From contig JAKLKB010000074.1 of assembly GCA_023150835.1 (NCBI GenBank), forward strand, positions 1-47,498: a DNA stretch of 47,498 nt. Direction: 5' to 3'. The notes below the pieces were generated by a model. That model made no database searches. It worked only from the letters and a program-made list of their open reading frames with translations, and was not told where the DNA came from. Source of the stretch: Myxococcota bacterium (lineage in GTDB: Bacteria; Myxococcota_C; UBA6777). Positions 1 through 47,498 of the stretch are shown here, piece by piece (the first letter of the stretch is position 1; each line of letters begins with the position of its first letter). The position numbers were made by a program, and so were the translations under genes.

Positions 1-90
1 CGGGGGTACGGTGTGTTTTTGGGAGGGCAAAAAGTGGTTGTACGGGGGTACGGTGTGTTTTTGGGAGGGCAAAAAGTGGTTGTACGGGGG
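1..90. repeat. 42-bp tandem direct repeat, two copies plus a few bases
   Basis: The unit starting CGGGGGTACGGTG begins at 1 and again at 43, and the copies look identical. A third start (CGGGGG) follows at about 85 and then diverges. The array lies just downstream of the stop codon of the minus-strand gene at 92-1063 and may continue past the window edge. Open frames across it are artefacts of the repeat. Confidence 0.85.
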
Positions 91-91
91 T

Positions 92-1063
92 TTATTGAGG
101 GGAGGGAGTGTCGATGGGGGGTTGAGGTGGGGGATTTTTGGGTGTTTTGGTGTTTTTGGAATATTTGGTGTGTCGGAGTCCGGGGTAGCGTTCGGCAGCT
201 TCTTTGGGGGTATTGCGGTAGAGGAAGCGGCCTGTTTCACAAGCTTCTGTGTAGGCTTGTTGGAAGAGGATGAAGACGCGGTTGCGGATCAAGAATGCCT
301 CTTTTTGTTCGTCGAGGAGAACAAGATCGAGCACATCAAGGGCGACTTGCTCGGCGCTTTCGAGATCTTGATGGGTGATCTCACTACGTCCTTGAACGTC
401 TGACCAATTGTCGAGGAAGAGTGCGGCGAGGCGCTGGAGATCTTCGGCGAGATCGCGGAGTCCTGAACCTTCGCGGATCTCTTTGAGGGTCTCTTTGATA
501 TCGGGATCGTTGCGCCAAACATAATCAGCAGCGTCGAGTAGCTCTTTGCGGATATCTTTCGCTTGTTGGCCGATGGTCTTTTTGGGGGTTTTGGAGATCT
601 GCTTGCGGGCATTGCGCCAACGCATCTCGGCATACGACAGGGCCAGCGTCAAGCTGTAAAGCTGCATGATCAGGTCGTAGTTGCTTTCGCCGATCTCATG
701 GAGCTTTTTGAGGCGTTTTTTGTCTTGTTCAGCGTGTTTTGCCACCAACAAGCCCAACATGATCGCGTCGGAGCTCGAAAAGCTTGGCGTGGTGGCGGTT
801 TTGGCGGGGATGGCTTCGCAGGCTTCGAGGTGCTTTTCATAGGCTTTTTGTGCGTCGCGCTCTTTGAAAGGCAGGTCTTCGAGGATGTTCTCTTTGGTCG
901 ACGCGGCGGTCTCGGTCGCTTCGGTCTCGCCATCCGCAGCGGTGTGCTTGTCTTTTTTGGACTTGGTGGATTCGACGTCTTTGTCTTTTTTAGGCTTGGT
1001 GGATTCGGTGTCTTTGTCTTTTTTGGGCTTGGTGGATTCGGTGTCTTTGTCTTTTTTGGACAT
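92..1063 (-). CDS. Hypothetical protein with lysine-rich repetitive N-terminus
   Basis: A 323-aa soluble protein of unknown function. The first 45 residues are three near-copies of a KKDKDTESTKP-like unit, highly charged and probably disordered. The rest (about 60-310) is predicted helical, with many Leu, Glu and Lys residues and no signal peptide or membrane segment. The tail is proline-rich. I chose the ATG at 1063 because a GGAG lies 8 bases upstream. The frame stays open to 1489, but that extension only reads through the 26-bp repeat array. No recognised domain is seen. It is separated from the defence operon by the array and the IS element, so a shared role is not supported. Confidence 0.7.
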   Translation of the reverse strand: MSKKDKDTESTKPKKDKDTESTKPKKDKDVESTKSKKDKHTAADGETEATETAASTKENILEDLPFKERDAQKAYEKHLEACEAIPAKTATTPSFSSSDAIMLGLLVAKHAEQDKKRLKKLHEIGESNYDLIMQLYSLTLALSYAEMRWRNARKQISKTPKKTIGQQAKDIRKELLDAADYVWRNDPDIKETLKEIREGSGLRDLAEDLQRLAALFLDNWSDVQGRSEITHQDLESAEQVALDVLDLVLLDEQKEAFLIRNRVFILFQQAYTEACETGRFLYRNTPKEAAERYPGLRHTKYSKNTKTPKNPPPQPPIDTPSPQ

Positions 1064-1183
1064 GGCGATACTCCGTGTGCTGGTTTGGGTGAGGGGCGCG
1101 AACAGCGATGTCAGAAAAGCCTCGGTGTGATGGGACTCATACGATATCCGAGTGATGTATACACAAAGGAGAGTACGTAGAAG

Positions 1184-1547
1184 CCCGATTGTCTGGCAGC
1201 CACAGGGGACCCGATTGTCGGGCAGCCACAGGGGACCCGATTGTCGGGCAGCCACAGGGGACCCGATTGTCGGGCAGCCACAGGGGACCCGATTGTCTGG
1301 CAGCCACAGGGGGCCCGATTGTCTGGCAGCCACAGGGGGCCCGATTGTCTGGCAGCCACAGGGGGCCCGATTGTCTGGCAGCCACAGGGGGCCCGATTGT
1401 CTGGCAGTCACAGGGGGCCCGATTGTCTGGCAGCCACAGGGGGCCCGATTGTCGGGCAGCCACAGGGGGCCCGATTGTCTGGCAGTCACAGGGGGCCCGA
1501 TTGTCTGGCAGCCACAGGGGGCCCGATTGTCGGGCAGCCACAGGGGG
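1184..1547. repeat. 26-bp tandem repeat array, 14 units
   Basis: Fourteen head-to-tail units of 26 bp start with CCCGATTGTC at 1184, 1210, 1236 and so on to 1522. They differ at a few positions (TGG or GGG after GATTGTC, CAGCCACAG or CAGTCACAG, GGGGAC or GGGGGC). Units have no spacers of independent sequence, so this is not a CRISPR. The array runs into a hairpin-forming GGGCAGCC-ACAGG-GGGCTGCCC at about 1534-1554. Because 26 is not a multiple of 3, the array is open in several frames; none is a gene. Confidence 0.95.
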
Positions 1548-1593
1548 CTGCCCCTACCTCTTTACGATCACGCAACGGGCGGATTTCGTATAA
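1548..1593 (+). repeat. Dispersed 45-bp repeat, copy A
   Basis: The segment begins CTGCCCCTAC, contains TTTACGATCACGC and ends GGATTTCGTATAA. A closely similar segment lies in opposite orientation at 15940-15984, and a more diverged one in the same orientation at 16315-16356. Copies A and C directly follow a GGGCAGCCACAGGGGGCTGCCC hairpin. This looks like a short dispersed repeat family rather than a gene. Confidence 0.75.
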
Positions 1594-1678
1594 GATGACA
1601 GAACTCAGGTTTGGTTTGTGGAAGGACAGAGGTCTTCGACGGCGGAAAGAGGGAGATCCGTAGCGGTGGAGACTTCTT

Positions 1679-1830
1679 GTGAACCACCCAAGGAATCAGC
1701 ACTTGGGCTTCCTTTCTGCTTCACAGACGGCAGCGCCAACCCGGTGGGGGTTAGACGTCTTACGCAGTCTCCACAGACATCAAATCGGTGGGTTCCAACC
1801 CTAGAGAAGACAATGCTTGATGGAGCAGAT
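1679..1830 (-). ncRNA. Probable omega RNA (reRNA) at the tnpB 3' end
   Basis: In TnpB elements the guide RNA scaffold overlaps the 3' end of tnpB and ends at the element's right end, with flanking DNA as guide. Here the right end holds a CCCAAG...CTTGGG hairpin ending in GGTTCAC at 1679. By family rules the guide would start AAGAAGTCTCC (1678 downward) and the recognised motif would be TTAC. The 5' limit given is a guess; no transcript evidence exists. Confidence 0.5.
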
Positions 1831-2890
1831 TTTTGGCAGCGTTTTTGTCGCGGTCATGGTGTGTTCCACAACCTCCACATGTCCATGCTCTGTCTTTCAA
1901 GCGCAGAGATTCGTGTTTCCATCCACAACACGAACACAGCTTACTTGACGCGAAAAACCTCCCCACTTTCACCACCTCGCAGCCATACCAAGCACCTTTG
2001 TACCCACAAAACCGCACAAACTGTGACCACGCCGCATCATGGATAGACTTCGCCAGACGACGGTTTTTCACCATGCCGCGTACGTTCAAATCCTCAAACA
2101 CCAACAACGAATGCTCACGCACCAGACGTTTGCTGAGTTTGTGTTGAAAGTCGCGGCGTTGATGACTCACCCTTTCTGCTTGCTTGGCCAACTGTAGGCG
2201 TGCTTTCTCTCGATTTTTCGAGCCTTTCTTTTTGCGTTGAAGTTTGCGTTGGAGCTTGGCGAGTTTTCGCTCGCTACGTCGCAGCCATCGGGGATTTTCA
2301 ACTTGTTCTCCCTGCGAGGTGGTGAGGAAGTGTGTCAAACCCAGATCGAGACCGACAGCAGGGCGTTGTGAAGTGGATGGAAGAGAAGGGGAGGCTTCGA
2401 CTTCGCAGAGGATGGAAACAAAATAGTGACCGCTCTTGGTTTTCGAGACCGTCACATTCTTGGGCGTACCTTGAAGAGGGCGGTGAAGGATGAGCGCGAG
2501 CCCACCGAGTTTTGGAAGGTAGAGTTGTTCTCCTTTGAAGTGGAAACCTTGGGGGAAACGGATGGATTGTCGGTCATGCTTTTTTTTGGGCTTTGGGAAG
2601 CGTGCGTGTCCTTCAAAAAAGTGAGTGTAGGCACGTCCTAAGTCTTTGAGTTTTTGTTGAAGGCATTGAGAATGGGCATCGTTGAGCCAGAGGTAGTCGG
2701 GTTGTTGTTTAAGTTGAGTGAGAAGTTTGCACAGTTGGGAGAAAGAGAGGGACTTTTTGGTTTGTTGATAGACTTGGATGTGTTGTTGAAGTGCCCAGTT
2801 GTAGACAAAACGAGCATGGCCGAACTGAACGGCCAAGGCGGCTTCTTGTTCAACTGTCGGCTGGATACGGTACTGAAACGCTTGATACAT
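1760..2890 (-). CDS. tnpB: TnpB RNA-guided nuclease
   Basis: A 376-aa protein of normal TnpB length. The N-terminal helical and OB-like region (1-170) begins with FQYRIQPTVEQEAAL and FVYNW, typical of the family. The split RuvC nuclease shows GLDLGLTHFLT (Asp182), LLVFEDLNV (Glu266) and a C-terminal DRD (346-348). A zinc finger with CxxC pairs at 319/322 and 338/341 lies between the last two. All catalytic positions are present, so the nuclease looks intact. The start at 2890 has GAGAG upstream; the frame extends to 2947 without a better site. TnpB cuts DNA matching the guide next to the target motif and helps the element persist at the excised site. Confidence 0.93.
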   Translation of the reverse strand: MYQAFQYRIQPTVEQEAALAVQFGHARFVYNWALQQHIQVYQQTKKSLSFSQLCKLLTQLKQQPDYLWLNDAHSQCLQQKLKDLGRAYTHFFEGHARFPKPKKKHDRQSIRFPQGFHFKGEQLYLPKLGGLALILHRPLQGTPKNVTVSKTKSGHYFVSILCEVEASPSLPSTSQRPAVGLDLGLTHFLTTSQGEQVENPRWLRRSERKLAKLQRKLQRKKKGSKNREKARLQLAKQAERVSHQRRDFQHKLSKRLVREHSLLVFEDLNVRGMVKNRRLAKSIHDAAWSQFVRFCGYKGAWYGCEVVKVGRFFASSKLCSCCGWKHESLRLKDRAWTCGGCGTHHDRDKNAAKNLLHQALSSLGLEPTDLMSVETA

Positions 2891-2991
2891 CACGACTCTC
2901 ACACGCCTTTTTGTTGTGCGATGTATTGTTCCACCACAATCTTCCATTTGTCAACCCTGAACATGGGCTAAAGCCGCTAAAGCGTATAAAC

Positions 2992-3030
2992 CCCTTATAT
3001 CCCAAGGCTAAAGCTCTTGGGATATAAGGG
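2992..3030 (-). repeat. Left-end hairpin of the TnpB element
   Basis: A perfect 15-bp stem, CCCTTATATCCCAAG pairing with CTTGGGATATAAGGG around a 9-base loop. It lies 7 bases inside the left boundary at 3037. Subterminal hairpins at this position are recognised by the Y1 transposase in IS200/IS605 elements. GCTAAAG-type motifs recur beside it (2966-2983 and in the loop). Confidence 0.8.
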
Positions 3031-3405
3031 CTAACCAGTAAAGAAAGGCCCGTGAGTTCTGCGACGACTTGCGGCGGCATCTCGCGCCCCAACATCCGCA
3101 AGACGATCTCTTGTTTGCCTTTTTGGAGCCCTTCTTGGATGCCTTCTTGTTTGCCTTCTTGTTTACCTTTTTGGAGTCCGCGTTGTTCGTAGTATTCGGC
3201 CAAAGGATTCGGTTCAAAGAGACTCATTTGGATATCCTCCTGTACGATCTCCATCCCAAAGAAGCGAGCAAAAAAGAACGTCGTCATGACGAGCAGATCT
3301 TGTTTGCGATCACCCGAAAGATCGCTTTCCATGATGGCATGCGCAAGGGTCTTGATGAAGGGGCGGTGCGATCTGTTTTTGATCACGGTACGGGTGGGGT
3401 TCGTC

Positions 3406-6400
3406 TCACAATAATTTTTTGATGCGTTGTCTGTCGTGTTCGAGAAGGGATAGGATCTCTTGTCTGGATGGCAAGGCGCTTGACTCCAGCGCGACGTGAA
3501 AAACGGGGCTTCCTTTCGACCAGAGTTCGACGCTTTCCGTATGTTGATCGAAGTAGGTCGGAGAGGTCGTCACGCGCACTTCTTCGACGTGTTGCAAAGA
3601 ACGATAGCCGACCTCTTCTGGGCCAAGGGTTCTGATCGTCACGCCGTTGGGCATTAGATCGGGTTGTGCCAAGATGCGCTGGAGATCCCGTAGATCATAC
3701 GGTGGAGCAAGGGGTGGCAATTCTTGCCAAGTGTTTTCTAAGATCGCGTCCAAATCAAAACCCTTCTGTTGTAGATCTTCTACCTCTTGTTCAAGGCGAC
3801 GCAAGAGAGATTCCCTTGCGGCTTGTTTTTCTTCGGTGCGTGCAAGCGTCGCCTCTGTGATGCGTTGTGAAACACTCGACAAGATCGGCTGCAAGCGGCC
3901 CACAAACTGTGTGAACAGTTGGATCCGTTCGCGCAAGGCCGCGTACACATCAGACTCCACCGTGTCTTGGTAATGCAGATTCATCACGCGAATACGCGAA
4001 AAGGTTTGCCCCAATCGATCGATCCGACCGATCCGTTGCTCCACGCGCATTGGATTCCAAGGCATATCGTAGTTGATCAGCGCACCGCAGAATTGGAAGT
4101 TGAGTCCTTCTGCCGCTGCATCCGTACACAGCATGATCTCTGCTTTTCCCTGCAAGAAGATCGCCTTGGCTTCGTCGCGTGAGATCTTCACCCAATCCCC
4201 GCTCTCGGTTCGCTGCTCCCCGCCTTCACCGGAAAAGCAAACCACCTTTTGCCCGCTTTCTCCCACCAGATGTTGTCGCAAAAAGCGCATCGTGTCTGTG
4301 TACTGCGTGAACACAATACATTGGGGATAACCGGTTTGTTTGAGGGTTTGGATGCGTTCGTGAAGAGTCCGTGTCTTGGTGTCTGTGGGCAGTTTGCACA
4401 CCATCCGCAACAAACGCTGGATCTCTTGTTGTTCTTCGAGTTGCAAGACGCGTTGTTGTGCGCCTTCGATCTCATCCGTCCCAAACAGTTCGTCTTGAAA
4501 GCCTTCTTCTTCGACAAATGCCTCCTCCGAAGAGGCCGACGTCGTGCCTTGAAGTCGTTGCAGCCTTCGTTCGAGCGTCTTGCGCAGTGCCTCAAAGCTG
4601 CTCGCCATCCGTCGCCGATAGATGGTCATAATAAAACCTACCGCATTGCGTTCTTTCGCGGTGGCGCGGTTGTACATCTCCGAGATATAACGCTCGACCT
4701 CTTCGTATACCTCGCGCTCCTCGGGCTGCAAGTCGATAAACTGATCTTCGACGTAGCGCGTGGCGATCCGCGCTTTGAGTTTTCCTTCGGTGGCATAACG
4801 CCGCAAGGTCTCCCGCGTATGGCGCGAGATCAAGCAAGAGACCGGCGTGTATCCTCGCATCAAGCGGATCGCTGCGGCTCGTTCGTTGTCAGACCACTTT
4901 GTCCTTGGGGTCGTCGCCTTCTCGCGTAGGGTGTGCAAGAGGCTTTTTCGTCGGATGTTTCCCATCTCGGGCGTCAAGGAACGGGCTTGTTCTTCGCTCA
5001 TCTCCCCCCAATGCTGCTCGGTTGCTCGAAACAGGCGCACCATTGATTCGATCTCTTCTTTTTGCAGATCCGACCGCTCCGCCAACGCAAAAAAACGCTC
5101 GAATTCGCCCCACGTCCACTCCCTCGGAACCCCCAAAAGCTCCAGTAGATCCCATAACTCTTGCGGATGCACTTGCATCGGCGTGGCCGTCAATAACACC
5201 AAACCCTCCGTCCGAAGACGCAAACGACGCATCAACGACAACAATAAGTTGGGCTTGGCTTCTTGACCGCCTCCCGCTACCCCGCTGCGTCGTGCGTGGT
5301 GTGCTTCGTCCAACAGCACCAACGAGTACCGCGCCGCTTCCCGACACAGTTCTTCGCTTCGATCCGTTCGCCGCATCAGTTGGCTTGATACGATCACAAA
5401 CGGTTCTTTGTGCCACGCCGAACGCGAAACCGCACGCCATTTTTCGTGTTGCCCTCGGCTGTCATACCACACCAGATCGCTTCCCGTGTAGATCGGCCAG
5501 TTGAGGTTGAATTTCTCGCGCAGTTCGTACTGCCATTGCCGTGTGACTGCTTTGGGAGCCAAGATCAACGCCCGCTCTAGCTTCCCCGCCAACCACGCCT
5601 GCCGCAACAACAATCCCGCTTCGATGGTCTTGCCCAATCCCACCTCATCGGCGATCAATAGCTTTGGCGGCCACTTTCGATACATCCGCAAAAAGGCTCT
5701 CCTTTGGTGCGGCCACGCTTGGATCGCTGAGGTCACTTCTCCCACATCGTCGCCAATCCCCTCCAACATCGGCCCATGCACGATGATCCCCCATATCACC
5801 CGCTTTCTTTGATCTTCTTGGATGTAGTCCCCTATCGGTTCGTGGCCTATGTTCTGCTCGCTCGTCGGGAGGAGCGTGTCTTCTTTCTGCTCGTCTGGAT
5901 GCGTTGTCTCTGGCACGCCCTCTGTCACCGCGTCTTGTGCTTCAACGCGATGCTGGGCGTCCTTGGTGGGTTGGCTTTGCTCGCCGGCGGCGCTTGGACT
6001 GGCTTCGTCGCTTTGGTGGGCGGCAGCGCTTGGACTGGCTTCGTCGCTTTGGTGGGCGGCGGCGCTTGGACTGGTCTCCTTGCTTTGGTGGGCGGCGGAT
6101 GCTGTCGCTGCTGCGTTGTCTTTTTCCTGATGTGAGGGGGGGGCGACATTGCTTGCGTCTTTGCTCTGTGTGCTTTCGCGCAAGCGTCGGGGGAGTTGTC
6201 CCTCAGGCGGGGCAAATCGCAACAAGCCTTGTTCGAGAGCTTGGCCGACTTCCATCACCAGACAACGCGGCATCTGATCGGCCCAAAGTCGCTCGAAGTG
6301 GGTATCCTCTAGTTGCACCCGTTCATAATCGTTCTGCCACGAACGGAACACATGGATCCCCTCCCAGTTTCCTTGCCATCCTTGCTGAGTTTCGTTGACG

Positions 6401-6900
6401 CTTCCATGAAAGGCCAAACGATCCCCCGCGCTGTCTTCCATCACGCCCGCCTTTTCGTGAAAGATCCGCGTTGTATGCAACACAGGCCGCCGATGCTCAT
6501 CACACGGGATCGCCACCCGCACCGACAACAGTCCCTTCTGGATCATCCATGCCAAGAGTTCCAAACCATCATCTCGGGGATATCGTTCGTGAAACATCGG
6601 CAAAGATTCCCCCCATACCTCGGCCACCGCTTCGTCCAGCTTGCGTTCTCCGCGCTGTATCGCTTCCACGACCGCTTGGTTTAACGTGCAGCCCGTGACG
6701 AGGCGCATCTTGCCTTTTCGTTCCACAAAGGGTTCCAAGCCCCGCGCCACCAAACGCAACGCCCCCGGCGTAAAATACCCCGTCACCCGATCATAACGAC
6801 ACGCCAACGACAACGCCGGCACATAAAAGTCCCGTATCAGGTCGTCTTGCCCCGAATCGTAATACAGCTTCCATTGCATCTCGCGGAGTTTTGGCGTCAC
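3406..6900 (-). CDS. PLD-SNF2 helicase of Hma-like defence locus
   Basis: A 1164-aa DNA helicase with a phospholipase-D-like N-terminus. The PLD-like part (about 10-240) contains RIFHEKAGV (148-150 H-x-K) and FHGSVNET. A linker follows with three 12-aa repeats of HQSDEASPSAAA type (271-306). The SNF2 core has DEVGLGKT (418-425), LLDEAHHAR (DEAH 531-534) and the late motif QRIGRIDRLGQ. The predicted start is GTG at 6900 (GAGG six bases upstream); an ATG seven codons later is possible. It is the last gene of the operon, 33 bases after the methylase stop. In related loci helicase, methylase and ATPase occur together and are thought to act on invading DNA. A single HxK is seen, so nuclease activity would need pairing or is absent. 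Confidence 0.9.
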   Translation of the reverse strand: MTPKLREMQWKLYYDSGQDDLIRDFYVPALSLACRYDRVTGYFTPGALRLVARGLEPFVERKGKMRLVTGCTLNQAVVEAIQRGERKLDEAVAEVWGESLPMFHERYPRDDGLELLAWMIQKGLLSVRVAIPCDEHRRPVLHTTRIFHEKAGVMEDSAGDRLAFHGSVNETQQGWQGNWEGIHVFRSWQNDYERVQLEDTHFERLWADQMPRCLVMEVGQALEQGLLRFAPPEGQLPRRLRESTQSKDASNVAPPSHQEKDNAAATASAAHQSKETSPSAAAHQSDEASPSAAAHQSDEASPSAAGEQSQPTKDAQHRVEAQDAVTEGVPETTHPDEQKEDTLLPTSEQNIGHEPIGDYIQEDQRKRVIWGIIVHGPMLEGIGDDVGEVTSAIQAWPHQRRAFLRMYRKWPPKLLIADEVGLGKTIEAGLLLRQAWLAGKLERALILAPKAVTRQWQYELREKFNLNWPIYTGSDLVWYDSRGQHEKWRAVSRSAWHKEPFVIVSSQLMRRTDRSEELCREAARYSLVLLDEAHHARRSGVAGGGQEAKPNLLLSLMRRLRLRTEGLVLLTATPMQVHPQELWDLLELLGVPREWTWGEFERFFALAERSDLQKEEIESMVRLFRATEQHWGEMSEEQARSLTPEMGNIRRKSLLHTLREKATTPRTKWSDNERAAAIRLMRGYTPVSCLISRHTRETLRRYATEGKLKARIATRYVEDQFIDLQPEEREVYEEVERYISEMYNRATAKERNAVGFIMTIYRRRMASSFEALRKTLERRLQRLQGTTSASSEEAFVEEEGFQDELFGTDEIEGAQQRVLQLEEQQEIQRLLRMVCKLPTDTKTRTLHERIQTLKQTGYPQCIVFTQYTDTMRFLRQHLVGESGQKVVCFSGEGGEQRTESGDWVKISRDEAKAIFLQGKAEIMLCTDAAAEGLNFQFCGALINYDMPWNPMRVEQRIGRIDRLGQTFSRIRVMNLHYQDTVESDVYAALRERIQLFTQFVGRLQPILSSVSQRITEATLARTEEKQAARESLLRRLEQEVEDLQQKGFDLDAILENTWQELPPLAPPYDLRDLQRILAQPDLMPNGVTIRTLGPEEVGYRSLQHVEEVRVTTSPTYFDQHTESVELWSKGSPVFHVALESSALPSRQEILSLLEHDRQRIKKLL

Positions 6901-6933
6901 GGCGCACCTCGCTTTGTGGTGTCGATCTCTTCG

Positions 6934-9900
6934 CTATGGCTTCCCAAACAGCCCCAATTGGCGCGGTTTGACCGTGATCTCTCCCAATGCCAAACGCCGC
7001 AGCATCTCCAGTTTCTCGAAGTCCACCGCAAACGCTGCCGCCCCCACAAGTGACTTGCCGCTTTCGTCCTCTTCGTCTTCGTCGTCGGCTTCTGCTCCAC
7101 CCTCCAAGGCTTCGTCTTCCTCTTCCTCCGCTTCTTCCGTCCCCAACGCTGCTTGGAGAGCTTGTTTTTCTTCTTTGACTTGGGCTTGGCTCAGGATCTG
7201 TTGTTCTTTCATGGACGGCGGCACAGGCAAGACTTCCAACACTGCCTCCAACGCATCCAAGAACCGTTGATCTTTGTCCAACTTCATCTTCTCCATCGCT
7301 TCGCGGGCAACCGAAAGGTCTTGTTGGCGTGCCAGTCCCGCCAAGTAATGCAGCGCGTCCAACATCGTGTCTTTGCCATCGTTCGAGCGGAGCTTTTTCT
7401 TTTCCCTTCGCGTCGCGCTGTCCCACAGCATCAAGTTGGAACCCTTCTTCTCCGCGATGTACCCCACGATCTGCGTCTCCAATTCAACGCCCACCACCCG
7501 CGCAAGCTGCATCCCTTCGTCGTAAGGAAACGTCGGCGCTCGAAAGGCATCCCACGCCAACACAAACCACTCCAACACCTTATCCAAGTCAGCGCGGCGC
7601 TCCTTGTTAAAGAGGGAGTCCAATCGCCAGTTCTTGACTTCTGCACGAGCCGCATTCAAGGCATCTTCGGGCGTGACCGCGTAGGGATCTTCACCTTTTT
7701 CGACGTGGGCGCGGGGATTGTCGCGGTAGATATCCGGCCAATGCTTTGCAAACTCCCCCAACGCTCGACCAAAACACGACAAGTACAGATCCACCCCGCC
7801 GATCTCATATCCCTTGAATTCCTCCACGCTTTCGCGGACGCGCTTGCGCACCTTCGGCTCCAGATCCTCCCAAGCGATCTTCTCCCCGTCGGCTTGTTCT
7901 TGCTTCGGGCGGCACACCAAAAAGATCGTACTCTTGGCCGCTGCCTTGTCTTTGATGTGCATGCTGCCTTCGGCTTCGGTGTTGATCGGCCACGATGCCG
8001 TGATCTCAAACCCTGCATTCAACAAGCCTTGGGCCAAGGCATCCCACGCCCCCGTCGCCTTGTGCGTGAACATCAACGTCAAGATCCCGTCCGCCTTCAA
8101 TACCCGCCGACATTCCGCAAAGATATCTTGCATCCGCTGCCGATAATCTTCATACGCCAGCTTCTTTGCCCCCTTCGCTCCCTTGAATTTCGCAGGGTTT
8201 GCCACCGCTTCTTGTTCTTTGTCCGTCAACTCTCTCCAAAACAGATCCGGCAACACATAGCCCGCCGTTCGCTTCAGCCACACATAAAAAAAGTCCGATA
8301 ACTCCGCATACATCACATTGTCATAGTAGGGTGGATCCATCACCACCGCATCCACCGTACCCGCATCCACATGGTATAGCGAGGACGCCGATTGGCAGGT
8401 CACTTCCACCTTCGGCGGCGTCCATCCCTCTTCACCCTCCGTCGTTTGCGCTCGCGCAGCCCGCCCCTGTTCGCTGAACAACTCCCCATTTGCTCCCGTC
8501 TCTCCACCCTCTCCCAACGCCCGATACGCCGCCTTTGCATCCATCCCGGGACGAACCAAACTCATCAATTCCAACACCGCTTTCTTGGTTTGCTCAAACG
8601 CCCAATCGTATCCCATCCCCACGATCAGCGGAGCCATCTCCGCATGAGACCAACAAAACGCAAAGTCGTGTCGGTTGAATGTATTTGCGACCACTTCCCT
8701 TGTTGGCATCCAGACAGACATCCGCGAGTTGTAATTCAGCAGCTTGTCGAGGGCGAAGCCGAGGTAGACAAAGGCGGCTTGGGTGGGTTCGTCGAGGCGT
8801 CCAGCTTCGCGCTCTTCATCGACCAATGCGCGGAAGATCTCGACGCTGGTGACATGACAGAGCAGTTGGCGCGGGGAGAACATATCGCGCCACAGAGGCA
8901 TACCGTAGATGCGGGGGCGTTCATCGTTGACGATCTCGGGAAAGGCTTCGTTGGGAATGCAGTCGAAGGCTTCCCAATGGGGCATTCTTTCAGTGAGGTG
9001 TTGTTGGACGAGGTCTGCCACATCGTCATCGGGTCGTGGTGCGCGGTAATCGCGGATCCATTTTTCGCGGTTGCCAACGAGGGTGCGTTCTTTGAAGACG
9101 ACGGCGAAGAGTTGTTCGCCCATGTGTCCGGCTTGGGCTTGTCGTTTGATCTCGTCGCCGTCGATGTTGGCGCGGCAATCGTCGAAAGGACAACGGGCTG
9201 CGCCGCGCTTGACGGTGCCTTCGGATTGGTGGCTGGCTTTGCGGACGATCTCGAAGCGGCAAACACGCTGCGGGCTGGTCTGGGGCAACAAACGCACGCC
9301 CGTTCCACCCGGAGCCAAGCGCCAGTTCGGTGACAGCGGAACCAAGCCGCTACACTCCGGACAGGTGATCGTCCGCGCCCAGAGATAACCGTCGGGTATG
9401 CAATGTTTTCCTTCGTCTGGAAAAAAAGAGTGAAGCGATTCTCTTACCCTTTGAAGGAAGACAGATGAGAGCCGATCTATGGCCGACACCGTGGCGAAAC
9501 CAACAGACAAAGGAAACTTTAGCGTAGCATCCAAAATAAGCGAAGCAACAGGATTTAAGTCGTTGGCAAAAGTATCTATTCCCAATCGAATCGACTCAAA
9601 CGGGATACTTCCGCCCCCTGCTGTTGGATCAAGAACAACGGGACTCGACGTGCCTAACGTATCCTCAAGCCAGTCTTTTAATGTTCTTTTTTCTGATTCC
9701 GTTGGAGCATAAGAAAATGCACGAGAGTATCCGTAGGCTGCTGCCCCCAAACGGACGCCTGCTTTTGTTGCTGCGTCGATGCGTTTTCGAGAAGCGACGG
9801 GGTCGCCGTGGATGCCGAGGAGGTGGAGAAAGAGATCGTGATCCGCGTTGGCGGGGAGGAGGGAGGCGAGGACAGCAGCGCGGGAGGCGACGAGGGGGCG

Positions 9901-10029
9901 GCGAGCCCACCAGACATGGAGCCGATTGGGAGCGGGGAAAGGGGTCATGGGCGTTCGTTCGCGGAGGCTTTCAAGGCTGAGAGCGGCGATGGGTAGCCAT
10001 TGTTCGATGAGTCGGGGGGAATGGGTCAT
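6934..10029 (-). CDS. DUF1156 (COG1743) adenine-specific DNA methyltransferase
   Basis: A 1031-aa modification enzyme. The N-terminal DUF1156 signature reads RLIEQWLPIAALSLES with LHVWWARRP (about 6-45). The SAM-binding motif is DPTAGGGSIPFES (134-146), with ANDLNPVA next. Cysteine pairs (CPEC at 223-226; CPFDDC at 280-285) suggest a zinc ribbon. The catalytic motif is DPPYYD (565-570), typical of N6-adenine or N4-cytosine amino-methyltransferases. An acidic linker at about 985-1010 precedes the C-terminus. It most likely marks host DNA for the helicase/ATPase partners. The coding strand changes base composition within the gene near 8,700. A 285-bp gap separates it from the GGDEF gene upstream. 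Confidence 0.9.
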   Translation of the reverse strand: MTHSPRLIEQWLPIAALSLESLRERTPMTPFPAPNRLHVWWARRPLVASRAAVLASLLPANADHDLFLHLLGIHGDPVASRKRIDAATKAGVRLGAAAYGYSRAFSYAPTESEKRTLKDWLEDTLGTSSPVVLDPTAGGGSIPFESIRLGIDTFANDLNPVASLILDATLKFPLSVGFATVSAIDRLSSVFLQRVRESLHSFFPDEGKHCIPDGYLWARTITCPECSGLVPLSPNWRLAPGGTGVRLLPQTSPQRVCRFEIVRKASHQSEGTVKRGAARCPFDDCRANIDGDEIKRQAQAGHMGEQLFAVVFKERTLVGNREKWIRDYRAPRPDDDVADLVQQHLTERMPHWEAFDCIPNEAFPEIVNDERPRIYGMPLWRDMFSPRQLLCHVTSVEIFRALVDEEREAGRLDEPTQAAFVYLGFALDKLLNYNSRMSVWMPTREVVANTFNRHDFAFCWSHAEMAPLIVGMGYDWAFEQTKKAVLELMSLVRPGMDAKAAYRALGEGGETGANGELFSEQGRAARAQTTEGEEGWTPPKVEVTCQSASSLYHVDAGTVDAVVMDPPYYDNVMYAELSDFFYVWLKRTAGYVLPDLFWRELTDKEQEAVANPAKFKGAKGAKKLAYEDYRQRMQDIFAECRRVLKADGILTLMFTHKATGAWDALAQGLLNAGFEITASWPINTEAEGSMHIKDKAAAKSTIFLVCRPKQEQADGEKIAWEDLEPKVRKRVRESVEEFKGYEIGGVDLYLSCFGRALGEFAKHWPDIYRDNPRAHVEKGEDPYAVTPEDALNAARAEVKNWRLDSLFNKERRADLDKVLEWFVLAWDAFRAPTFPYDEGMQLARVVGVELETQIVGYIAEKKGSNLMLWDSATRREKKKLRSNDGKDTMLDALHYLAGLARQQDLSVAREAMEKMKLDKDQRFLDALEAVLEVLPVPPSMKEQQILSQAQVKEEKQALQAALGTEEAEEEEDEALEGGAEADDEDEEDESGKSLVGAAAFAVDFEKLEMLRRLALGEITVKPRQLGLFGKP

Positions 10030-10314
10030 GGTGAGGAAGCTCCTGTGTGGGTGTGCGAAGAGAAGGGAACGGGGATGTTTGTAAGATAAAGGCGGAAGGA
10101 AAGCAAGCGGGAGGATCGTGTGACCCTCACCCCCCGGCCCCCTCGCCTCTACGAAGTAGGGAGAGGGGGAGAAGAGAGTACGAAAGGAGCGGATGATAGG
10201 GAGAGAAAGGACGTTTTGCGGTGGGATGGGGGCGTTCTTTGGGCGGTGGATGTGGGGAGGAGAGGCGTGGGATGGGGTGTTTCGGAGAAGGGGTAGTTAG
10301 GAGAAGGGGAGTAG
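10030..10314. repeat. Intra-operon gap with dispersed repeat
   Basis: This gap lies between the GGDEF and methylase genes and holds no convincing gene. At about 10119-10172 there is a REP-like palindromic sequence (CCCTCACCCCC... with CCCCCTC pairing to GAGGGGG) of a kind common as dispersed repeats. Near 10289-10327 GTAGTTAGGAGAAGGG occurs twice in tandem. The hairpin might attenuate transcription between the two halves of the operon. Confidence 0.6.
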
Positions 10315-11004
10315 TTAGGAGAAGGGTTGTTCGCAGATCGGGCAGGACTTGAGTTGTTTGTTTGTTGGGAGGCGGTCAGCAGGGACAGAACAAGAGGTGG
10401 TGGTGTTGCATGTGGGGCAACGTTGGCGGAGAGTTTCGAGTTTTTGAGCGGAAAGCTCTTCCGACCAACCGACACAGCAGCCAGCACCTTGCTGTTTGGC
10501 GATCTGTAAGGCGATCTCTGCACGGGATTTGAGTTCGGGGGGCGATGGAATCTGTGTGCCGTGGTCTGTTGAGGCGTAGCCGAAACTCATACCAAAAAGG
10601 ATGGTTTCTTTTTCGTGGCGAGCAGGAGCTTTGGCGAAGACTTGAGCCTGTTGTATGAAAGCTTGCAATTGCTGTTTGGGGAGCAACAAGGCAAATTCAT
10701 CGCCGCTGATATGGAATGCTCTGATATGCAAGCCGTCCACGAAAAGTGTTTGGAGAATGCGTCCAGCTTGCGCGATGACGGCATCTCCTGCATCGTGTCC
10801 GAATTGGTCGTTGATGCTTTTGAAACCGTTGAGATCGCCACAAACAAGAACATCGGGATGTTGTGGATTGCGCCCGATATTTGTCAGCGCGTCCTGAAAG
10901 GCGAGGTTGTTTTGGAGGGGGGTTTTGTCGTCTTGATAGACGAGTTCAAGGGTTTTTTGGGCGGTTTGGTAGAGTTTGTTCAAGGCTTCTTGGATGTGCT
11001 TCAT
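10315..11004 (-). CDS. GGDEF-domain protein (possible nucleotide cyclase) in defence operon
   Basis: A 229-aa protein that is almost only a GGDEF domain. Expected motifs are in order: DDKTPLQNNLAF (25-36), GDLNGFKSIND with Asp57 and FGHDAGD (68-74), then SGDEF (100-104), LLLP, and GMSFGYAS (138-145). SGDEF is an accepted variant of GGDEF, so metal and substrate ligands look intact. No RxxD inhibitory site precedes it, and no sensor domain or membrane segment is attached. The C-terminus has CPTC (196-199) and CPIC (221-224), a likely zinc ribbon. The ATG at 11004 overlaps the upstream gene's stop as ATGA. The product (c-di-GMP or other) cannot be told from sequence. A GGDEF enzyme between defence genes is unusual. 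Confidence 0.85.
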   Translation of the reverse strand: MKHIQEALNKLYQTAQKTLELVYQDDKTPLQNNLAFQDALTNIGRNPQHPDVLVCGDLNGFKSINDQFGHDAGDAVIAQAGRILQTLFVDGLHIRAFHISGDEFALLLPKQQLQAFIQQAQVFAKAPARHEKETILFGMSFGYASTDHGTQIPSPPELKSRAEIALQIAKQQGAGCCVGWSEELSAQKLETLRQRCPTCNTTTSCSVPADRLPTNKQLKSCPICEQPFS

Positions 11005-11432
11005 GCGAGGTTCCACTGGCTTTTTTGGATGGATTGGAGTTTTTGGGGAAGTTGGACGTAGACGAGATCGCCAAAGAGCCAATCTTCGAGGTTTTCCACA
11101 TTCCATCCTTCGGCTTGTGGTGCTTGGCTGCGGAGCGTCCAAAAGCTCCCGCCGTAATCAAACAAGACTTCGGCGATGTAGGGGCCGCGTCGGTAGAATT
11201 CGATCATCTGGCATCCGGCGCGTTCGAGTTCTTGTTGGAGGGCGACGGTAAGAGGGAGAGGTTCGTCATTTGCGGCGGCATGTCCGAAGAATCCGCCAGC
11301 GAGAGCGCCGACGGGGTGGCGCGTGAGAGCAAGACCAGCGAGAGCGCCAAGAAGTGCTGCGCCGCTTTTTTGATCGCGGCGTGGTCGGGGTTCGCGGTAA
11401 GGGACGTTGGTTGGATAGGTGACTTGGGTCAT
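11001..11432 (-). CDS. Small hypothetical protein with hydrophobic glycine-rich segment
   Basis: A 143-aa protein I cannot assign to a family. Residues 10-22 are proline/arginine-rich. Residues 24-52 are hydrophobic and rich in Gly and Ala (GAALLGALAGLAL and GALAGGFFGHAAA), resembling a glycine-zipper or one to two short membrane spans. The soluble C-terminus (60-143) has aromatic residues such as FDYGGSFWTL and LEDWLFGDLVYV. GAGGAGG lies upstream of the ATG at 11432. Its stop overlaps the start of the GGDEF gene, so the two are probably translationally coupled. By position it could be a membrane partner or effector of the GGDEF protein; that is inference. Confidence 0.75.
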   Translation of the reverse strand: MTQVTYPTNVPYREPRPRRDQKSGAALLGALAGLALTRHPVGALAGGFFGHAAANDEPLPLTVALQQELERAGCQMIEFYRRGPYIAEVLFDYGGSFWTLRSQAPQAEGWNVENLEDWLFGDLVYVQLPQKLQSIQKSQWNLA

Positions 11433-11512
11433 GGTTGGCCTCCTCGTTGGGATGGAGAAGACAGAGTAGTGTGGGAGAGGAGAAGCGTCAAGCAGAGCGG
11501 TGTGTTGGGAGG

Positions 11513-12061
11513 TTAGTGTGTTTCGTTGAGAAGGATGCGAAGGGCTTTGAGGACGCGACGAGGTTTGGGTCGGTGCATGGCCATGCCGAGCCAGTAGGAG
11601 ACTTCTTGTTTGGACATGGCCTCGATACCTTGGAGACATTGGCGCATGAGATCGCGGTTGCGCATGGGGGCGAGTATACGGAAGACAAGGCCGAGAAGGA
11701 GGGCGGTGTGTTCGGAGAGAGGAAAGGAGGCGCGTTGTTGGGAGGTGAGGTGATCGGTTTCGATGCGGTCGATGCTCCAGATCTGGCGGAGTTGTGGATA
11801 AAAATAGCGGAGGGAGCGTCCAGAGAGTCCAGCGATGCGGACAGGTTCGGCGAGGTTGGGGGTGAGAGAAGAAGGAAGCTGCCAGATCTCCATGCGCTGT
11901 TCGAGGGAGGTCATTTGCCAGACGCGGAGTTCAAAGAGGACTTGGGTGGTAGCGATCTTCGCGTTGTTTCGGCGGGTGGGGGGTTTGCGTGGAGGTTGTG
12001 AGGGTGGGTTGGTCTCGATGGTATCGGGGAGGGTTGGAGAGGTGTTGTGTTTTTTGAGCAT
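11513..12061 (-). CDS. Hypothetical 182-aa protein in defence operon
   Basis: No family recognised with confidence. The first 40 residues are rich in Pro, Thr and Asn and look disordered. The rest looks like a compact helical domain: VLFELRVWQM, then LSGRSLRYFYPQLRQIW, FPLSEHTALLLGLVFRILAPMR, and MSKQEVSYWLGMAMHR near the end, finishing with a basic helix. No signal or membrane segment. It begins at ATG 12061, 58 bases after the ATPase stop and 80 bases before the 143-aa gene, so it belongs to the same transcript. It may be a structural or DNA-binding partner of the ATPase. Confidence 0.75.
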   Translation of the reverse strand: MLKKHNTSPTLPDTIETNPPSQPPRKPPTRRNNAKIATTQVLFELRVWQMTSLEQRMEIWQLPSSLTPNLAEPVRIAGLSGRSLRYFYPQLRQIWSIDRIETDHLTSQQRASFPLSEHTALLLGLVFRILAPMRNRDLMRQCLQGIEAMSKQEVSYWLGMAMHRPKPRRVLKALRILLNETH

Positions 12062-12119
12062 GGTGTACCTGCGTGGATAACGTGGTGATACGCGAAAGAT
12101 GAGGACAGAGCGATGTGGC

Positions 12120-15100
12120 TCAAGTGTCTTTGGTGGAAACGGTCAAGGATATCTTGCATTTGTTAGGGGTGACTTTTTCGAGTGGGCGGATACGGGCAGA
12201 GAAGGCTTGTGGATCAGGGAGGGGTAAGGGGGTGGAGAAGTCAAAGGAAAAGGTGGCGTTGATCTCGACCTCTGCGCGTCGTTGGCTTTGTAGGCTTTGC
12301 AAGAAGGGGAGGACGCTGCGGATATCGTCGGGATGGCCTTCAAAAGAGAGGATGCCTTCGCTGTTATTGGGTTTGGCGTAGAAGGTGGCGCGGAATTCGA
12401 GGTGGGGAGAGGCGTCTTTGAAGACGTTGGAGGATTGTGTGAGCCATTGTGTAAAGTCGGGGAGGTGAAAGAGTTGGCAAGAGAAAGAGCGGATGGAACG
12501 GGCTTTGCGTTGTTGGAGGGATTGTTCGAGGAAGCGCAGTATTTCAGGGAGATTGTTTTCGTGGTCGAGGGTGAAGGTCTCGGGCGTGAAGATTCGGCTG
12601 GTTGGAGGCGGCGTGATCTCGTCGTCTTCTGGGGGTGGAGGGGTTTTTCCTGCGGATGTTTCTTTGGGGGGGGGGATGACACGGGGCCAGAGAGCGGTTT
12701 CTTCGGCTTTTTTGAGGGTGTAGAGGAATGCGTTTTCATCGATACGGATGGCGGCGGAGGGGTCGCCCGGGCCGTAGGTGAGGTCGTCGTAGCGGTAGAC
12801 AAGGAGGTTGTCTTCAATGCCTTTGCGGATGGAGGCAAGGAAGGTGTTGTCGTCGAGAAGGAAGGGGAGTTTGGGGTTTTTGTAGAATTGGTTGCGGAGA
12901 TCGGAAGTGGAGGCCGTGCCGCGTTGTGCGAGGGTGGTTTTGTGGATCAGGAGGTTGGGAGCGGGTGGGTGATCGGTGGGGAAGTAGAGATGGTTGCAGT
13001 CTTTGAGGGCTTGGGTGATGGCTTCTTGTCCTTTGCCGGGCTTGTTGGAGGATTGGCTTTTTCCGGCGAGGTTGACGTGTGTGAGCCAGAGTCCGTCTTC
13101 GAGGGGATCGGAAGCGGAGGGATAGAAGAGGTGGCGGTATGCGTTTTGGATGGCGAGAGTGCAATCGTTGGAAGATTTGTCGTAATCTTCTTTGACTTTT
13201 TTTTGCTGGTGTGGGGAGAGGTCTTTGAGTTTGTCGGGGGTGTTGAGTGCGCGGAGGGCAAGGTGGCGTTTGATGGCGTCTTTCATTTCGGAGACTTTGT
13301 TTTTGTCAGCGAGCAAGAAGACAAGGTGGTTTTGGAGTTGTCGGAAGTTTTTGTTTGTGCCGGCATGGAGGAAGATATCGCGGACGCGGGCGGGGATTTT
13401 GGGTGTGGAGTCGGTGGTATGGGAAAAGGGTACGGTATCGTAATTCATAAGGAGTAGGCGGGGTTTGTTGCGATTGGGGTCATCGGGAACGTCGGAGGGA
13501 TCGCCGGGAAAGGAGAGGGTATCGAGGGTTGGAGGTTTGGAGAAGGTGGTTTCGATGTGATCGTCGAGTTCTTTGGTGATGGCTTCTTCGGAGAGGTGTG
13601 ATTCTTCTTGTCGGATGATCTGGTTGAGGTTGGCTTCGGAGAGGAAAGAGAGGGGTTTGTGGGGGTCGTCGTTGAGGTAGGCTGCTTGGTTTTGGAATTT
13701 GTGGAGGGCGTCTTTGAGGAAGGCGCTGTCATGGGAGGGTGCGAGGGCAGCGAAGGTGAGTTGTTCGGGGGAGAGACCGCGTAAGTTGTTGTTGAAGGCG
13801 AGGGTGTGCCAAAAGATGGTGCGTGCGACGTGGGAGGCGTAGGGAGGCATGGCGGGAAATTGATATTGTTCGCGGTCGAGGATTTGTGCGAGGGCATCGG
13901 CGGAGAAGAGGGGTTGGTTTGTGTCGCGGTAGTGGGAGATATCTTTTCGGATGGCGGGTTCGTAGTGTTGGAGTTGAAGGCGGGTGAGGATCTCAGCGCG
14001 GATGGGTTCGTGTCCGGGGTCGATGTGGTGGGGATGGAGGGCGAAGGTGTGATTGGGTTTGTTTTGCCAGAGTTGGGAGACAGCGCGAGAGAGCAAGCGC
14101 AACATACCGCGAACGCGTTGAAAAGTGCTAAAGGTGGAGAGTTTGTCTTTGAGGATGTGCATAAGATCGGGGTGGAAGGGATAATCGCGGAGAAAGCGAG
14201 CGTGGAGATCAGGTTCGGAGCCATCGGACTTGGCGAAGACTTGGCGCATCTTTTCGTCGAGTTGTTCTTTTTTCCAAAGCGCAGTGTAGGCTTTGACGAT
14301 CTGCGCGGCTTTTTTTGTGTCGATGGAGGAGAAGAGGCGTTTTTGGAGGACGAGGGCGGTTTCATCGGTGGAAGTGGGTTCAAGGAGGGTGGCTTTTCGT
14401 GCGGAGACGCTTTCGAGTTCTTCAAATTCTTTGGCGATGGCGGTGTTTTCGTCGTTGTAGGCATCGGAGCCTTTGAGATCTTTGCCGACGGCGAGGGAAA
14501 AGATGAGGGCAGTTTGGGGTGTGCCTTCGATGGCTTTGAAGAGGGAAGAGAGGAAGGGGGCGAATTGTGCGCTTTGCTTGTGGCCTTTTACGCGGCGGAG
14601 GTAGATGGCCATTTCATCGAGCAGGATGATGGAGGGTTGGGTTTTCAGGAGAGCGGCGAATGTTTCTGCACCGGGTGCGGTGTGGGAGACGTCGCTTTCT
14701 TTGAAAGCGCTGTAGCCGTCGATCCCGGCGAGTTGATAGGCAAGGAAGCCCCAAGGGGTGTAGATTTTGATGCCATCGCGGGTGATGCCGTTGGTGGGGT
14801 CGGCGTTTTCGCCATCGAAGGCTGCGACGCGAGCGGGTTGTTTGGGAAGGAGAGAGGGGTCGAGAAAGTCGGAGGGGTTGGGGACGCCGCGCATACCGTT
14901 GGCGGCGTGGTAGAGAGCGATGAGTCCGTGAGTTTTACCGCCGCCGAACTGCGTATCAAGGCGAAAGATAGAAGAGACTTCTTGGGCGGAGCCTTGGAGT
15001 CGAAGGAGGACTTGTTTGAGGAGGGTTTTTAAGCCTTGGGTGGGGTGGGTTTGGGAGAAGAAGCGCTGTGGATCAAGGTATTCGGGTATGGCTGAACCAT

Positions 15101-15209
15101 CGATAACTTTGGAAAGGTCAGCGGCGAGAGATTCATCGCGGAGGGTTGAAGCGAGGACGTCTGCGCGAGGCGTACAGGCGTCGAAAAGGGTGGGGGGGTG
15201 TTGGCTCAT
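12120..15209 (-). CDS. DUF499 (COG1483) AAA-type ATPase of Hma-like defence locus
   Basis: A 1029-aa ATPase and the first gene of the operon. The start ATG at 15209 has AGGAG seven bases upstream. The N-terminus (LFDACTPRADVL) and FRLDTQFGGGKTHGLIALYH (Walker A GGGKT at 89-93) are hallmarks of DUF499 proteins. Walker B is IILLDEMAIYL (195-200). A long helical middle follows, then a proline-rich hinge (TPPPPEDDEITPPP, about 860-890) and a C-terminal domain. DUF499 ATPases are found beside DUF1156 methylases and PLD helicases in archaea and bacteria and are predicted antiviral components. The coding strand is strongly C- and A-rich. Confidence 0.9.
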   Translation of the reverse strand: MSQHPPTLFDACTPRADVLASTLRDESLAADLSKVIDGSAIPEYLDPQRFFSQTHPTQGLKTLLKQVLLRLQGSAQEVSSIFRLDTQFGGGKTHGLIALYHAANGMRGVPNPSDFLDPSLLPKQPARVAAFDGENADPTNGITRDGIKIYTPWGFLAYQLAGIDGYSAFKESDVSHTAPGAETFAALLKTQPSIILLDEMAIYLRRVKGHKQSAQFAPFLSSLFKAIEGTPQTALIFSLAVGKDLKGSDAYNDENTAIAKEFEELESVSARKATLLEPTSTDETALVLQKRLFSSIDTKKAAQIVKAYTALWKKEQLDEKMRQVFAKSDGSEPDLHARFLRDYPFHPDLMHILKDKLSTFSTFQRVRGMLRLLSRAVSQLWQNKPNHTFALHPHHIDPGHEPIRAEILTRLQLQHYEPAIRKDISHYRDTNQPLFSADALAQILDREQYQFPAMPPYASHVARTIFWHTLAFNNNLRGLSPEQLTFAALAPSHDSAFLKDALHKFQNQAAYLNDDPHKPLSFLSEANLNQIIRQEESHLSEEAITKELDDHIETTFSKPPTLDTLSFPGDPSDVPDDPNRNKPRLLLMNYDTVPFSHTTDSTPKIPARVRDIFLHAGTNKNFRQLQNHLVFLLADKNKVSEMKDAIKRHLALRALNTPDKLKDLSPHQQKKVKEDYDKSSNDCTLAIQNAYRHLFYPSASDPLEDGLWLTHVNLAGKSQSSNKPGKGQEAITQALKDCNHLYFPTDHPPAPNLLIHKTTLAQRGTASTSDLRNQFYKNPKLPFLLDDNTFLASIRKGIEDNLLVYRYDDLTYGPGDPSAAIRIDENAFLYTLKKAEETALWPRVIPPPKETSAGKTPPPPEDDEITPPPTSRIFTPETFTLDHENNLPEILRFLEQSLQQRKARSIRSFSCQLFHLPDFTQWLTQSSNVFKDASPHLEFRATFYAKPNNSEGILSFEGHPDDIRSVLPFLQSLQSQRRAEVEINATFSFDFSTPLPLPDPQAFSARIRPLEKVTPNKCKISLTVSTKDT

Positions 15210-15392
15210 TGGATTCTCCTGACGGACGCGAGATGGAGGGGTTGCAAAGGGCGCGTTGATGAAGAGATAAAGAGGCCCAGAGATCGGGGATCTTTACGGC
15301 GAAGTGGGTTCGCTGTAGAACAAAGACTCCATTGACGGATGTATACCCGAAACGAAGCAGCGGCACAAAAAGAAAAGCAAGGAGCGCAGAAG
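15210..15392. promoter_or_regulatory. Divergent intergenic region between ATPase operon and EVE gene
   Basis: Only 183 bases separate two divergent starts, so promoters for both should lie here, and one regulator could control both units. I find no convincing -35/-10 pair on either strand. A TTGACG at about 15334 on the plus strand has no good -10 at 16-18 bases. Confidence 0.45.
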
Positions 15393-15869
15393 ATGCAACA
15401 TTGGTTGTTGATGTTCCGACCCGATACGTACGGAAAAGTGCGAGAGCATGGGAAGATTGGAGTTCGGGAAGGCGCGAGAAAGCGGCTATCGGGGATGAAA
15501 ACGGGGGATCGGTTTGTGACGTATTTATCGCGAGTGCAGTTGTTGGATGGGTATGGTGAGATCACAAGCGAGGTATTCGAGGAAGATACGCTGATCTTTG
15601 CTTCGGACAAGCTGTATCCGTACCGTTGCCGTGTGGCGTTTGACAAGGTGGGTGCGGAAGTTCCGGTGGGTGATATCTTGTGGTTTTTGGATGCGTTTGA
15701 GGGGTTGAGTACGACGACGCCGACCAACATCATGTTTTGCAAGGGCGGGGTGATGGAGATCAGCAAGAAAGATTACGAGACGTTGTTGGATATGATCCAA
15801 CATCCGCCCAAGTCGGGCAAGAGCAACACCGCAGCATACCGCACCCACGAGAAAAGGCACACCGCGTAG
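15393..15869 (+). CDS. EVE-domain protein (modified-base reader family)
   Basis: A 158-aa protein that is a nearly complete EVE domain (2-133). It opens MQHWLLMFRPDTYG and continues with GARKRLSGMKTGDRFVTYL, LLDGYGEITSE and YPYRCRVAF, the strand pattern of the PUA/EVE fold. EVE domains bind modified bases in DNA and are common next to restriction and other defence genes. AGGAG lies ten bases before the ATG at 15393; an open extension to 15339 has no site. It faces away from the ATPase operon across a shared intergenic region, consistent with a role in sensing modified DNA. The C-terminal 25 residues are polar and probably disordered. Confidence 0.88.
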   Translation: MQHWLLMFRPDTYGKVREHGKIGVREGARKRLSGMKTGDRFVTYLSRVQLLDGYGEITSEVFEEDTLIFASDKLYPYRCRVAFDKVGAEVPVGDILWFLDAFEGLSTTTPTNIMFCKGGVMEISKKDYETLLDMIQHPPKSGKSNTAAYRTHEKRHTA

Positions 15870-15939
15870 AAGCGAACGGTTGGGTATGCGGAGAGCCAAG
15901 CGAACGGCGTGTTTGGGATGTTCCGAGCAGCGCGTAAAT

Positions 15940-15984
15940 TTATACGAAATCCGCAGGGAGCGTGATCGTAAAACGTAGGGGCAG
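15940..15984 (-). repeat. Dispersed 45-bp repeat, copy B (inverted relative to copy A)
   Basis: Read on the minus strand it begins CTGCCCCTACG, contains TTTACGATCACGC and ends GCGGATTTCGTATAA. About 38 of 46 aligned positions match copy A at 1548-1593 by hand alignment. It closes the region holding the TnpB element, the defence operon and the EVE gene. The stretch 15870-15939 holds nothing recognisable. Confidence 0.8.
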
Positions 15985-16091
15985 ACAGGTGTGGCACTTG
16001 GACCAACTCATGCCATTCGTTTGCGATCATCATTCCTACCATATCCGTCAAAAGCGTATCCATAAGCGTCGATGCGGTTTGTTGTAAACGC

Positions 16092-16325
16092 CCTGTGATT
16101 GGGCAGCAACAGGGGGCTGCCCCATGCTCGCGGCACTGATGAAACGTTCGGGATACACCTGTGACTGGGCAGCAACAGGGGGCTGCCCCATGCTCGCGGC
16201 ACTGATGAAACGTTCGGGATACACCTGTGATTGGGCAGCAACAGGGGGCTGCCCCATGCTCGCGGCACTGATGAAACGTTCGGGATACACCTGTGATTGG
16301 GCAGCCACAGGGGGCTGCCCCTACT
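16092..16325. repeat. 66-bp tandem repeat with internal hairpin, 3.5 units
   Basis: Units start CCTGTGATTGGGCAGC at 16092, 16158, 16224 and 16290; the last is partial and runs into GCCCCTAC. Each contains GGGCAGC-AACAGGG-GGCTGCCC, a stable hairpin, followed by a constant CATGCTCGCGGCACTGATGA segment. The same hairpin core ends the 26-bp array near 1550. Because 66 is divisible by 3, all frames are open across it, but none is a plausible gene. Confidence 0.92.
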
Positions 16326-16356
16326 TTTTCACGTACTTCACGGACGGAACTCGTAG
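16315..16356 (+). repeat. Dispersed 45-bp repeat, copy C (diverged)
   Basis: It begins CTGCCCCTACTTTTTCACGTAC and ends CGGACGGAACTCGTAGAAA. It keeps the start, the CACGGACGGA-like middle and the TCGTA-AA end of copies A and B but has more differences. It follows the hairpin of the 66-bp array just as copy A follows the hairpin of the 26-bp array. Confidence 0.6.
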
Positions 16357-16478
16357 AAACTGTTTGCTTTGAAAAAAGCAGCCGTCAAAGCGAACAGTCC
16401 GGAGCAGAAACCTCGTTACGCAGGGAAAAAACAGTCGTGTTGTCAGCGAAACGAATCGATTGAGTTGGTCCAAGTGTG

Positions 16479-16779
16479 AAGACGGAGGGTACGACATCCG
16501 TGTCTGGTGTGATCAAAAGGGTGGGGCGTATTGCATACGCCCTTGCCCCATTCACGGAGATTTTGCTCGCTGTGTACGAGCAGGCAACCTGCGGATTTGG
16601 TATGACGCCGTGGAAAAGGGAAAGCGTGAAGAATCAACCCGTTGTAGGGGCGGTTCGCGAACCGCCCGCGCCTGAATTTCCCCGTTGGCCGGGGGGAATG
16701 AGGGGGGCCGAAAAAAGAAAAAGTTGGCGTTTCTGCGCTCGCTGTTCTTGCGAAGAGTATGGAGGAGGGCGTATATAAA
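16479..16779. other. Gene-free stretch with hairpins
   Basis: No credible gene is seen between the repeat cluster and the tRNA terminator. The stretch holds GGCGTATTGCATACGCC (about 16527-16543) and GGGCGGTTCGCGAACCGCCC (16648-16667), both perfect or near-perfect palindromes of the REP type. Short open frames here lack ribosome sites and protein-like composition. Confidence 0.6.
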
Positions 16780-16812
16780 AAAGAAGCCATCCGAGGGTCG
16801 GATGGCTTCTTT
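16780..16812 (-). terminator. Rho-independent terminator of the tRNA operon
   Basis: A perfect 15-bp stem, AAAGAAGCCATCCGA and TCGGATGGCTTCTTT, closes a 3-base loop. On the minus strand it is followed by a run of U (A-rich 16774-16782 on plus). It lies about 80 bases downstream of tRNA-Glu. Confidence 0.9.
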
Positions 16813-16890
16813 GGGGGGGGGGACTCGGTAAATATGTTTTGAGGATTTTGGGTTGTCAAGAATTTTTTCTTAACAACTACCTCAGGAAAA

Positions 16891-16963
<73 letters not shown>

Positions 16964-16970
16964 GGTGGAG

Positions 16971-17043
16971 TGAGTCGGGAGGGACTCGAACCCTCGACCA
17001 CCGGATTAAAAGTCCGATGCTCTACCGACTGAGCTACCGACTC
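16971..17043 (-). tRNA. tRNA-Lys (anticodon TTT)
   Basis: The minus strand begins GAGTCGGTAGCTCAGTCGGT and ends CCGACTCA. The anticodon loop is CTTTTAA (TTT) in a GGA/TCC stem, and the T arm holds GGGTTCGAGTCCC. No CCA is encoded. It is the first gene of the unit, about 40 bases downstream of the promoter. Confidence 0.97.
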
Positions 17044-17087
17044 AGCTTCCTGCGGGCGGGGCGTCAACCTCGCCTCAACGGTTGTGG

Positions 17088-17116
17088 AATATAGCGGGTG
17101 ACCCTAGATCCGTCAA
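17088..17116 (-). promoter_or_regulatory. Sigma70-type promoter for the tRNA operon
   Basis: On the minus strand TTGACG (17116-17111) and TATATT (17093-17088) are spaced by exactly 17 bases. A start at about 17081 would leave a 37-base leader before tRNA-Lys. Confidence 0.85.
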
Positions 17117-17241
17117 GGAAAAAGATTGGCGTGCGGCATTTTTTTTCTAAAGGTTTCTTTTTACAGCGCAAACCGAATGCTTTGCCGCACCACCCGATGC
17201 GAGCGGGGGTACGCCAACCGTTCGCAGAAGTTCAAAAAAAT

Positions 17242-19854
17242 TTAAGAACCGACGTGGGGTCGACGGTCACGATCACGGCCACGATAGCGGGGTCGTCGCC
17301 CGCCACGACGCAAGTGTCGCAGCTCACTGGCACTTTCGGGAGCAAGATGAGTCGGAGGGAGATCGTCGACGTCGACCTCTTCGTGGGGGCTCTGTTCGGG
17401 TGCAGGAGGAACGTTGATTGAGGAGGGACGGTCAACATGGGATTGCGGCAAAGACAGCGGATCTTCGGGTTCGGCGCGAGGTTGTTCGATAGAAGCGATC
17501 GTCCCCGAAGCAAGGGCTTCTTGTTGTAGAGAGGCCCACGTTTGGAGGCGTTGTGTGTGGAGTTGTTGTTCGACCGGTAAAAAGCGCATAAACCAAGGCA
17601 GGCCGACAGGAGCGGAAGCAAGAGAAGAGGCCAGATCGAAGTGATCCAAGGGGCTGCGCAGCGTGACAGGCCGATGCGAAGGGTCGAGCGAAAAGCGTTC
17701 GCGCTCAAGACCAACAGGCTCGGTCAGGGGCACGTTGGGGGCAGGTTTGGCGACGGCTGATTTACTGAAAGGAGCGGATGTAGCGAGTTGAATTGATTCA
17801 AGAGGGTTTCTTCTTGGTTCAAACAGCGGCACTTTTTCACGTGCTGCGGGTTGTACAAGAGGGATTTCTTTGGGCGGTCGAGGCGCAAGAGGCGAAACGT
17901 ACGATCGCGAAGAAGGCGAAGAAGGAGCGTCACCGACAAGCGGCGGCTGAGACAACGGTTCGGAAGGGACGGTGGGAACAGGCGATCGAGGGGATTCGCT
18001 TCGAGCGGAAAAAGAAGGGCGTTCATTGGATCGCAACGGCCCTTGTTCGCGGTGTTTTTGCAGAGGGATCTTGTTGTCAGCCGCATCGTCGGGGCGCCTA
18101 TCTTCGAGACGCTTATCTTCGAGACGCTTATCTTCGAGACGCTTGTTGTCAGCCGCATCGTCGGGTCGCTTGTCTTCGAGGCGCTTATCTTCGAGACGCT
18201 TGTTGTCAGCCGCATCGTCGGGTCGCTTGTCTTCGAGGCGCTTATCTTCGAGACGCTTGTTGTCAGTTCGGGTTTCTTCGGGGCGCTTGTCTTCGAGGCG
18301 TCTGTCTTCGGGTAGTTTGGAGAGATCGACTTGGAGGGGTTCGCGTTCGCGTTTTTTCCGAACGAGGGGATGGGTGGCAAGGAAGCCTTGGAGATCGTTT
18401 TCGAGGTCGATACATCCGCCCTCACGGGGCAAGATCTCGGCGAGCAGACTGTATTCTTGAAAGAGGTAGTGCAACTCTTCGCGTTTGTGGTTGAGCATAT
18501 AGATGGCGACATCATGGGGGAGACGTGCTTCGACGCGCTCGAAACGTTTTTGCAGTGCGAGTTCTTGGAGTCGGCGGAGGACCATCAAGGCGCTTGCTTC
18601 GGGGTTAGGGAGTTGGCCATGTCCGTTGCAATGGGGGCAAGGGATAAAATGCCCGAGTGCTTTGCTGTCGCGGATACGTTGGCGAGAGAGGGAGAGCAAA
18701 CCAAAGGACGCGGATATCTTTCCGATACGGATGCGCGCTTTGTCGTGTTGGATCGCGAGGCGAAAGTGGCGCTCCACTTCGCGGGTATTGCGTAGAATTC
18801 GCATGCTGATGAAGTCGATCACGATCAATCCGCCAAGATCGCGCAGGCGGAGTTGTCGTGATATCTCGTAACAGGCTTCGATGTTGGTTCTGAGCGCGGT
18901 GTCTTCGGTGTTGTTTTCGGATTGTGCGCGACCAGAGTTGACGTCGATGGCGACCAAGGCTTCGGCTTGATCGATCACAATCGATCCTCCCGAAGCAAGG
19001 GAGATCTTGCGCTCAAAGACTTCGCTGATCTGCGGCTCGATGTTGTAGTGCGTAAAAAGCGGGCGATCCTCGTCATAAAAGCGGACGATATTTTGTTGGC
19101 TGGAGATCAAAGCGGCGTAGTAATCGCGTGCGCGTTCAAAGGCTTCTTCTTCGTCGACAAGGATCTCGTCGATGCTGCTATCGTAGTAATCGCGGATCAT
19201 CCGTTGGATGATATCGCTGTCTTGAAAGACGCATCCAGCGCGTGGACCGCGCTTGGATTGCTGTTGAATGGTTCGCCACAAGCGCAACAGATAATCGAGT
19301 TCGCGTTGGATATCTTCGATCGGTCGGCCCATTCCAGCCGTACGAACGATAATGCCGAAGCCATCGGGGAGTTTGAGATCGCGCATAAAATCGCGTAAAG
19401 CCTTGCGTTGTTCGGCATCATCGATCTTGCGCGAAACCCCGCCGCCACCGGATCGCGGCATCAACACCACATAACGCCCGGGGATCGTGCAGTACGTCGT
19501 CAGCGCAGCTCCCTTGTTTTCGAGTTCTTCACGGACGACCTGCACCAACACGGGCTGTCCTTTTTGGAGGACTTCGTCGACGCGGGGGCGGTCTTTGTCT
19601 TTGGGGGAGTGGGAGGACCAAAAATCGGGGTGGATCTCATGGAAGGGCAAAAAGCCATGACGGCCTGCGCCGTATTCGACAAATACGGCTTGGATCGAGG
19701 GTTCGACGCGAACCACATACCCCCGATAGATATTGTTTCGGTTTTTCTCACGCAGTCGGTTTTCGACGTCGAACTCAACGAGCTTGCCGTTTTCGATGAT
19801 GGCAGCGCGAACCTCTTCGGGCTCGTTGACATTGAATAGCATCTTTTTGGACAT
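17242..19854 (-). CDS. rne: Ribonuclease E/G family endoribonuclease
   Basis: An 870-aa RNase E-type protein. The S1 RNA-binding domain (about 37-125) has NIYRGYVVRVEPSIQAVFVEYG. The catalytic DNase-I-like region carries VAIDVNSGRA (Asp304) and GGLIVIDFISM (Asp347), the two metal ligands. CPHC at 406-409 is the zinc-link of the dimer. Residues beyond about 515 form a long, charged, low-complexity tail with three 19-aa KRLEDKRLEDKRPDDAADN-type repeats, then a proline-rich region and a basic end (GRRPRYRGRDRDRR) suited to RNA binding. This tail likely scaffolds a degradosome, but no known partner motif is recognised. AGGAG precedes ATG 19854. Its role is mRNA decay and rRNA/tRNA processing. Confidence 0.93.
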   Translation of the reverse strand: MSKKMLFNVNEPEEVRAAIIENGKLVEFDVENRLREKNRNNIYRGYVVRVEPSIQAVFVEYGAGRHGFLPFHEIHPDFWSSHSPKDKDRPRVDEVLQKGQPVLVQVVREELENKGAALTTYCTIPGRYVVLMPRSGGGGVSRKIDDAEQRKALRDFMRDLKLPDGFGIIVRTAGMGRPIEDIQRELDYLLRLWRTIQQQSKRGPRAGCVFQDSDIIQRMIRDYYDSSIDEILVDEEEAFERARDYYAALISSQQNIVRFYDEDRPLFTHYNIEPQISEVFERKISLASGGSIVIDQAEALVAIDVNSGRAQSENNTEDTALRTNIEACYEISRQLRLRDLGGLIVIDFISMRILRNTREVERHFRLAIQHDKARIRIGKISASFGLLSLSRQRIRDSKALGHFIPCPHCNGHGQLPNPEASALMVLRRLQELALQKRFERVEARLPHDVAIYMLNHKREELHYLFQEYSLLAEILPREGGCIDLENDLQGFLATHPLVRKKREREPLQVDLSKLPEDRRLEDKRPEETRTDNKRLEDKRLEDKRPDDAADNKRLEDKRLEDKRPDDAADNKRLEDKRLEDKRLEDRRPDDAADNKIPLQKHREQGPLRSNERPSFSARSESPRSPVPTVPSEPLSQPPLVGDAPSSPSSRSYVSPLAPRPPKEIPLVQPAAREKVPLFEPRRNPLESIQLATSAPFSKSAVAKPAPNVPLTEPVGLERERFSLDPSHRPVTLRSPLDHFDLASSLASAPVGLPWFMRFLPVEQQLHTQRLQTWASLQQEALASGTIASIEQPRAEPEDPLSLPQSHVDRPSSINVPPAPEQSPHEEVDVDDLPPTHLAPESASELRHLRRGGRRPRYRGRDRDRRPHVGS
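18071..18265 (-). repeat. 57-bp tandem repeats inside the RNase E tail
   Basis: TTGTTGTCAGCCGCATCGTC recurs at 18071, 18143 and 18200, with a partial copy at 18257; the spacing is 72, 57 and 57 bases. A 15-bp sub-unit (CTTATCTTCGAGACG) repeats within. All lengths are multiples of 3, so the frame is kept and the copy number may vary between strains. Confidence 0.85.
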
Positions 19855-20769
19855 GAATCGGCTCTCTCCTCTGGCCGTATGGGGTCCACACGCCCGAAAG
19901 CGGAGAAAACAGACCGAAAAGGAAAGAGCGCAAGGCCGATGTGACGAGAAAAGAGGCGCTTTTCATTTCGCGATATGTGGAGAGAAAGTTTGTTTGGGGT
20001 ATCATCCGCATCCTTCGCAGTGTCCACATCGTCAGCATCATCTGCAACGCGCCCGTGTATGGGGCGTTATCTGTTCCGTATTCGCGTCTGTCGGATGGGT
20101 GGTTTGGGGTGAGCAGGGTTGTCCAAAGAGAGGTGTGCGCTGCGTGCTTGCAGATATCACAACCTCGGGTCGGAAAGAGCATTGCCTCGAACGCAGCCAC
20201 GCGACCTCGAAAGCACAGACAACACAACTTGAACCATCCACTTCTCTCACTCGGCGTATGAGGCAAACAAGAACATCTCTCGTTTGCCAATGCTTCCATC
20301 TCAGAAACGAAGGTCGACGACCTCCGTTGTATAAGGCTTGTTTTGGGTTTTGTATTTCTTTGGGTGCGCAACGCACCGTCCGCCAAACTCACCAAGGTGT
20401 GCGTGGGGGATGAACCGAAAACTGGGCGGAAGAGCATCGGCTCCCGCAGTTCGATAGACTTGTGGGGCATGGCCCCACACCCCGCCATAGACCGAAGGCC
20501 CCTTGTTCGCCGCATTCGCGAGGAGATCGTTCGTTTTTCAAACCAACAGTTCTACCGCTTGAAACACCGCGAACACGGGGGTTTTTGCCAACTGCGTCAC
20601 TTCTCTACGGTAAGGATTTTCCTTACGCCAAAACGTCAAGAAGCATACTTCCCCAAAAAGCCCTTGTCAAGGCGACGCCTTCGCGGCATCTTGGCGCGTG
20701 TAGAGCGTTTCGTACGCCGCTTGCCCGCGCTCTTTGTTTTCCGCCCTGTCACATACGGAGAAGATCACC
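19855..20769. other. 915-bp gene-free stretch upstream of rne and the lipoprotein gene
   Basis: Open frames here have no ribosome sites and unnatural composition, so I call none. The stretch should hold the rne leader and promoter on the minus strand. It also contains a copy of a ~120-bp dispersed repeat (20461-20581) and an AAGGCGACGCCTTCGCGGC palindrome-like segment near 20669. Confidence 0.6.
20461..20581. repeat. Dispersed ~120-bp repeat, copy 1
   Basis: It starts TGTGGGGCATGGCCCCACA (a hairpin), continues CCCCGCCATAGACCG, CCCCTTG and GAGATCG, and ends CGCTTGAAACACCGCGAACA. A second copy, same orientation, is at 42428-42547. Confidence 0.85.
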
Positions 20770-21270
20770 GTGTATCGGCCTCTTTGTTATTCAAGCCCCC
20801 ATCGCGTGGCGCTTTTTTTCGGTGTCGTCTTGTTGTTGGGTGGATGTCGTCCACCGAGCGAGGCAGAACAAGCCTTTTCGCGCTTTCGCAGCCACCTCGA
20901 AAAACAACAAACCGCCCGAGCATGGGCGATGCTGACTCAGCGCAGCCAACAAGCCCTCCAACAAGCCCTTCGGCGCGCAAACAGCCAAGAGCCCCCCGCA
21001 CAATTCTTCCAAAAAGCCTCGTTCTTGCGGAACTTGCGTATGCGCCCTCATCCTGCGCGCCCGCCCCACCAGACCCAAACGCTTGCGGATCTCCATTTCC
21101 TCGACGAACTGGGCCGCTCTCAGGTGGTCAGGCTTCGCCGCGAAGACAACCGATGGTGCGTCGATCTGCGCGGGACATGGGTACTTGAAGAAGCTGCCCC
21201 AACCTCCCGCCCCGTGCCTACCGCCTCTCCAACATCACAAACCGCCCAAACACGGCCCTCTTCGCGATAG
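20770..21270 (+). CDS. Small hypothetical lipoprotein
   Basis: A 166-aa secreted lipoprotein starting at GTG 20770, with GGAG about 9 bases upstream. The signal peptide ends in LLLGGC (lipobox, Cys about 26). The mature part has a helical region with AEQAFSRFRSHLEKQQ and a small C-terminal fold (VRLRREDNRWCVDLRGTWVLE), which resembles proteins that process a multi-term ligand or cell-wall stress signals; no family is assigned. The last residues (SSR) lie in the first unit of a 38-bp tandem array, so the natural C-terminus may have been altered by repeat growth. Convergent with radA. Confidence 0.7.
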   Translation: MYRPLCYSSPHRVALFFGVVLLLGGCRPPSEAEQAFSRFRSHLEKQQTARAWAMLTQRSQQALQQALRRANSQEPPAQFFQKASFLRNLRMRPHPARPPHQTQTLADLHFLDELGRSQVVRLRREDNRWCVDLRGTWVLEEAAPTSRPVPTASPTSQTAQTRPSSR

Positions 21271-21470
21271 GCATCCTTCACCGCTCAACACAGCCCTCTT
21301 CGCGATAGGCATCCTTCGCCGCTTGACACAGCCCTCTTCGCGATAGGCATCCTTCGCCGCTTGACACAGCCCTCTTCGCGATAGGCATCCTTCACCGCTC
21401 AACACAGCCCTCTTCGCGATAGGCATCCTTCGCCGCTTAACACAGCCCTCTTCGCGATAGGCATCCTTAA
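21256..21470. repeat. 38-bp tandem repeat array, six units
   Basis: Units beginning CCCTCTTCGCGATAGGCATC start at 21256, 21294, 21332, 21370, 21408 and 21446. Variation sits in the last part (TTCACCGCTCAACACAG or TTCGCCGCTTGACACAG). The array overlaps the end of the lipoprotein gene and reaches the stop codon of radA, filling the whole convergent gap. Confidence 0.95.
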
Positions 21471-22846
21471 CCACGCGAAAACAACGTATCCAAGGCTTCT
21501 TCTAAGCGGCGGATCCCGATAAATCGGGCTTTTCGTGGTGAAGCTAACGAGGCGCGGTTGTGCTCGGGCAGCAAGACCTGCGCAAATCCCAGCTTCACGG
21601 CTTCTTTTGCGCGTGTCTCGGCTTGCGAGATCCCCCGCACTTCGCCCGCAAGCCCCAACTCCCCAAAGATCGCCATATCTTGCGGCAACGCTCTACCCCG
21701 AAAGCTCGATGCCAAGGCCATCGCCACCGCCAGATCTGCCGCAGGCTCATCCAGCCGATATCCTCCCGCGACATTCACGAAGATATCTGCTGCTGCGATC
21801 TGCATCCCGCCGCTTTTCTCCAACACCGCAACCAACAACGCCACGCGATTGGGATCTACACCCGTACAAGTCCGCCGAGGTGTCCCATACACGGGCGTCC
21901 CCACCAAGGCTTGCACTTCCACGAGCATAGGCCGCGTCCCTTCGATGCACACCGTCACCACCGAGCCCGGGGCGTCCAAGGGACGCTGATCCAAAAATAG
22001 CGCAGACGGATTCCCTACTTCCTGCAAACCGTCTTCTTTCATCTCAAAAACCCCGATCTCGTTGGTCGAACCAAAGCGATTTTTCACCGCCCGCAAGATC
22101 CGATACGGATGGCCTCGATCTCCCTCAAAGTACAACACCGTGTCGACCATGTGTTCCAACACACGCGGCCCTGCGATCGCCCCATCCTTCGTGACATGCC
22201 CGATCAACCATGTGGGGATCGATTCGCGTTTGGCGAGGTGCAAGAAACGGCTGGTGGCTTCGCGGATCTGTGAGATCGCTCCCGGGGCGGCGGGGATCTC
22301 AGGGCAATAGACCGACTGGATCGAGTCGACGATCAACAGCGCGGGTTTGATCCGTTGAACTTGTTGGCGGATGTGATCGACGTCCACTTCGGCCAGCATC
22401 AAGATCCCTTCGTGCAACATCCCAAGGCGCTTGGCGCGCATGTGCGCTTGGGGCAAAGATTCTTCTCCTGAAACGTACAGCACTTGATGCCCATCCCGCG
22501 CCATCTTGGCGGCTGCTTGCATCGCCAACGTCGACTTGCCGATCCCGGGATCCCCCCCAAGCAAGATCAAAGTCCCCGGGACCAGTCCCCCTCCCAACAC
22601 CCGATCCAACTCCGCCACCGCAAAGCGATAGCGCGTGACATCCCCCACTTGCACTTCGGTCAGCGGCGTAGGGCCGCCCTCTTGCGCCAATGTATTCTTG
22701 CGGCGTGCTTCGTGGCTGCTTTTTTGCGGTACTTCGGCCATTTCCACAAACGAGTTCCACGCCCCACAGTCGGGACAGCGTCCCAACCACTTTGGCGTCT
22801 TGCTCCCACAAGCCCCACACTCGTAGATCACCTTTGCTTTTGCCAT
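21467..22846 (-). CDS. radA: DNA repair protein RadA (Sms)
   Basis: A 459-aa RadA of normal length. The N-terminal zinc finger has Cys10, 13, 24 and 27. The RecA-like core has GGDPGIGKST (97-106), a Walker B at LLIVDSIQS, and the family motif KNRFGSTNE (about 255). The Lon-like C-terminal domain begins near 290 (VEVQALVGTP, GGYRLDEPAADLAVAMAL), without protease activity in this family. RadA drives branch migration of recombination intermediates. The stop codon abuts the 38-bp repeat array. Confidence 0.97.
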   Translation of the reverse strand: MAKAKVIYECGACGSKTPKWLGRCPDCGAWNSFVEMAEVPQKSSHEARRKNTLAQEGGPTPLTEVQVGDVTRYRFAVAELDRVLGGGLVPGTLILLGGDPGIGKSTLAMQAAAKMARDGHQVLYVSGEESLPQAHMRAKRLGMLHEGILMLAEVDVDHIRQQVQRIKPALLIVDSIQSVYCPEIPAAPGAISQIREATSRFLHLAKRESIPTWLIGHVTKDGAIAGPRVLEHMVDTVLYFEGDRGHPYRILRAVKNRFGSTNEIGVFEMKEDGLQEVGNPSALFLDQRPLDAPGSVVTVCIEGTRPMLVEVQALVGTPVYGTPRRTCTGVDPNRVALLVAVLEKSGGMQIAAADIFVNVAGGYRLDEPAADLAVAMALASSFRGRALPQDMAIFGELGLAGEVRGISQAETRAKEAVKLGFAQVLLPEHNRASLASPRKARFIGIRRLEEALDTLFSRG

Positions 22847-22972
22847 CCTCGCTCCTTTGCTTCTTCACGCTTTTGTGTGACCATCCGCACCTTTTCAGGG
22901 TCTTTTCTCGAAGCAACGCCACACGTTGTGGACTTTTCCTTTGTCTGAACAAGACACCCATCGAGGTTATCC

Positions 22973-25882
22973 ATGCAAGCCTTCATCAAGAATCGTTTTT
23001 TTCGGTCGCTCCCCATGCGGATGGGTTTGTGTTTCCTGCTTTTGAGCCTTCCCGCTTTCTCGTTGTTTCTCGGATGCGGTGAATGCCGCAATGATAGCGA
23101 TTGTCCATCGACTTCTCTTTGCACAGAAGGCGCATGTGTCGAAAAAAACCAACCCCCTGTGCGCCGCCCCCCCGGCTCGGAGTGCGTAGACAGCGAGCGC
23201 CGCGCTTGTTACAACGGACCCACCAAGACCCAAAGCATCGGCATCTGCAAAGCTGGTCAACAGACTTGCCAAAACGGCCAATGGAGCGCGTGTGCGGGAG
23301 AAGTGACGCCCGCTGAAAAAGAAGAATGTGATGGCGTAGACAACAACTGCGACGGCCAAGTCGACGAAGGCTGCACTTGCAAAAACGGCGACAAACAAGC
23401 CTGTTATACAGGAAGTGCCGAAACACGCGCCAAAGGCGAATGCAAAGACGGCGAACAGATCTGCATCAACGGACTCTGGGGCGAATGCTTGCAACAGACC
23501 CTTCCCCAAGCCGAAGTATGCGACGGCAAAGACAACGATTGCAACGGAAAAATCGACGACGACGTCAAAAAAAGCTGCCAATCACAGTGCGGACTCGGCG
23601 AAGAGATCTGCCAAAACGGCCAATTCCAACCCTGCAACGCACGCACTCCAAGCCCCGAAAAATGCGGCGACAACATCGACAACGATTGCAACGGCTCCAC
23701 CGACGAAGGCTGTGAGTGTGCCCCCAGTACCTCCCGCGATTGCTACACAGGCCCTCCAAGCACCCAAGGCGTCGGCCCTTGCACCCAAGGCAAACAGACC
23801 TGTAGCGCCGATGGCAAGTGGCAAAGCTGCACAGGGCAAGTTACCCCCCAAGTCGAGCAATGCAACCGCAAAGATGACGATTGCAACGGGCGTATCGACG
23901 ACAACTTGACCCGTCCCTGTCAACGCGGTTGCAATACCGGCAAAGAAACCTGTAGCGATGGAACATGGAAAGCCTGTGATGCAAAAGCCGCAGATGCCGA
24001 AGTATGCGACGGGAAAGACAACGACTGCGACGGAAAAACCGACAACTTGGTCGGTGGTGGCACTTGTGAATGCCTTGTCGGACAAAAAGAATTCTGCTAT
24101 GACGGCCCCGCAAACACCGCAGGTATCGGCCTTTGCGCACGCGGTGAACGGATCTGCCAGTCCACAGGCAAGTGGTCTCCTTGCCTCAACCAGATCACCC
24201 CATCACCCGAGATCTGCGACGGCAAAGACAACAACTGTGACGGACAAGTCGACAACAACACCACCGGCGGAAAACTCGACCGCGATTGTTACGATGGGCC
24301 CGCAGGAACCGATCAACGTGGCGTCTGCAAAAAAGGCAAAGAGACCTGCAACAACGGGGTCTGGAGTGTATGCGTCGGACAGATCAAGCCCACCACCGAG
24401 ATCTGCGACAACAAAGACAACAACTGCGACGGCAAAATCGATGAAGGCGTCTCACGCGATTGTTATAGTGGACCCGCAGGGACCGAAGGCACAGGTATCT
24501 GTAAAAAAGGCTTGCAAACCTGTACGGCGGGTGTTTGGGGGGCTTGCCTTGGCGAAGTCGCCCCGCGCACCGAGGTCTGCAACAACCTTGACGACGATTG
24601 CAACGGCGTCAAAGACGACAAAGGCGCTTGTGACGTCTGCCAAAGCGGTCAGAGCCAAGCCTGCTATACAGGCCCCCAAAGCACCCGAAACACCCTCCCT
24701 TGCAAAGAAGGCACCTCCACCTGCATCAACGGTCAATGGGGTACTTGCACAGGCGAAGTTAAACCGATCTCCGAGACCTGCAACAACAAAGACGATGATT
24801 GCGACGGAAACATCGACAACGGCATAACGCGGCCCTGCTCGAACAACTGCGGCACAGGCACAGAAACCTGCTCCGCTGGGACATGGATCAACTGCAACGC
24901 CCCCAAACCAACCACCGAGATCTGCAACAACAAAGACGACGACTGCAACGGCCAGATCGACGATGGTCTCTCCTGCACCATCCTCGCGACGGGAGATATC
25001 GCAGGAACCGCGATCCTCTGGAACCCCTTTACTCGCACCAAGCTCCAAACCATCGCCAGTCAAGCCGAGATCTACGTCATCGCCTTTAGCCCCGACAAAC
25101 AATCCTTTGCCGTCGGAAACACCAACCAAGTCGAACTTCGTTATGCGGCCACAGGCGTCCGCTATCGCACCCTCAATTTCACAGGGATCGCCCGATCGAT
25201 CGCGTGGTCCAAAGACAGCACCCGCATCGCCGTCGGAACCAGCGCAGGAACCGCCACCATCTGGAATGCCACCACAGGCGCGATTATCCGCAGCGGCCTT
25301 ACGCATCCCTATACTGTGCGCGGCCTTGCCTTTCACCCCACCCAAGACCTGCTTCTCTCCACCAGCGACAACATCGTCTACTTCTGGAATCCCACTACAG
25401 GCGCACAGATCCGCCAAACCCCCGTCACCTTCACCATCTACGCCCTTGACCTCAGCCCCGATGGAAACTCCTTCTTGATCGGCGGATACCACGTCAGCAA
25501 CATCTATCCCGGTTTCCTCCAACTCTGGGATATCACCAACACCAGCGCCCCCACCCAAAAACTCTCCTTTACCGTCCCCGCCATCGTGTACAACTCGCGC
25601 TTTAGCCACGATGGAACGCACGTTATCGCTGCATACCTCGATGGCACCAGCGTTTGGCGTGTCCAAACTCAACAAAAAGTCGCCGAGATCAAACTTCCCG
25701 GACATTGGGTCTATACCGCCGATCTCACTCCCGACAACAAAACCCTCGCCGCCGGCGCTCGCACCAACGCCGCACTCAACGGCATCCTCTTCTTGTGGGA
25801 TATCTCTCAAAGTCCGCCCGTTGAACTCCTTAAAAACACCGATCACACCCGCTATCTCTGGGGAATGGACTTCCGCCCCTAA
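22973..25882 (+). CDS. MopE-type motif and WD40 repeat lipoprotein
   Basis: A 969-aa exported protein. The signal peptide ends FLGC (lipobox near residue 27-30). Residues 35-665 contain ten MopE-like metal-binding motifs such as ECDGVDNNCDGQVDEG and VCDGKDNDCNGKIDDD, alternating with cysteine-rich modules of form CYTGPxxTxGxGxCKxGxQTC. The rest (668-969) is a WD40 propeller: ATGDIAGTAILWNPFT, VYFWNPTTGAQIR, LFLWDI and others. The Asp/Asn-rich motifs probably bind Ca or Cu. Many Myxococcota surface proteins use these motifs, but joining them to a propeller is unusual. GAGG lies 6 bases before ATG 22973. It is probably anchored in the outer membrane as a binding scaffold. Confidence 0.88.
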   Translation: MQAFIKNRFFRSLPMRMGLCFLLLSLPAFSLFLGCGECRNDSDCPSTSLCTEGACVEKNQPPVRRPPGSECVDSERRACYNGPTKTQSIGICKAGQQTCQNGQWSACAGEVTPAEKEECDGVDNNCDGQVDEGCTCKNGDKQACYTGSAETRAKGECKDGEQICINGLWGECLQQTLPQAEVCDGKDNDCNGKIDDDVKKSCQSQCGLGEEICQNGQFQPCNARTPSPEKCGDNIDNDCNGSTDEGCECAPSTSRDCYTGPPSTQGVGPCTQGKQTCSADGKWQSCTGQVTPQVEQCNRKDDDCNGRIDDNLTRPCQRGCNTGKETCSDGTWKACDAKAADAEVCDGKDNDCDGKTDNLVGGGTCECLVGQKEFCYDGPANTAGIGLCARGERICQSTGKWSPCLNQITPSPEICDGKDNNCDGQVDNNTTGGKLDRDCYDGPAGTDQRGVCKKGKETCNNGVWSVCVGQIKPTTEICDNKDNNCDGKIDEGVSRDCYSGPAGTEGTGICKKGLQTCTAGVWGACLGEVAPRTEVCNNLDDDCNGVKDDKGACDVCQSGQSQACYTGPQSTRNTLPCKEGTSTCINGQWGTCTGEVKPISETCNNKDDDCDGNIDNGITRPCSNNCGTGTETCSAGTWINCNAPKPTTEICNNKDDDCNGQIDDGLSCTILATGDIAGTAILWNPFTRTKLQTIASQAEIYVIAFSPDKQSFAVGNTNQVELRYAATGVRYRTLNFTGIARSIAWSKDSTRIAVGTSAGTATIWNATTGAIIRSGLTHPYTVRGLAFHPTQDLLLSTSDNIVYFWNPTTGAQIRQTPVTFTIYALDLSPDGNSFLIGGYHVSNIYPGFLQLWDITNTSAPTQKLSFTVPAIVYNSRFSHDGTHVIAAYLDGTSVWRVQTQQKVAEIKLPGHWVYTADLTPDNKTLAAGARTNAALNGILFLWDISQSPPVELLKNTDHTRYLWGMDFRP

Positions 25883-26013
25883 ACAACAGCAAAAAAACAC
25901 CGACCTCTTGCCCCCGAACAACAGCAAAAAAAACATGGACGTGTGACGGGCTGTGACTACCTTGGGCTGCATGGTGATATCGATTCTTTGCAGAAACTCC
26001 AAAGGAGAATCCC

Positions 26014-26583
26014 ATGCGCCACTCTTCTTCTTTACCCACCCCCCAAGGCATCGGAGCCATCCTCCAAAAGACCCTCCAAAAAGCGGGAATCCAACAACAC
26101 GCTGCCCCCACACAAACCACCGAAGCCCTTGTCTATCGGGCTTGGATCGATATCGCTGGCGAGCAAGTTGCCGCCATCTCCCGTCCCACCGCCTTTTCCG
26201 AAGGCAACCTCACCGTCGAAGTCTCCGAAAAAGTCTGGCTCCAAGAACTCCATTATTTTCGCGGACGCTACCTCCAACAGATCAACGAAGCCCTCCGCCG
26301 TCACACCGTTCACCAGATCACCTTTACACTCGCCAAACAAGACGACGACACACCTGTCCCTCTGCGTGTCGAATCCGATGCTTCGAACGATCCAGCCCCC
26401 GACTCCCCGCGTTGGCTCTCCGAAGTCCTCCCCGAAGACGTCCGCGCCAACATCGAAGCCAAACTCGCCGATATGCCCGAAAGCGATCTCAAAAACAGCG
26501 CTCGCCGTATCCTGATCCGCCACCACCAGATCCAACAGATGCGACACCGTCAAAAACGACCCCGCCTCCCTTCCTCTTCGTGA
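26014..26583 (+). CDS. dciA: DciA-family (DUF721) helicase loader
   Basis: A 189-aa protein with the DUF721/DciA domain in its first 110 residues: GIGAILQKTLQKAGI, then YRAWIDIAGEQVAAISRP, then GNLTVEVSEKVWLQEL. DciA loads the replicative helicase DnaB onto DNA in bacteria lacking DnaC. GGAG lies 7 bases before ATG 26014. The C-terminal 80 residues are polar and basic and carry no known domain. It is followed by dispersed repeats. Confidence 0.9.
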   Translation: MRHSSSLPTPQGIGAILQKTLQKAGIQQHAAPTQTTEALVYRAWIDIAGEQVAAISRPTAFSEGNLTVEVSEKVWLQELHYFRGRYLQQINEALRRHTVHQITFTLAKQDDDTPVPLRVESDASNDPAPDSPRWLSEVLPEDVRANIEAKLADMPESDLKNSARRILIRHHQIQQMRHRQKRPRLPSSS

Positions 26584-26675
26584 TACTCGATCCACCCGTG
26601 CATCGTGGAGAGGGGGTTCTATTTCACTCCATGCAAACCCTATCACTCGATCCACCCGTGCATCGTGGAGAGGGG
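26583..26675. repeat. Two copies of a ~31-bp repeat
   Basis: ACTCGATCCACCCGTGCATC then GTGGAGAGGGGG occurs at 26583-26614 and 26644-26675, 61 bases apart. It begins right at the dciA stop codon (TGATACTCG). No hairpin of note. Confidence 0.85.
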
Positions 26676-26772
26676 GCTGGGGTGATGCGGGGGATGCGGG
26701 TGGCTTCTCCCTGACTTGATGGAAAACATTCGGTGGCTCTAGGAGAATAGACGAAGTGCCCGAGTGTTCGCC

Positions 26773-26889
26773 CCCTGTGGCTCTTCGTCGCTCCTACGCG
26801 ATGCCTTTGGCTTTGCAAAGAGGGCGACCCTCCTAATGGGGTCGCCTCTACCCTGTGGCTCTTCGTCGCTCCTACGCGATGCCTTTGGC
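26773..26889. repeat. 39-bp direct repeat pair flanking a hairpin
   Basis: CCCTGTGGCTCTTCGTCGCT and following bases to GATGCCTTTGGC are exact 39-bp copies at 26773-26811 and 26851-26889. Between them lies GGGCGACC...GGTCGCC, a hairpin. The second copy overlaps the end of the HAD gene. Confidence 0.93.
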
Positions 26890-27606
26890 CCCCTCTTCGG
26901 CCTTTTTCCAGTCCAAGATCACCCATCCTCGCCGCGTCGCTTCACGGCGCAGACGCGGATCGGGATTCACCACACGCGGATTCTTCACGCGCTCCAACAT
27001 CGGCAGATCAGTGAGCGAGTCGGTATAAAAAAAGCTGCCGTCCAGATCCACACCATGCTCTTTTGCCCATCGTTCGGCCCAGATCACCTTTCCCTCACCG
27101 TGACATAGCGGCCCATCAAAATCCCCCGTCAGTCGGCCCTCTTCGTCTAGCGCAAAGCGATTCGCCAACCAATCATCCAACGACCACACTTGGCGCGCAT
27201 ACTCCGCTGCATAACACGAACTGCTTGTCAACAACACACACGGATGGCCTAACGCACGATGCCTTGCCAGCGCCACTTCTGCACCGGGTTGGAGATGCTG
27301 CACCACCTCTTGCGCAAACCACCGATACGTCGAATCACGCAAGCTTTGATCCGGATCACCACGATAACTCTCGATGGCCTTTTTCAACACACGATCCATA
27401 TCCACCAACGAAAAATGATACAGCGAAAGATACCAAAAGCCTTGTAAGGCCGTCCACAGCGAGATCCGACCGTGCCGAAACGCATGCTTGACATACAACG
27501 TCCCACTGTTCACGCGGATCAACGTCCGATCCAGATCAAAAAAAGCGGCGATCTTTCGCTTCGCAAGACTTTGGTTCTCAACACGTTCTTGTTCTATTGA
27601 CGCCAA
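26872..27606 (-). CDS. HAD-superfamily (subfamily IB) phosphatase
   Basis: A 244-aa hydrolase of the SerB-like HAD-IB type. Motif I is FFDLDRTL (nucleophile Asp and the general acid Asp two later), motif II is LLTSSS, and motif IV is FYTDSLTDLPML. The cap is helical (about 45-120). The start is TTG at 27606, an uncommon start, chosen because GGAGG lies six bases upstream and no ATG or GTG is better. The last five residues (AKGIA) and the stop lie inside a 39-bp dispersed repeat, suggesting that the original 3' end was replaced. Substrate is unknown; phosphoserine or a phospho-lipid head group are typical. Confidence 0.85.
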   Translation of the reverse strand: MASIEQERVENQSLAKRKIAAFFDLDRTLIRVNSGTLYVKHAFRHGRISLWTALQGFWYLSLYHFSLVDMDRVLKKAIESYRGDPDQSLRDSTYRWFAQEVVQHLQPGAEVALARHRALGHPCVLLTSSSCYAAEYARQVWSLDDWLANRFALDEEGRLTGDFDGPLCHGEGKVIWAERWAKEHGVDLDGSFFYTDSLTDLPMLERVKNPRVVNPDPRLRREATRRGWVILDWKKAEEGAKGIA

Positions 27607-27981
27607 TGGGGCCTCCTTCGCTTGCTGTCAACCGCTTACCCTCACGAACACAGCGTTTTTTGTCAAACAGCCAGTCCTATTCTGAAGACGGCGAGACCAC
27701 AACGGATTTCAAGGGTCTCTCATCACGATGCGGCGCGTTATCACGCTTTCCCTTTCTTGCAAAGGGTTCGCTTTTTGATGCGCTGTATGTCAAGACATGG
27801 AGGTCGTGCATTGAGCGAGGCAGGAAACACCCATCATTAGGCGGTTGCATCCGCCGTAGGCTCTGCGTACAATGCACCCGAACCTCCGCGTGAAGGAAGC
27901 ATCGTTTTTTTTCCTTGCTTTCGCGCAAGGCATGACTGGGATGGCGCTCCATCACCAGCGTTTTTTTGGGAGTTCTTTACC
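27607..27981. other. Intergenic region with promoter for the 1442-aa gene
   Basis: Between divergent genes, 375 bases. Apart from the promoter noted at 27845 I see no gene, RNA or repeat here. Confidence 0.6.
27845..27873 (+). promoter_or_regulatory. Sigma70-type promoter upstream of the cysteine-rich lipoprotein gene
   Basis: TTGCAT (27845-27850) and TACAAT (27868-27873) are exactly 17 bases apart, each 5 of 6 or better match to consensus apart from the last base. The start would be about 27880, leaving a leader of about 100 bases. Confidence 0.7.
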
Positions 27982-30900
27982 ATGCATTCATCCGCAACCC
28001 CTCCACCTATCTCCCACGCCCCCAAAGCCCGACAGGCTCTGGGACGCATCGCCTGGTTCTGCTTGCTCTTTGGCGGGCTTCTGTTCAACAGCAACTGCGC
28101 CTCCAAATTTCCGAGCGAAAAGATCGTCTTCAAATCCCATCCCGAATGTGACCCTCTCAGCTTCCTCAAAACCGTGCAACTCGATTATGTCAATGTCAGC
28201 CTCCAAATCGGCGAAAATGACACAGACGACACAAGAGCCATCAACGGCCAAGTCGGCCAAGTCACCCATACCCCCGAAGGCAAAACCGCCGACTACACAA
28301 AAAAAGGGAACTTCTTCAACGAAGTGTTCCGTGAACCCGAGGTCGTCAAAAACGGCGTTCGCCCCGCTGCAGGTGAAAAAGTTGCGATCGAAGCAGATAC
28401 CGTCGAAGTCCAATCCGTTGATGAATGGGGTTGCCTTGTCACCGTTTGGAGAGGTAAAAACCCTGCAGAAGAAGGGGAGCGCCGCTACTACACGATGGTT
28501 TCCATCAACGGCCAAGGCGAGATGAAAGATCTCGATGGTATCGAGGAAAACGGCGTAAAAAGCACACAACCTGTCCTTTCTATGCCCAAAGATCTGAACA
28601 AAGCCAAGAAGATCTACGCTCGCCTCTTCATCATCCGAAAAAGCTTCTTGCGCACAGGCCCCCCCACCATCAAAGACGGCAAGATCACCGCGCAACGCTC
28701 GCTCGATCAACTCCGCGCAACCTGCGAGTCCATCGACAAAAACCCCTCCTATCTTTGCTTTACAGAACCCACGCGCTGCTACTTTGTCGTCAACTACTAC
28801 CTCCAACGCAATGCCGATGGCAGCGGGCAAGCCTTTGACCTCGCAGAAGAACCCGACAGCGACTTCAAAGTTCATGGTGATAAACAACAAACACCCCGCG
28901 TCTGCCGCCTTTGTCACCCCGAGATCTGCGACGGAAAAGACAACGACTGCGACTGCCCACCCGGCGAAGACTGCAAAGCTTACGCAGATAACCTTGTCGG
29001 GCAAAAGGTCGATCTCACACAAAAGCGTAACAATCAACAAAAAAACCTCTTAACCGTTGCTTGTTTTGCTTATGAATCTCGCCAAATCGACCGACCCAAC
29101 AAAGACCCGGGCGTGGGGTTCAACCAATCCGATGGATTGCCCTTCGCCGAGTGCGCGGCCGGAACCCGTTATTGCTTGGATGGTGGCCTGTTTGGGGCAA
29201 AATGCGAAGGCGAGGGACCACCCGCGAGCAAACAGCGTTGCCGCTCCGGTAACTGCCAAAGTGGTACGCCCACCAGTTGCCCGCTCCCTGATGGAAAACA
29301 AGAATGTGTCGACTTGCAAACCAATTCCGCACACTGCGGTGCGTGCGGCAAAGTCTGCCAAAACGGGCAAACGTGTATCGGCGGAAAATGCCAATGTTCG
29401 GGACTTTTGCCCGACGACTGCACGGGCGTCTGCAAAAACATCCTGTCAGATAACCAAAACTGCGGTGCTTGCGGCAAAAAGTGCGATGCCGGTAAGCTCT
29501 GCGCAGGCGGAGTATGCCTTGACAACTGCCCCACAGGACAATCCCCTTGTTCGGGGGGCTGCGTTGATCTGAAATCCGACCTCTTCCACTGCGGAGCATG
29601 CGGCACCGAATGCAAAAGCGGTAACAAGTGCATCAGCGGCGTTTGCCAATGCGAAGCCGAAGGCCCTCTCCCCAACAATTGCGGCGGTGTTTGCAAAAAT
29701 CTTCAATCCGACAACGAAAACTGCGGAACCTGCGGCAAAAAGTGCGACTCGGGAAAACTCTGCTCCGGCGGAAACTGCCTTGATAACTGCCCTGCTGGAC
29801 AAGACCCTTGTACGGGCGGATGCGCCGACCTCAAGATCGACTCCAATAACTGTGGCGCTTGTGGTCGCAAGTGTACAGGCGGAAAGATCTGCATCAACAA
29901 CCAAAACAAAGGCGAGTGCCAATGCACGGGCGATATCCCCAACGACTGCAACGGCGTTTGCAAAAACTTTTCATCCGACAACGAAAACTGCGGATCTTGC
30001 GGCAACAAATGCGCAGCCGGAAAGATCTGCTCGGGTGGAAAATGCCTTGACAACTGTCCCACAGGGCAAAACCCTTGCAGTGGCGGTTGCGTCGATCTCA
30101 AGACCGATCCCAAACATTGCGGCGCTTGTGGCGTCGCCTGTTCCGGCGGAAAAGCATGTATCGGTTCCTCGTGTCGATGTGATCCCAGCAGCGATCTCCC
30201 CAACGATTGCAACGGTATCTGCAAAAACTTCGCTTCCGATAACCTCCACTGCGGCGGTTGTGGCAAACCGTGTGCTTCTGGAAAACTCTGCTCTGGCGGT
30301 CTATGCCGTGACAACTGCCCCACAGGGCAAACCCCGTGTAGTGGCGGGTGTGCCGATCTCAAGACGGATTCCAACCATTGTGGGGTTTGTGGGGGCAAGT
30401 GCGCCGGCGGAAAAGTCTGCGTCAACGGACAATGCCTCTGTACGGGCGATACCCCCAACGATTGCAATGGTGTCTGCAAAAACTTTGCGTCCGACAACGA
30501 AAACTGCGGTTCCTGCGGCAAAAAGTGCGATGCTGGCAAGATCTGTTCTGGCGGTCAATGCCGTGACAACTGTCCCACGGGACAAAGTCCTTGTAGCGGG
30601 GCGTGTGTCAACCTTAATGCCGACGCCAACAACTGCGGATCTTGTGGAACCAAATGCAACGGCGGAAAGATCTGCTCAAATCGTACATGCGTCTGCGATC
30701 CAGCGGGCCTTCTCCCCAACGAATGCAACAGCGTTTGTCGCAACTTTGCATCCGACAACGATAACTGCGGTTCCTGCGGCAAAAAGTGCGACTCCGGCAA
30801 GATCTGCTCTGGCGGAAACTGCCTTGACAACTGCCCCAGCGGACAAAACGCTTGTACGGGCGGTTGTGCCGACCTCACCAAAGATATCAACAACTGCGGT

Positions 30901-32310
30901 GCGTGTGGAACCAAATGCACAGGCGGCAAAGTTTGTATCAACCGACAATGCCGCTGCGATCCCTCCGGCCCCGTCCCCAACGACTGCAACGGCGTCTGCA
31001 AAAACACCCAATCCGACCTCACCAATTGCGGTAGTTGCAGCGTTCCCTGCGCAAGCGGAAAGATCTGCTCGGGTGGAAACTGCCTCGATAGCTGTCCCTC
31101 AGGGCAAACTCCCTGTTCGGGTGGATGCTTTAACCTCACAGAAAGCACCACACATTGCGGATCGTGTGGACTCCCTTGCACGGGTGCCAGCAAATGTTGC
31201 AACGGAACCTGCCGCAACCTCGCTGCAGACAACAGCAACTGTGGTGCTTGTGGTACCTCTTGCTCGGGCGGCAAAGTCTGTGTAAGCGCCCAATGCGTCG
31301 ATAACTGTACCGGCAGCCAAATCAACTGCAGCGGCACTTGCCACGATCCACAAACCAGCAACCAACACTGTGGGGGCTGCAACACCGCTTGCCCCGGTGG
31401 ACAAAGCTGCACCAACGGAAAGTGTTGTCCCAACGGGCAAACCAACTGTGGCGGCACTTGTCGCAACCTTCAATCCGACGACAACCACTGCGGATCGTGC
31501 GGGCTTGTTTGCTCGGGTGGGCGGGACTGCCAAAGCGGATCGTGCGTCTGCCCCACCGCAGGACAACAGTTCTGCGGCGGAAACTGTGTCGACACCCTCT
31601 CAAGCACCACCAACTGCGGTACTTGTGGAAGCGCCTGTAGCTCCCCTCGCTCCTGCCAAAACGGTTCTTGCCTTTGCACCAGCGGACTCAGCTTCTGCGG
31701 TGGAAGCTGCGTAGACACCAACACGAGCACCTCCCATTGCGGTAGCTGCAACAGTCCATGCCCCGTCAATTCCGCCTGTACGGGTGGCGCTTGTGCTTGT
31801 TCTGGCGGACGCACCTTTTGCGGCGGAAGCTGCGTGGATACCAGCGCAAGTAACGCCCATTGTGGTGGCTGCAACAGCCCATGCCCCTCAGGTTCGTCTT
31901 GCGCGGGCAGCACGTGTGTTTGCTCTGGCGGACTCAACCTTTGCGGTGGTGGTTGTGTGGATACCGCAACCAACAACACCCATTGCGGTGGTTGCAACAG
32001 CCCATGCCCCACGAACTCCAGTTGCACCAGCGGCACGTGTGTTTGCTCTGGCGGCCCCCAAAACAAGATCTGCGCGGGTCAATGCGTCAACACCAACACA
32101 AGCAACACCCATTGCGGCAGTTGCAACAGCCCATGCCCCACGAACTCGACCTGCACAAGCGGGATCTGTGTCTGCGATGGCGGCGCGAACTTCAAGATCT
32201 GTGGCGGCAATTGTGTAGACACCAGCACAAACACTTCTCACTGCGGCACTTGTGGCAACGACTGCAAAGGCGCAACCCCCAATTGCGTCAACAGCGTTTG
32301 CGTTCCTTAA
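27982..32310 (+). CDS. Giant cysteine-rich repeat lipoprotein
   Basis: A 1442-aa exported protein. The signal sequence ends LFNSNC (lipobox, Cys near 38-39). Residues 40-310 form a non-repetitive domain, followed by one MopE-like motif (CDGKDNDCDCPPGEDC). From about 430 to the end it is a long run of some two dozen modules of form (N/H)CGxCGxxC, with linkers like GKICSGGxCLDNCPTGQxPCSGGC. The cysteine pattern (about every 4-8 residues) suggests disulfide-rich rods or metal binding. The last third uses shorter modules, CxGGxxFCGGxCVDTxTxxxHCGxCNSPCP, showing two repeat generations. GGGAG sits 9 bases before ATG 27982. No known enzyme domain; likely a surface structural or adhesive protein. Confidence 0.88.
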   Translation: MHSSATPPPISHAPKARQALGRIAWFCLLFGGLLFNSNCASKFPSEKIVFKSHPECDPLSFLKTVQLDYVNVSLQIGENDTDDTRAINGQVGQVTHTPEGKTADYTKKGNFFNEVFREPEVVKNGVRPAAGEKVAIEADTVEVQSVDEWGCLVTVWRGKNPAEEGERRYYTMVSINGQGEMKDLDGIEENGVKSTQPVLSMPKDLNKAKKIYARLFIIRKSFLRTGPPTIKDGKITAQRSLDQLRATCESIDKNPSYLCFTEPTRCYFVVNYYLQRNADGSGQAFDLAEEPDSDFKVHGDKQQTPRVCRLCHPEICDGKDNDCDCPPGEDCKAYADNLVGQKVDLTQKRNNQQKNLLTVACFAYESRQIDRPNKDPGVGFNQSDGLPFAECAAGTRYCLDGGLFGAKCEGEGPPASKQRCRSGNCQSGTPTSCPLPDGKQECVDLQTNSAHCGACGKVCQNGQTCIGGKCQCSGLLPDDCTGVCKNILSDNQNCGACGKKCDAGKLCAGGVCLDNCPTGQSPCSGGCVDLKSDLFHCGACGTECKSGNKCISGVCQCEAEGPLPNNCGGVCKNLQSDNENCGTCGKKCDSGKLCSGGNCLDNCPAGQDPCTGGCADLKIDSNNCGACGRKCTGGKICINNQNKGECQCTGDIPNDCNGVCKNFSSDNENCGSCGNKCAAGKICSGGKCLDNCPTGQNPCSGGCVDLKTDPKHCGACGVACSGGKACIGSSCRCDPSSDLPNDCNGICKNFASDNLHCGGCGKPCASGKLCSGGLCRDNCPTGQTPCSGGCADLKTDSNHCGVCGGKCAGGKVCVNGQCLCTGDTPNDCNGVCKNFASDNENCGSCGKKCDAGKICSGGQCRDNCPTGQSPCSGACVNLNADANNCGSCGTKCNGGKICSNRTCVCDPAGLLPNECNSVCRNFASDNDNCGSCGKKCDSGKICSGGNCLDNCPSGQNACTGGCADLTKDINNCGACGTKCTGGKVCINRQCRCDPSGPVPNDCNGVCKNTQSDLTNCGSCSVPCASGKICSGGNCLDSCPSGQTPCSGGCFNLTESTTHCGSCGLPCTGASKCCNGTCRNLAADNSNCGACGTSCSGGKVCVSAQCVDNCTGSQINCSGTCHDPQTSNQHCGGCNTACPGGQSCTNGKCCPNGQTNCGGTCRNLQSDDNHCGSCGLVCSGGRDCQSGSCVCPTAGQQFCGGNCVDTLSSTTNCGTCGSACSSPRSCQNGSCLCTSGLSFCGGSCVDTNTSTSHCGSCNSPCPVNSACTGGACACSGGRTFCGGSCVDTSASNAHCGGCNSPCPSGSSCAGSTCVCSGGLNLCGGGCVDTATNNTHCGGCNSPCPTNSSCTSGTCVCSGGPQNKICAGQCVNTNTSNTHCGSCNSPCPTNSTCTSGICVCDGGANFKICGGNCVDTSTNTSHCGTCGNDCKGATPNCVNSVCVP

Positions 32311-32360
32311 CGCACAGGCCGCCTCCACTTCAAACAACAGTCTGCTCACTTCGGCCTCCC

Positions 32361-32496
32361 CCATCCTTTCAGCCTGCTCCCCCCATCCTTTCAGCCTGCT
32401 CCCCCCATCCTTTCAGCCTGCTCCCCCCATCCTTTCAGCCTGCTCCCCCCATCCTTTCAGCCTGCTCCCCCCATCCTTTCAGCCTGCTCCCCCCAT
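32361..32496. repeat. 22-bp tandem repeat array, six units
   Basis: CCTTTCAGCCTGCTCCCCCC with AT repeats at 32365, 32387, 32409, 32431, 32453 and 32475. It lies between the stops of two convergent genes (32310 and 32544). Open frames across it are not genes. Confidence 0.95.
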
Positions 32497-32543
32497 CCCC
32501 TTCGCTTGTTGTTGCGCTCTCGTCGCTCAAATCGACTGCGGCA

Positions 32544-33464
32544 CTATTTCTTGTCCACCCACCCAACGTTGCTGTTATCGGGCGCAACGTAGTTCGGTCC
32601 ATTCGACGAAGTCGCCAACACCACCGCTGTCACGATCCCTCCGACCACGACCAACCCGATCACTGTCCCGCCGATGATCCAAGGTACGTTGTTCGCACGC
32701 ACAAGCTTACAGATCTGGGCTTTTTCGTCCCATGCCGAGCCGACCTTGCAAGCGCAATACATCTGCTTCTTTTCTTTGTAGAGTTCTTGTCCGCCTGTGC
32801 ATTTGCAGCTTGGTTTTTCTTTGAGTGTGAGTTGCATTGGGGCTTCGGCAATCGTGCCTTCGGAGACGACTTTGTCGCCTTCAAACAGGCCGTATTTGAG
32901 GCATTGGTTTTTTTGAATGCCGATCTCGTATTCGCCTTTGGGCAGGTAGATCTCTTTGTTGTCGAGAAGGAAGCCACCTTGTCGTTGTGTGCGTTTAGTA
33001 AAAAGGTCGAAGTATCGGCGTTTATGGGCATTGCTAAACGGACTTTTGGGTTTGATGATCAATTGCAGTTTGCCGACTTCTTCGGGATCGACTTCGGGAG
33101 AGATCTTAAAGACGCCGTAATAATCCTTGAGCTTGCGCGCCAGCCCATCAAGCGCACTTTTTTGGCGTTCGTTTTTGACCAAGCCACGGGCGCGTTCGAT
33201 CATTTGGGCCGCTTTTTGGATATCAGGCAACCAATAATAAGCGTTCGCAAGGTGGTAATGCGCGGCAAAGTGTTGTTGTCCCTTCTCTGTCCGAATCGCC
33301 ACCGTCAGATCTTTGATCGCATCAAAAAACAAACGTTGTTGCATCCGCAACTTGCCGCGCTCGTAAAAGCGCACAAAGTCCGGCTCTGCTTGGGCGTGAC
33401 CGCTCCACAAAAGCACGCCCATCAACCCCAAAACCCATCCTCTATGCCATCCCAATCGATGCAT
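32544..33464 (-). CDS. Exported protein with TPR-like N-terminus and C-terminal membrane anchor (paralogue 2)
   Basis: A 306-aa protein. A signal peptide (ending HAQA, about 25) is followed by a TPR-like region (FYERGKLRMQQRLFFDAIKDL, 30-130). A conserved core has PEVDPEEVGKLQLIIKPKSP and LPKGEYEIGIQKNQCLK, resembling PEGA-like exposed domains. Next is a short cysteine motif (CKCTGGQEL...CACKVG) and a C-terminal transmembrane span (IIGGTVIGLVVVGGIVTAVV). GAGAGG precedes ATG 33464. It is a clear paralogue of the gene at 33651-34592 and lies downstream of it on the same strand, so tandem duplication is likely. Function unknown. Confidence 0.85.
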   Translation of the reverse strand: MHRLGWHRGWVLGLMGVLLWSGHAQAEPDFVRFYERGKLRMQQRLFFDAIKDLTVAIRTEKGQQHFAAHYHLANAYYWLPDIQKAAQMIERARGLVKNERQKSALDGLARKLKDYYGVFKISPEVDPEEVGKLQLIIKPKSPFSNAHKRRYFDLFTKRTQRQGGFLLDNKEIYLPKGEYEIGIQKNQCLKYGLFEGDKVVSEGTIAEAPMQLTLKEKPSCKCTGGQELYKEKKQMYCACKVGSAWDEKAQICKLVRANNVPWIIGGTVIGLVVVGGIVTAVVLATSSNGPNYVAPDNSNVGWVDKK

Positions 33465-33650
33465 CGTTCACCTCTCGTGGTGTCTGTGAATGTTCTTCTT
33501 CGGGTGGATTGTCCCAACCTTCGGCCCAAGACAACGCTTCCTCCCACAGAAGAGACGCCCCAGCATACAAAACCCGCCCCCCACAATCAAGACCACCGCC
33601 CCTCATACGACACAAGATCGACACTTCGTCTCTCTTCAATCAGCACCTAC

Positions 33651-34592
33651 CTACGGGGTGCTTGTTTTGCGCTCCCACAGGTGGACCTTGCCCTTTTCTC
33701 CGATGGCTTGGGCATTGTCCATCTCGCGACTGTTGACGGCGATCACGATGCCCGTGATCACCCCGCCCGCAAGCAACACTCCCGCCCCCAAAAAGATCCA
33801 AGGCAAGGGGTTTGCTGCCCGTGCGATCTCACAGCGCGCTTTTTGAGGGTTCCATGCCGAGCCTGCCTTACAGGCGCAGTACACGCGGTTTTTTTCACGA
33901 AACAGCTTTTGCCCACCTGTACACTCGCAGCTTGGCTTTTCGATCAGCGCTACTTGGGTGGGTTGTTCTTCGATGGTGATCTCACGAAGCAACTCTTTTT
34001 TCTGCGCGAATCCGTACTTGAGGCACTGATTTTGTTGGATGCTGATCTCGTACTCGCCTTTGGGCAAAAAGATCGCCTTGTTGTTCAGCGGAAAACCGCC
34101 TTGACGCTGCACTCGCTTCAAGAAGATCTCGAAGTATCGGCGTTTATGGGCGTTGCTAAACGGGCTTTTGGGTTTGATCACCACTTGCAGCTTGCCGACT
34201 TCTTCTGGATCGACTTCGGAGGTGATCTGAAACGTACCGTAATAATCTTTGATCTTGCGCTTGAGTGCTTCGATGGCTTCTCGCTGGCTGGGGTTTTTGG
34301 CGAGGGCCTCGGCTTGGCTAACGATCTGCATCGCCTGTTGGATATCAGGCAGCCAATAAAAGGCGTTTGCAAGATGATAATGCGCCGCAAAGCTGCGTTT
34401 TCCTCGCCCCGTGCGAGTCGCGATCCGCAGATCTTTGACGGCATCAAAATACATCTTTTGTTGCAAGCGCAACTTCCCGCGCTCATAAAAACGCACATAA
34501 TCCGGCTCGCTCCACGCGCTTCTCCCCCCGCTCGTGATGCTCACAAAAAAGATCCAACCGATCCACCACTTGTATCCGTGCGTTTGAAGCAT
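33651..34592 (-). CDS. Exported protein with TPR-like N-terminus and C-terminal membrane anchor (paralogue 1)
   Basis: A 313-aa protein with the same layout as its downstream paralogue: a signal peptide (WIGWIFFVSITSGG), a TPR-like region (FYERGKLRLQQKMYFDAVKDL), a core with SEVDPEEVGKLQVVIKPKSP and LPKGEYEISIQQNQCLK, a CECTGGQKL...CACKAGSAW motif, and a C-terminal span (WIFLGAGVLLAGGVITGIVIAV). It starts 41 bases after secA, so the three may form one transcript. The shared cysteine motif near the anchor hints at a metal or disulfide clamp. The role is unknown; linkage to secA may be chance. Confidence 0.85.
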   Translation of the reverse strand: MLQTHGYKWWIGWIFFVSITSGGRSAWSEPDYVRFYERGKLRLQQKMYFDAVKDLRIATRTGRGKRSFAAHYHLANAFYWLPDIQQAMQIVSQAEALAKNPSQREAIEALKRKIKDYYGTFQITSEVDPEEVGKLQVVIKPKSPFSNAHKRRYFEIFLKRVQRQGGFPLNNKAIFLPKGEYEISIQQNQCLKYGFAQKKELLREITIEEQPTQVALIEKPSCECTGGQKLFREKNRVYCACKAGSAWNPQKARCEIARAANPLPWIFLGAGVLLAGGVITGIVIAVNSREMDNAQAIGEKGKVHLWERKTSTP

Positions 34593-34633
34593 CGTTTCCC
34601 CGCCTTGCGTGTGCAGCCCGAAAAATCGGGCAT

Positions 34634-37429
34634 TTAGGGATTGGCCTTGTCTTTTTCATCCTTGCCGTGGCACTTTTTGTACTTTTGGCCTGAACCACAC
34701 CAACAAGGATCATTTCTCCCGACCTTCGGACGTTCGCGACGTACCGTGACAGGTTTGGGGGGTTCTTCGATCTCGTTGCCTTCGCCGTCGATGCTGGTGT
34801 GGCTAAGTTCGAGTTCGTGCTCGCTTTGACGGCGGCGCTCCTCGATCGCTTCTTCGAGTTGCTCTTGGCTACGCACTTCCACATGAAAGAGCTTTTCCAC
34901 CACGGCTGTCTTGATCCGCTCCAAAAGCTCTTGAAACATCTGGAAGGCTTCTTTTTTGTACACCAGCTTGGGGTCGATCTGACGGTAGCCTTGAAGGTTG
35001 ATCCCTTCGCGCAAGTGATCGATGGCTTTGAGGTGATCTTTCCACAAGTCATCGATATCCATCAGGTAAAGCTCGCGCTCGACTTGACGCAAGAGAGGTT
35101 TCCCCATCTCGCGCTCACGCTTCTCGTACTGCTGCTCGATCTGCTTCCACAACATCTGCTCGATGGCTTCGTGTGGATTGTTCGAGGCGATCAACACATC
35201 TTCGTCGATCTCAGGCCGAAGATGGAACAGTCCAAAACAAGCCTCTTCGAGTGAGTCCAGTTCCCACATATCCACGGGCGTTTTGTTCGGACAGAGCCGC
35301 TCGCGCAGCATCACCAACACATCTTCCATCATATCGAGTACGTTCTCGTGGACGTCTTCGCTTGAAAGGATCTCCCGACGCAAACGGTAGATCGTCTTGC
35401 GTTGGATATCCATCACGTCGTCGTATTCGAGAAGATGCTTGCGGATCTCAAAGTTGTGCGCTTCAACTTTGTTTTGGGCGCTTTCGATCGCCCGCGTGAC
35501 CATCCGATGCTCGATCGGCTCGCCCTCTTCCATCCCCATCGCGCCCATCCAATCGCTCAAACGATCCGAACCAAAGCGACGCATCAAGTCATCTTCGAGC
35601 GACAGATAAAAACGGCTCGCCCCCGGGTCGCCCTGACGCCCCGAACGACCACGCAACTGGTTGTCGATCCGCCGCGACTCGTGGCGCTCCGTCCCCAAAA
35701 TAAACAAACCACCCGCTGCAACGACTTCTAGGGCCTCTTTTTTCCACTCGTCTCGACGCTCAAAGATCCGCTTGAAGTCATGCTCCAAAAGATCTGCCAG
35801 CGCTTTACCCATCTCACGGGCTTTCGATTCATCGCCCCTCAAAGCTTCTTTCACGAACCGCGAAGACTCCATCGTTGCGACGTCTGCGCCGTGTTGTTCG
35901 AGGATGCTCTCCACGAAAGGCTCGGGATTCCCGCCGAGGATAATGTCCGTACCACGACCCGCCATGTTGGTGGCGATCGTGATCGTCCCCTTGCGTCCGG
36001 CTTGTGCGACGATCTCCGCTTCTTTTTCGTCGTGCTTGGCGTTCAACACTTGGTGCGGGATCTTTCGCCGCGTCAACATCTTGTGCAAGATCTCAGAGCG
36101 CTCGATCGAGACCGTCCCCACCAACACAGGCTGGCCACGCTGATAACAGTCCTCGATCTCATCCATCACAGCCTCGAACTTCTCTCGCTCCGTTCGGTAC
36201 ACCACATCATTGTAATCCGTACGCGACACTTTTTTGTTGGTGGGGATCACCGTGACATCGAGCTTATAGGTCTTGTGAAACTCGGCAGCTTCGGTCTCTG
36301 CGGTCCCCGTCATCCCCGCAAGTTTTTTGTAAAGGCGAAAGTAGTTTTGGAATGAGATGCTTGCGAGAGTTTGGCTCTCGGGTTCGATCTTGACTTTTTC
36401 CTTGGCTTCGACGGCTTGGTGCAAGCCATCCGACCAACGGCGGCCCGGCAAAGCCCGCCCCGTAAATTCGTCGATGATCAGGACTTCGCCGCTTTTGACC
36501 ATATAATCCACGTCTTTTTTGTACACCGCATGCGCACGCAAGGCTTGGGTGACGTGGTGCAAGATCAAGATGTTCTTGGGATCATACAGGTTTTGCACCT
36601 GCAACAGCCGCTCGACACGCTCCACCCCTTCATCGCTCAAGACCACCGTTCGGGACTTTTCATCGACCGAAAAGTGCAAGCCTTTTTGCAGCTTTGGCAT
36701 GATCGCATCGACCACATAGTACATCTCGATCGAATCATCCGAAGGGCCGCTGATAATCAACGGTGTGCGTGCTTCGTCGATCAAGATCGAGTCGACCTCG
36801 TCCACGATCCCGTAGTGTAGCTCACGCTGCACATATTCTTCGAGCGCAAACTTCATATTGTCGCGCAGATAATCAAAGCCAAATTCGTTGTTGGTTCCAT
36901 AAGTGATATCGCAAGCATAGTTGCGGCGGCGCTGCGCATCGCTGAGTTCGTGCGTGATCGTACCAACACTCAGTCCCAAAAAGCGATAGATCTTGCCCAT
37001 CCATTCGGCATCGCGGCGAGCAAGGTAATCGTTGACGGTCACGAGGTGACAACCTTTCCCACTCAGCGCGTTCAGCGCAAGCGGCAGCGTCGCCACCAAG
37101 GTCTTGCCTTCGCCCGTTTTCATCTCGGCGATCTTGCCCTGATGCAACGAGATCCCCCCGATCATCTGCACATCATAATGACGCATCCCCGTCGCACGCG
37201 CCGAAGCCTCGCGGGTCAACGCAAACACTTCGGGCAACAAACTGTCCAATGCCTCGCCATTTTCGTGACGTTGGCGATAGGTGTTCATCCGCGAGACAAA
37301 CTCATCGTCCCGCAAACTCTTCATCTCGCTCTCTAGCGTGTTGATCCGCGCCAACACAGGGCGCATCTTTTTGATCTTGCGCGCACTGCTTGTGCCAAAA
37401 AGCGAACTTAATATCTTGATTATACTCAT
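34634..37429 (-). CDS. secA: Preprotein translocase ATPase SecA
   Basis: A 931-aa SecA of normal length. It begins [12 protein letters not shown] at ATG 37429; the open frame reaches 37519 without a better start. The Walker A motif MKTGEGKT ends at 110 and the DEAD-like motif is [21 protein letters not shown] and the helical scaffold follow, and the C-terminus has the SEC-C zinc motif ([13 protein letters not shown]). SecA pushes unfolded exported proteins through SecYEG. Many secreted lipoproteins in this window depend on it. Confidence 0.98.
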
Positions 37430-37487
37430 GAAAAAACTCGTGCCGTGTGAGAGGAAACAGGACCCAGCGCTTGTGAAAATCTGCGCA

Positions 37488-37515
37488 AGTATAATGACCT
37501 TTCCCCCAAGCGCAA
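37488..37515 (-). promoter_or_regulatory. Probable secA promoter
   Basis: On the minus strand TTGCGC (37515-37510) and TATACT (37493-37488) are spaced by 16 bases. The start would be about 37480, giving a leader of about 50 bases. Confidence 0.6.
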
Positions 37516-37649
37516 GCATTCCCCTTCACCCACGCAAAGCCGCCGTCTTTCCCTCGCTGTCTTGCGCCGCAAAAAATCCTTGCTTGATCTTCAAAACGCC
37601 GTATCATAAACCCTTGTGACTTTTTTCGCCCACAGTGGAGGAACTAGGT

Positions 37650-38159
37650 ATGGCGGGCCATCAAGACCTCGTCGCTGTCCCCGGAGTTTGTGCTGGACAC
37701 CCCGAACATCCCGAGATGTTGTGGATGTTTGAACGCCTCCCCTCAGGTGTCCTTCGCTTTTTGCGCCTTGAGATCGATTTCCCCGAGCCTGACACCTACA
37801 CACAAGCTGAATTCAAAAAGTTTGATGTCGATATGCGCGGCTTTGAGGGCTGCCCTTATTGTGAAGCCCGACTCTACTTCTTCTGCAAAAAATGCAAAGC
37901 TCTTAGCTGTTTTTCTTGGGAACAGATCAACAGCGAAGGTTTATGGACCTGCCATAGCTGCCATAGCATCTACCGTATGCGCCCCAAAACCACTCCTTTT
38001 CGCGTCGAAGCCCAAATCGGTTCCCAAGATCCCACCCACACCAACCACCCACACGCAGCAAACCTCAACCCACTTCACACGCACACAGGCCACTTCCCCC
38101 CCCAACAAACCGCCAACCTCTCCCCCAACCGCACCCAGTCATGGCATCCCAAAAAGTGA
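37650..38159 (+). CDS. TerY-C-like zinc-binding protein
   Basis: A 169-aa protein. Residues 60-110 hold four CxxC pairs (CPYC, CKKC, with single Cys, CHSC): GCPYCEARLYFFCKKCKALSC and WTCHSC, resembling the TerY-C metal-binding domain that in other proteins follows a VWA domain. Here it stands alone after a short N-terminal segment (PSGVLRFLRLEI). The C-terminal 60 residues are rich in His, Pro and Thr and are disordered. Start ATG 37650 has GGAGG nine bases upstream; GTG 37635 is the alternative. Convergent with the M16-like gene, 8 bases apart. Function unknown; zinc-dependent protein contact is likely. Confidence 0.75.
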   Translation: MAGHQDLVAVPGVCAGHPEHPEMLWMFERLPSGVLRFLRLEIDFPEPDTYTQAEFKKFDVDMRGFEGCPYCEARLYFFCKKCKALSCFSWEQINSEGLWTCHSCHSIYRMRPKTTPFRVEAQIGSQDPTHTNHPHAANLNPLHTHTGHFPPQQTANLSPNRTQSWHPKK

Positions 38160-38167
38160 CCGTCACT

Positions 38168-39814
38168 CTAATCGTCGGTGCGACGGGCACGACGAATCAT
38201 TAGATCCAAGAAAAACCACAGCATCAAGAGACTTCCCACCAACAACACGACCCGTTGCATCGAAAACGCTTCGGGGCCACGTCGCAACATCGACACATTG
38301 CGCAAGTATCGACGCGCCAAGTCCCGAACCTCCGATGTTTTCAACGTATCACTCAACACACGCCAATCGTACGCATAATCCACCGACGAAGGCAGGCGCA
38401 TCTGCGACCACAACAGCGTCGCAGCTTCACGCGCCGAACCCATCCGCTCAGCCCACGACAACGCCGCCTCTTTGCGATATGTCTCCAAATGTCCCACCAA
38501 TGCAGGCGGATCGTACGGGTCCATCAACAGCCCGCCCAAAGCTTTTCGCAGCAAGTCATCGACTTCGGGGCGTTCCATCGCAGGCATCGGAACCAACCAA
38601 AGCACGTACCCAGATTGCGGATAAGGCTGCACGATCCGCTTGGTTTGTGGGATCTCACTAAAACGTTGGAGAAACGATCGTTCCAGTTCTTGTTGACCGA
38701 CATACAACAAAAAATCCAGAGGCAGCACATCTTTGCGGCGCAACGGAGGCAAGAGATACGCAAGCAACAAGTCCTGCGTCAGAAACATCCGCCCTCTTCG
38801 ACTGGTCACAAGATTCTCAGGCGCTCCTTCCGTCGGGTACACCGCAGGCCCTTTCCCTGCGAGTTTCTCAAATGCCGATCGCACCGAAGACAACGCCGCC
38901 TCACAAGACAACTCACCCACCATCAACACGCGCACACGTTCCGCCCGATACAAGGCTTTATGAGCCGCAACCAACATCGCTGGTGTGATCGTTTGATACG
39001 TCCGGCGTTGCCCTCGAAGATACGAACCACGCGGATATTCGGCATAAAAGTATGCGTCCATCCGCTCCTCCAACGAAGCCGCTGGAAAACGCGCCGAACT
39101 CCGCATCAGCTCGCTGCGGATCTGTTGCAAAGAACTCGCATCCACGCCCGACAATGGGGACTCTTGGAGGCGTTGGGCGATATGCCCAAGGATCGTTCCA
39201 AGCGATGCGCTCTGCGCCAACGCATCGATCAACACCCAATCTTTTTGCAACGTCACATGATAACGCGCTCCCCCTACAGCAAGCGGGCTTTTCGCAGGAT
39301 TCTCGGGGCGGCTCAGTCGATACGCCAACAGCTTCGACAACAACCGCGCTTGCCCACGAAGCTTGCGCGGATCTGTCGTCGCTCCCGCTGCCACCGCAAC
39401 GCGCAAACGCAAGACATCACGCGCAGTACTGGCATAACACCACGACAACAGGCCCGTCGAAAGCGACAACACTTTCACCTGCGGATCACGGCGCAACATC
39501 GACGCAGGCAAAAAGGCCTCTGCTTTCGACTTTTTGAGGCTCCCCACTGACGTTGTGGAAACTTGGCCTTTTTGAGAAGCAGCAGATGAGCCGCTGGATG
39601 GGCCTTTTTGAGAAGCAGATGGGCCGCTGGATGGGCCTTTTGGGGAGGCCACAGGGGTTGTTTTCTTCGATAAAACGGGGGGCGTAGGGCGCGATGTGGG
39701 CGACGGCACAACGTGGCGCGGGGGCTGCGCAAGAACAGGTCGAGAACTGGGCGAGGATGGCTGATCTTGCGGAGGGACCGCCAAAAAAAACAAAAAAGAC
39801 AAAAGATGGTGCAT
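38168..39814 (-). CDS. Catalytically dead M16-like peptidase homologue, membrane-anchored
   Basis: A 548-aa protein. A signal peptide (HHLLSFLFFLAVPP) is followed by a proline/serine-rich linker with repeats of GPSSGxSASQK type (about 20-105). The core (110-490) has the fold pattern of M16 peptidases: VAVAAGATTDPRKLRGQARLLSKLLAYRL, LLVAYLLPPLRR and a second domain. At the position of the zinc motif HxxEH there is RLLSK, so the metal site is lost. A C-terminal transmembrane span (VVLLVGSLLMLWFFLDLMI) and basic tail anchor it. GAGGAG precedes ATG 39814. It is likely a binding or partner protein, as non-catalytic M16 subunits often are. Confidence 0.75.
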   Translation of the reverse strand: MHHLLSFLFFLAVPPQDQPSSPSSRPVLAQPPRHVVPSPTSRPTPPVLSKKTTPVASPKGPSSGPSASQKGPSSGSSAASQKGQVSTTSVGSLKKSKAEAFLPASMLRRDPQVKVLSLSTGLLSWCYASTARDVLRLRVAVAAGATTDPRKLRGQARLLSKLLAYRLSRPENPAKSPLAVGGARYHVTLQKDWVLIDALAQSASLGTILGHIAQRLQESPLSGVDASSLQQIRSELMRSSARFPAASLEERMDAYFYAEYPRGSYLRGQRRTYQTITPAMLVAAHKALYRAERVRVLMVGELSCEAALSSVRSAFEKLAGKGPAVYPTEGAPENLVTSRRGRMFLTQDLLLAYLLPPLRRKDVLPLDFLLYVGQQELERSFLQRFSEIPQTKRIVQPYPQSGYVLWLVPMPAMERPEVDDLLRKALGGLLMDPYDPPALVGHLETYRKEAALSWAERMGSAREAATLLWSQMRLPSSVDYAYDWRVLSDTLKTSEVRDLARRYLRNVSMLRRGPEAFSMQRVVLLVGSLLMLWFFLDLMIRRARRTDD

Positions 39815-40176
39815 CGTTAAAACACTCCTCAAGCGCGCAGCTTTGGGTGGAACACAGCGAAAGGCCGCTAACCTAACAACTTTCTGCGCCTTCGACAAGA
39901 CAGAAACACACTTCCAAGAGGACGAAAGCAATCGCCCCCAAAACCCGCAAACAAGCCGATATCTCGATCCGCTTGGGCCTGACGGACAACGCGCTTGACA
40001 AAAGCCCTCGATTGGCTTCTGATCGGCTTTTCATCAACAGGCGTCCTTGTATGCCCTGCAAAAAACACCGAAACAACGAGAGATCTCGCTTTTTCGACAC
40101 ACAACCCCAGCGATTCGCGCCTTACAAACACACCCTCACACCACGCAACATCCACTCCAAAAGGAGCAGCAGACGC
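39815..40176. other. Divergent intergenic region, 362 bases
   Basis: No gene is supported here. It must hold the promoters of the M16-like gene (minus) and the phosphohexomutase gene (plus). The open frame that starts at 39973 continues in frame into the mutase, but its extra 68 residues look non-coding and a clear ribosome site sits before ATG 40177. Confidence 0.6.
39995..40023 (+). promoter_or_regulatory. Possible promoter of the phosphohexomutase gene
   Basis: A perfect TTGACA (39995-40000) is followed 17 bases later by TCTGAT (40018-40023), a weak -10. The transcript leader would be about 147 bases. Confidence 0.45.
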
Positions 40177-42381
40177 ATGGATCGAACAACGATGCTTGAA
40201 AAAGCCCGTCAAGGCTTCGCCACCATCCCACTCAGCGACGCCCAAAAACAACAAGCCCTCGATCACCTTCAACGTTGGTTGAGCGAAGAAACCTTCGCTC
40301 CCTATCAACCCCAACTCCACGACCTGATCGAAAAAGGCGCGTGGTCCTTGCTGCTCGATAGCTTTTACCAAGTCATCCCCTTCGGTACAGGCGGACGGCG
40401 CGGAGCCGTCGGGATCGGCCCCAACCGCATGAATCCCTACACGCTCGCCACCTCCGTTCAAGGACACGTCGCCTACCTACGCCGACTCTTTGGCGACACC
40501 ACCGCTCTGCGCGTCGTGATCGCCTACGATGTACGGCGTTTCCTCGATCTACGCGGCCTCTACAACAAAGCCCTGCCCAACCCTGTCCTCGGCCAACGCT
40601 CTCGCGATCTTTGCGATCTGGCCGCCTCGATCTACGCCGCCAACGGGGTTGAAGCCTTTGTCTTGCCTCCCCACGAACCCACCTACATCTCGACCCCCGA
40701 ACTTTCTTTCTTGATCCGCGCCTACCACGCACACGGTGGACTCAACGTCAGCGCCTCACACAACCATCCCGACGACAACGGCGGAAAGTTTTACAACCAA
40801 CTCGGCGCACAACCCATCGCTCCCGATGATCAAGAGATGTCCGATCTGGTCGAACAGGTCCGAACCGTCCATACCCTCCCCTTTGAAGAAGCCGTCGCCA
40901 AGGGCCTGATCCGCTGGATCGAGCCTGACAAACGCCAAGCCTACATCGACACCAACGCCGCTCTCTCCACATGGCCTCACCCCAACAAAGCCGTCGTCGG
41001 CTTTTCTCCCATGAATGGCGTCGGCTCCACCAGCGTGACGCCTGTCCTCCAAAAAGCCGGATACACCGTCCATATGCTGCCCTCACAAGTCCCCTTCGAC
41101 GGGAGTTTTGAACACGTCCGCTTTCGCGTCCCCAACCCCGAAGTCCGCACCTCGATGATCGATATCGTCGAGTTTGGAAAAGCCCAATCTGCCGACCTTG
41201 TGATGGCTTCCGACCCTGACGCCGACCGCATCGGCCTCGTTGCCCCCGATGCCCAAGGAAACTGGCGATTCTTTACAGGCAACGAGATCGGCGTCTTGAT
41301 CGCCTACCAACTTCTCCACACCCAAAAAACCCAAGGCACACTCCCCAAGCGACCGATCATCATCAAAACCGAAGTCACCACCGACCTGTTGCGCCGCCTC
41401 ACCGAATCCTACGGTGGGCATTGTGTGAGCCACCTGCTCGTTGGATGTAAGTTTATCGCCGACGTCATGCACAACCTCGAAACCAAAGGCGCTTTCCTCG
41501 ATCTCCAAGGCTCACTCCACGATGTGATCATGGGAACCGAAGAAAGCCACGGTGTCCTCATCTCCAAAGATATCCGCGACAAAGACGCCGCTGGAGCCGC
41601 CTTGATCCTCGCTGATCTCGCAAGCCGCATGAAAGCCGAAGGCCGCACCTTGGTCGATGCCATCGACGATATCTACCAACAACACGGCTACTACGCCAAC
41701 ACCCAAGTCTCGATGGTCATGGAAGGCGCCATCGGACTCGCTCGCATCCGCGATATGCAAAGTGCCTTGCGCCAAGATCCTCCCAAAAACATCGGGGGGA
41801 TCGCCGTCAAAAAGTTCTTTGATCATTGGCGCGAAGACGGCATCTTTGGCCCCATCCGCTCCACCACCGATCAAAGCGCTCGCAACGTCCTCGTCTTCCA
41901 CCTCGAAGACGATATCCGCGTCGTCTTGCGACCTTCTGGCACCGAACCCAAGGCCAAACTCTACCTCGAAGTCGTCTCTCCACCCTCTGCGGATCGCAAC
42001 GAATTGCGCCAACGCATCGAAGAAACCGAAGCTCGCGCTCGACGCCTCGGAACCCTCTTCACCCAACAGATCTTGCGCAAGATCGGCGTTGACCTCCCCG
42101 ATTATGCCCTTGCCATCCCCGATATCGTCTCCATCGATCTCAAAGAACGCTTCGCCAAAGAAGTCGTCAGCGCGTGGTTTGACAAAGCCCTCGCTCTCCG
42201 AGACACCGAACAAGCCGAAACCCTACTCACCGCACACCTCAAATCGCTCTTCGCTGCTCTTGGCCGTCCTCCCGCCATGTTCACCGACGGAATGCGCGCC
42301 TATCTCTCCACGCTCACCGAAAGATCTGCCCCACCAGACACCCTCGCCCTCATGCGCGCTTCTTGCGATAGCCTCGCCTAA
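40177..42381 (+). CDS. Phosphohexomutase (phosphoglucomutase/phosphomannomutase family)
   Basis: A 734-aa alpha-D-phosphohexomutase. The catalytic serine lies in NVSASHNHPDDNGG (Ser194). The metal loop is DPDADRIG (346-353), the sugar-binding loop GTEESHGV (453-460) and the phosphate-binding loop RPSGTEPKAK (about 585). Near the N-terminus, PFGTGGRRGAVG is the typical early motif. Usual family members have 450-600 aa; this one has a C-terminal helical extension of about 130 residues with no recognised domain. AGGAG precedes ATG 40177. It interconverts 1- and 6-phosphates of hexoses for glycogen, cell wall or polysaccharide synthesis; the exact sugar cannot be told. Confidence 0.93.
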   Translation: MDRTTMLEKARQGFATIPLSDAQKQQALDHLQRWLSEETFAPYQPQLHDLIEKGAWSLLLDSFYQVIPFGTGGRRGAVGIGPNRMNPYTLATSVQGHVAYLRRLFGDTTALRVVIAYDVRRFLDLRGLYNKALPNPVLGQRSRDLCDLAASIYAANGVEAFVLPPHEPTYISTPELSFLIRAYHAHGGLNVSASHNHPDDNGGKFYNQLGAQPIAPDDQEMSDLVEQVRTVHTLPFEEAVAKGLIRWIEPDKRQAYIDTNAALSTWPHPNKAVVGFSPMNGVGSTSVTPVLQKAGYTVHMLPSQVPFDGSFEHVRFRVPNPEVRTSMIDIVEFGKAQSADLVMASDPDADRIGLVAPDAQGNWRFFTGNEIGVLIAYQLLHTQKTQGTLPKRPIIIKTEVTTDLLRRLTESYGGHCVSHLLVGCKFIADVMHNLETKGAFLDLQGSLHDVIMGTEESHGVLISKDIRDKDAAGAALILADLASRMKAEGRTLVDAIDDIYQQHGYYANTQVSMVMEGAIGLARIRDMQSALRQDPPKNIGGIAVKKFFDHWREDGIFGPIRSTTDQSARNVLVFHLEDDIRVVLRPSGTEPKAKLYLEVVSPPSADRNELRQRIEETEARARRLGTLFTQQILRKIGVDLPDYALAIPDIVSIDLKERFAKEVVSAWFDKALALRDTEQAETLLTAHLKSLFAALGRPPAMFTDGMRAYLSTLTERSAPPDTLALMRASCDSLA

Positions 42382-42427
42382 ATCCTCTCTTTTTCTCCAT
42401 ATCGGACTTGCACGATTGGTTCGTTTA

Positions 42428-42547
42428 TGTGGGGTTGGAACTCCACACCCCGCCATAGACTGTCGCCCCTTGACCCCGTGTTGGCGAAGAGATCACGGAG
42501 CTTTCAAGGCAACAACTCCATCGCTTGAAACACCGCGAACACGGGGG
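42428..42547. repeat. Dispersed ~120-bp repeat, copy 2
   Basis: It starts TGTGGGGTTGGAACTCCACA and continues CCCCGCCATAGACTG, CCCCTTG and GAGATCACG, ending CGCTTGAAACACCGCGAACA, closely matching 20461-20581. It fills the gap between the mutase and the carbinolamine dehydratase gene. Confidence 0.85.
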
Positions 42548-42573
42548 GATTTCTCTGCCTCCCCAAAAATCAC

Positions 42574-42867
42574 CTAACGCCACGCAAATTGCTCGATCGA
42601 TTGGGCCAATTGGATATCTTTTCCCGTCACTTTGTTGCCCGCATCGTGGGTGCGCAAGGTCAACTCCACGCGGTTATAAACATTAAAGATCTCGGGATGA
42701 TGGTCTTGTTCTTCGGCCACAAACGCCAACCGCACCAAAAAACTGATCGCCTCTTTGAAACTTCCAAACACAAACGTCTTTCGCAGAGCATCCGCTTCAT
42801 ACCGCCACCCTTGAAGCTCGGACAGTGCTTCTTCGATCTGTTCTTGACTTCGCATTTTTCTATCCAT
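42574..42867 (-). CDS. phhB: Pterin-4a-carbinolamine dehydratase
   Basis: A 97-aa protein of normal length for PCD/DCoH. The hallmark motif is visible: EEQDHHPEIFNVYNRVELTL followed by RTHDAGNKVTGKDIQLA, with the active-site His-His-Pro. The enzyme dehydrates 4a-hydroxytetrahydropterin made by aromatic amino acid hydroxylases; none of those is seen nearby, so another pterin role is possible. Start ATG 42867 has GAGG upstream; an extension to 42906 overlaps the kinase gene. Confidence 0.92.
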   Translation of the reverse strand: MDRKMRSQEQIEEALSELQGWRYEADALRKTFVFGSFKEAISFLVRLAFVAEEQDHHPEIFNVYNRVELTLRTHDAGNKVTGKDIQLAQSIEQFAWR

Positions 42868-42896
42868 CGAATCCTCTTCTGGTCGTAGAACACGCC

Positions 42897-43547
42897 TTAA
42901 TCCCATTTGATGGCTTGGCGCAAGAAGGACGTTTTGAGGTATTCTTGTTTGATGGCTTCGGCCACTTCTTCGACTTCACGAAAGGCATCCCATTTGACAC
43001 GGATCACAGGGATGACCTTGCTGATATCTTCGATGAAGTTTTCGTAATTTCGATACAGATCTTCGAGATATTCTTGAGAGATGGTCTTTTCAAAAGCCCG
43101 TCCCCGCCGAGCGATCCGCTCGATCGAGTTGTCTGGCTTGACATCCAAATAGATGATCACGTTGGGCTTGCACATAAAATTCGACATATTTTGGAACAGA
43201 TGGAGATACGTTTTATAATCGCGGGGGTCCATCAGCCCCGATTCGGCGAGCATCTTGGCAAACACCGTATCTTCGTAGATCGTGCGATCTTGTACGCCAC
43301 CCCGACCACGCCAGATGATCGTCTGGTGTTGGTGGAAGCGTTTGTTAAGTAGATACACCTGCATCGCAAAACTATGCGACTTGATATCACGGTAGAAGTC
43401 TTCGAGGTATTCGTTGTCTTCGACTGGTTCATAATACACATCAAGGCCCAAGTGACGGCCCAACGCTGTCGCAAGGGTTGTCTTGCCTGCGCCGATAATC
43501 CCTGAGATACCGATAAAGATCTTCTCCATCGATGGAGACTGCACCAT
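42897..43547 (-). CDS. Deoxynucleoside kinase
   Basis: A 216-aa kinase of the deoxyadenosine/deoxyguanosine kinase family. The P-loop is GISGIIGAGKTT (about 13-24), followed by EPVEDNEYLEDFY, the DRTIYEDTVFAK motif and a basic LID (ERIARRGRAFE). It salvages deoxynucleosides by 5'-phosphorylation. AAGGAG lies seven bases before ATG 43547, which is preferred over the ATG six codons later. It precedes the dehydratase gene by 29 bases, suggesting co-transcription. The precise substrate cannot be told. Confidence 0.92.
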   Translation of the reverse strand: MVQSPSMEKIFIGISGIIGAGKTTLATALGRHLGLDVYYEPVEDNEYLEDFYRDIKSHSFAMQVYLLNKRFHQHQTIIWRGRGGVQDRTIYEDTVFAKMLAESGLMDPRDYKTYLHLFQNMSNFMCKPNVIIYLDVKPDNSIERIARRGRAFEKTISQEYLEDLYRNYENFIEDISKVIPVIRVKWDAFREVEEVAEAIKQEYLKTSFLRQAIKWD

Positions 43548-43562
43548 ACCACAACTCCTTCG

Positions 43563-43591
43563 TTGACGGTTGTTGGACGTTTCGGGATATA
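43563..43591 (+). promoter_or_regulatory. Probable crcB promoter
   Basis: TTGACG (43563-43568) and GATATA (43586-43591) are 17 bases apart. Only about 35 bases of leader would remain before the crcB start, too short for a fluoride riboswitch. Confidence 0.5.
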
Positions 43592-43631
43592 GCGCAGATC
43601 AGCCCGTCCAGTCTACGAAAAAGGAGATCCA

Positions 43632-44009
43632 ATGCACACAGCGCTTTTGTGGGTGGCTGGAGGAGCCATCGTCGGAGCCACAGCTCGTTATCTAACAGGT
43701 CTTTGGATGCGGAGTTTGCTGGGGCCGCGTTTTCCGTGGGGGACGTTGGTGGTCAATCTGGTGGGTTGTTTTTTGATCGGCTTGTTCTTTGCGTTGGTGC
43801 AAGAGCGCGGGATCTTGGGGGAGCGCACGCGGTTGTTCTTGATGATCGGATGCTTCGGCTCTTTGACCACGTTCTCAAGCTTTGCGCTCGACAACCTTTT
43901 GCTTGCGCGCAACGAGCAGATGCTTTGGATGCTCGCCAATCTGATCGGTCAAAATCTCTTGGGCATGGTCTTGGTGGTCGCAGGAATCGCGGTGGGGCGG
44001 ATGTATTAG
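43632..44009 (+). CDS. crcB: Fluoride ion channel CrcB (Fluc)
   Basis: A 125-aa membrane protein with four helices, normal for Fluc. Motifs are intact: GGAIVGATARY, WGTLVVNLVGCFLIG and GCFGSLTTFSSF (the phenylalanine box). It exports toxic fluoride as a dual-topology dimer. AAGGAG lies 6 bases before ATG 43632. No fluoride riboswitch is visible upstream. Base composition is G-rich on the coding strand, unlike several neighbours. Confidence 0.95.
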   Translation: MHTALLWVAGGAIVGATARYLTGLWMRSLLGPRFPWGTLVVNLVGCFLIGLFFALVQERGILGERTRLFLMIGCFGSLTTFSSFALDNLLLARNEQMLWMLANLIGQNLLGMVLVVAGIAVGRMY

Positions 44010-44108
44010 ACGCCAATCGGCATCGTCGTAAAGATCGCGCTGGGGCGGATATTTACGACCGTACCAACGCAAAGCATCCCAAAGCATCGGATATACCGAT
44101 AGGCAGCA

Positions 44109-45506
44109 TCACTTACACACAAATTGCAAGCTCCAGATATCTTCGGCACAGGTCGCAGGGCTTTCACATTGCGAACTCAACAAACAGGTGCAACGCCGTT
44201 CTCCAAGCCCCAAAAAGCCCGTATCGATGCACTTTCCACCACAACATTGGGAGTCTGACGTGCATTTTGCCTTGCGTTTGCAGACGGCGGTTTTGCAAGC
44301 ATTGGTGACGGAATCGCAGGTCTGACCGCTTGGACAGCCGCAGGCTTGGCATCCTGTTTCGCATTTGCCGTTGGTTTTGTTGCAACAAGCGGGTGTAGCG
44401 CAAGGGACCGCTCCTGCTTGACGACAGTCTGGTGGGGGTTTGTCGCATTCGCCTGTGGTGGGGTTGCAGACGTCGGGTGGTGTGCAGTTAAAGTTCGAGC
44501 GACAGTCTTTGCGGTTGCAAAGGCCGGTCACACCGTCGCATTGCTCGTTGGCATTTTTGCAGCCCGCCCCACGACAATCAGGAACACACAAGCGTTTTTG
44601 TTGATCGCAAACCTCGTTGTTTGCGCAAGCTTGGGGGCATCCGTTGGGTGTGGCTTCGCAAAGGTTGCTCAGCCCTTGTTTTTTGCAGATCCGCCCTACG
44701 GGGCAATCCGTGTTCTCACAGCAAGGCTGACAACGGCCTGTGTCTTCGCAACATTTGTCGCTACCTGTACACGAAATTCCCGTACAAAGGGGTTGTGCAA
44801 CGCAATCGGCTTCAGGGATGCAGAGTTTCCCCGTCCCTGCGCCAAGATCGAGGCATTGGAATTTTTGTGGGCATTTGTCATCAGGGCATCCCAGCACACA
44901 AACCTGCTTGCCACCGACCGCAAAACAGCGATTGCCCGGGCCGCACTCTGCGCTGTCTAAGCAAGGCTGGCAGGGTGTACGGTTCCCGCACGCAACACAG
45001 GCTCCTTGGTTGTTGCAACACAGGCCGCTTTGACACGGCGTATCAGGACAAACGCACGGCGGGTTCGCACAGGTCGGCTCTGTGGGGGCTTCCGCCACAG
45101 GCTCTTGCGTGCTTTCGGGGAGCGGCTCGGGCGAACTTTCGGCGGGGTTCTCGCTGGCATCGATCGGCGGCTCTGCATGGGCTTCTTGCACTTCGGGCGT
45201 GGTTGCTTCGGGGCGTTGACCCTCTTCATAACGCTGACAGCAGCCCTTGTCGTTGCAATACTCGTCGTTGTTGCATTCGATCGAGCGCTGACAAGGCGAA
45301 CACAACAGAGAGATGCATTTTTTTGTACGCTGATCACAACGCTGATCCGCAGCACAATCTCCACAAACAGAGGGCTTTTTGGGTTCGACACATCCCCCCA
45401 TCAAGCTTATCCCCCACAACAGCAACAGCGCTCCGCCCTGCAACCACCAACGAACGCGGGGATCGAACCAACGAAGCGCTTCGTTGTCTCTTCCAAACCT
45501 CTGCAT
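44109..45506 (-). CDS. Cysteine-rich lipoprotein
   Basis: A 465-aa exported protein. The signal peptide ends SLMGGC (lipobox, near residue 39). A Pro/Glu/Ala-rich linker (about 100-145; PESTQEPVAEAP) separates an N-terminal Cys cluster from a long Cys-rich body with modules such as CCENTDCPVGRICKKQG, CQACGCPSGQTCDS and CTSDSQCCGGKCIDTG. These short two-disulfide modules resemble those of other Myxococcota surface proteins. No enzyme domain. GGGAGG lies five bases before ATG 45506. It is convergent with crcB and might be a surface scaffold; function unknown. Confidence 0.85.
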   Translation of the reverse strand: MQRFGRDNEALRWFDPRVRWWLQGGALLLLWGISLMGGCVEPKKPSVCGDCAADQRCDQRTKKCISLLCSPCQRSIECNNDEYCNDKGCCQRYEEGQRPEATTPEVQEAHAEPPIDASENPAESSPEPLPESTQEPVAEAPTEPTCANPPCVCPDTPCQSGLCCNNQGACVACGNRTPCQPCLDSAECGPGNRCFAVGGKQVCVLGCPDDKCPQKFQCLDLGAGTGKLCIPEADCVAQPLCTGISCTGSDKCCEDTGRCQPCCENTDCPVGRICKKQGLSNLCEATPNGCPQACANNEVCDQQKRLCVPDCRGAGCKNANEQCDGVTGLCNRKDCRSNFNCTPPDVCNPTTGECDKPPPDCRQAGAVPCATPACCNKTNGKCETGCQACGCPSGQTCDSVTNACKTAVCKRKAKCTSDSQCCGGKCIDTGFLGLGERRCTCLLSSQCESPATCAEDIWSLQFVCK

Positions 45507-45615
45507 GCAAACCTCCCAAAAAACAAAGATCCTTCTCAACACAGCAGCGTTATCTTGGACAAACAGCCCCCGAAAAGCAACCAAATCTCACCAACGGCGT
45601 CACTCCTGCCCGATC

Positions 45616-46371
45616 TCAAAAGCCGATCACTTCGGCAAGAAATCGACGGCTTCGCGTCTCGTGACCCAGCACATGGCAAAGACGGCGATCCAACAATCCT
45701 AAGACCTCACGCCACAAAGGCTCGGTCTCGCCCTCCAGCGTCACTTTCCGTTGCAAGGCATCCAGCGCGGCGCGCAAGATCGGCGTCAACAACGGGGCTT
45801 CGTGGCTCTGCGTGGGCCGACAATCGCCACAAACAAGCCCCCCTTGGAGTAGATCAAAGCGCGCTGTATGCACAAGAGCAATCATTGAACCGCATTCCAT
45901 ACAACGCGACCATGACGGCAACAGACCCAACAGCTCAAGCAAGCGCATCTCAAAACGAGCAAGCGCTTTGGGGGTCAGCGCAGCCGAGGCACAGAAGCTT
46001 AAAAAGCCCGTAAACAGCGCATACAACGCTGCATTGGCGTCCCCCTCATCCGTCATCCGCAACATCAGCTCCCCCGCAAACGATGCCGAGGCAAAGGCCC
46101 CCAACTCTTCGGGAAGGATCGCCACCCCCTCGCTCGGATCGACACGCAAGAGCTGTGGCAAGCGTTCTTCTTCTCGCGCACGTTGAAACACCAGACGTAA
46201 CCGAGCAAAACTCTGCAATTGGCCTGCAAAACGCTTCTGACTTTTTCGGGCCTTTGGGGCGCGAAACGCCATCCGCCCAAAGCGATCTGTCCAAAATGTG
46301 ACGATCAGGTCGCTCTCTCCGACCTCACGCGATTGGAGCAAGATCCCTTCGCATTGTTCTTCCTGCATCAT
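45616..46371 (-). CDS. recO: DNA repair protein RecO
   Basis: A 251-aa RecO. The OB-fold N-terminus has EGILLQSREVGESDLIVTFWTDRFGRMAF. The C-terminal helical domain contains a zinc site, CMEC (SWSRCMECGSM) and CGDC. Start at ATG 46371 has GAGAGG upstream; ATG 46368 is adjacent. RecO helps RecR load RecA on SSB-coated single strands. It follows the TPR lipoprotein gene by 85 bases on the same strand. Confidence 0.93.
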   Translation of the reverse strand: MMQEEQCEGILLQSREVGESDLIVTFWTDRFGRMAFRAPKARKSQKRFAGQLQSFARLRLVFQRAREEERLPQLLRVDPSEGVAILPEELGAFASASFAGELMLRMTDEGDANAALYALFTGFLSFCASAALTPKALARFEMRLLELLGLLPSWSRCMECGSMIALVHTARFDLLQGGLVCGDCRPTQSHEAPLLTPILRAALDALQRKVTLEGETEPLWREVLGLLDRRLCHVLGHETRSRRFLAEVIGF

Positions 46372-46456
46372 AAACCTCTCTACAAACTCCACCCGATGCC
46401 ACCGCCCCACAATATCCCCGCCACCAGTCCAATCGCGCCACTTGCATCCCTCCGTG

Positions 46457-47308
46457 CTAAGGGACTGGCTTGACCACCACCGAAGAGGTCGGAACTGCCG
46501 CTGTTTGCTTGCGTGGACTTTCTTCTGTCTGCTTGCGTTGGATCTCTTCGGTCAGTTTTGCGCAAGCGCGGCGAACCGCAGGCGCTTTGCCCTCCGAGAT
46601 ATCGGCGCACTTTTGCAAATACAACAGAGCGTCTCGGTATTTCTTTTGTGGAACAAGTGCTTGTGCAAGGTGATAATAACCCGGAGAGAACTTGTCGCAT
46701 CGTTGGACGACTTCGCGTAGCGATTCTTCGGCCTCTTTCCATTTTCCTTGTGCCTTGTACACCAATCCCAGCATACGATAGCCTTGACACAGCGTCGGGC
46801 AATGGCTGATGCCTCGAACCAACGATTCTACAGCCTTTTCGGGTTGACCATCCATGTGATAAGCCCAACCAAGGCTAACTTCTGCGTTGCAAGGCGTTTG
46901 ATACAAGACGTTGCCCAACGCTTTTTCATAAGCAACAATCGCCCGTTTCCAGTTGCGCAGCGCAGAAAATACCACACCAAGGTTCCCCCAACCACGCGGA
47001 GAATTCGGTTCGATCTCCAAAGCTCGCTCAAAGTGCTTTTGTGCCAGATCAGGCCGTCTCATGCGCAGCAGCGTCACCCCCAAAGCCTCTTGAACCCAAT
47101 AGCTTTGAGGGTTCAATTTTTCGGCACGATGCAACAGCGCCATCGCTGCACGAAATTCGCCTCGGTTGTTTTGTTGGACGGCCATCTCCCATAAAGACTG
47201 CGCTTGTTTCGCTTCTTTTTGTGTAGGCATCGGGACACAGCCCATCAAACCACTCAACCACGAAACAAACAACCCACAAACTGCCAAGAAACGCATCACA
47301 CCACGCAT
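46457..47308 (-). CDS. TPR lipoprotein (PilF/PilW-like)
   Basis: About 283 aa from the chosen start. A lipoprotein signal ends SGLMGC, followed by five or more tetratricopeptide units (for example WGNLGVVFSALRNWKRAIVAYEKAL and GYRMLGLVYKAQGKWKEAEESLREV). The C-terminal tail is polar. The start is uncertain: ATG 47308 has GGTGG upstream and gives a compact signal peptide, but ATG 47323, 47296 or 47380 are possible. TPR lipoproteins of this kind help assemble type IV pili or outer-membrane complexes, but no pilus gene is nearby, so the role stays open. Confidence 0.8.
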   Translation of the reverse strand: MRGVMRFLAVCGLFVSWLSGLMGCVPMPTQKEAKQAQSLWEMAVQQNNRGEFRAAMALLHRAEKLNPQSYWVQEALGVTLLRMRRPDLAQKHFERALEIEPNSPRGWGNLGVVFSALRNWKRAIVAYEKALGNVLYQTPCNAEVSLGWAYHMDGQPEKAVESLVRGISHCPTLCQGYRMLGLVYKAQGKWKEAEESLREVVQRCDKFSPGYYHLAQALVPQKKYRDALLYLQKCADISEGKAPAVRRACAKLTEEIQRKQTEESPRKQTAAVPTSSVVVKPVP

Positions 47309-47440
47309 TCGTTTTCCACCCATCGCATCGCTCACAAACCTTCGTGCGCTGTTCTTTGCTGTTCCTTTCACGTTGATCATTTCTGATCGACGAGGGGTAA
47401 TTCGCTCTCCGTTGATGCTCCGTCCGAGCGGGGGATAGAT

Positions 47441-47498
47441 ATGCAACTGGAGTCTTGGTTGGACAGTCTCAACCGTTTGAGAAACTGCTCGGTTCTTT
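47441..47498 (+). CDS. Possible 5' end of a divergent gene (partial)
   Basis: ATG at 47441 with GGGGG about 7 bases upstream opens MQLESWLDSLNRLRNCSVL and runs off the window edge without a stop. Nineteen codons are visible, of plausible helical composition. Too short to identify. Confidence 0.35.
   Translation, partial: MQLESWLDSLNRLRNCSVL

Follow-up and report, generated by a model that had tools for sequence, protein, structure and literature searches.

Results

A GGDEF gene and a small gene are coupled within a BREX-related operon

In a stretch of DNA comprising 47,498 nucleotides, hereafter called the window, a gene encoding a GGDEF protein and an overlapping gene encoding a 143-aa protein occupy the space between the DUF7680 and DUF1156 genes of a BREX-related (BR) operon. 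Our tentatively preferred explanation is that the pair represents accessory anti-phage cargo of a horizontally acquired BR/Hma-like operon, in which the GGDEF protein or its product controls the 143-aa partner. Judged by its genes, the pair is a candidate nucleotide-signalling cassette and a singleton.

All genes of the operon reside on the minus strand in the order DUF499, DUF7680, 143-aa gene, GGDEF gene, DUF1156 methylase and PLD-SNF2 helicase (Table 1). The initial annotation had placed the pair between DUF499 and DUF1156. Both flanks were confirmed, but the DUF7680 gene, which intervenes on the DUF499 side, had been overlooked. The ATG of the GGDEF gene overlaps the stop codon of the 143-aa gene (ATGA) exactly as had been described, with correct coordinates, and couples the two genes.

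Table 1. Features of the operon in the window and of the corresponding segment of locus L123
Feature	Position	Strand	Basis
PLD-SNF2 helicase (HmaA-like / Type-2 BR-like)	3406..6900	-	PF00176 2e-17, PF00271 7e-16, PF13091 (PLDc_2) 1.2e-4, below curated cut-off; PADLOC PLD_Helicase 9e-87, HmaA 3e-53; DEAH box
DUF1156 adenine-type DNA methylase (HmaB-like), DPPY motif	6934..10029	-	PF06634 2e-15; PADLOC HmaB 1.4e-68
GGDEF-DUF1156 gap, 285 bp, C-rich, imperfect hairpin	10030..10314	.	fold z = -1.7, modest
GGDEF (SGDEF) protein, 229 aa, C-terminal CPTC...CPIC	10315..11004, ATG at 11004	-	PF00990 9.7e-22
143-aa orphan	11001..11432	-	strong Shine-Dalgarno sequence, coding statistics, hydropathy, AF2 models
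DUF7680 subunit	11513..12061	-	PF24728 2.2e-36; neighbourhoods of related operons
DUF499 AAA+ ATPase (HmaC-like)	12120..15209	-	PF04465 4.9e-37; PADLOC HmaC 6e-97
L123, DUF7680	4980-5435
L123, slot cargo	5445-6816
L123, DUF1156	6821-9769

The host operon is a Type-2-like BR system

The DUF499 ATPase, the DUF1156 N6-methylase and the SNF2 helicase were all identified by Pfam and PADLOC, and their scores as HmaC, HmaB and HmaA/PLD_Helicase bore out the Hma-like nature that had been assumed for the operon. It is a DUF499-centred BR system, also called Hma, of the kind described previously (PMC8565338, PMC12839542); BR is a recent renaming of Hma. NCBIfam antiphage equivalog scores of the operon proteins were far under the cut-off. 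Like Type-2 BR systems, the operon unites a DUF499 ATPase, a DUF1156 methylase and a PLD(HKD)-SNF2 helicase, whose PLD nuclease lies at the N-terminus (Table 1). The PLD-type motif of the helicase consists of HxK (residues 148-150) and GSxN, but has E at the expected HKD Asp position. DUF3780 has been reported in 98% of Type-2 BR systems (PMC8565338, PMC12839542), whereas a stand-alone DUF3780 gene was absent from the core locus in the window and the small subunit matched DUF7680 only (Pfam). Since DUF7680 replaces this hallmark, we termed the operon Type-2-like and not Type-2.

The order DUF499-DUF7680-DUF1156-helicase recurs in close relatives carried by Sinorhizobium, Aminobacter and Nostoc plasmids, with overlapping or abutting genes in the former two and, in Nostoc, a VapC pair ahead of the helicase gene. 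Related operons likewise keep DUF7680 in the position between DUF499 and DUF1156; it belongs to the host BR system. It was not found in four genomes of the host's own family, suggesting that the operon was probably acquired horizontally. As a separate observation, cyanobacteria, Chloroflexota, Proteobacteria and haloarchaea have a BR subtype of which DUF7680 is a conserved small subunit (window; L020-L024, L037-L126), occupying the place of DUF3780 in Type-2 BR; the main text of PMC12839542, which describes BR systems, does not name it.

The gap between the GGDEF and DUF1156 genes has no second copy in the genome, and its hairpin is only modestly stable and lacks a T run. A 186-aa ORF at 15206-15766 probably does not represent a gene (GC1/2/3 of 0.43/0.54/0.59, no Pfam match). 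The window further contains, a short way downstream of the helicase gene, a gene for TnpB (IS605 OrfB/Cas12f-like; 1760-2947, minus strand) and, at 22973-25882 on the plus strand, a gene for a 969-aa protein that combines WD40 repeats with metal-binding repeats of the MopE type.

The space between DUF7680 and DUF1156 is a recurrent slot for accessory genes

We compiled 84 DUF7680 loci from protein matches in plasmids, genome contigs and viral contigs, and from DUF7680 matches in 1,571 genomes taken evenly from four phyla. A DUF1156 gene could be placed downstream of DUF7680 in 71 of them. When a distance of more than 400 bp was taken as extra DNA, 41 of these 71 loci (about 58%; e.g., L052, L059, L063, L064, L094, L107) contained additional sequences, a descriptive figure for which one duplicate was removed and related loci were otherwise all counted. 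The gap of L051 was under-measured, its cargo methylase having matched the DUF1156 profile. Thus, accessory genes recurrently occupy a slot between DUF7680 and DUF1156 in BR operons.

Most of the recognisable cargo consists of defence or toxin-antitoxin genes. The scanned slots contained Avs3a (6e-193), Septu PtuA (8e-121), an RT_UG6 reverse transcriptase (3e-22) and an STK/ORC-type protein. Also present were Schlafen/AlbA-HATPase proteins, AAA-PDDEXK_9, a type II restriction endonuclease (1.1e-85) with a methyltransferase, a BrxD-like protein, and toxin-antitoxin genes of the HicB, PIN and MazF types. DUF488, DUF4351, transposases and many unknown proteins made up cargo that has no defence assignment. 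A slot cassette shared by several related loci (L116:13039-14471, L126:323-1679; Chloroflexota genomes) encodes a small protein with an N-terminal zinc ribbon and a larger protein giving no PADLOC match. In the slots L050:2767-5157 and L053:3143-5551, a gene for a protein of 233 aa accompanies one for a metallo-beta-lactamase-fold protein, the L050 proteins being weakly similar to RTasMBL/LmuA (PADLOC).

Locus L123 comes from a genome of the same phylum as the Verrucomicrobia locus L045. Its slot encodes a CD-NTase (PADLOC oligonucleotide-cyclase, 2.5e-108; PDB CD-NTases, 8e-23) and a 171-aa protein. The stop of the CD-NTase gene overlaps the ATG of the second gene by 8 nt, and DUF1156 begins 4 bp after the latter. 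The 171-aa protein has two strong hydrophobic segments (2.03 and 1.99); this 2-TM protein appears SLATT-like by eye only, and a PDB sequence search with it gave nothing. According to these sequence features, L123 contains a two-gene CBASS embedded inside a BR/Hma operon. A cassette of a cyclase and a membrane protein in the DUF7680-DUF1156 position therefore exists in nature.

Co-occurrence of the GGDEF gene and the 143-aa family at related loci, which had been proposed as a check, was not observed: beyond the window, none of the 84 loci contained a GGDEF gene or a relative of the 143-aa gene. As a control of sensitivity, a GGDEF profile built without the window protein recovered this protein at 1e-24. 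The initial annotation had regarded such an absence as speaking against its proposal. The cargo varies from locus to locus, however, and for this reason the absence of the pair from related loci does not refute a role in defence. Because the slot repeatedly hosts defence genes and in L123 even a cyclase with a membrane protein, we take the GGDEF/143-aa pair as probable defence cargo.

The GGDEF protein is a divergent member of the ordinary diguanylate cyclase type

The GGDEF protein possesses the motifs DLNGFKSIND, GHDAGD and SGDEF but neither a sensor domain nor an RxxD at the I-site position; the domain match and a residue check agreed in this respect with the earlier description. A feature that had been overlooked is the C-terminal CPTC...CPIC, a Cys-Cys pair resembling a zinc ribbon. 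The roles of individual residues in GGDEF domains are established from work on PleD. Compared to 25 GGDEF domains of the host and its relatives, the protein has kept the acidic residues for metal binding and catalysis, the Asn and Asp that contact guanine, and the Lys of the AK motif, the first and second of which characterize diguanylate cyclases. Changes were found in the first G of GGDEF (S), the Arg of ARYGGDEF (H), the GR following AK (GA) and the NR motif (NN). Hence, the motifs, which had been called intact, are so with regard to the catalytic acidic residues, but not at these four sites.

Pfam, NCBIfam and a PDB sequence search assigned the protein to the ordinary diguanylate cyclase GGDEFs, with PleD, DgcN/YfiN and TpbB as best matches. 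Grouping with such enzymes had been named beforehand as an argument against a special role, and in the tree the protein indeed fell among housekeeping GGDEFs, though on the longest branch of the sampled set (3.02 vs a median of 0.73). We regard it, on the strength of its sequence, as a very divergent protein of the ordinary diguanylate cyclase type. No relative above about 39% identity, and that over part of the length, was found in the host phylum, and no close relative in four genomes of the same family. The host genome encodes 16 other GGDEF domains.

These data bear on a somewhat unlikely alternative, according to which a diguanylate cyclase of the ordinary kind was acquired horizontally and, along with its small partner, is a passenger in a tolerant slot, serving biofilm- or motility-type signalling or having no role in defence. 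The best matches and the tree position fit this interpretation, as do the genes without defence assignment in other slots and the restriction of the pair to the window locus. It is countered by the predominance of defence and toxin-antitoxin genes among the recognisable cargo, by the lack of a sensor domain and by the distance of the protein from its relatives in the host phylum.

An Asp344-type residue (PleD numbering) marks producers of c-di-GMP, while Hypr enzymes with Ser or Thr at this position make cGAMP (PMC9140294). As the guanine-specificity Asn and Asp are retained, the predicted product is c-di-GMP and not cGAMP. A Hypr enzyme was dismissed; the Asp is kept in GHDAGD and the Asp344 equivalent shows no exchange for Ser or Thr. 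Likewise, a Panoptes mCpol or Cas10 palm cyclase was discarded, as there was no PADLOC match and Pfam, searched up to E 5, matched nothing but GGDEF and zinc-finger noise. Pfam and PADLOC detected no CD-NTase (SMODS) of the CBASS type in the pair, and Pfam and NCBIfam no DNA-binding domain.

Three of the changes, Arg to His ahead of SGDEF, GR to GA and NR to NN, concern accessory active-site residues and could weaken the predicted catalysis. VCA0965 was inactivated when the first GGDEF position was made Ser, but ECA3270, an SGDEF enzyme, is active (PMC3974145). If catalysis were lost, the protein might be a degenerate sensor of GTP or c-di-GMP that, rather than raising an alarm, acts jointly with the 143-aa protein to tune or silence the BR operon. 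The loss of three conserved arginines and the first Gly, the C-terminal Cys pair, which suggests a binding role, and the location ahead of DUF1156 with its 285-bp gap would suit such a regulatory arm. We nevertheless consider it unlikely given that all catalytic acidic and both guanine-contact residues are retained, that SGDEF enzymes can be active and that a DNA-binding domain is lacking.

The 143-aa protein is an orphan with a weakly hydrophobic segment

The 143-aa ORF is preceded by a strong Shine-Dalgarno sequence (GAGGAGG, 6 nt ahead of the ATG), and shows coding-like GC1/2/3 values (0.70/0.45/0.57) and host-like codon use, which indicates a real gene. Its product has a basic N-terminus followed by a Gly/Ala-rich, weakly hydrophobic stretch with GxxxG spacing (residues 24-53). 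A hydrophobic segment of 29 residues had been reported here. The Gly/Ala richness was confirmed, but the segment is weak, with a best 19-residue Kyte-Doolittle mean of 1.31 (under 1.6, and well apart from the two peaks of the CBASS partner in L123), and TRHP interrupts its middle.

AF2 modelled the whole protein poorly (pLDDT 58.5) and the C-terminal 91 residues better (73.4), as an alpha-beta-beta-beta-alpha domain. The structure prediction that had been suggested thus yielded a usable C-terminal model but no significant fold match: the arrangement is common, Foldseek returned nothing under E 0.001, and the best VIA-align score (HPF; Z 5.8, rmsd 4.5, 78 aligned) was tied with those of the actin-capping protein and dsRBDs, so that no fold was assigned. 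A match to the cGAMP-binding Acb4 (Z 4.4, rmsd 4.3, 76 aligned) was rejected, being at the same noise level. No S-2TM-beta, SLATT, STING or Cap15-type match and no known receptor domain were detected, although such families may still apply. The weak, interrupted segment and the apparently soluble domain did not sustain the membrane effector that had been postulated; as far as the sequence goes, this function is possible.

No homologue was found by pattern scans of genome_contigs and viral_contigs, which demand near-exact 8-residue words and may miss divergent homologues, by tblastn of plasmids and phages, or in whole genomes, five of them from the phylum, 14 with related operons and 297 from a different phylum. 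Two borderline matches were discarded, one in L002, which covers only about 41 residues and whose frame runs antisense to a long ORF, and one in L068, which contains a stop and has scattered identity.

In a further alternative, the glycine-zipper-like 143-aa protein would be a toxin, silenced by the GGDEF protein or by a product steadily made by it, in a self-contained module resembling toxin-antitoxin systems or the guard logic of Panoptes. There are two overlapping genes, the slot is rich in toxin-antitoxin genes, and in Panoptes a palm-domain cyclase restrains its partner, a small effector, through its product. Yet the GGDEF protein is not mCpol/Cas10-like (no Pfam or PADLOC match), and the 143-aa protein has neither a clear TM segment nor an S-2TM-beta match, making this explanation quite improbable.

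Discussion

Our preferred explanation, accessory anti-phage cargo, would add a second, signalling layer to a restriction core. The DUF499 ATPase, DUF7680, the DUF1156 methylase and the PLD-SNF2 helicase would restrict unmethylated DNA, while the GGDEF protein would make a cyclic dinucleotide, presumably c-di-GMP. This molecule, or the GGDEF protein itself, may control the co-translated 143-aa protein, which could be an effector or a sensor switching the cyclase. The recurrence of the slot with its defence cargo including the CBASS pair of L123, the coupling by the ATGA overlap and the strong Shine-Dalgarno sequence, the retained residues together with the activity of an SGDEF enzyme, and the signs of acquisition (DUF7680 and a close GGDEF relative are missing from four same-family genomes) argue for it. 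There is also a precedent for GGDEF as a rare cyclase swap in conflict systems (PMC7159879). On the other hand, the pair is a single instance, slots also carry genes without defence assignment, the exchanged residues could impair the enzyme, a c-di-GMP alarm would cross-talk with the 16 other GGDEF domains of the host, clear TM segments and known receptor domains are missing from the 143-aa protein, and the gene order, with the 143-aa gene first, is the reverse of that in L123.

Auxiliary effectors and nucleases embedded in BR core loci are already known (PMC12839542); the main text of that paper mentions no GGDEF, cyclase or CBASS cargo. A two-gene CBASS likewise combines a cyclase and a small protein encoded by overlapping genes, but its enzyme is a CD-NTase and its partner a 2-TM effector, and the order is reversed. 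In Panoptes (PMC12657218) a small, sensorless palm-domain (GGDEF-fold) cyclase, OptS, also adjoins a small effector gene. However, OptS is Cas10-like with the GGDEF motif nearly gone and OptE is a clear 2-TM beta protein, whereas the window protein belongs to the family of ordinary diguanylate cyclases. With stand-alone enzymes of this family (PleD/DgcN-type, ECA3270) it shares the catalytic and guanine-specificity residues; it differs in the missing sensor and I-site, the Cys pair, the home in a defence operon and the longest branch. GGDEF domains fused to VMAP/vWA conflict proteins (PMC7159879) are likewise rare signal generators of a conflict system, but they are parts of MoxR-vWA ternary systems and not separate genes in a BR operon. 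The initial annotation knew of no Hma locus with these two genes, and in agreement with this, the main texts of the literature searched contained no GGDEF in such systems, no BR/Hma operon in which a stand-alone GGDEF gene is coupled to a small one, no DUF7680 slot and no CBASS pair within such a slot.

Whether the pair stands for a new class of anti-phage nucleotide-signalling cassettes, modular in the DUF7680-DUF1156 slot of BREX-related operons, where CBASS, Avs, Septu and other systems take turns, and in which a dedicated small protein is joined to a canonical-type GGDEF (not a CD-NTase, Pycsar cyclase, Cas10 or mCpol), is doubtful, albeit conceivable. If true, the commonest bacterial second-messenger enzyme family would have been recruited to innate immunity as a stand-alone alarm. 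To our knowledge, GGDEF in immunity is otherwise known only as a rare fused domain of other conflict systems. Regardless of the role of the pair, the DUF7680-DUF1156 slot, many of whose occupants are unannotated, is of practical use as a hunting ground for new defence modules.

What the first reader, a model, noticed from the sequence alone, without database searches (positions are those of the whole stretch)
15210..15869. EVE modified-base reader divergent from the ATPase gene
The EVE gene and the operon share a 183-bp divergent region. EVE domains bind modified bases. Placed beside a DNA methylase system it could sense the system's own mark, hypermodified phage DNA, or act as a regulator of the operon.
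Basis: partly seen in the sequence, partly recalled or inferred. Interest (0 to 1): 0.55.

Follow-up and report, generated by a model that had tools for sequence, protein, structure and literature searches.

The report
Modified-base reader beside methylation defence operon
A small protein of a family known to recognise chemically modified bases sits back-to-back with a methylation-based antiviral operon; most related operons lack it, but its closest known relative is the first gene of a related antiviral operon in a distant bacterium, so it is probably an optional sensor and not a chance neighbour.

Summary
In detail: a 158-aa EVE-domain gene (15393-15869, +) lies divergent from a DUF499 ATPase gene, 183 bp between start codons, both with good ribosome-binding sites. 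The operon is a DUF499–DUF7680–DUF1156 methylase–PLD/SNF2-helicase system of the known Hma / "BREX-related" kind. EVE next to such systems is already published for archaea (Bell 2020), and I reproduced that linkage. But EVE is not a standard part of this branch: 0 of 92 related operon loci carry one. The wider EVE class in a Chloroflexi-type phylum sits mostly beside non-defence genes. In a same-genus relative the synteny ends 130 bp left of the tRNA-Glu gene and both EVE and operon are missing, so they are on one variable segment. The decisive lead is the closest relative found (45% identity, unrelated genome): it is the first gene of a type III BREX operon, 10 nt before brxF. The two proteins share a signature and lack base-loop residues conserved in other EVEs. 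Most likely this is an optional, exchangeable reader for BREX-superfamily ATPase complexes, with a pocket tuned to something other than the usual ligand. Ligand, interaction and regulation are unshown. Verdict: new variant of a known kind; moderate interest.

The parts
15393..15869 (+). EVE-domain gene, 158 aa (P0001); divergent subfamily with motifs FRPDT, GVRE, FEEDTLIFA, NxxxCxGGxM
15210..15392 (.). 183-bp divergent intergenic region between EVE and DUF499 start codons; no significant promoter or operator signal
12120..15209 (-). DUF499 AAA+ ATPase (HmaC-like), 1029 aa
   Evidence: Pfam DUF499 127.7 bits; PADLOC HmaC 323.9 bits
11513..12061 (-). DUF7680 protein, 182 aa, fourth core gene of this branch
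   Evidence: PF24728 125.6 bits; present in 70 of 92 related loci
11001..11432 (-). 143-aa ORF rich in Gly/Ala near the N-terminus, no Pfam match; insert in the operon
10315..11004 (-). GGDEF-domain protein (motif SGDEF), 229 aa, start overlaps the stop of the previous ORF; insert in the operon
   Evidence: PF00990 77.9 bits; sequence
6934..10029 (-). DUF1156 DNA methyltransferase (HmaB-like), DPPY at residue 565
3406..6900 (-). SNF2 helicase with N-terminal PLD-like region (HmaA/PbeA/BrxH-like), DEAH at residue 531
16760..16760 (.). left end of 91-93% synteny with the same-genus genome G001; everything left of it, EVE and operon included, is absent there
16891..16963 (-). tRNA-Glu beside which the variable segment lies

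Best explanation
The EVE protein is an optional reader subunit of a BREX-superfamily defence system. Proposed working: the DUF1156 methylase marks host DNA; the DUF499 ATPase, with DUF7680, assembles on DNA and licenses the PLD/SNF2 helicase; the EVE protein samples DNA for a modified base in its PUA-like pocket and passes that state to the ATPase complex, widening or gating attack on modified phage DNA. Shown: the gene, its family, its placement on the same variable segment as the operon, the published and reproduced archaeal linkage, and a closest relative that heads a type III BREX operon. Inferred: base binding by this protein, contact with the ATPase, the direction of the signal and the base read. 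Its pocket loops differ from other EVEs of its class, so I expect a ligand other than plain 5mC.
For: Closest relative found: 44-45% identity, E 4e-37, against 1e-9 for the next of 7 non-self hits in 386 genomes. It is the first gene of a type III BREX operon, its stop 10 nt before the brxF ATG, followed by BrxC (DUF6079), a YhcG nuclease, PglXI methylase and BrxHII helicase. Type III BREX is reported as the closest BREX type to DUF499 systems (PMC12839542, passages). In three archaeal loci EVE abuts the DUF499 gene (L313, L315, L316), so in the window, G959 and these three the EVE lies at the ATPase end. Archaeal EVE-DUF1156 pairs within 15 kb: 8 seen against 0.77 expected among 28 genomes holding both. 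EVE and operon are gained or lost together at this site. EVE domains flip and bind 5mC/5hmC in VcaM4I (PMC7897488, abstract and passages). Both subfamily members lack the Asn that 78 of 80 class relatives have at position 12, and other conserved positions.
Against: 0 of 92 related operon loci carry an EVE, and of 67 upstream genes from the 49 loci with enough upstream sequence none of the families shown was EVE. None of 6 plasmid type III BREX loci has one. The window EVE is on the opposite strand, not co-transcribed. The subfamily rests on two proteins. In the Chloroflexi-type phylum the broader EVE class is not linked to DUF1156 beyond chance (1 pair within 16 kb against 0.22 expected, P 0.2). 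No binding or interaction data exist.
Confidence: 0.5

Rival explanations
1. Regulator: the EVE protein controls expression of the operon from the divergent region, for example by sensing methylation of the shared promoter, in the place that WYL (BrxR) regulators hold in some BREX operons.
For: Divergent arrangement with 183 bp. In G959 the EVE holds the slot before brxF that a WYL gene holds in 2 of 6 plasmid type III BREX loci. BrxR is described as a BREX regulator (PMC9122589, search listing only).
Against: No helix-turn-helix or other family besides EVE detected; no operator-like repeat beyond chance; archaeal EVEs sit on the coding strand next to DUF499 without a divergent promoter.
Confidence: 0.2
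2. Passenger: EVE is an unrelated neighbour that shares a tRNA-side variable segment with the operon.
For: 0 of 92 related operons have it; opposite strand; the segment abuts a tRNA pair and differs between relatives; in 40 Chloroflexi-type loci EVE lies mostly next to non-defence genes.
Against: The closest relative heads a type III BREX operon at 10-nt spacing, hard to square with chance; archaeal linkage.
Confidence: 0.25
3. RNA-side role: EVE binds modified tRNA or other RNA and serves the host or an abortive response, unrelated to DNA marks.
For: EVE domains are described as primarily known for RNA biology (PMC7897488, passage); tRNA-Glu and tRNA-Lys genes lie 1 kb away.
Against: The tRNA genes belong to the conserved side of the breakpoint and are present without EVE in relatives; the closest relative is in a DNA-methylation operon.
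Confidence: 0.05

Closest known systems
Archaeal COG1743–DUF499–SWI2/SNF2-nuclease systems with standalone EVE (Bell, Wolf and Koonin 2020, PMC7641849)
   Same: Same four kinds of gene, EVE next to the DUF499 gene (reproduced).
   Different: Described in archaea; in L313, L315, L316 EVE is co-directional with DUF499 and no DUF7680 is found. Here the host is placed with bacteria by inference, EVE is divergent, DUF7680 is present, and the EVE shares only 21-24% identity with archaeal ones.
Hma system / Type-2 BREX-related (BR) system (PMC12839542; PADLOC Hma)
   Same: DUF499 ATPase, DUF1156 methylase, helicase with N-terminal PLD-like region.
   Different: DUF7680 in place of DUF3780; scores far under the NCBIfam equivalog cut-offs; EVE is not listed as a part in the passages read.
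Type III BREX with an EVE first gene (G959, locus L328)
   Same: EVE of the same subfamily (45%) beside the ATPase end of a methylase-helicase defence operon.
   Different: BrxF and DUF6079 BrxC in place of DUF499/DUF7680; EVE co-directional, 10 nt from brxF.
EVE-HNH endonuclease VcaM4I
   Same: EVE domain as modified-base sensor for defence (PMC7897488).
   Different: There EVE is fused to the nuclease and reads 5mC/5hmC; here it stands alone and its conserved loops differ.

Membership tests
EVE domain (PF01878) | score over Pfam's curated cut-off | tested here: met
   24.3 against 23 bits, narrow; profile-profile probability 98.8 with other EVEs
EVE domain (PF01878) | residues conserved in its class (W4, G38, D39, Y44, S59, P76, R78, D127) | tested here: met
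   all kept
EVE domain (PF01878) | other class-conserved positions (N12, R27, E73, H111) | tested here: not met
   T, G, K, T in the window; T, A, Q, A in G959. These mark a class, not the whole family, so membership by score stands.
EVE domain (PF01878) | five-strand PUA core plus sixth strand | tested here: inconclusive
   single-sequence model unusable, mean pLDDT 31
EVE domain (PF01878) | binding of a modified base | not testable with these tools
   needs a binding assay
Hma / DUF499-centred BR system | DUF499 ATPase + DUF1156 methylase + SNF2 helicase in one operon | tested here: met
Hma / DUF499-centred BR system | NCBIfam equivalog cut-offs for the three antiphage proteins | tested here: not met
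   196.8 of 1200, 232.9 of 1000, 396 of 1100 bits
Type-2 BR system | N-terminal HKD (PLD) region in the helicase | tested here: inconclusive
   PLDc_2 22.4 bits, under its cut-off 27; PbeA match to residues 5-256; strict HxKx4D motif absent, HEKAGVMED with GSVN seen
Type-2 BR system | standalone DUF3780 (98% of taxa in PMC12839542) | tested here: not met
   DUF7680 instead; no DUF3780 match at E up to 10 for that protein nor among the eight proteins
Type III BREX | DUF6079 BrxC and BrxF | tested here: not met
   window ATPase matches DUF499/HmaC; BrxC only 19 bits; no BrxF among the proteins scanned
Archaeal EVE–DUF499 operon | EVE in the same direction as and abutting DUF499 | tested here: not met
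   divergent, 183 bp apart

The most novel reading that the evidence does not exclude
A distinct EVE subfamily (FRPDT … FEEDTLIFA … NxxxCxGGxM) is an exchangeable sensor cassette of the BREX superfamily, moving between type III BREX and DUF499/DUF7680 systems, with a pocket re-tuned to a base other than 5mC. It would let methylation-marking defences also detect modified phage DNA, which otherwise escapes them.
Probability: 0.3. Interest if true: 0.65.

Novelty: new variant of a known kind. Interest (0 to 1): 0.42.

Why it matters
BREX-type systems attack DNA that lacks their mark, so phages with modified bases could slip past. A separable reader found beside both BREX and DUF499 systems would suggest how such defences widen their reach, and gives a small protein with a clear binding test. 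The linkage to type III BREX did not appear in the passages I read of the two main surveys, nor in the listings of four searches of the open library.

Tried and rejected
Sought and not found: relatives of P0001 or of the G959 EVE in viral contigs and in phages. On plasmids the only match was a distant Thermococcus EVE with no DUF499 gene annotated among the 24 features shown.

EVE as a fixed part of this operon branch: rejected, 0 of 92 loci L020-L111 (80 genome, 6 viral, 6 plasmid) at E up to 10 with three EVE profiles. Only 49 of the 70 loci with DUF7680 had 900 bp or more before DUF499, so absence at that exact site is tested in 49.

Operator in the divergent region: not better than shuffles. 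Integration into the tRNA-Glu 3' end: no 18-base copy of the tRNA elsewhere in the window. Structure: single-sequence model unusable, so no fold search was run. Foreign origin by composition: EVE GC3 0.68 is like its neighbours.

Results against my reading: the tree of 119 EVEs puts P0001 on a long branch, 2.5 or more substitutions per site from everything in that tree, with weak support for its place (G959 was not in that tree). In the Chloroflexi-type set there is no excess linkage. One EVE of 40 there lies 2.5 kb from a type III BREX with other genes between; I count it as weak. Of the 8 archaeal pairs, 6 show DUF499 and/or methylase genes by profile; L317 shows none and L314 only a helicase; P for 6 or more is 1.5e-4 and for 8 or more 1.5e-6. 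The pairs were read off by eye, with the 15-kb limit set while reading.

Own slips: the GGDEF query was out of frame, redone. An earlier count said 64 of 80 genome loci have DUF7680; the right count is 60 of 80 (70 of 92, less 4 viral and 6 plasmid).

Full report
OBSERVATION. The gene at 15393-15869 (+) encodes 158 aa and passes Pfam's EVE cut-off narrowly (24.3 against 23 bits). A profile of it with relatives matches solved EVE proteins (MJECL36 3e-50, PH1033 3e-48, PSPTO5229 9e-4), though archaeal members carry much of that score; P0001 alone reaches 0.003 with PH1033. Its two-member alignment aligns to other EVEs with probability 98.8. Both divergent start codons have good ribosome-binding sites and lie 183 bp apart. 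It is the only EVE in the 7.56-Mb genome.

NEIGHBOURS. On the minus strand: DUF499 ATPase, DUF7680, a 143-aa ORF, a GGDEF protein, DUF1156 methylase with DPPY, and an SNF2 helicase with a PLD-like N-terminus. PADLOC matches are HmaC 324, HmaB 230 and HmaA 179 bits; NCBIfam equivalog cut-offs are not reached. The 2026 survey calls such sets BREX-related systems and its Type-2 has DUF3780 (PMC12839542, passages and section 30 read). Here DUF7680 takes that place, and DUF3780 was not found. In 92 related loci, 70 hold DUF7680, so DUF499–DUF7680–methylase–helicase is a well-marked branch; no paper in the library names DUF7680.

SITE. The window is the whole contig. The same-genus genome G001 aligns at 91-93% from 16760 rightwards, through the tRNA-Glu/tRNA-Lys pair and the RNase E/G gene, and its contig end is reached at window 32097. 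Left of 16760 it has other genes. G001 has neither EVE nor DUF499 matches anywhere in its assembly, which is 86% complete. Of the 5 genomes held for the phylum, 1 has EVE and 2 a DUF499 match, the other weak. So EVE and operon occupy one variable segment.

IS EVE PART OF THIS OPERON BRANCH? A methylase alignment found 80 genome loci; with 6 viral and 6 plasmid loci that makes 92. Three EVE profiles, including one built round P0001, hit none at E up to 10. Immediately upstream of DUF499 the genes are mixed: 67 genes from the 49 loci with enough sequence were scanned (of 98 listed) and the families most often matched were in 2 members only; 25 of 62 matched families were shown. So EVE is not a fixed part.

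WHERE DO RELATED EVEs LIE? In 400 genomes of the phylum of L061 (titled Chloroflexi), 64 have a P0001-like EVE at E up to 0.01. I fetched 40 of the 66 places: recurring neighbours look by eye like oxidoreductase, sigma/anti-sigma and ABC-transporter genes, with tmRNA in 3 of 21 loci scanned. 20 genomes also have DUF1156 and one pair lies within 16 kb (0.22 expected). One further EVE, L205, lies 2.5 kb from a type III BREX with other genes between.

POSITIVE CONTROL. In 294 genomes of the archaeal phylum of L099, 92 have EVE and 72 DUF1156. Among 28 with both, 8 pairs lie within 15 kb against 0.77 expected (P 1.5e-6; 6 pairs with the operon's own ATPase and/or methylase profiles, P 1.5e-4). In L313, L315 and L316 EVE abuts DUF499 in the same direction. 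This agrees with Bell 2020 (section 9 read), who proposed that EVE discriminates modified foreign DNA (passage).

THE LEAD. A census of 386 genomes, mostly spread over the domain, gave 7 non-self hits; one stands apart (44%, E 4e-37; next 1e-9). In that genome, G959, the EVE gene is followed after 10 nt by brxF, then BrxC/DUF6079 (PADLOC BrxC 2014 bits), a YhcG nuclease, a four-helix ORF, PglXI methylase, a PHP/AAA protein, a Schlafen-type protein and BrxHII helicase at the contig edge ('PHP' and 'four-helix' are my reading of the sequence; PADLOC's model name for the helicase match is BrxHI, with BrxHII second). The survey names type III BREX as the nearest BREX type to DUF499 systems. None of 6 plasmid type III BREX loci has EVE; two have a WYL gene in that slot.

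POCKET. Both members keep W4, G38-D39, Y44, S59, P76, R78 and D127 but replace N12 (Asn in 78 of 80 class relatives) by Thr, and also change positions 27, 73 and 111; both have Cys at 116 where Phe is commonest. The Trp invariant in A5 is not kept. In VcaM4I residues 10, 11, 15, 22, 24, 82 and 130 contact the flipped base. That position 12 lies in the matching loop is my inference; no structure was obtained.

MECHANISM. I commit to an optional reader working with the ATPase complex (0.5), over a passenger (0.25), a regulator (0.2) and an RNA-side role (0.05). The operon's predicted mark is N6-methyladenine (by family, PMC12839542), whereas the EVE with a DNA-bound structure in the paper I read takes 5mC/5hmC; so reading modified phage DNA seems likelier than reading the operon's own mark, but neither is shown.

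LIMITS.

Noticed in passing
window 11513-12061 and loci L020-L111: DUF7680 marks a branch of DUF499/DUF1156 systems: 60 of 80 genome loci, 6 of 6 plasmid and 4 of 6 viral loci. No paper in the library names it, and the 2026 survey's main text does not contain the term.
   Followed up: partly
window 10315-11432: A GGDEF (SGDEF) protein and a Gly/Ala-rich ORF with overlapping stop and start are inserted between DUF7680 and the methylase; no homologue of either in any of the other loci held.
   Followed up: partly
L033, L035-L040, L042, L070, L076, L078: Gaps of roughly 1 to 9 kb between core genes, mostly between DUF7680 and the methylase or between methylase and helicase, suggest a slot for exchangeable cargo genes.
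   Followed up: no
window 16092-16321: 66-bp tandem repeat (three to four copies) between the EVE gene and tRNA-Glu, in the part not shared with G001.
   Followed up: no
L205 (Chloroflexi-type genome): EVE 2.5 kb from a type III BREX start, with genes that look by eye like macro-domain and TIR-type genes between.
   Followed up: partly
window 1760-2947: TnpB-type gene at the far end of the operon, beyond the helicase.
   Followed up: no
window 22973-25882: Large protein with MopE-type copper-binding motifs and WD40 repeats, on the conserved side of the breakpoint.
   Followed up: no
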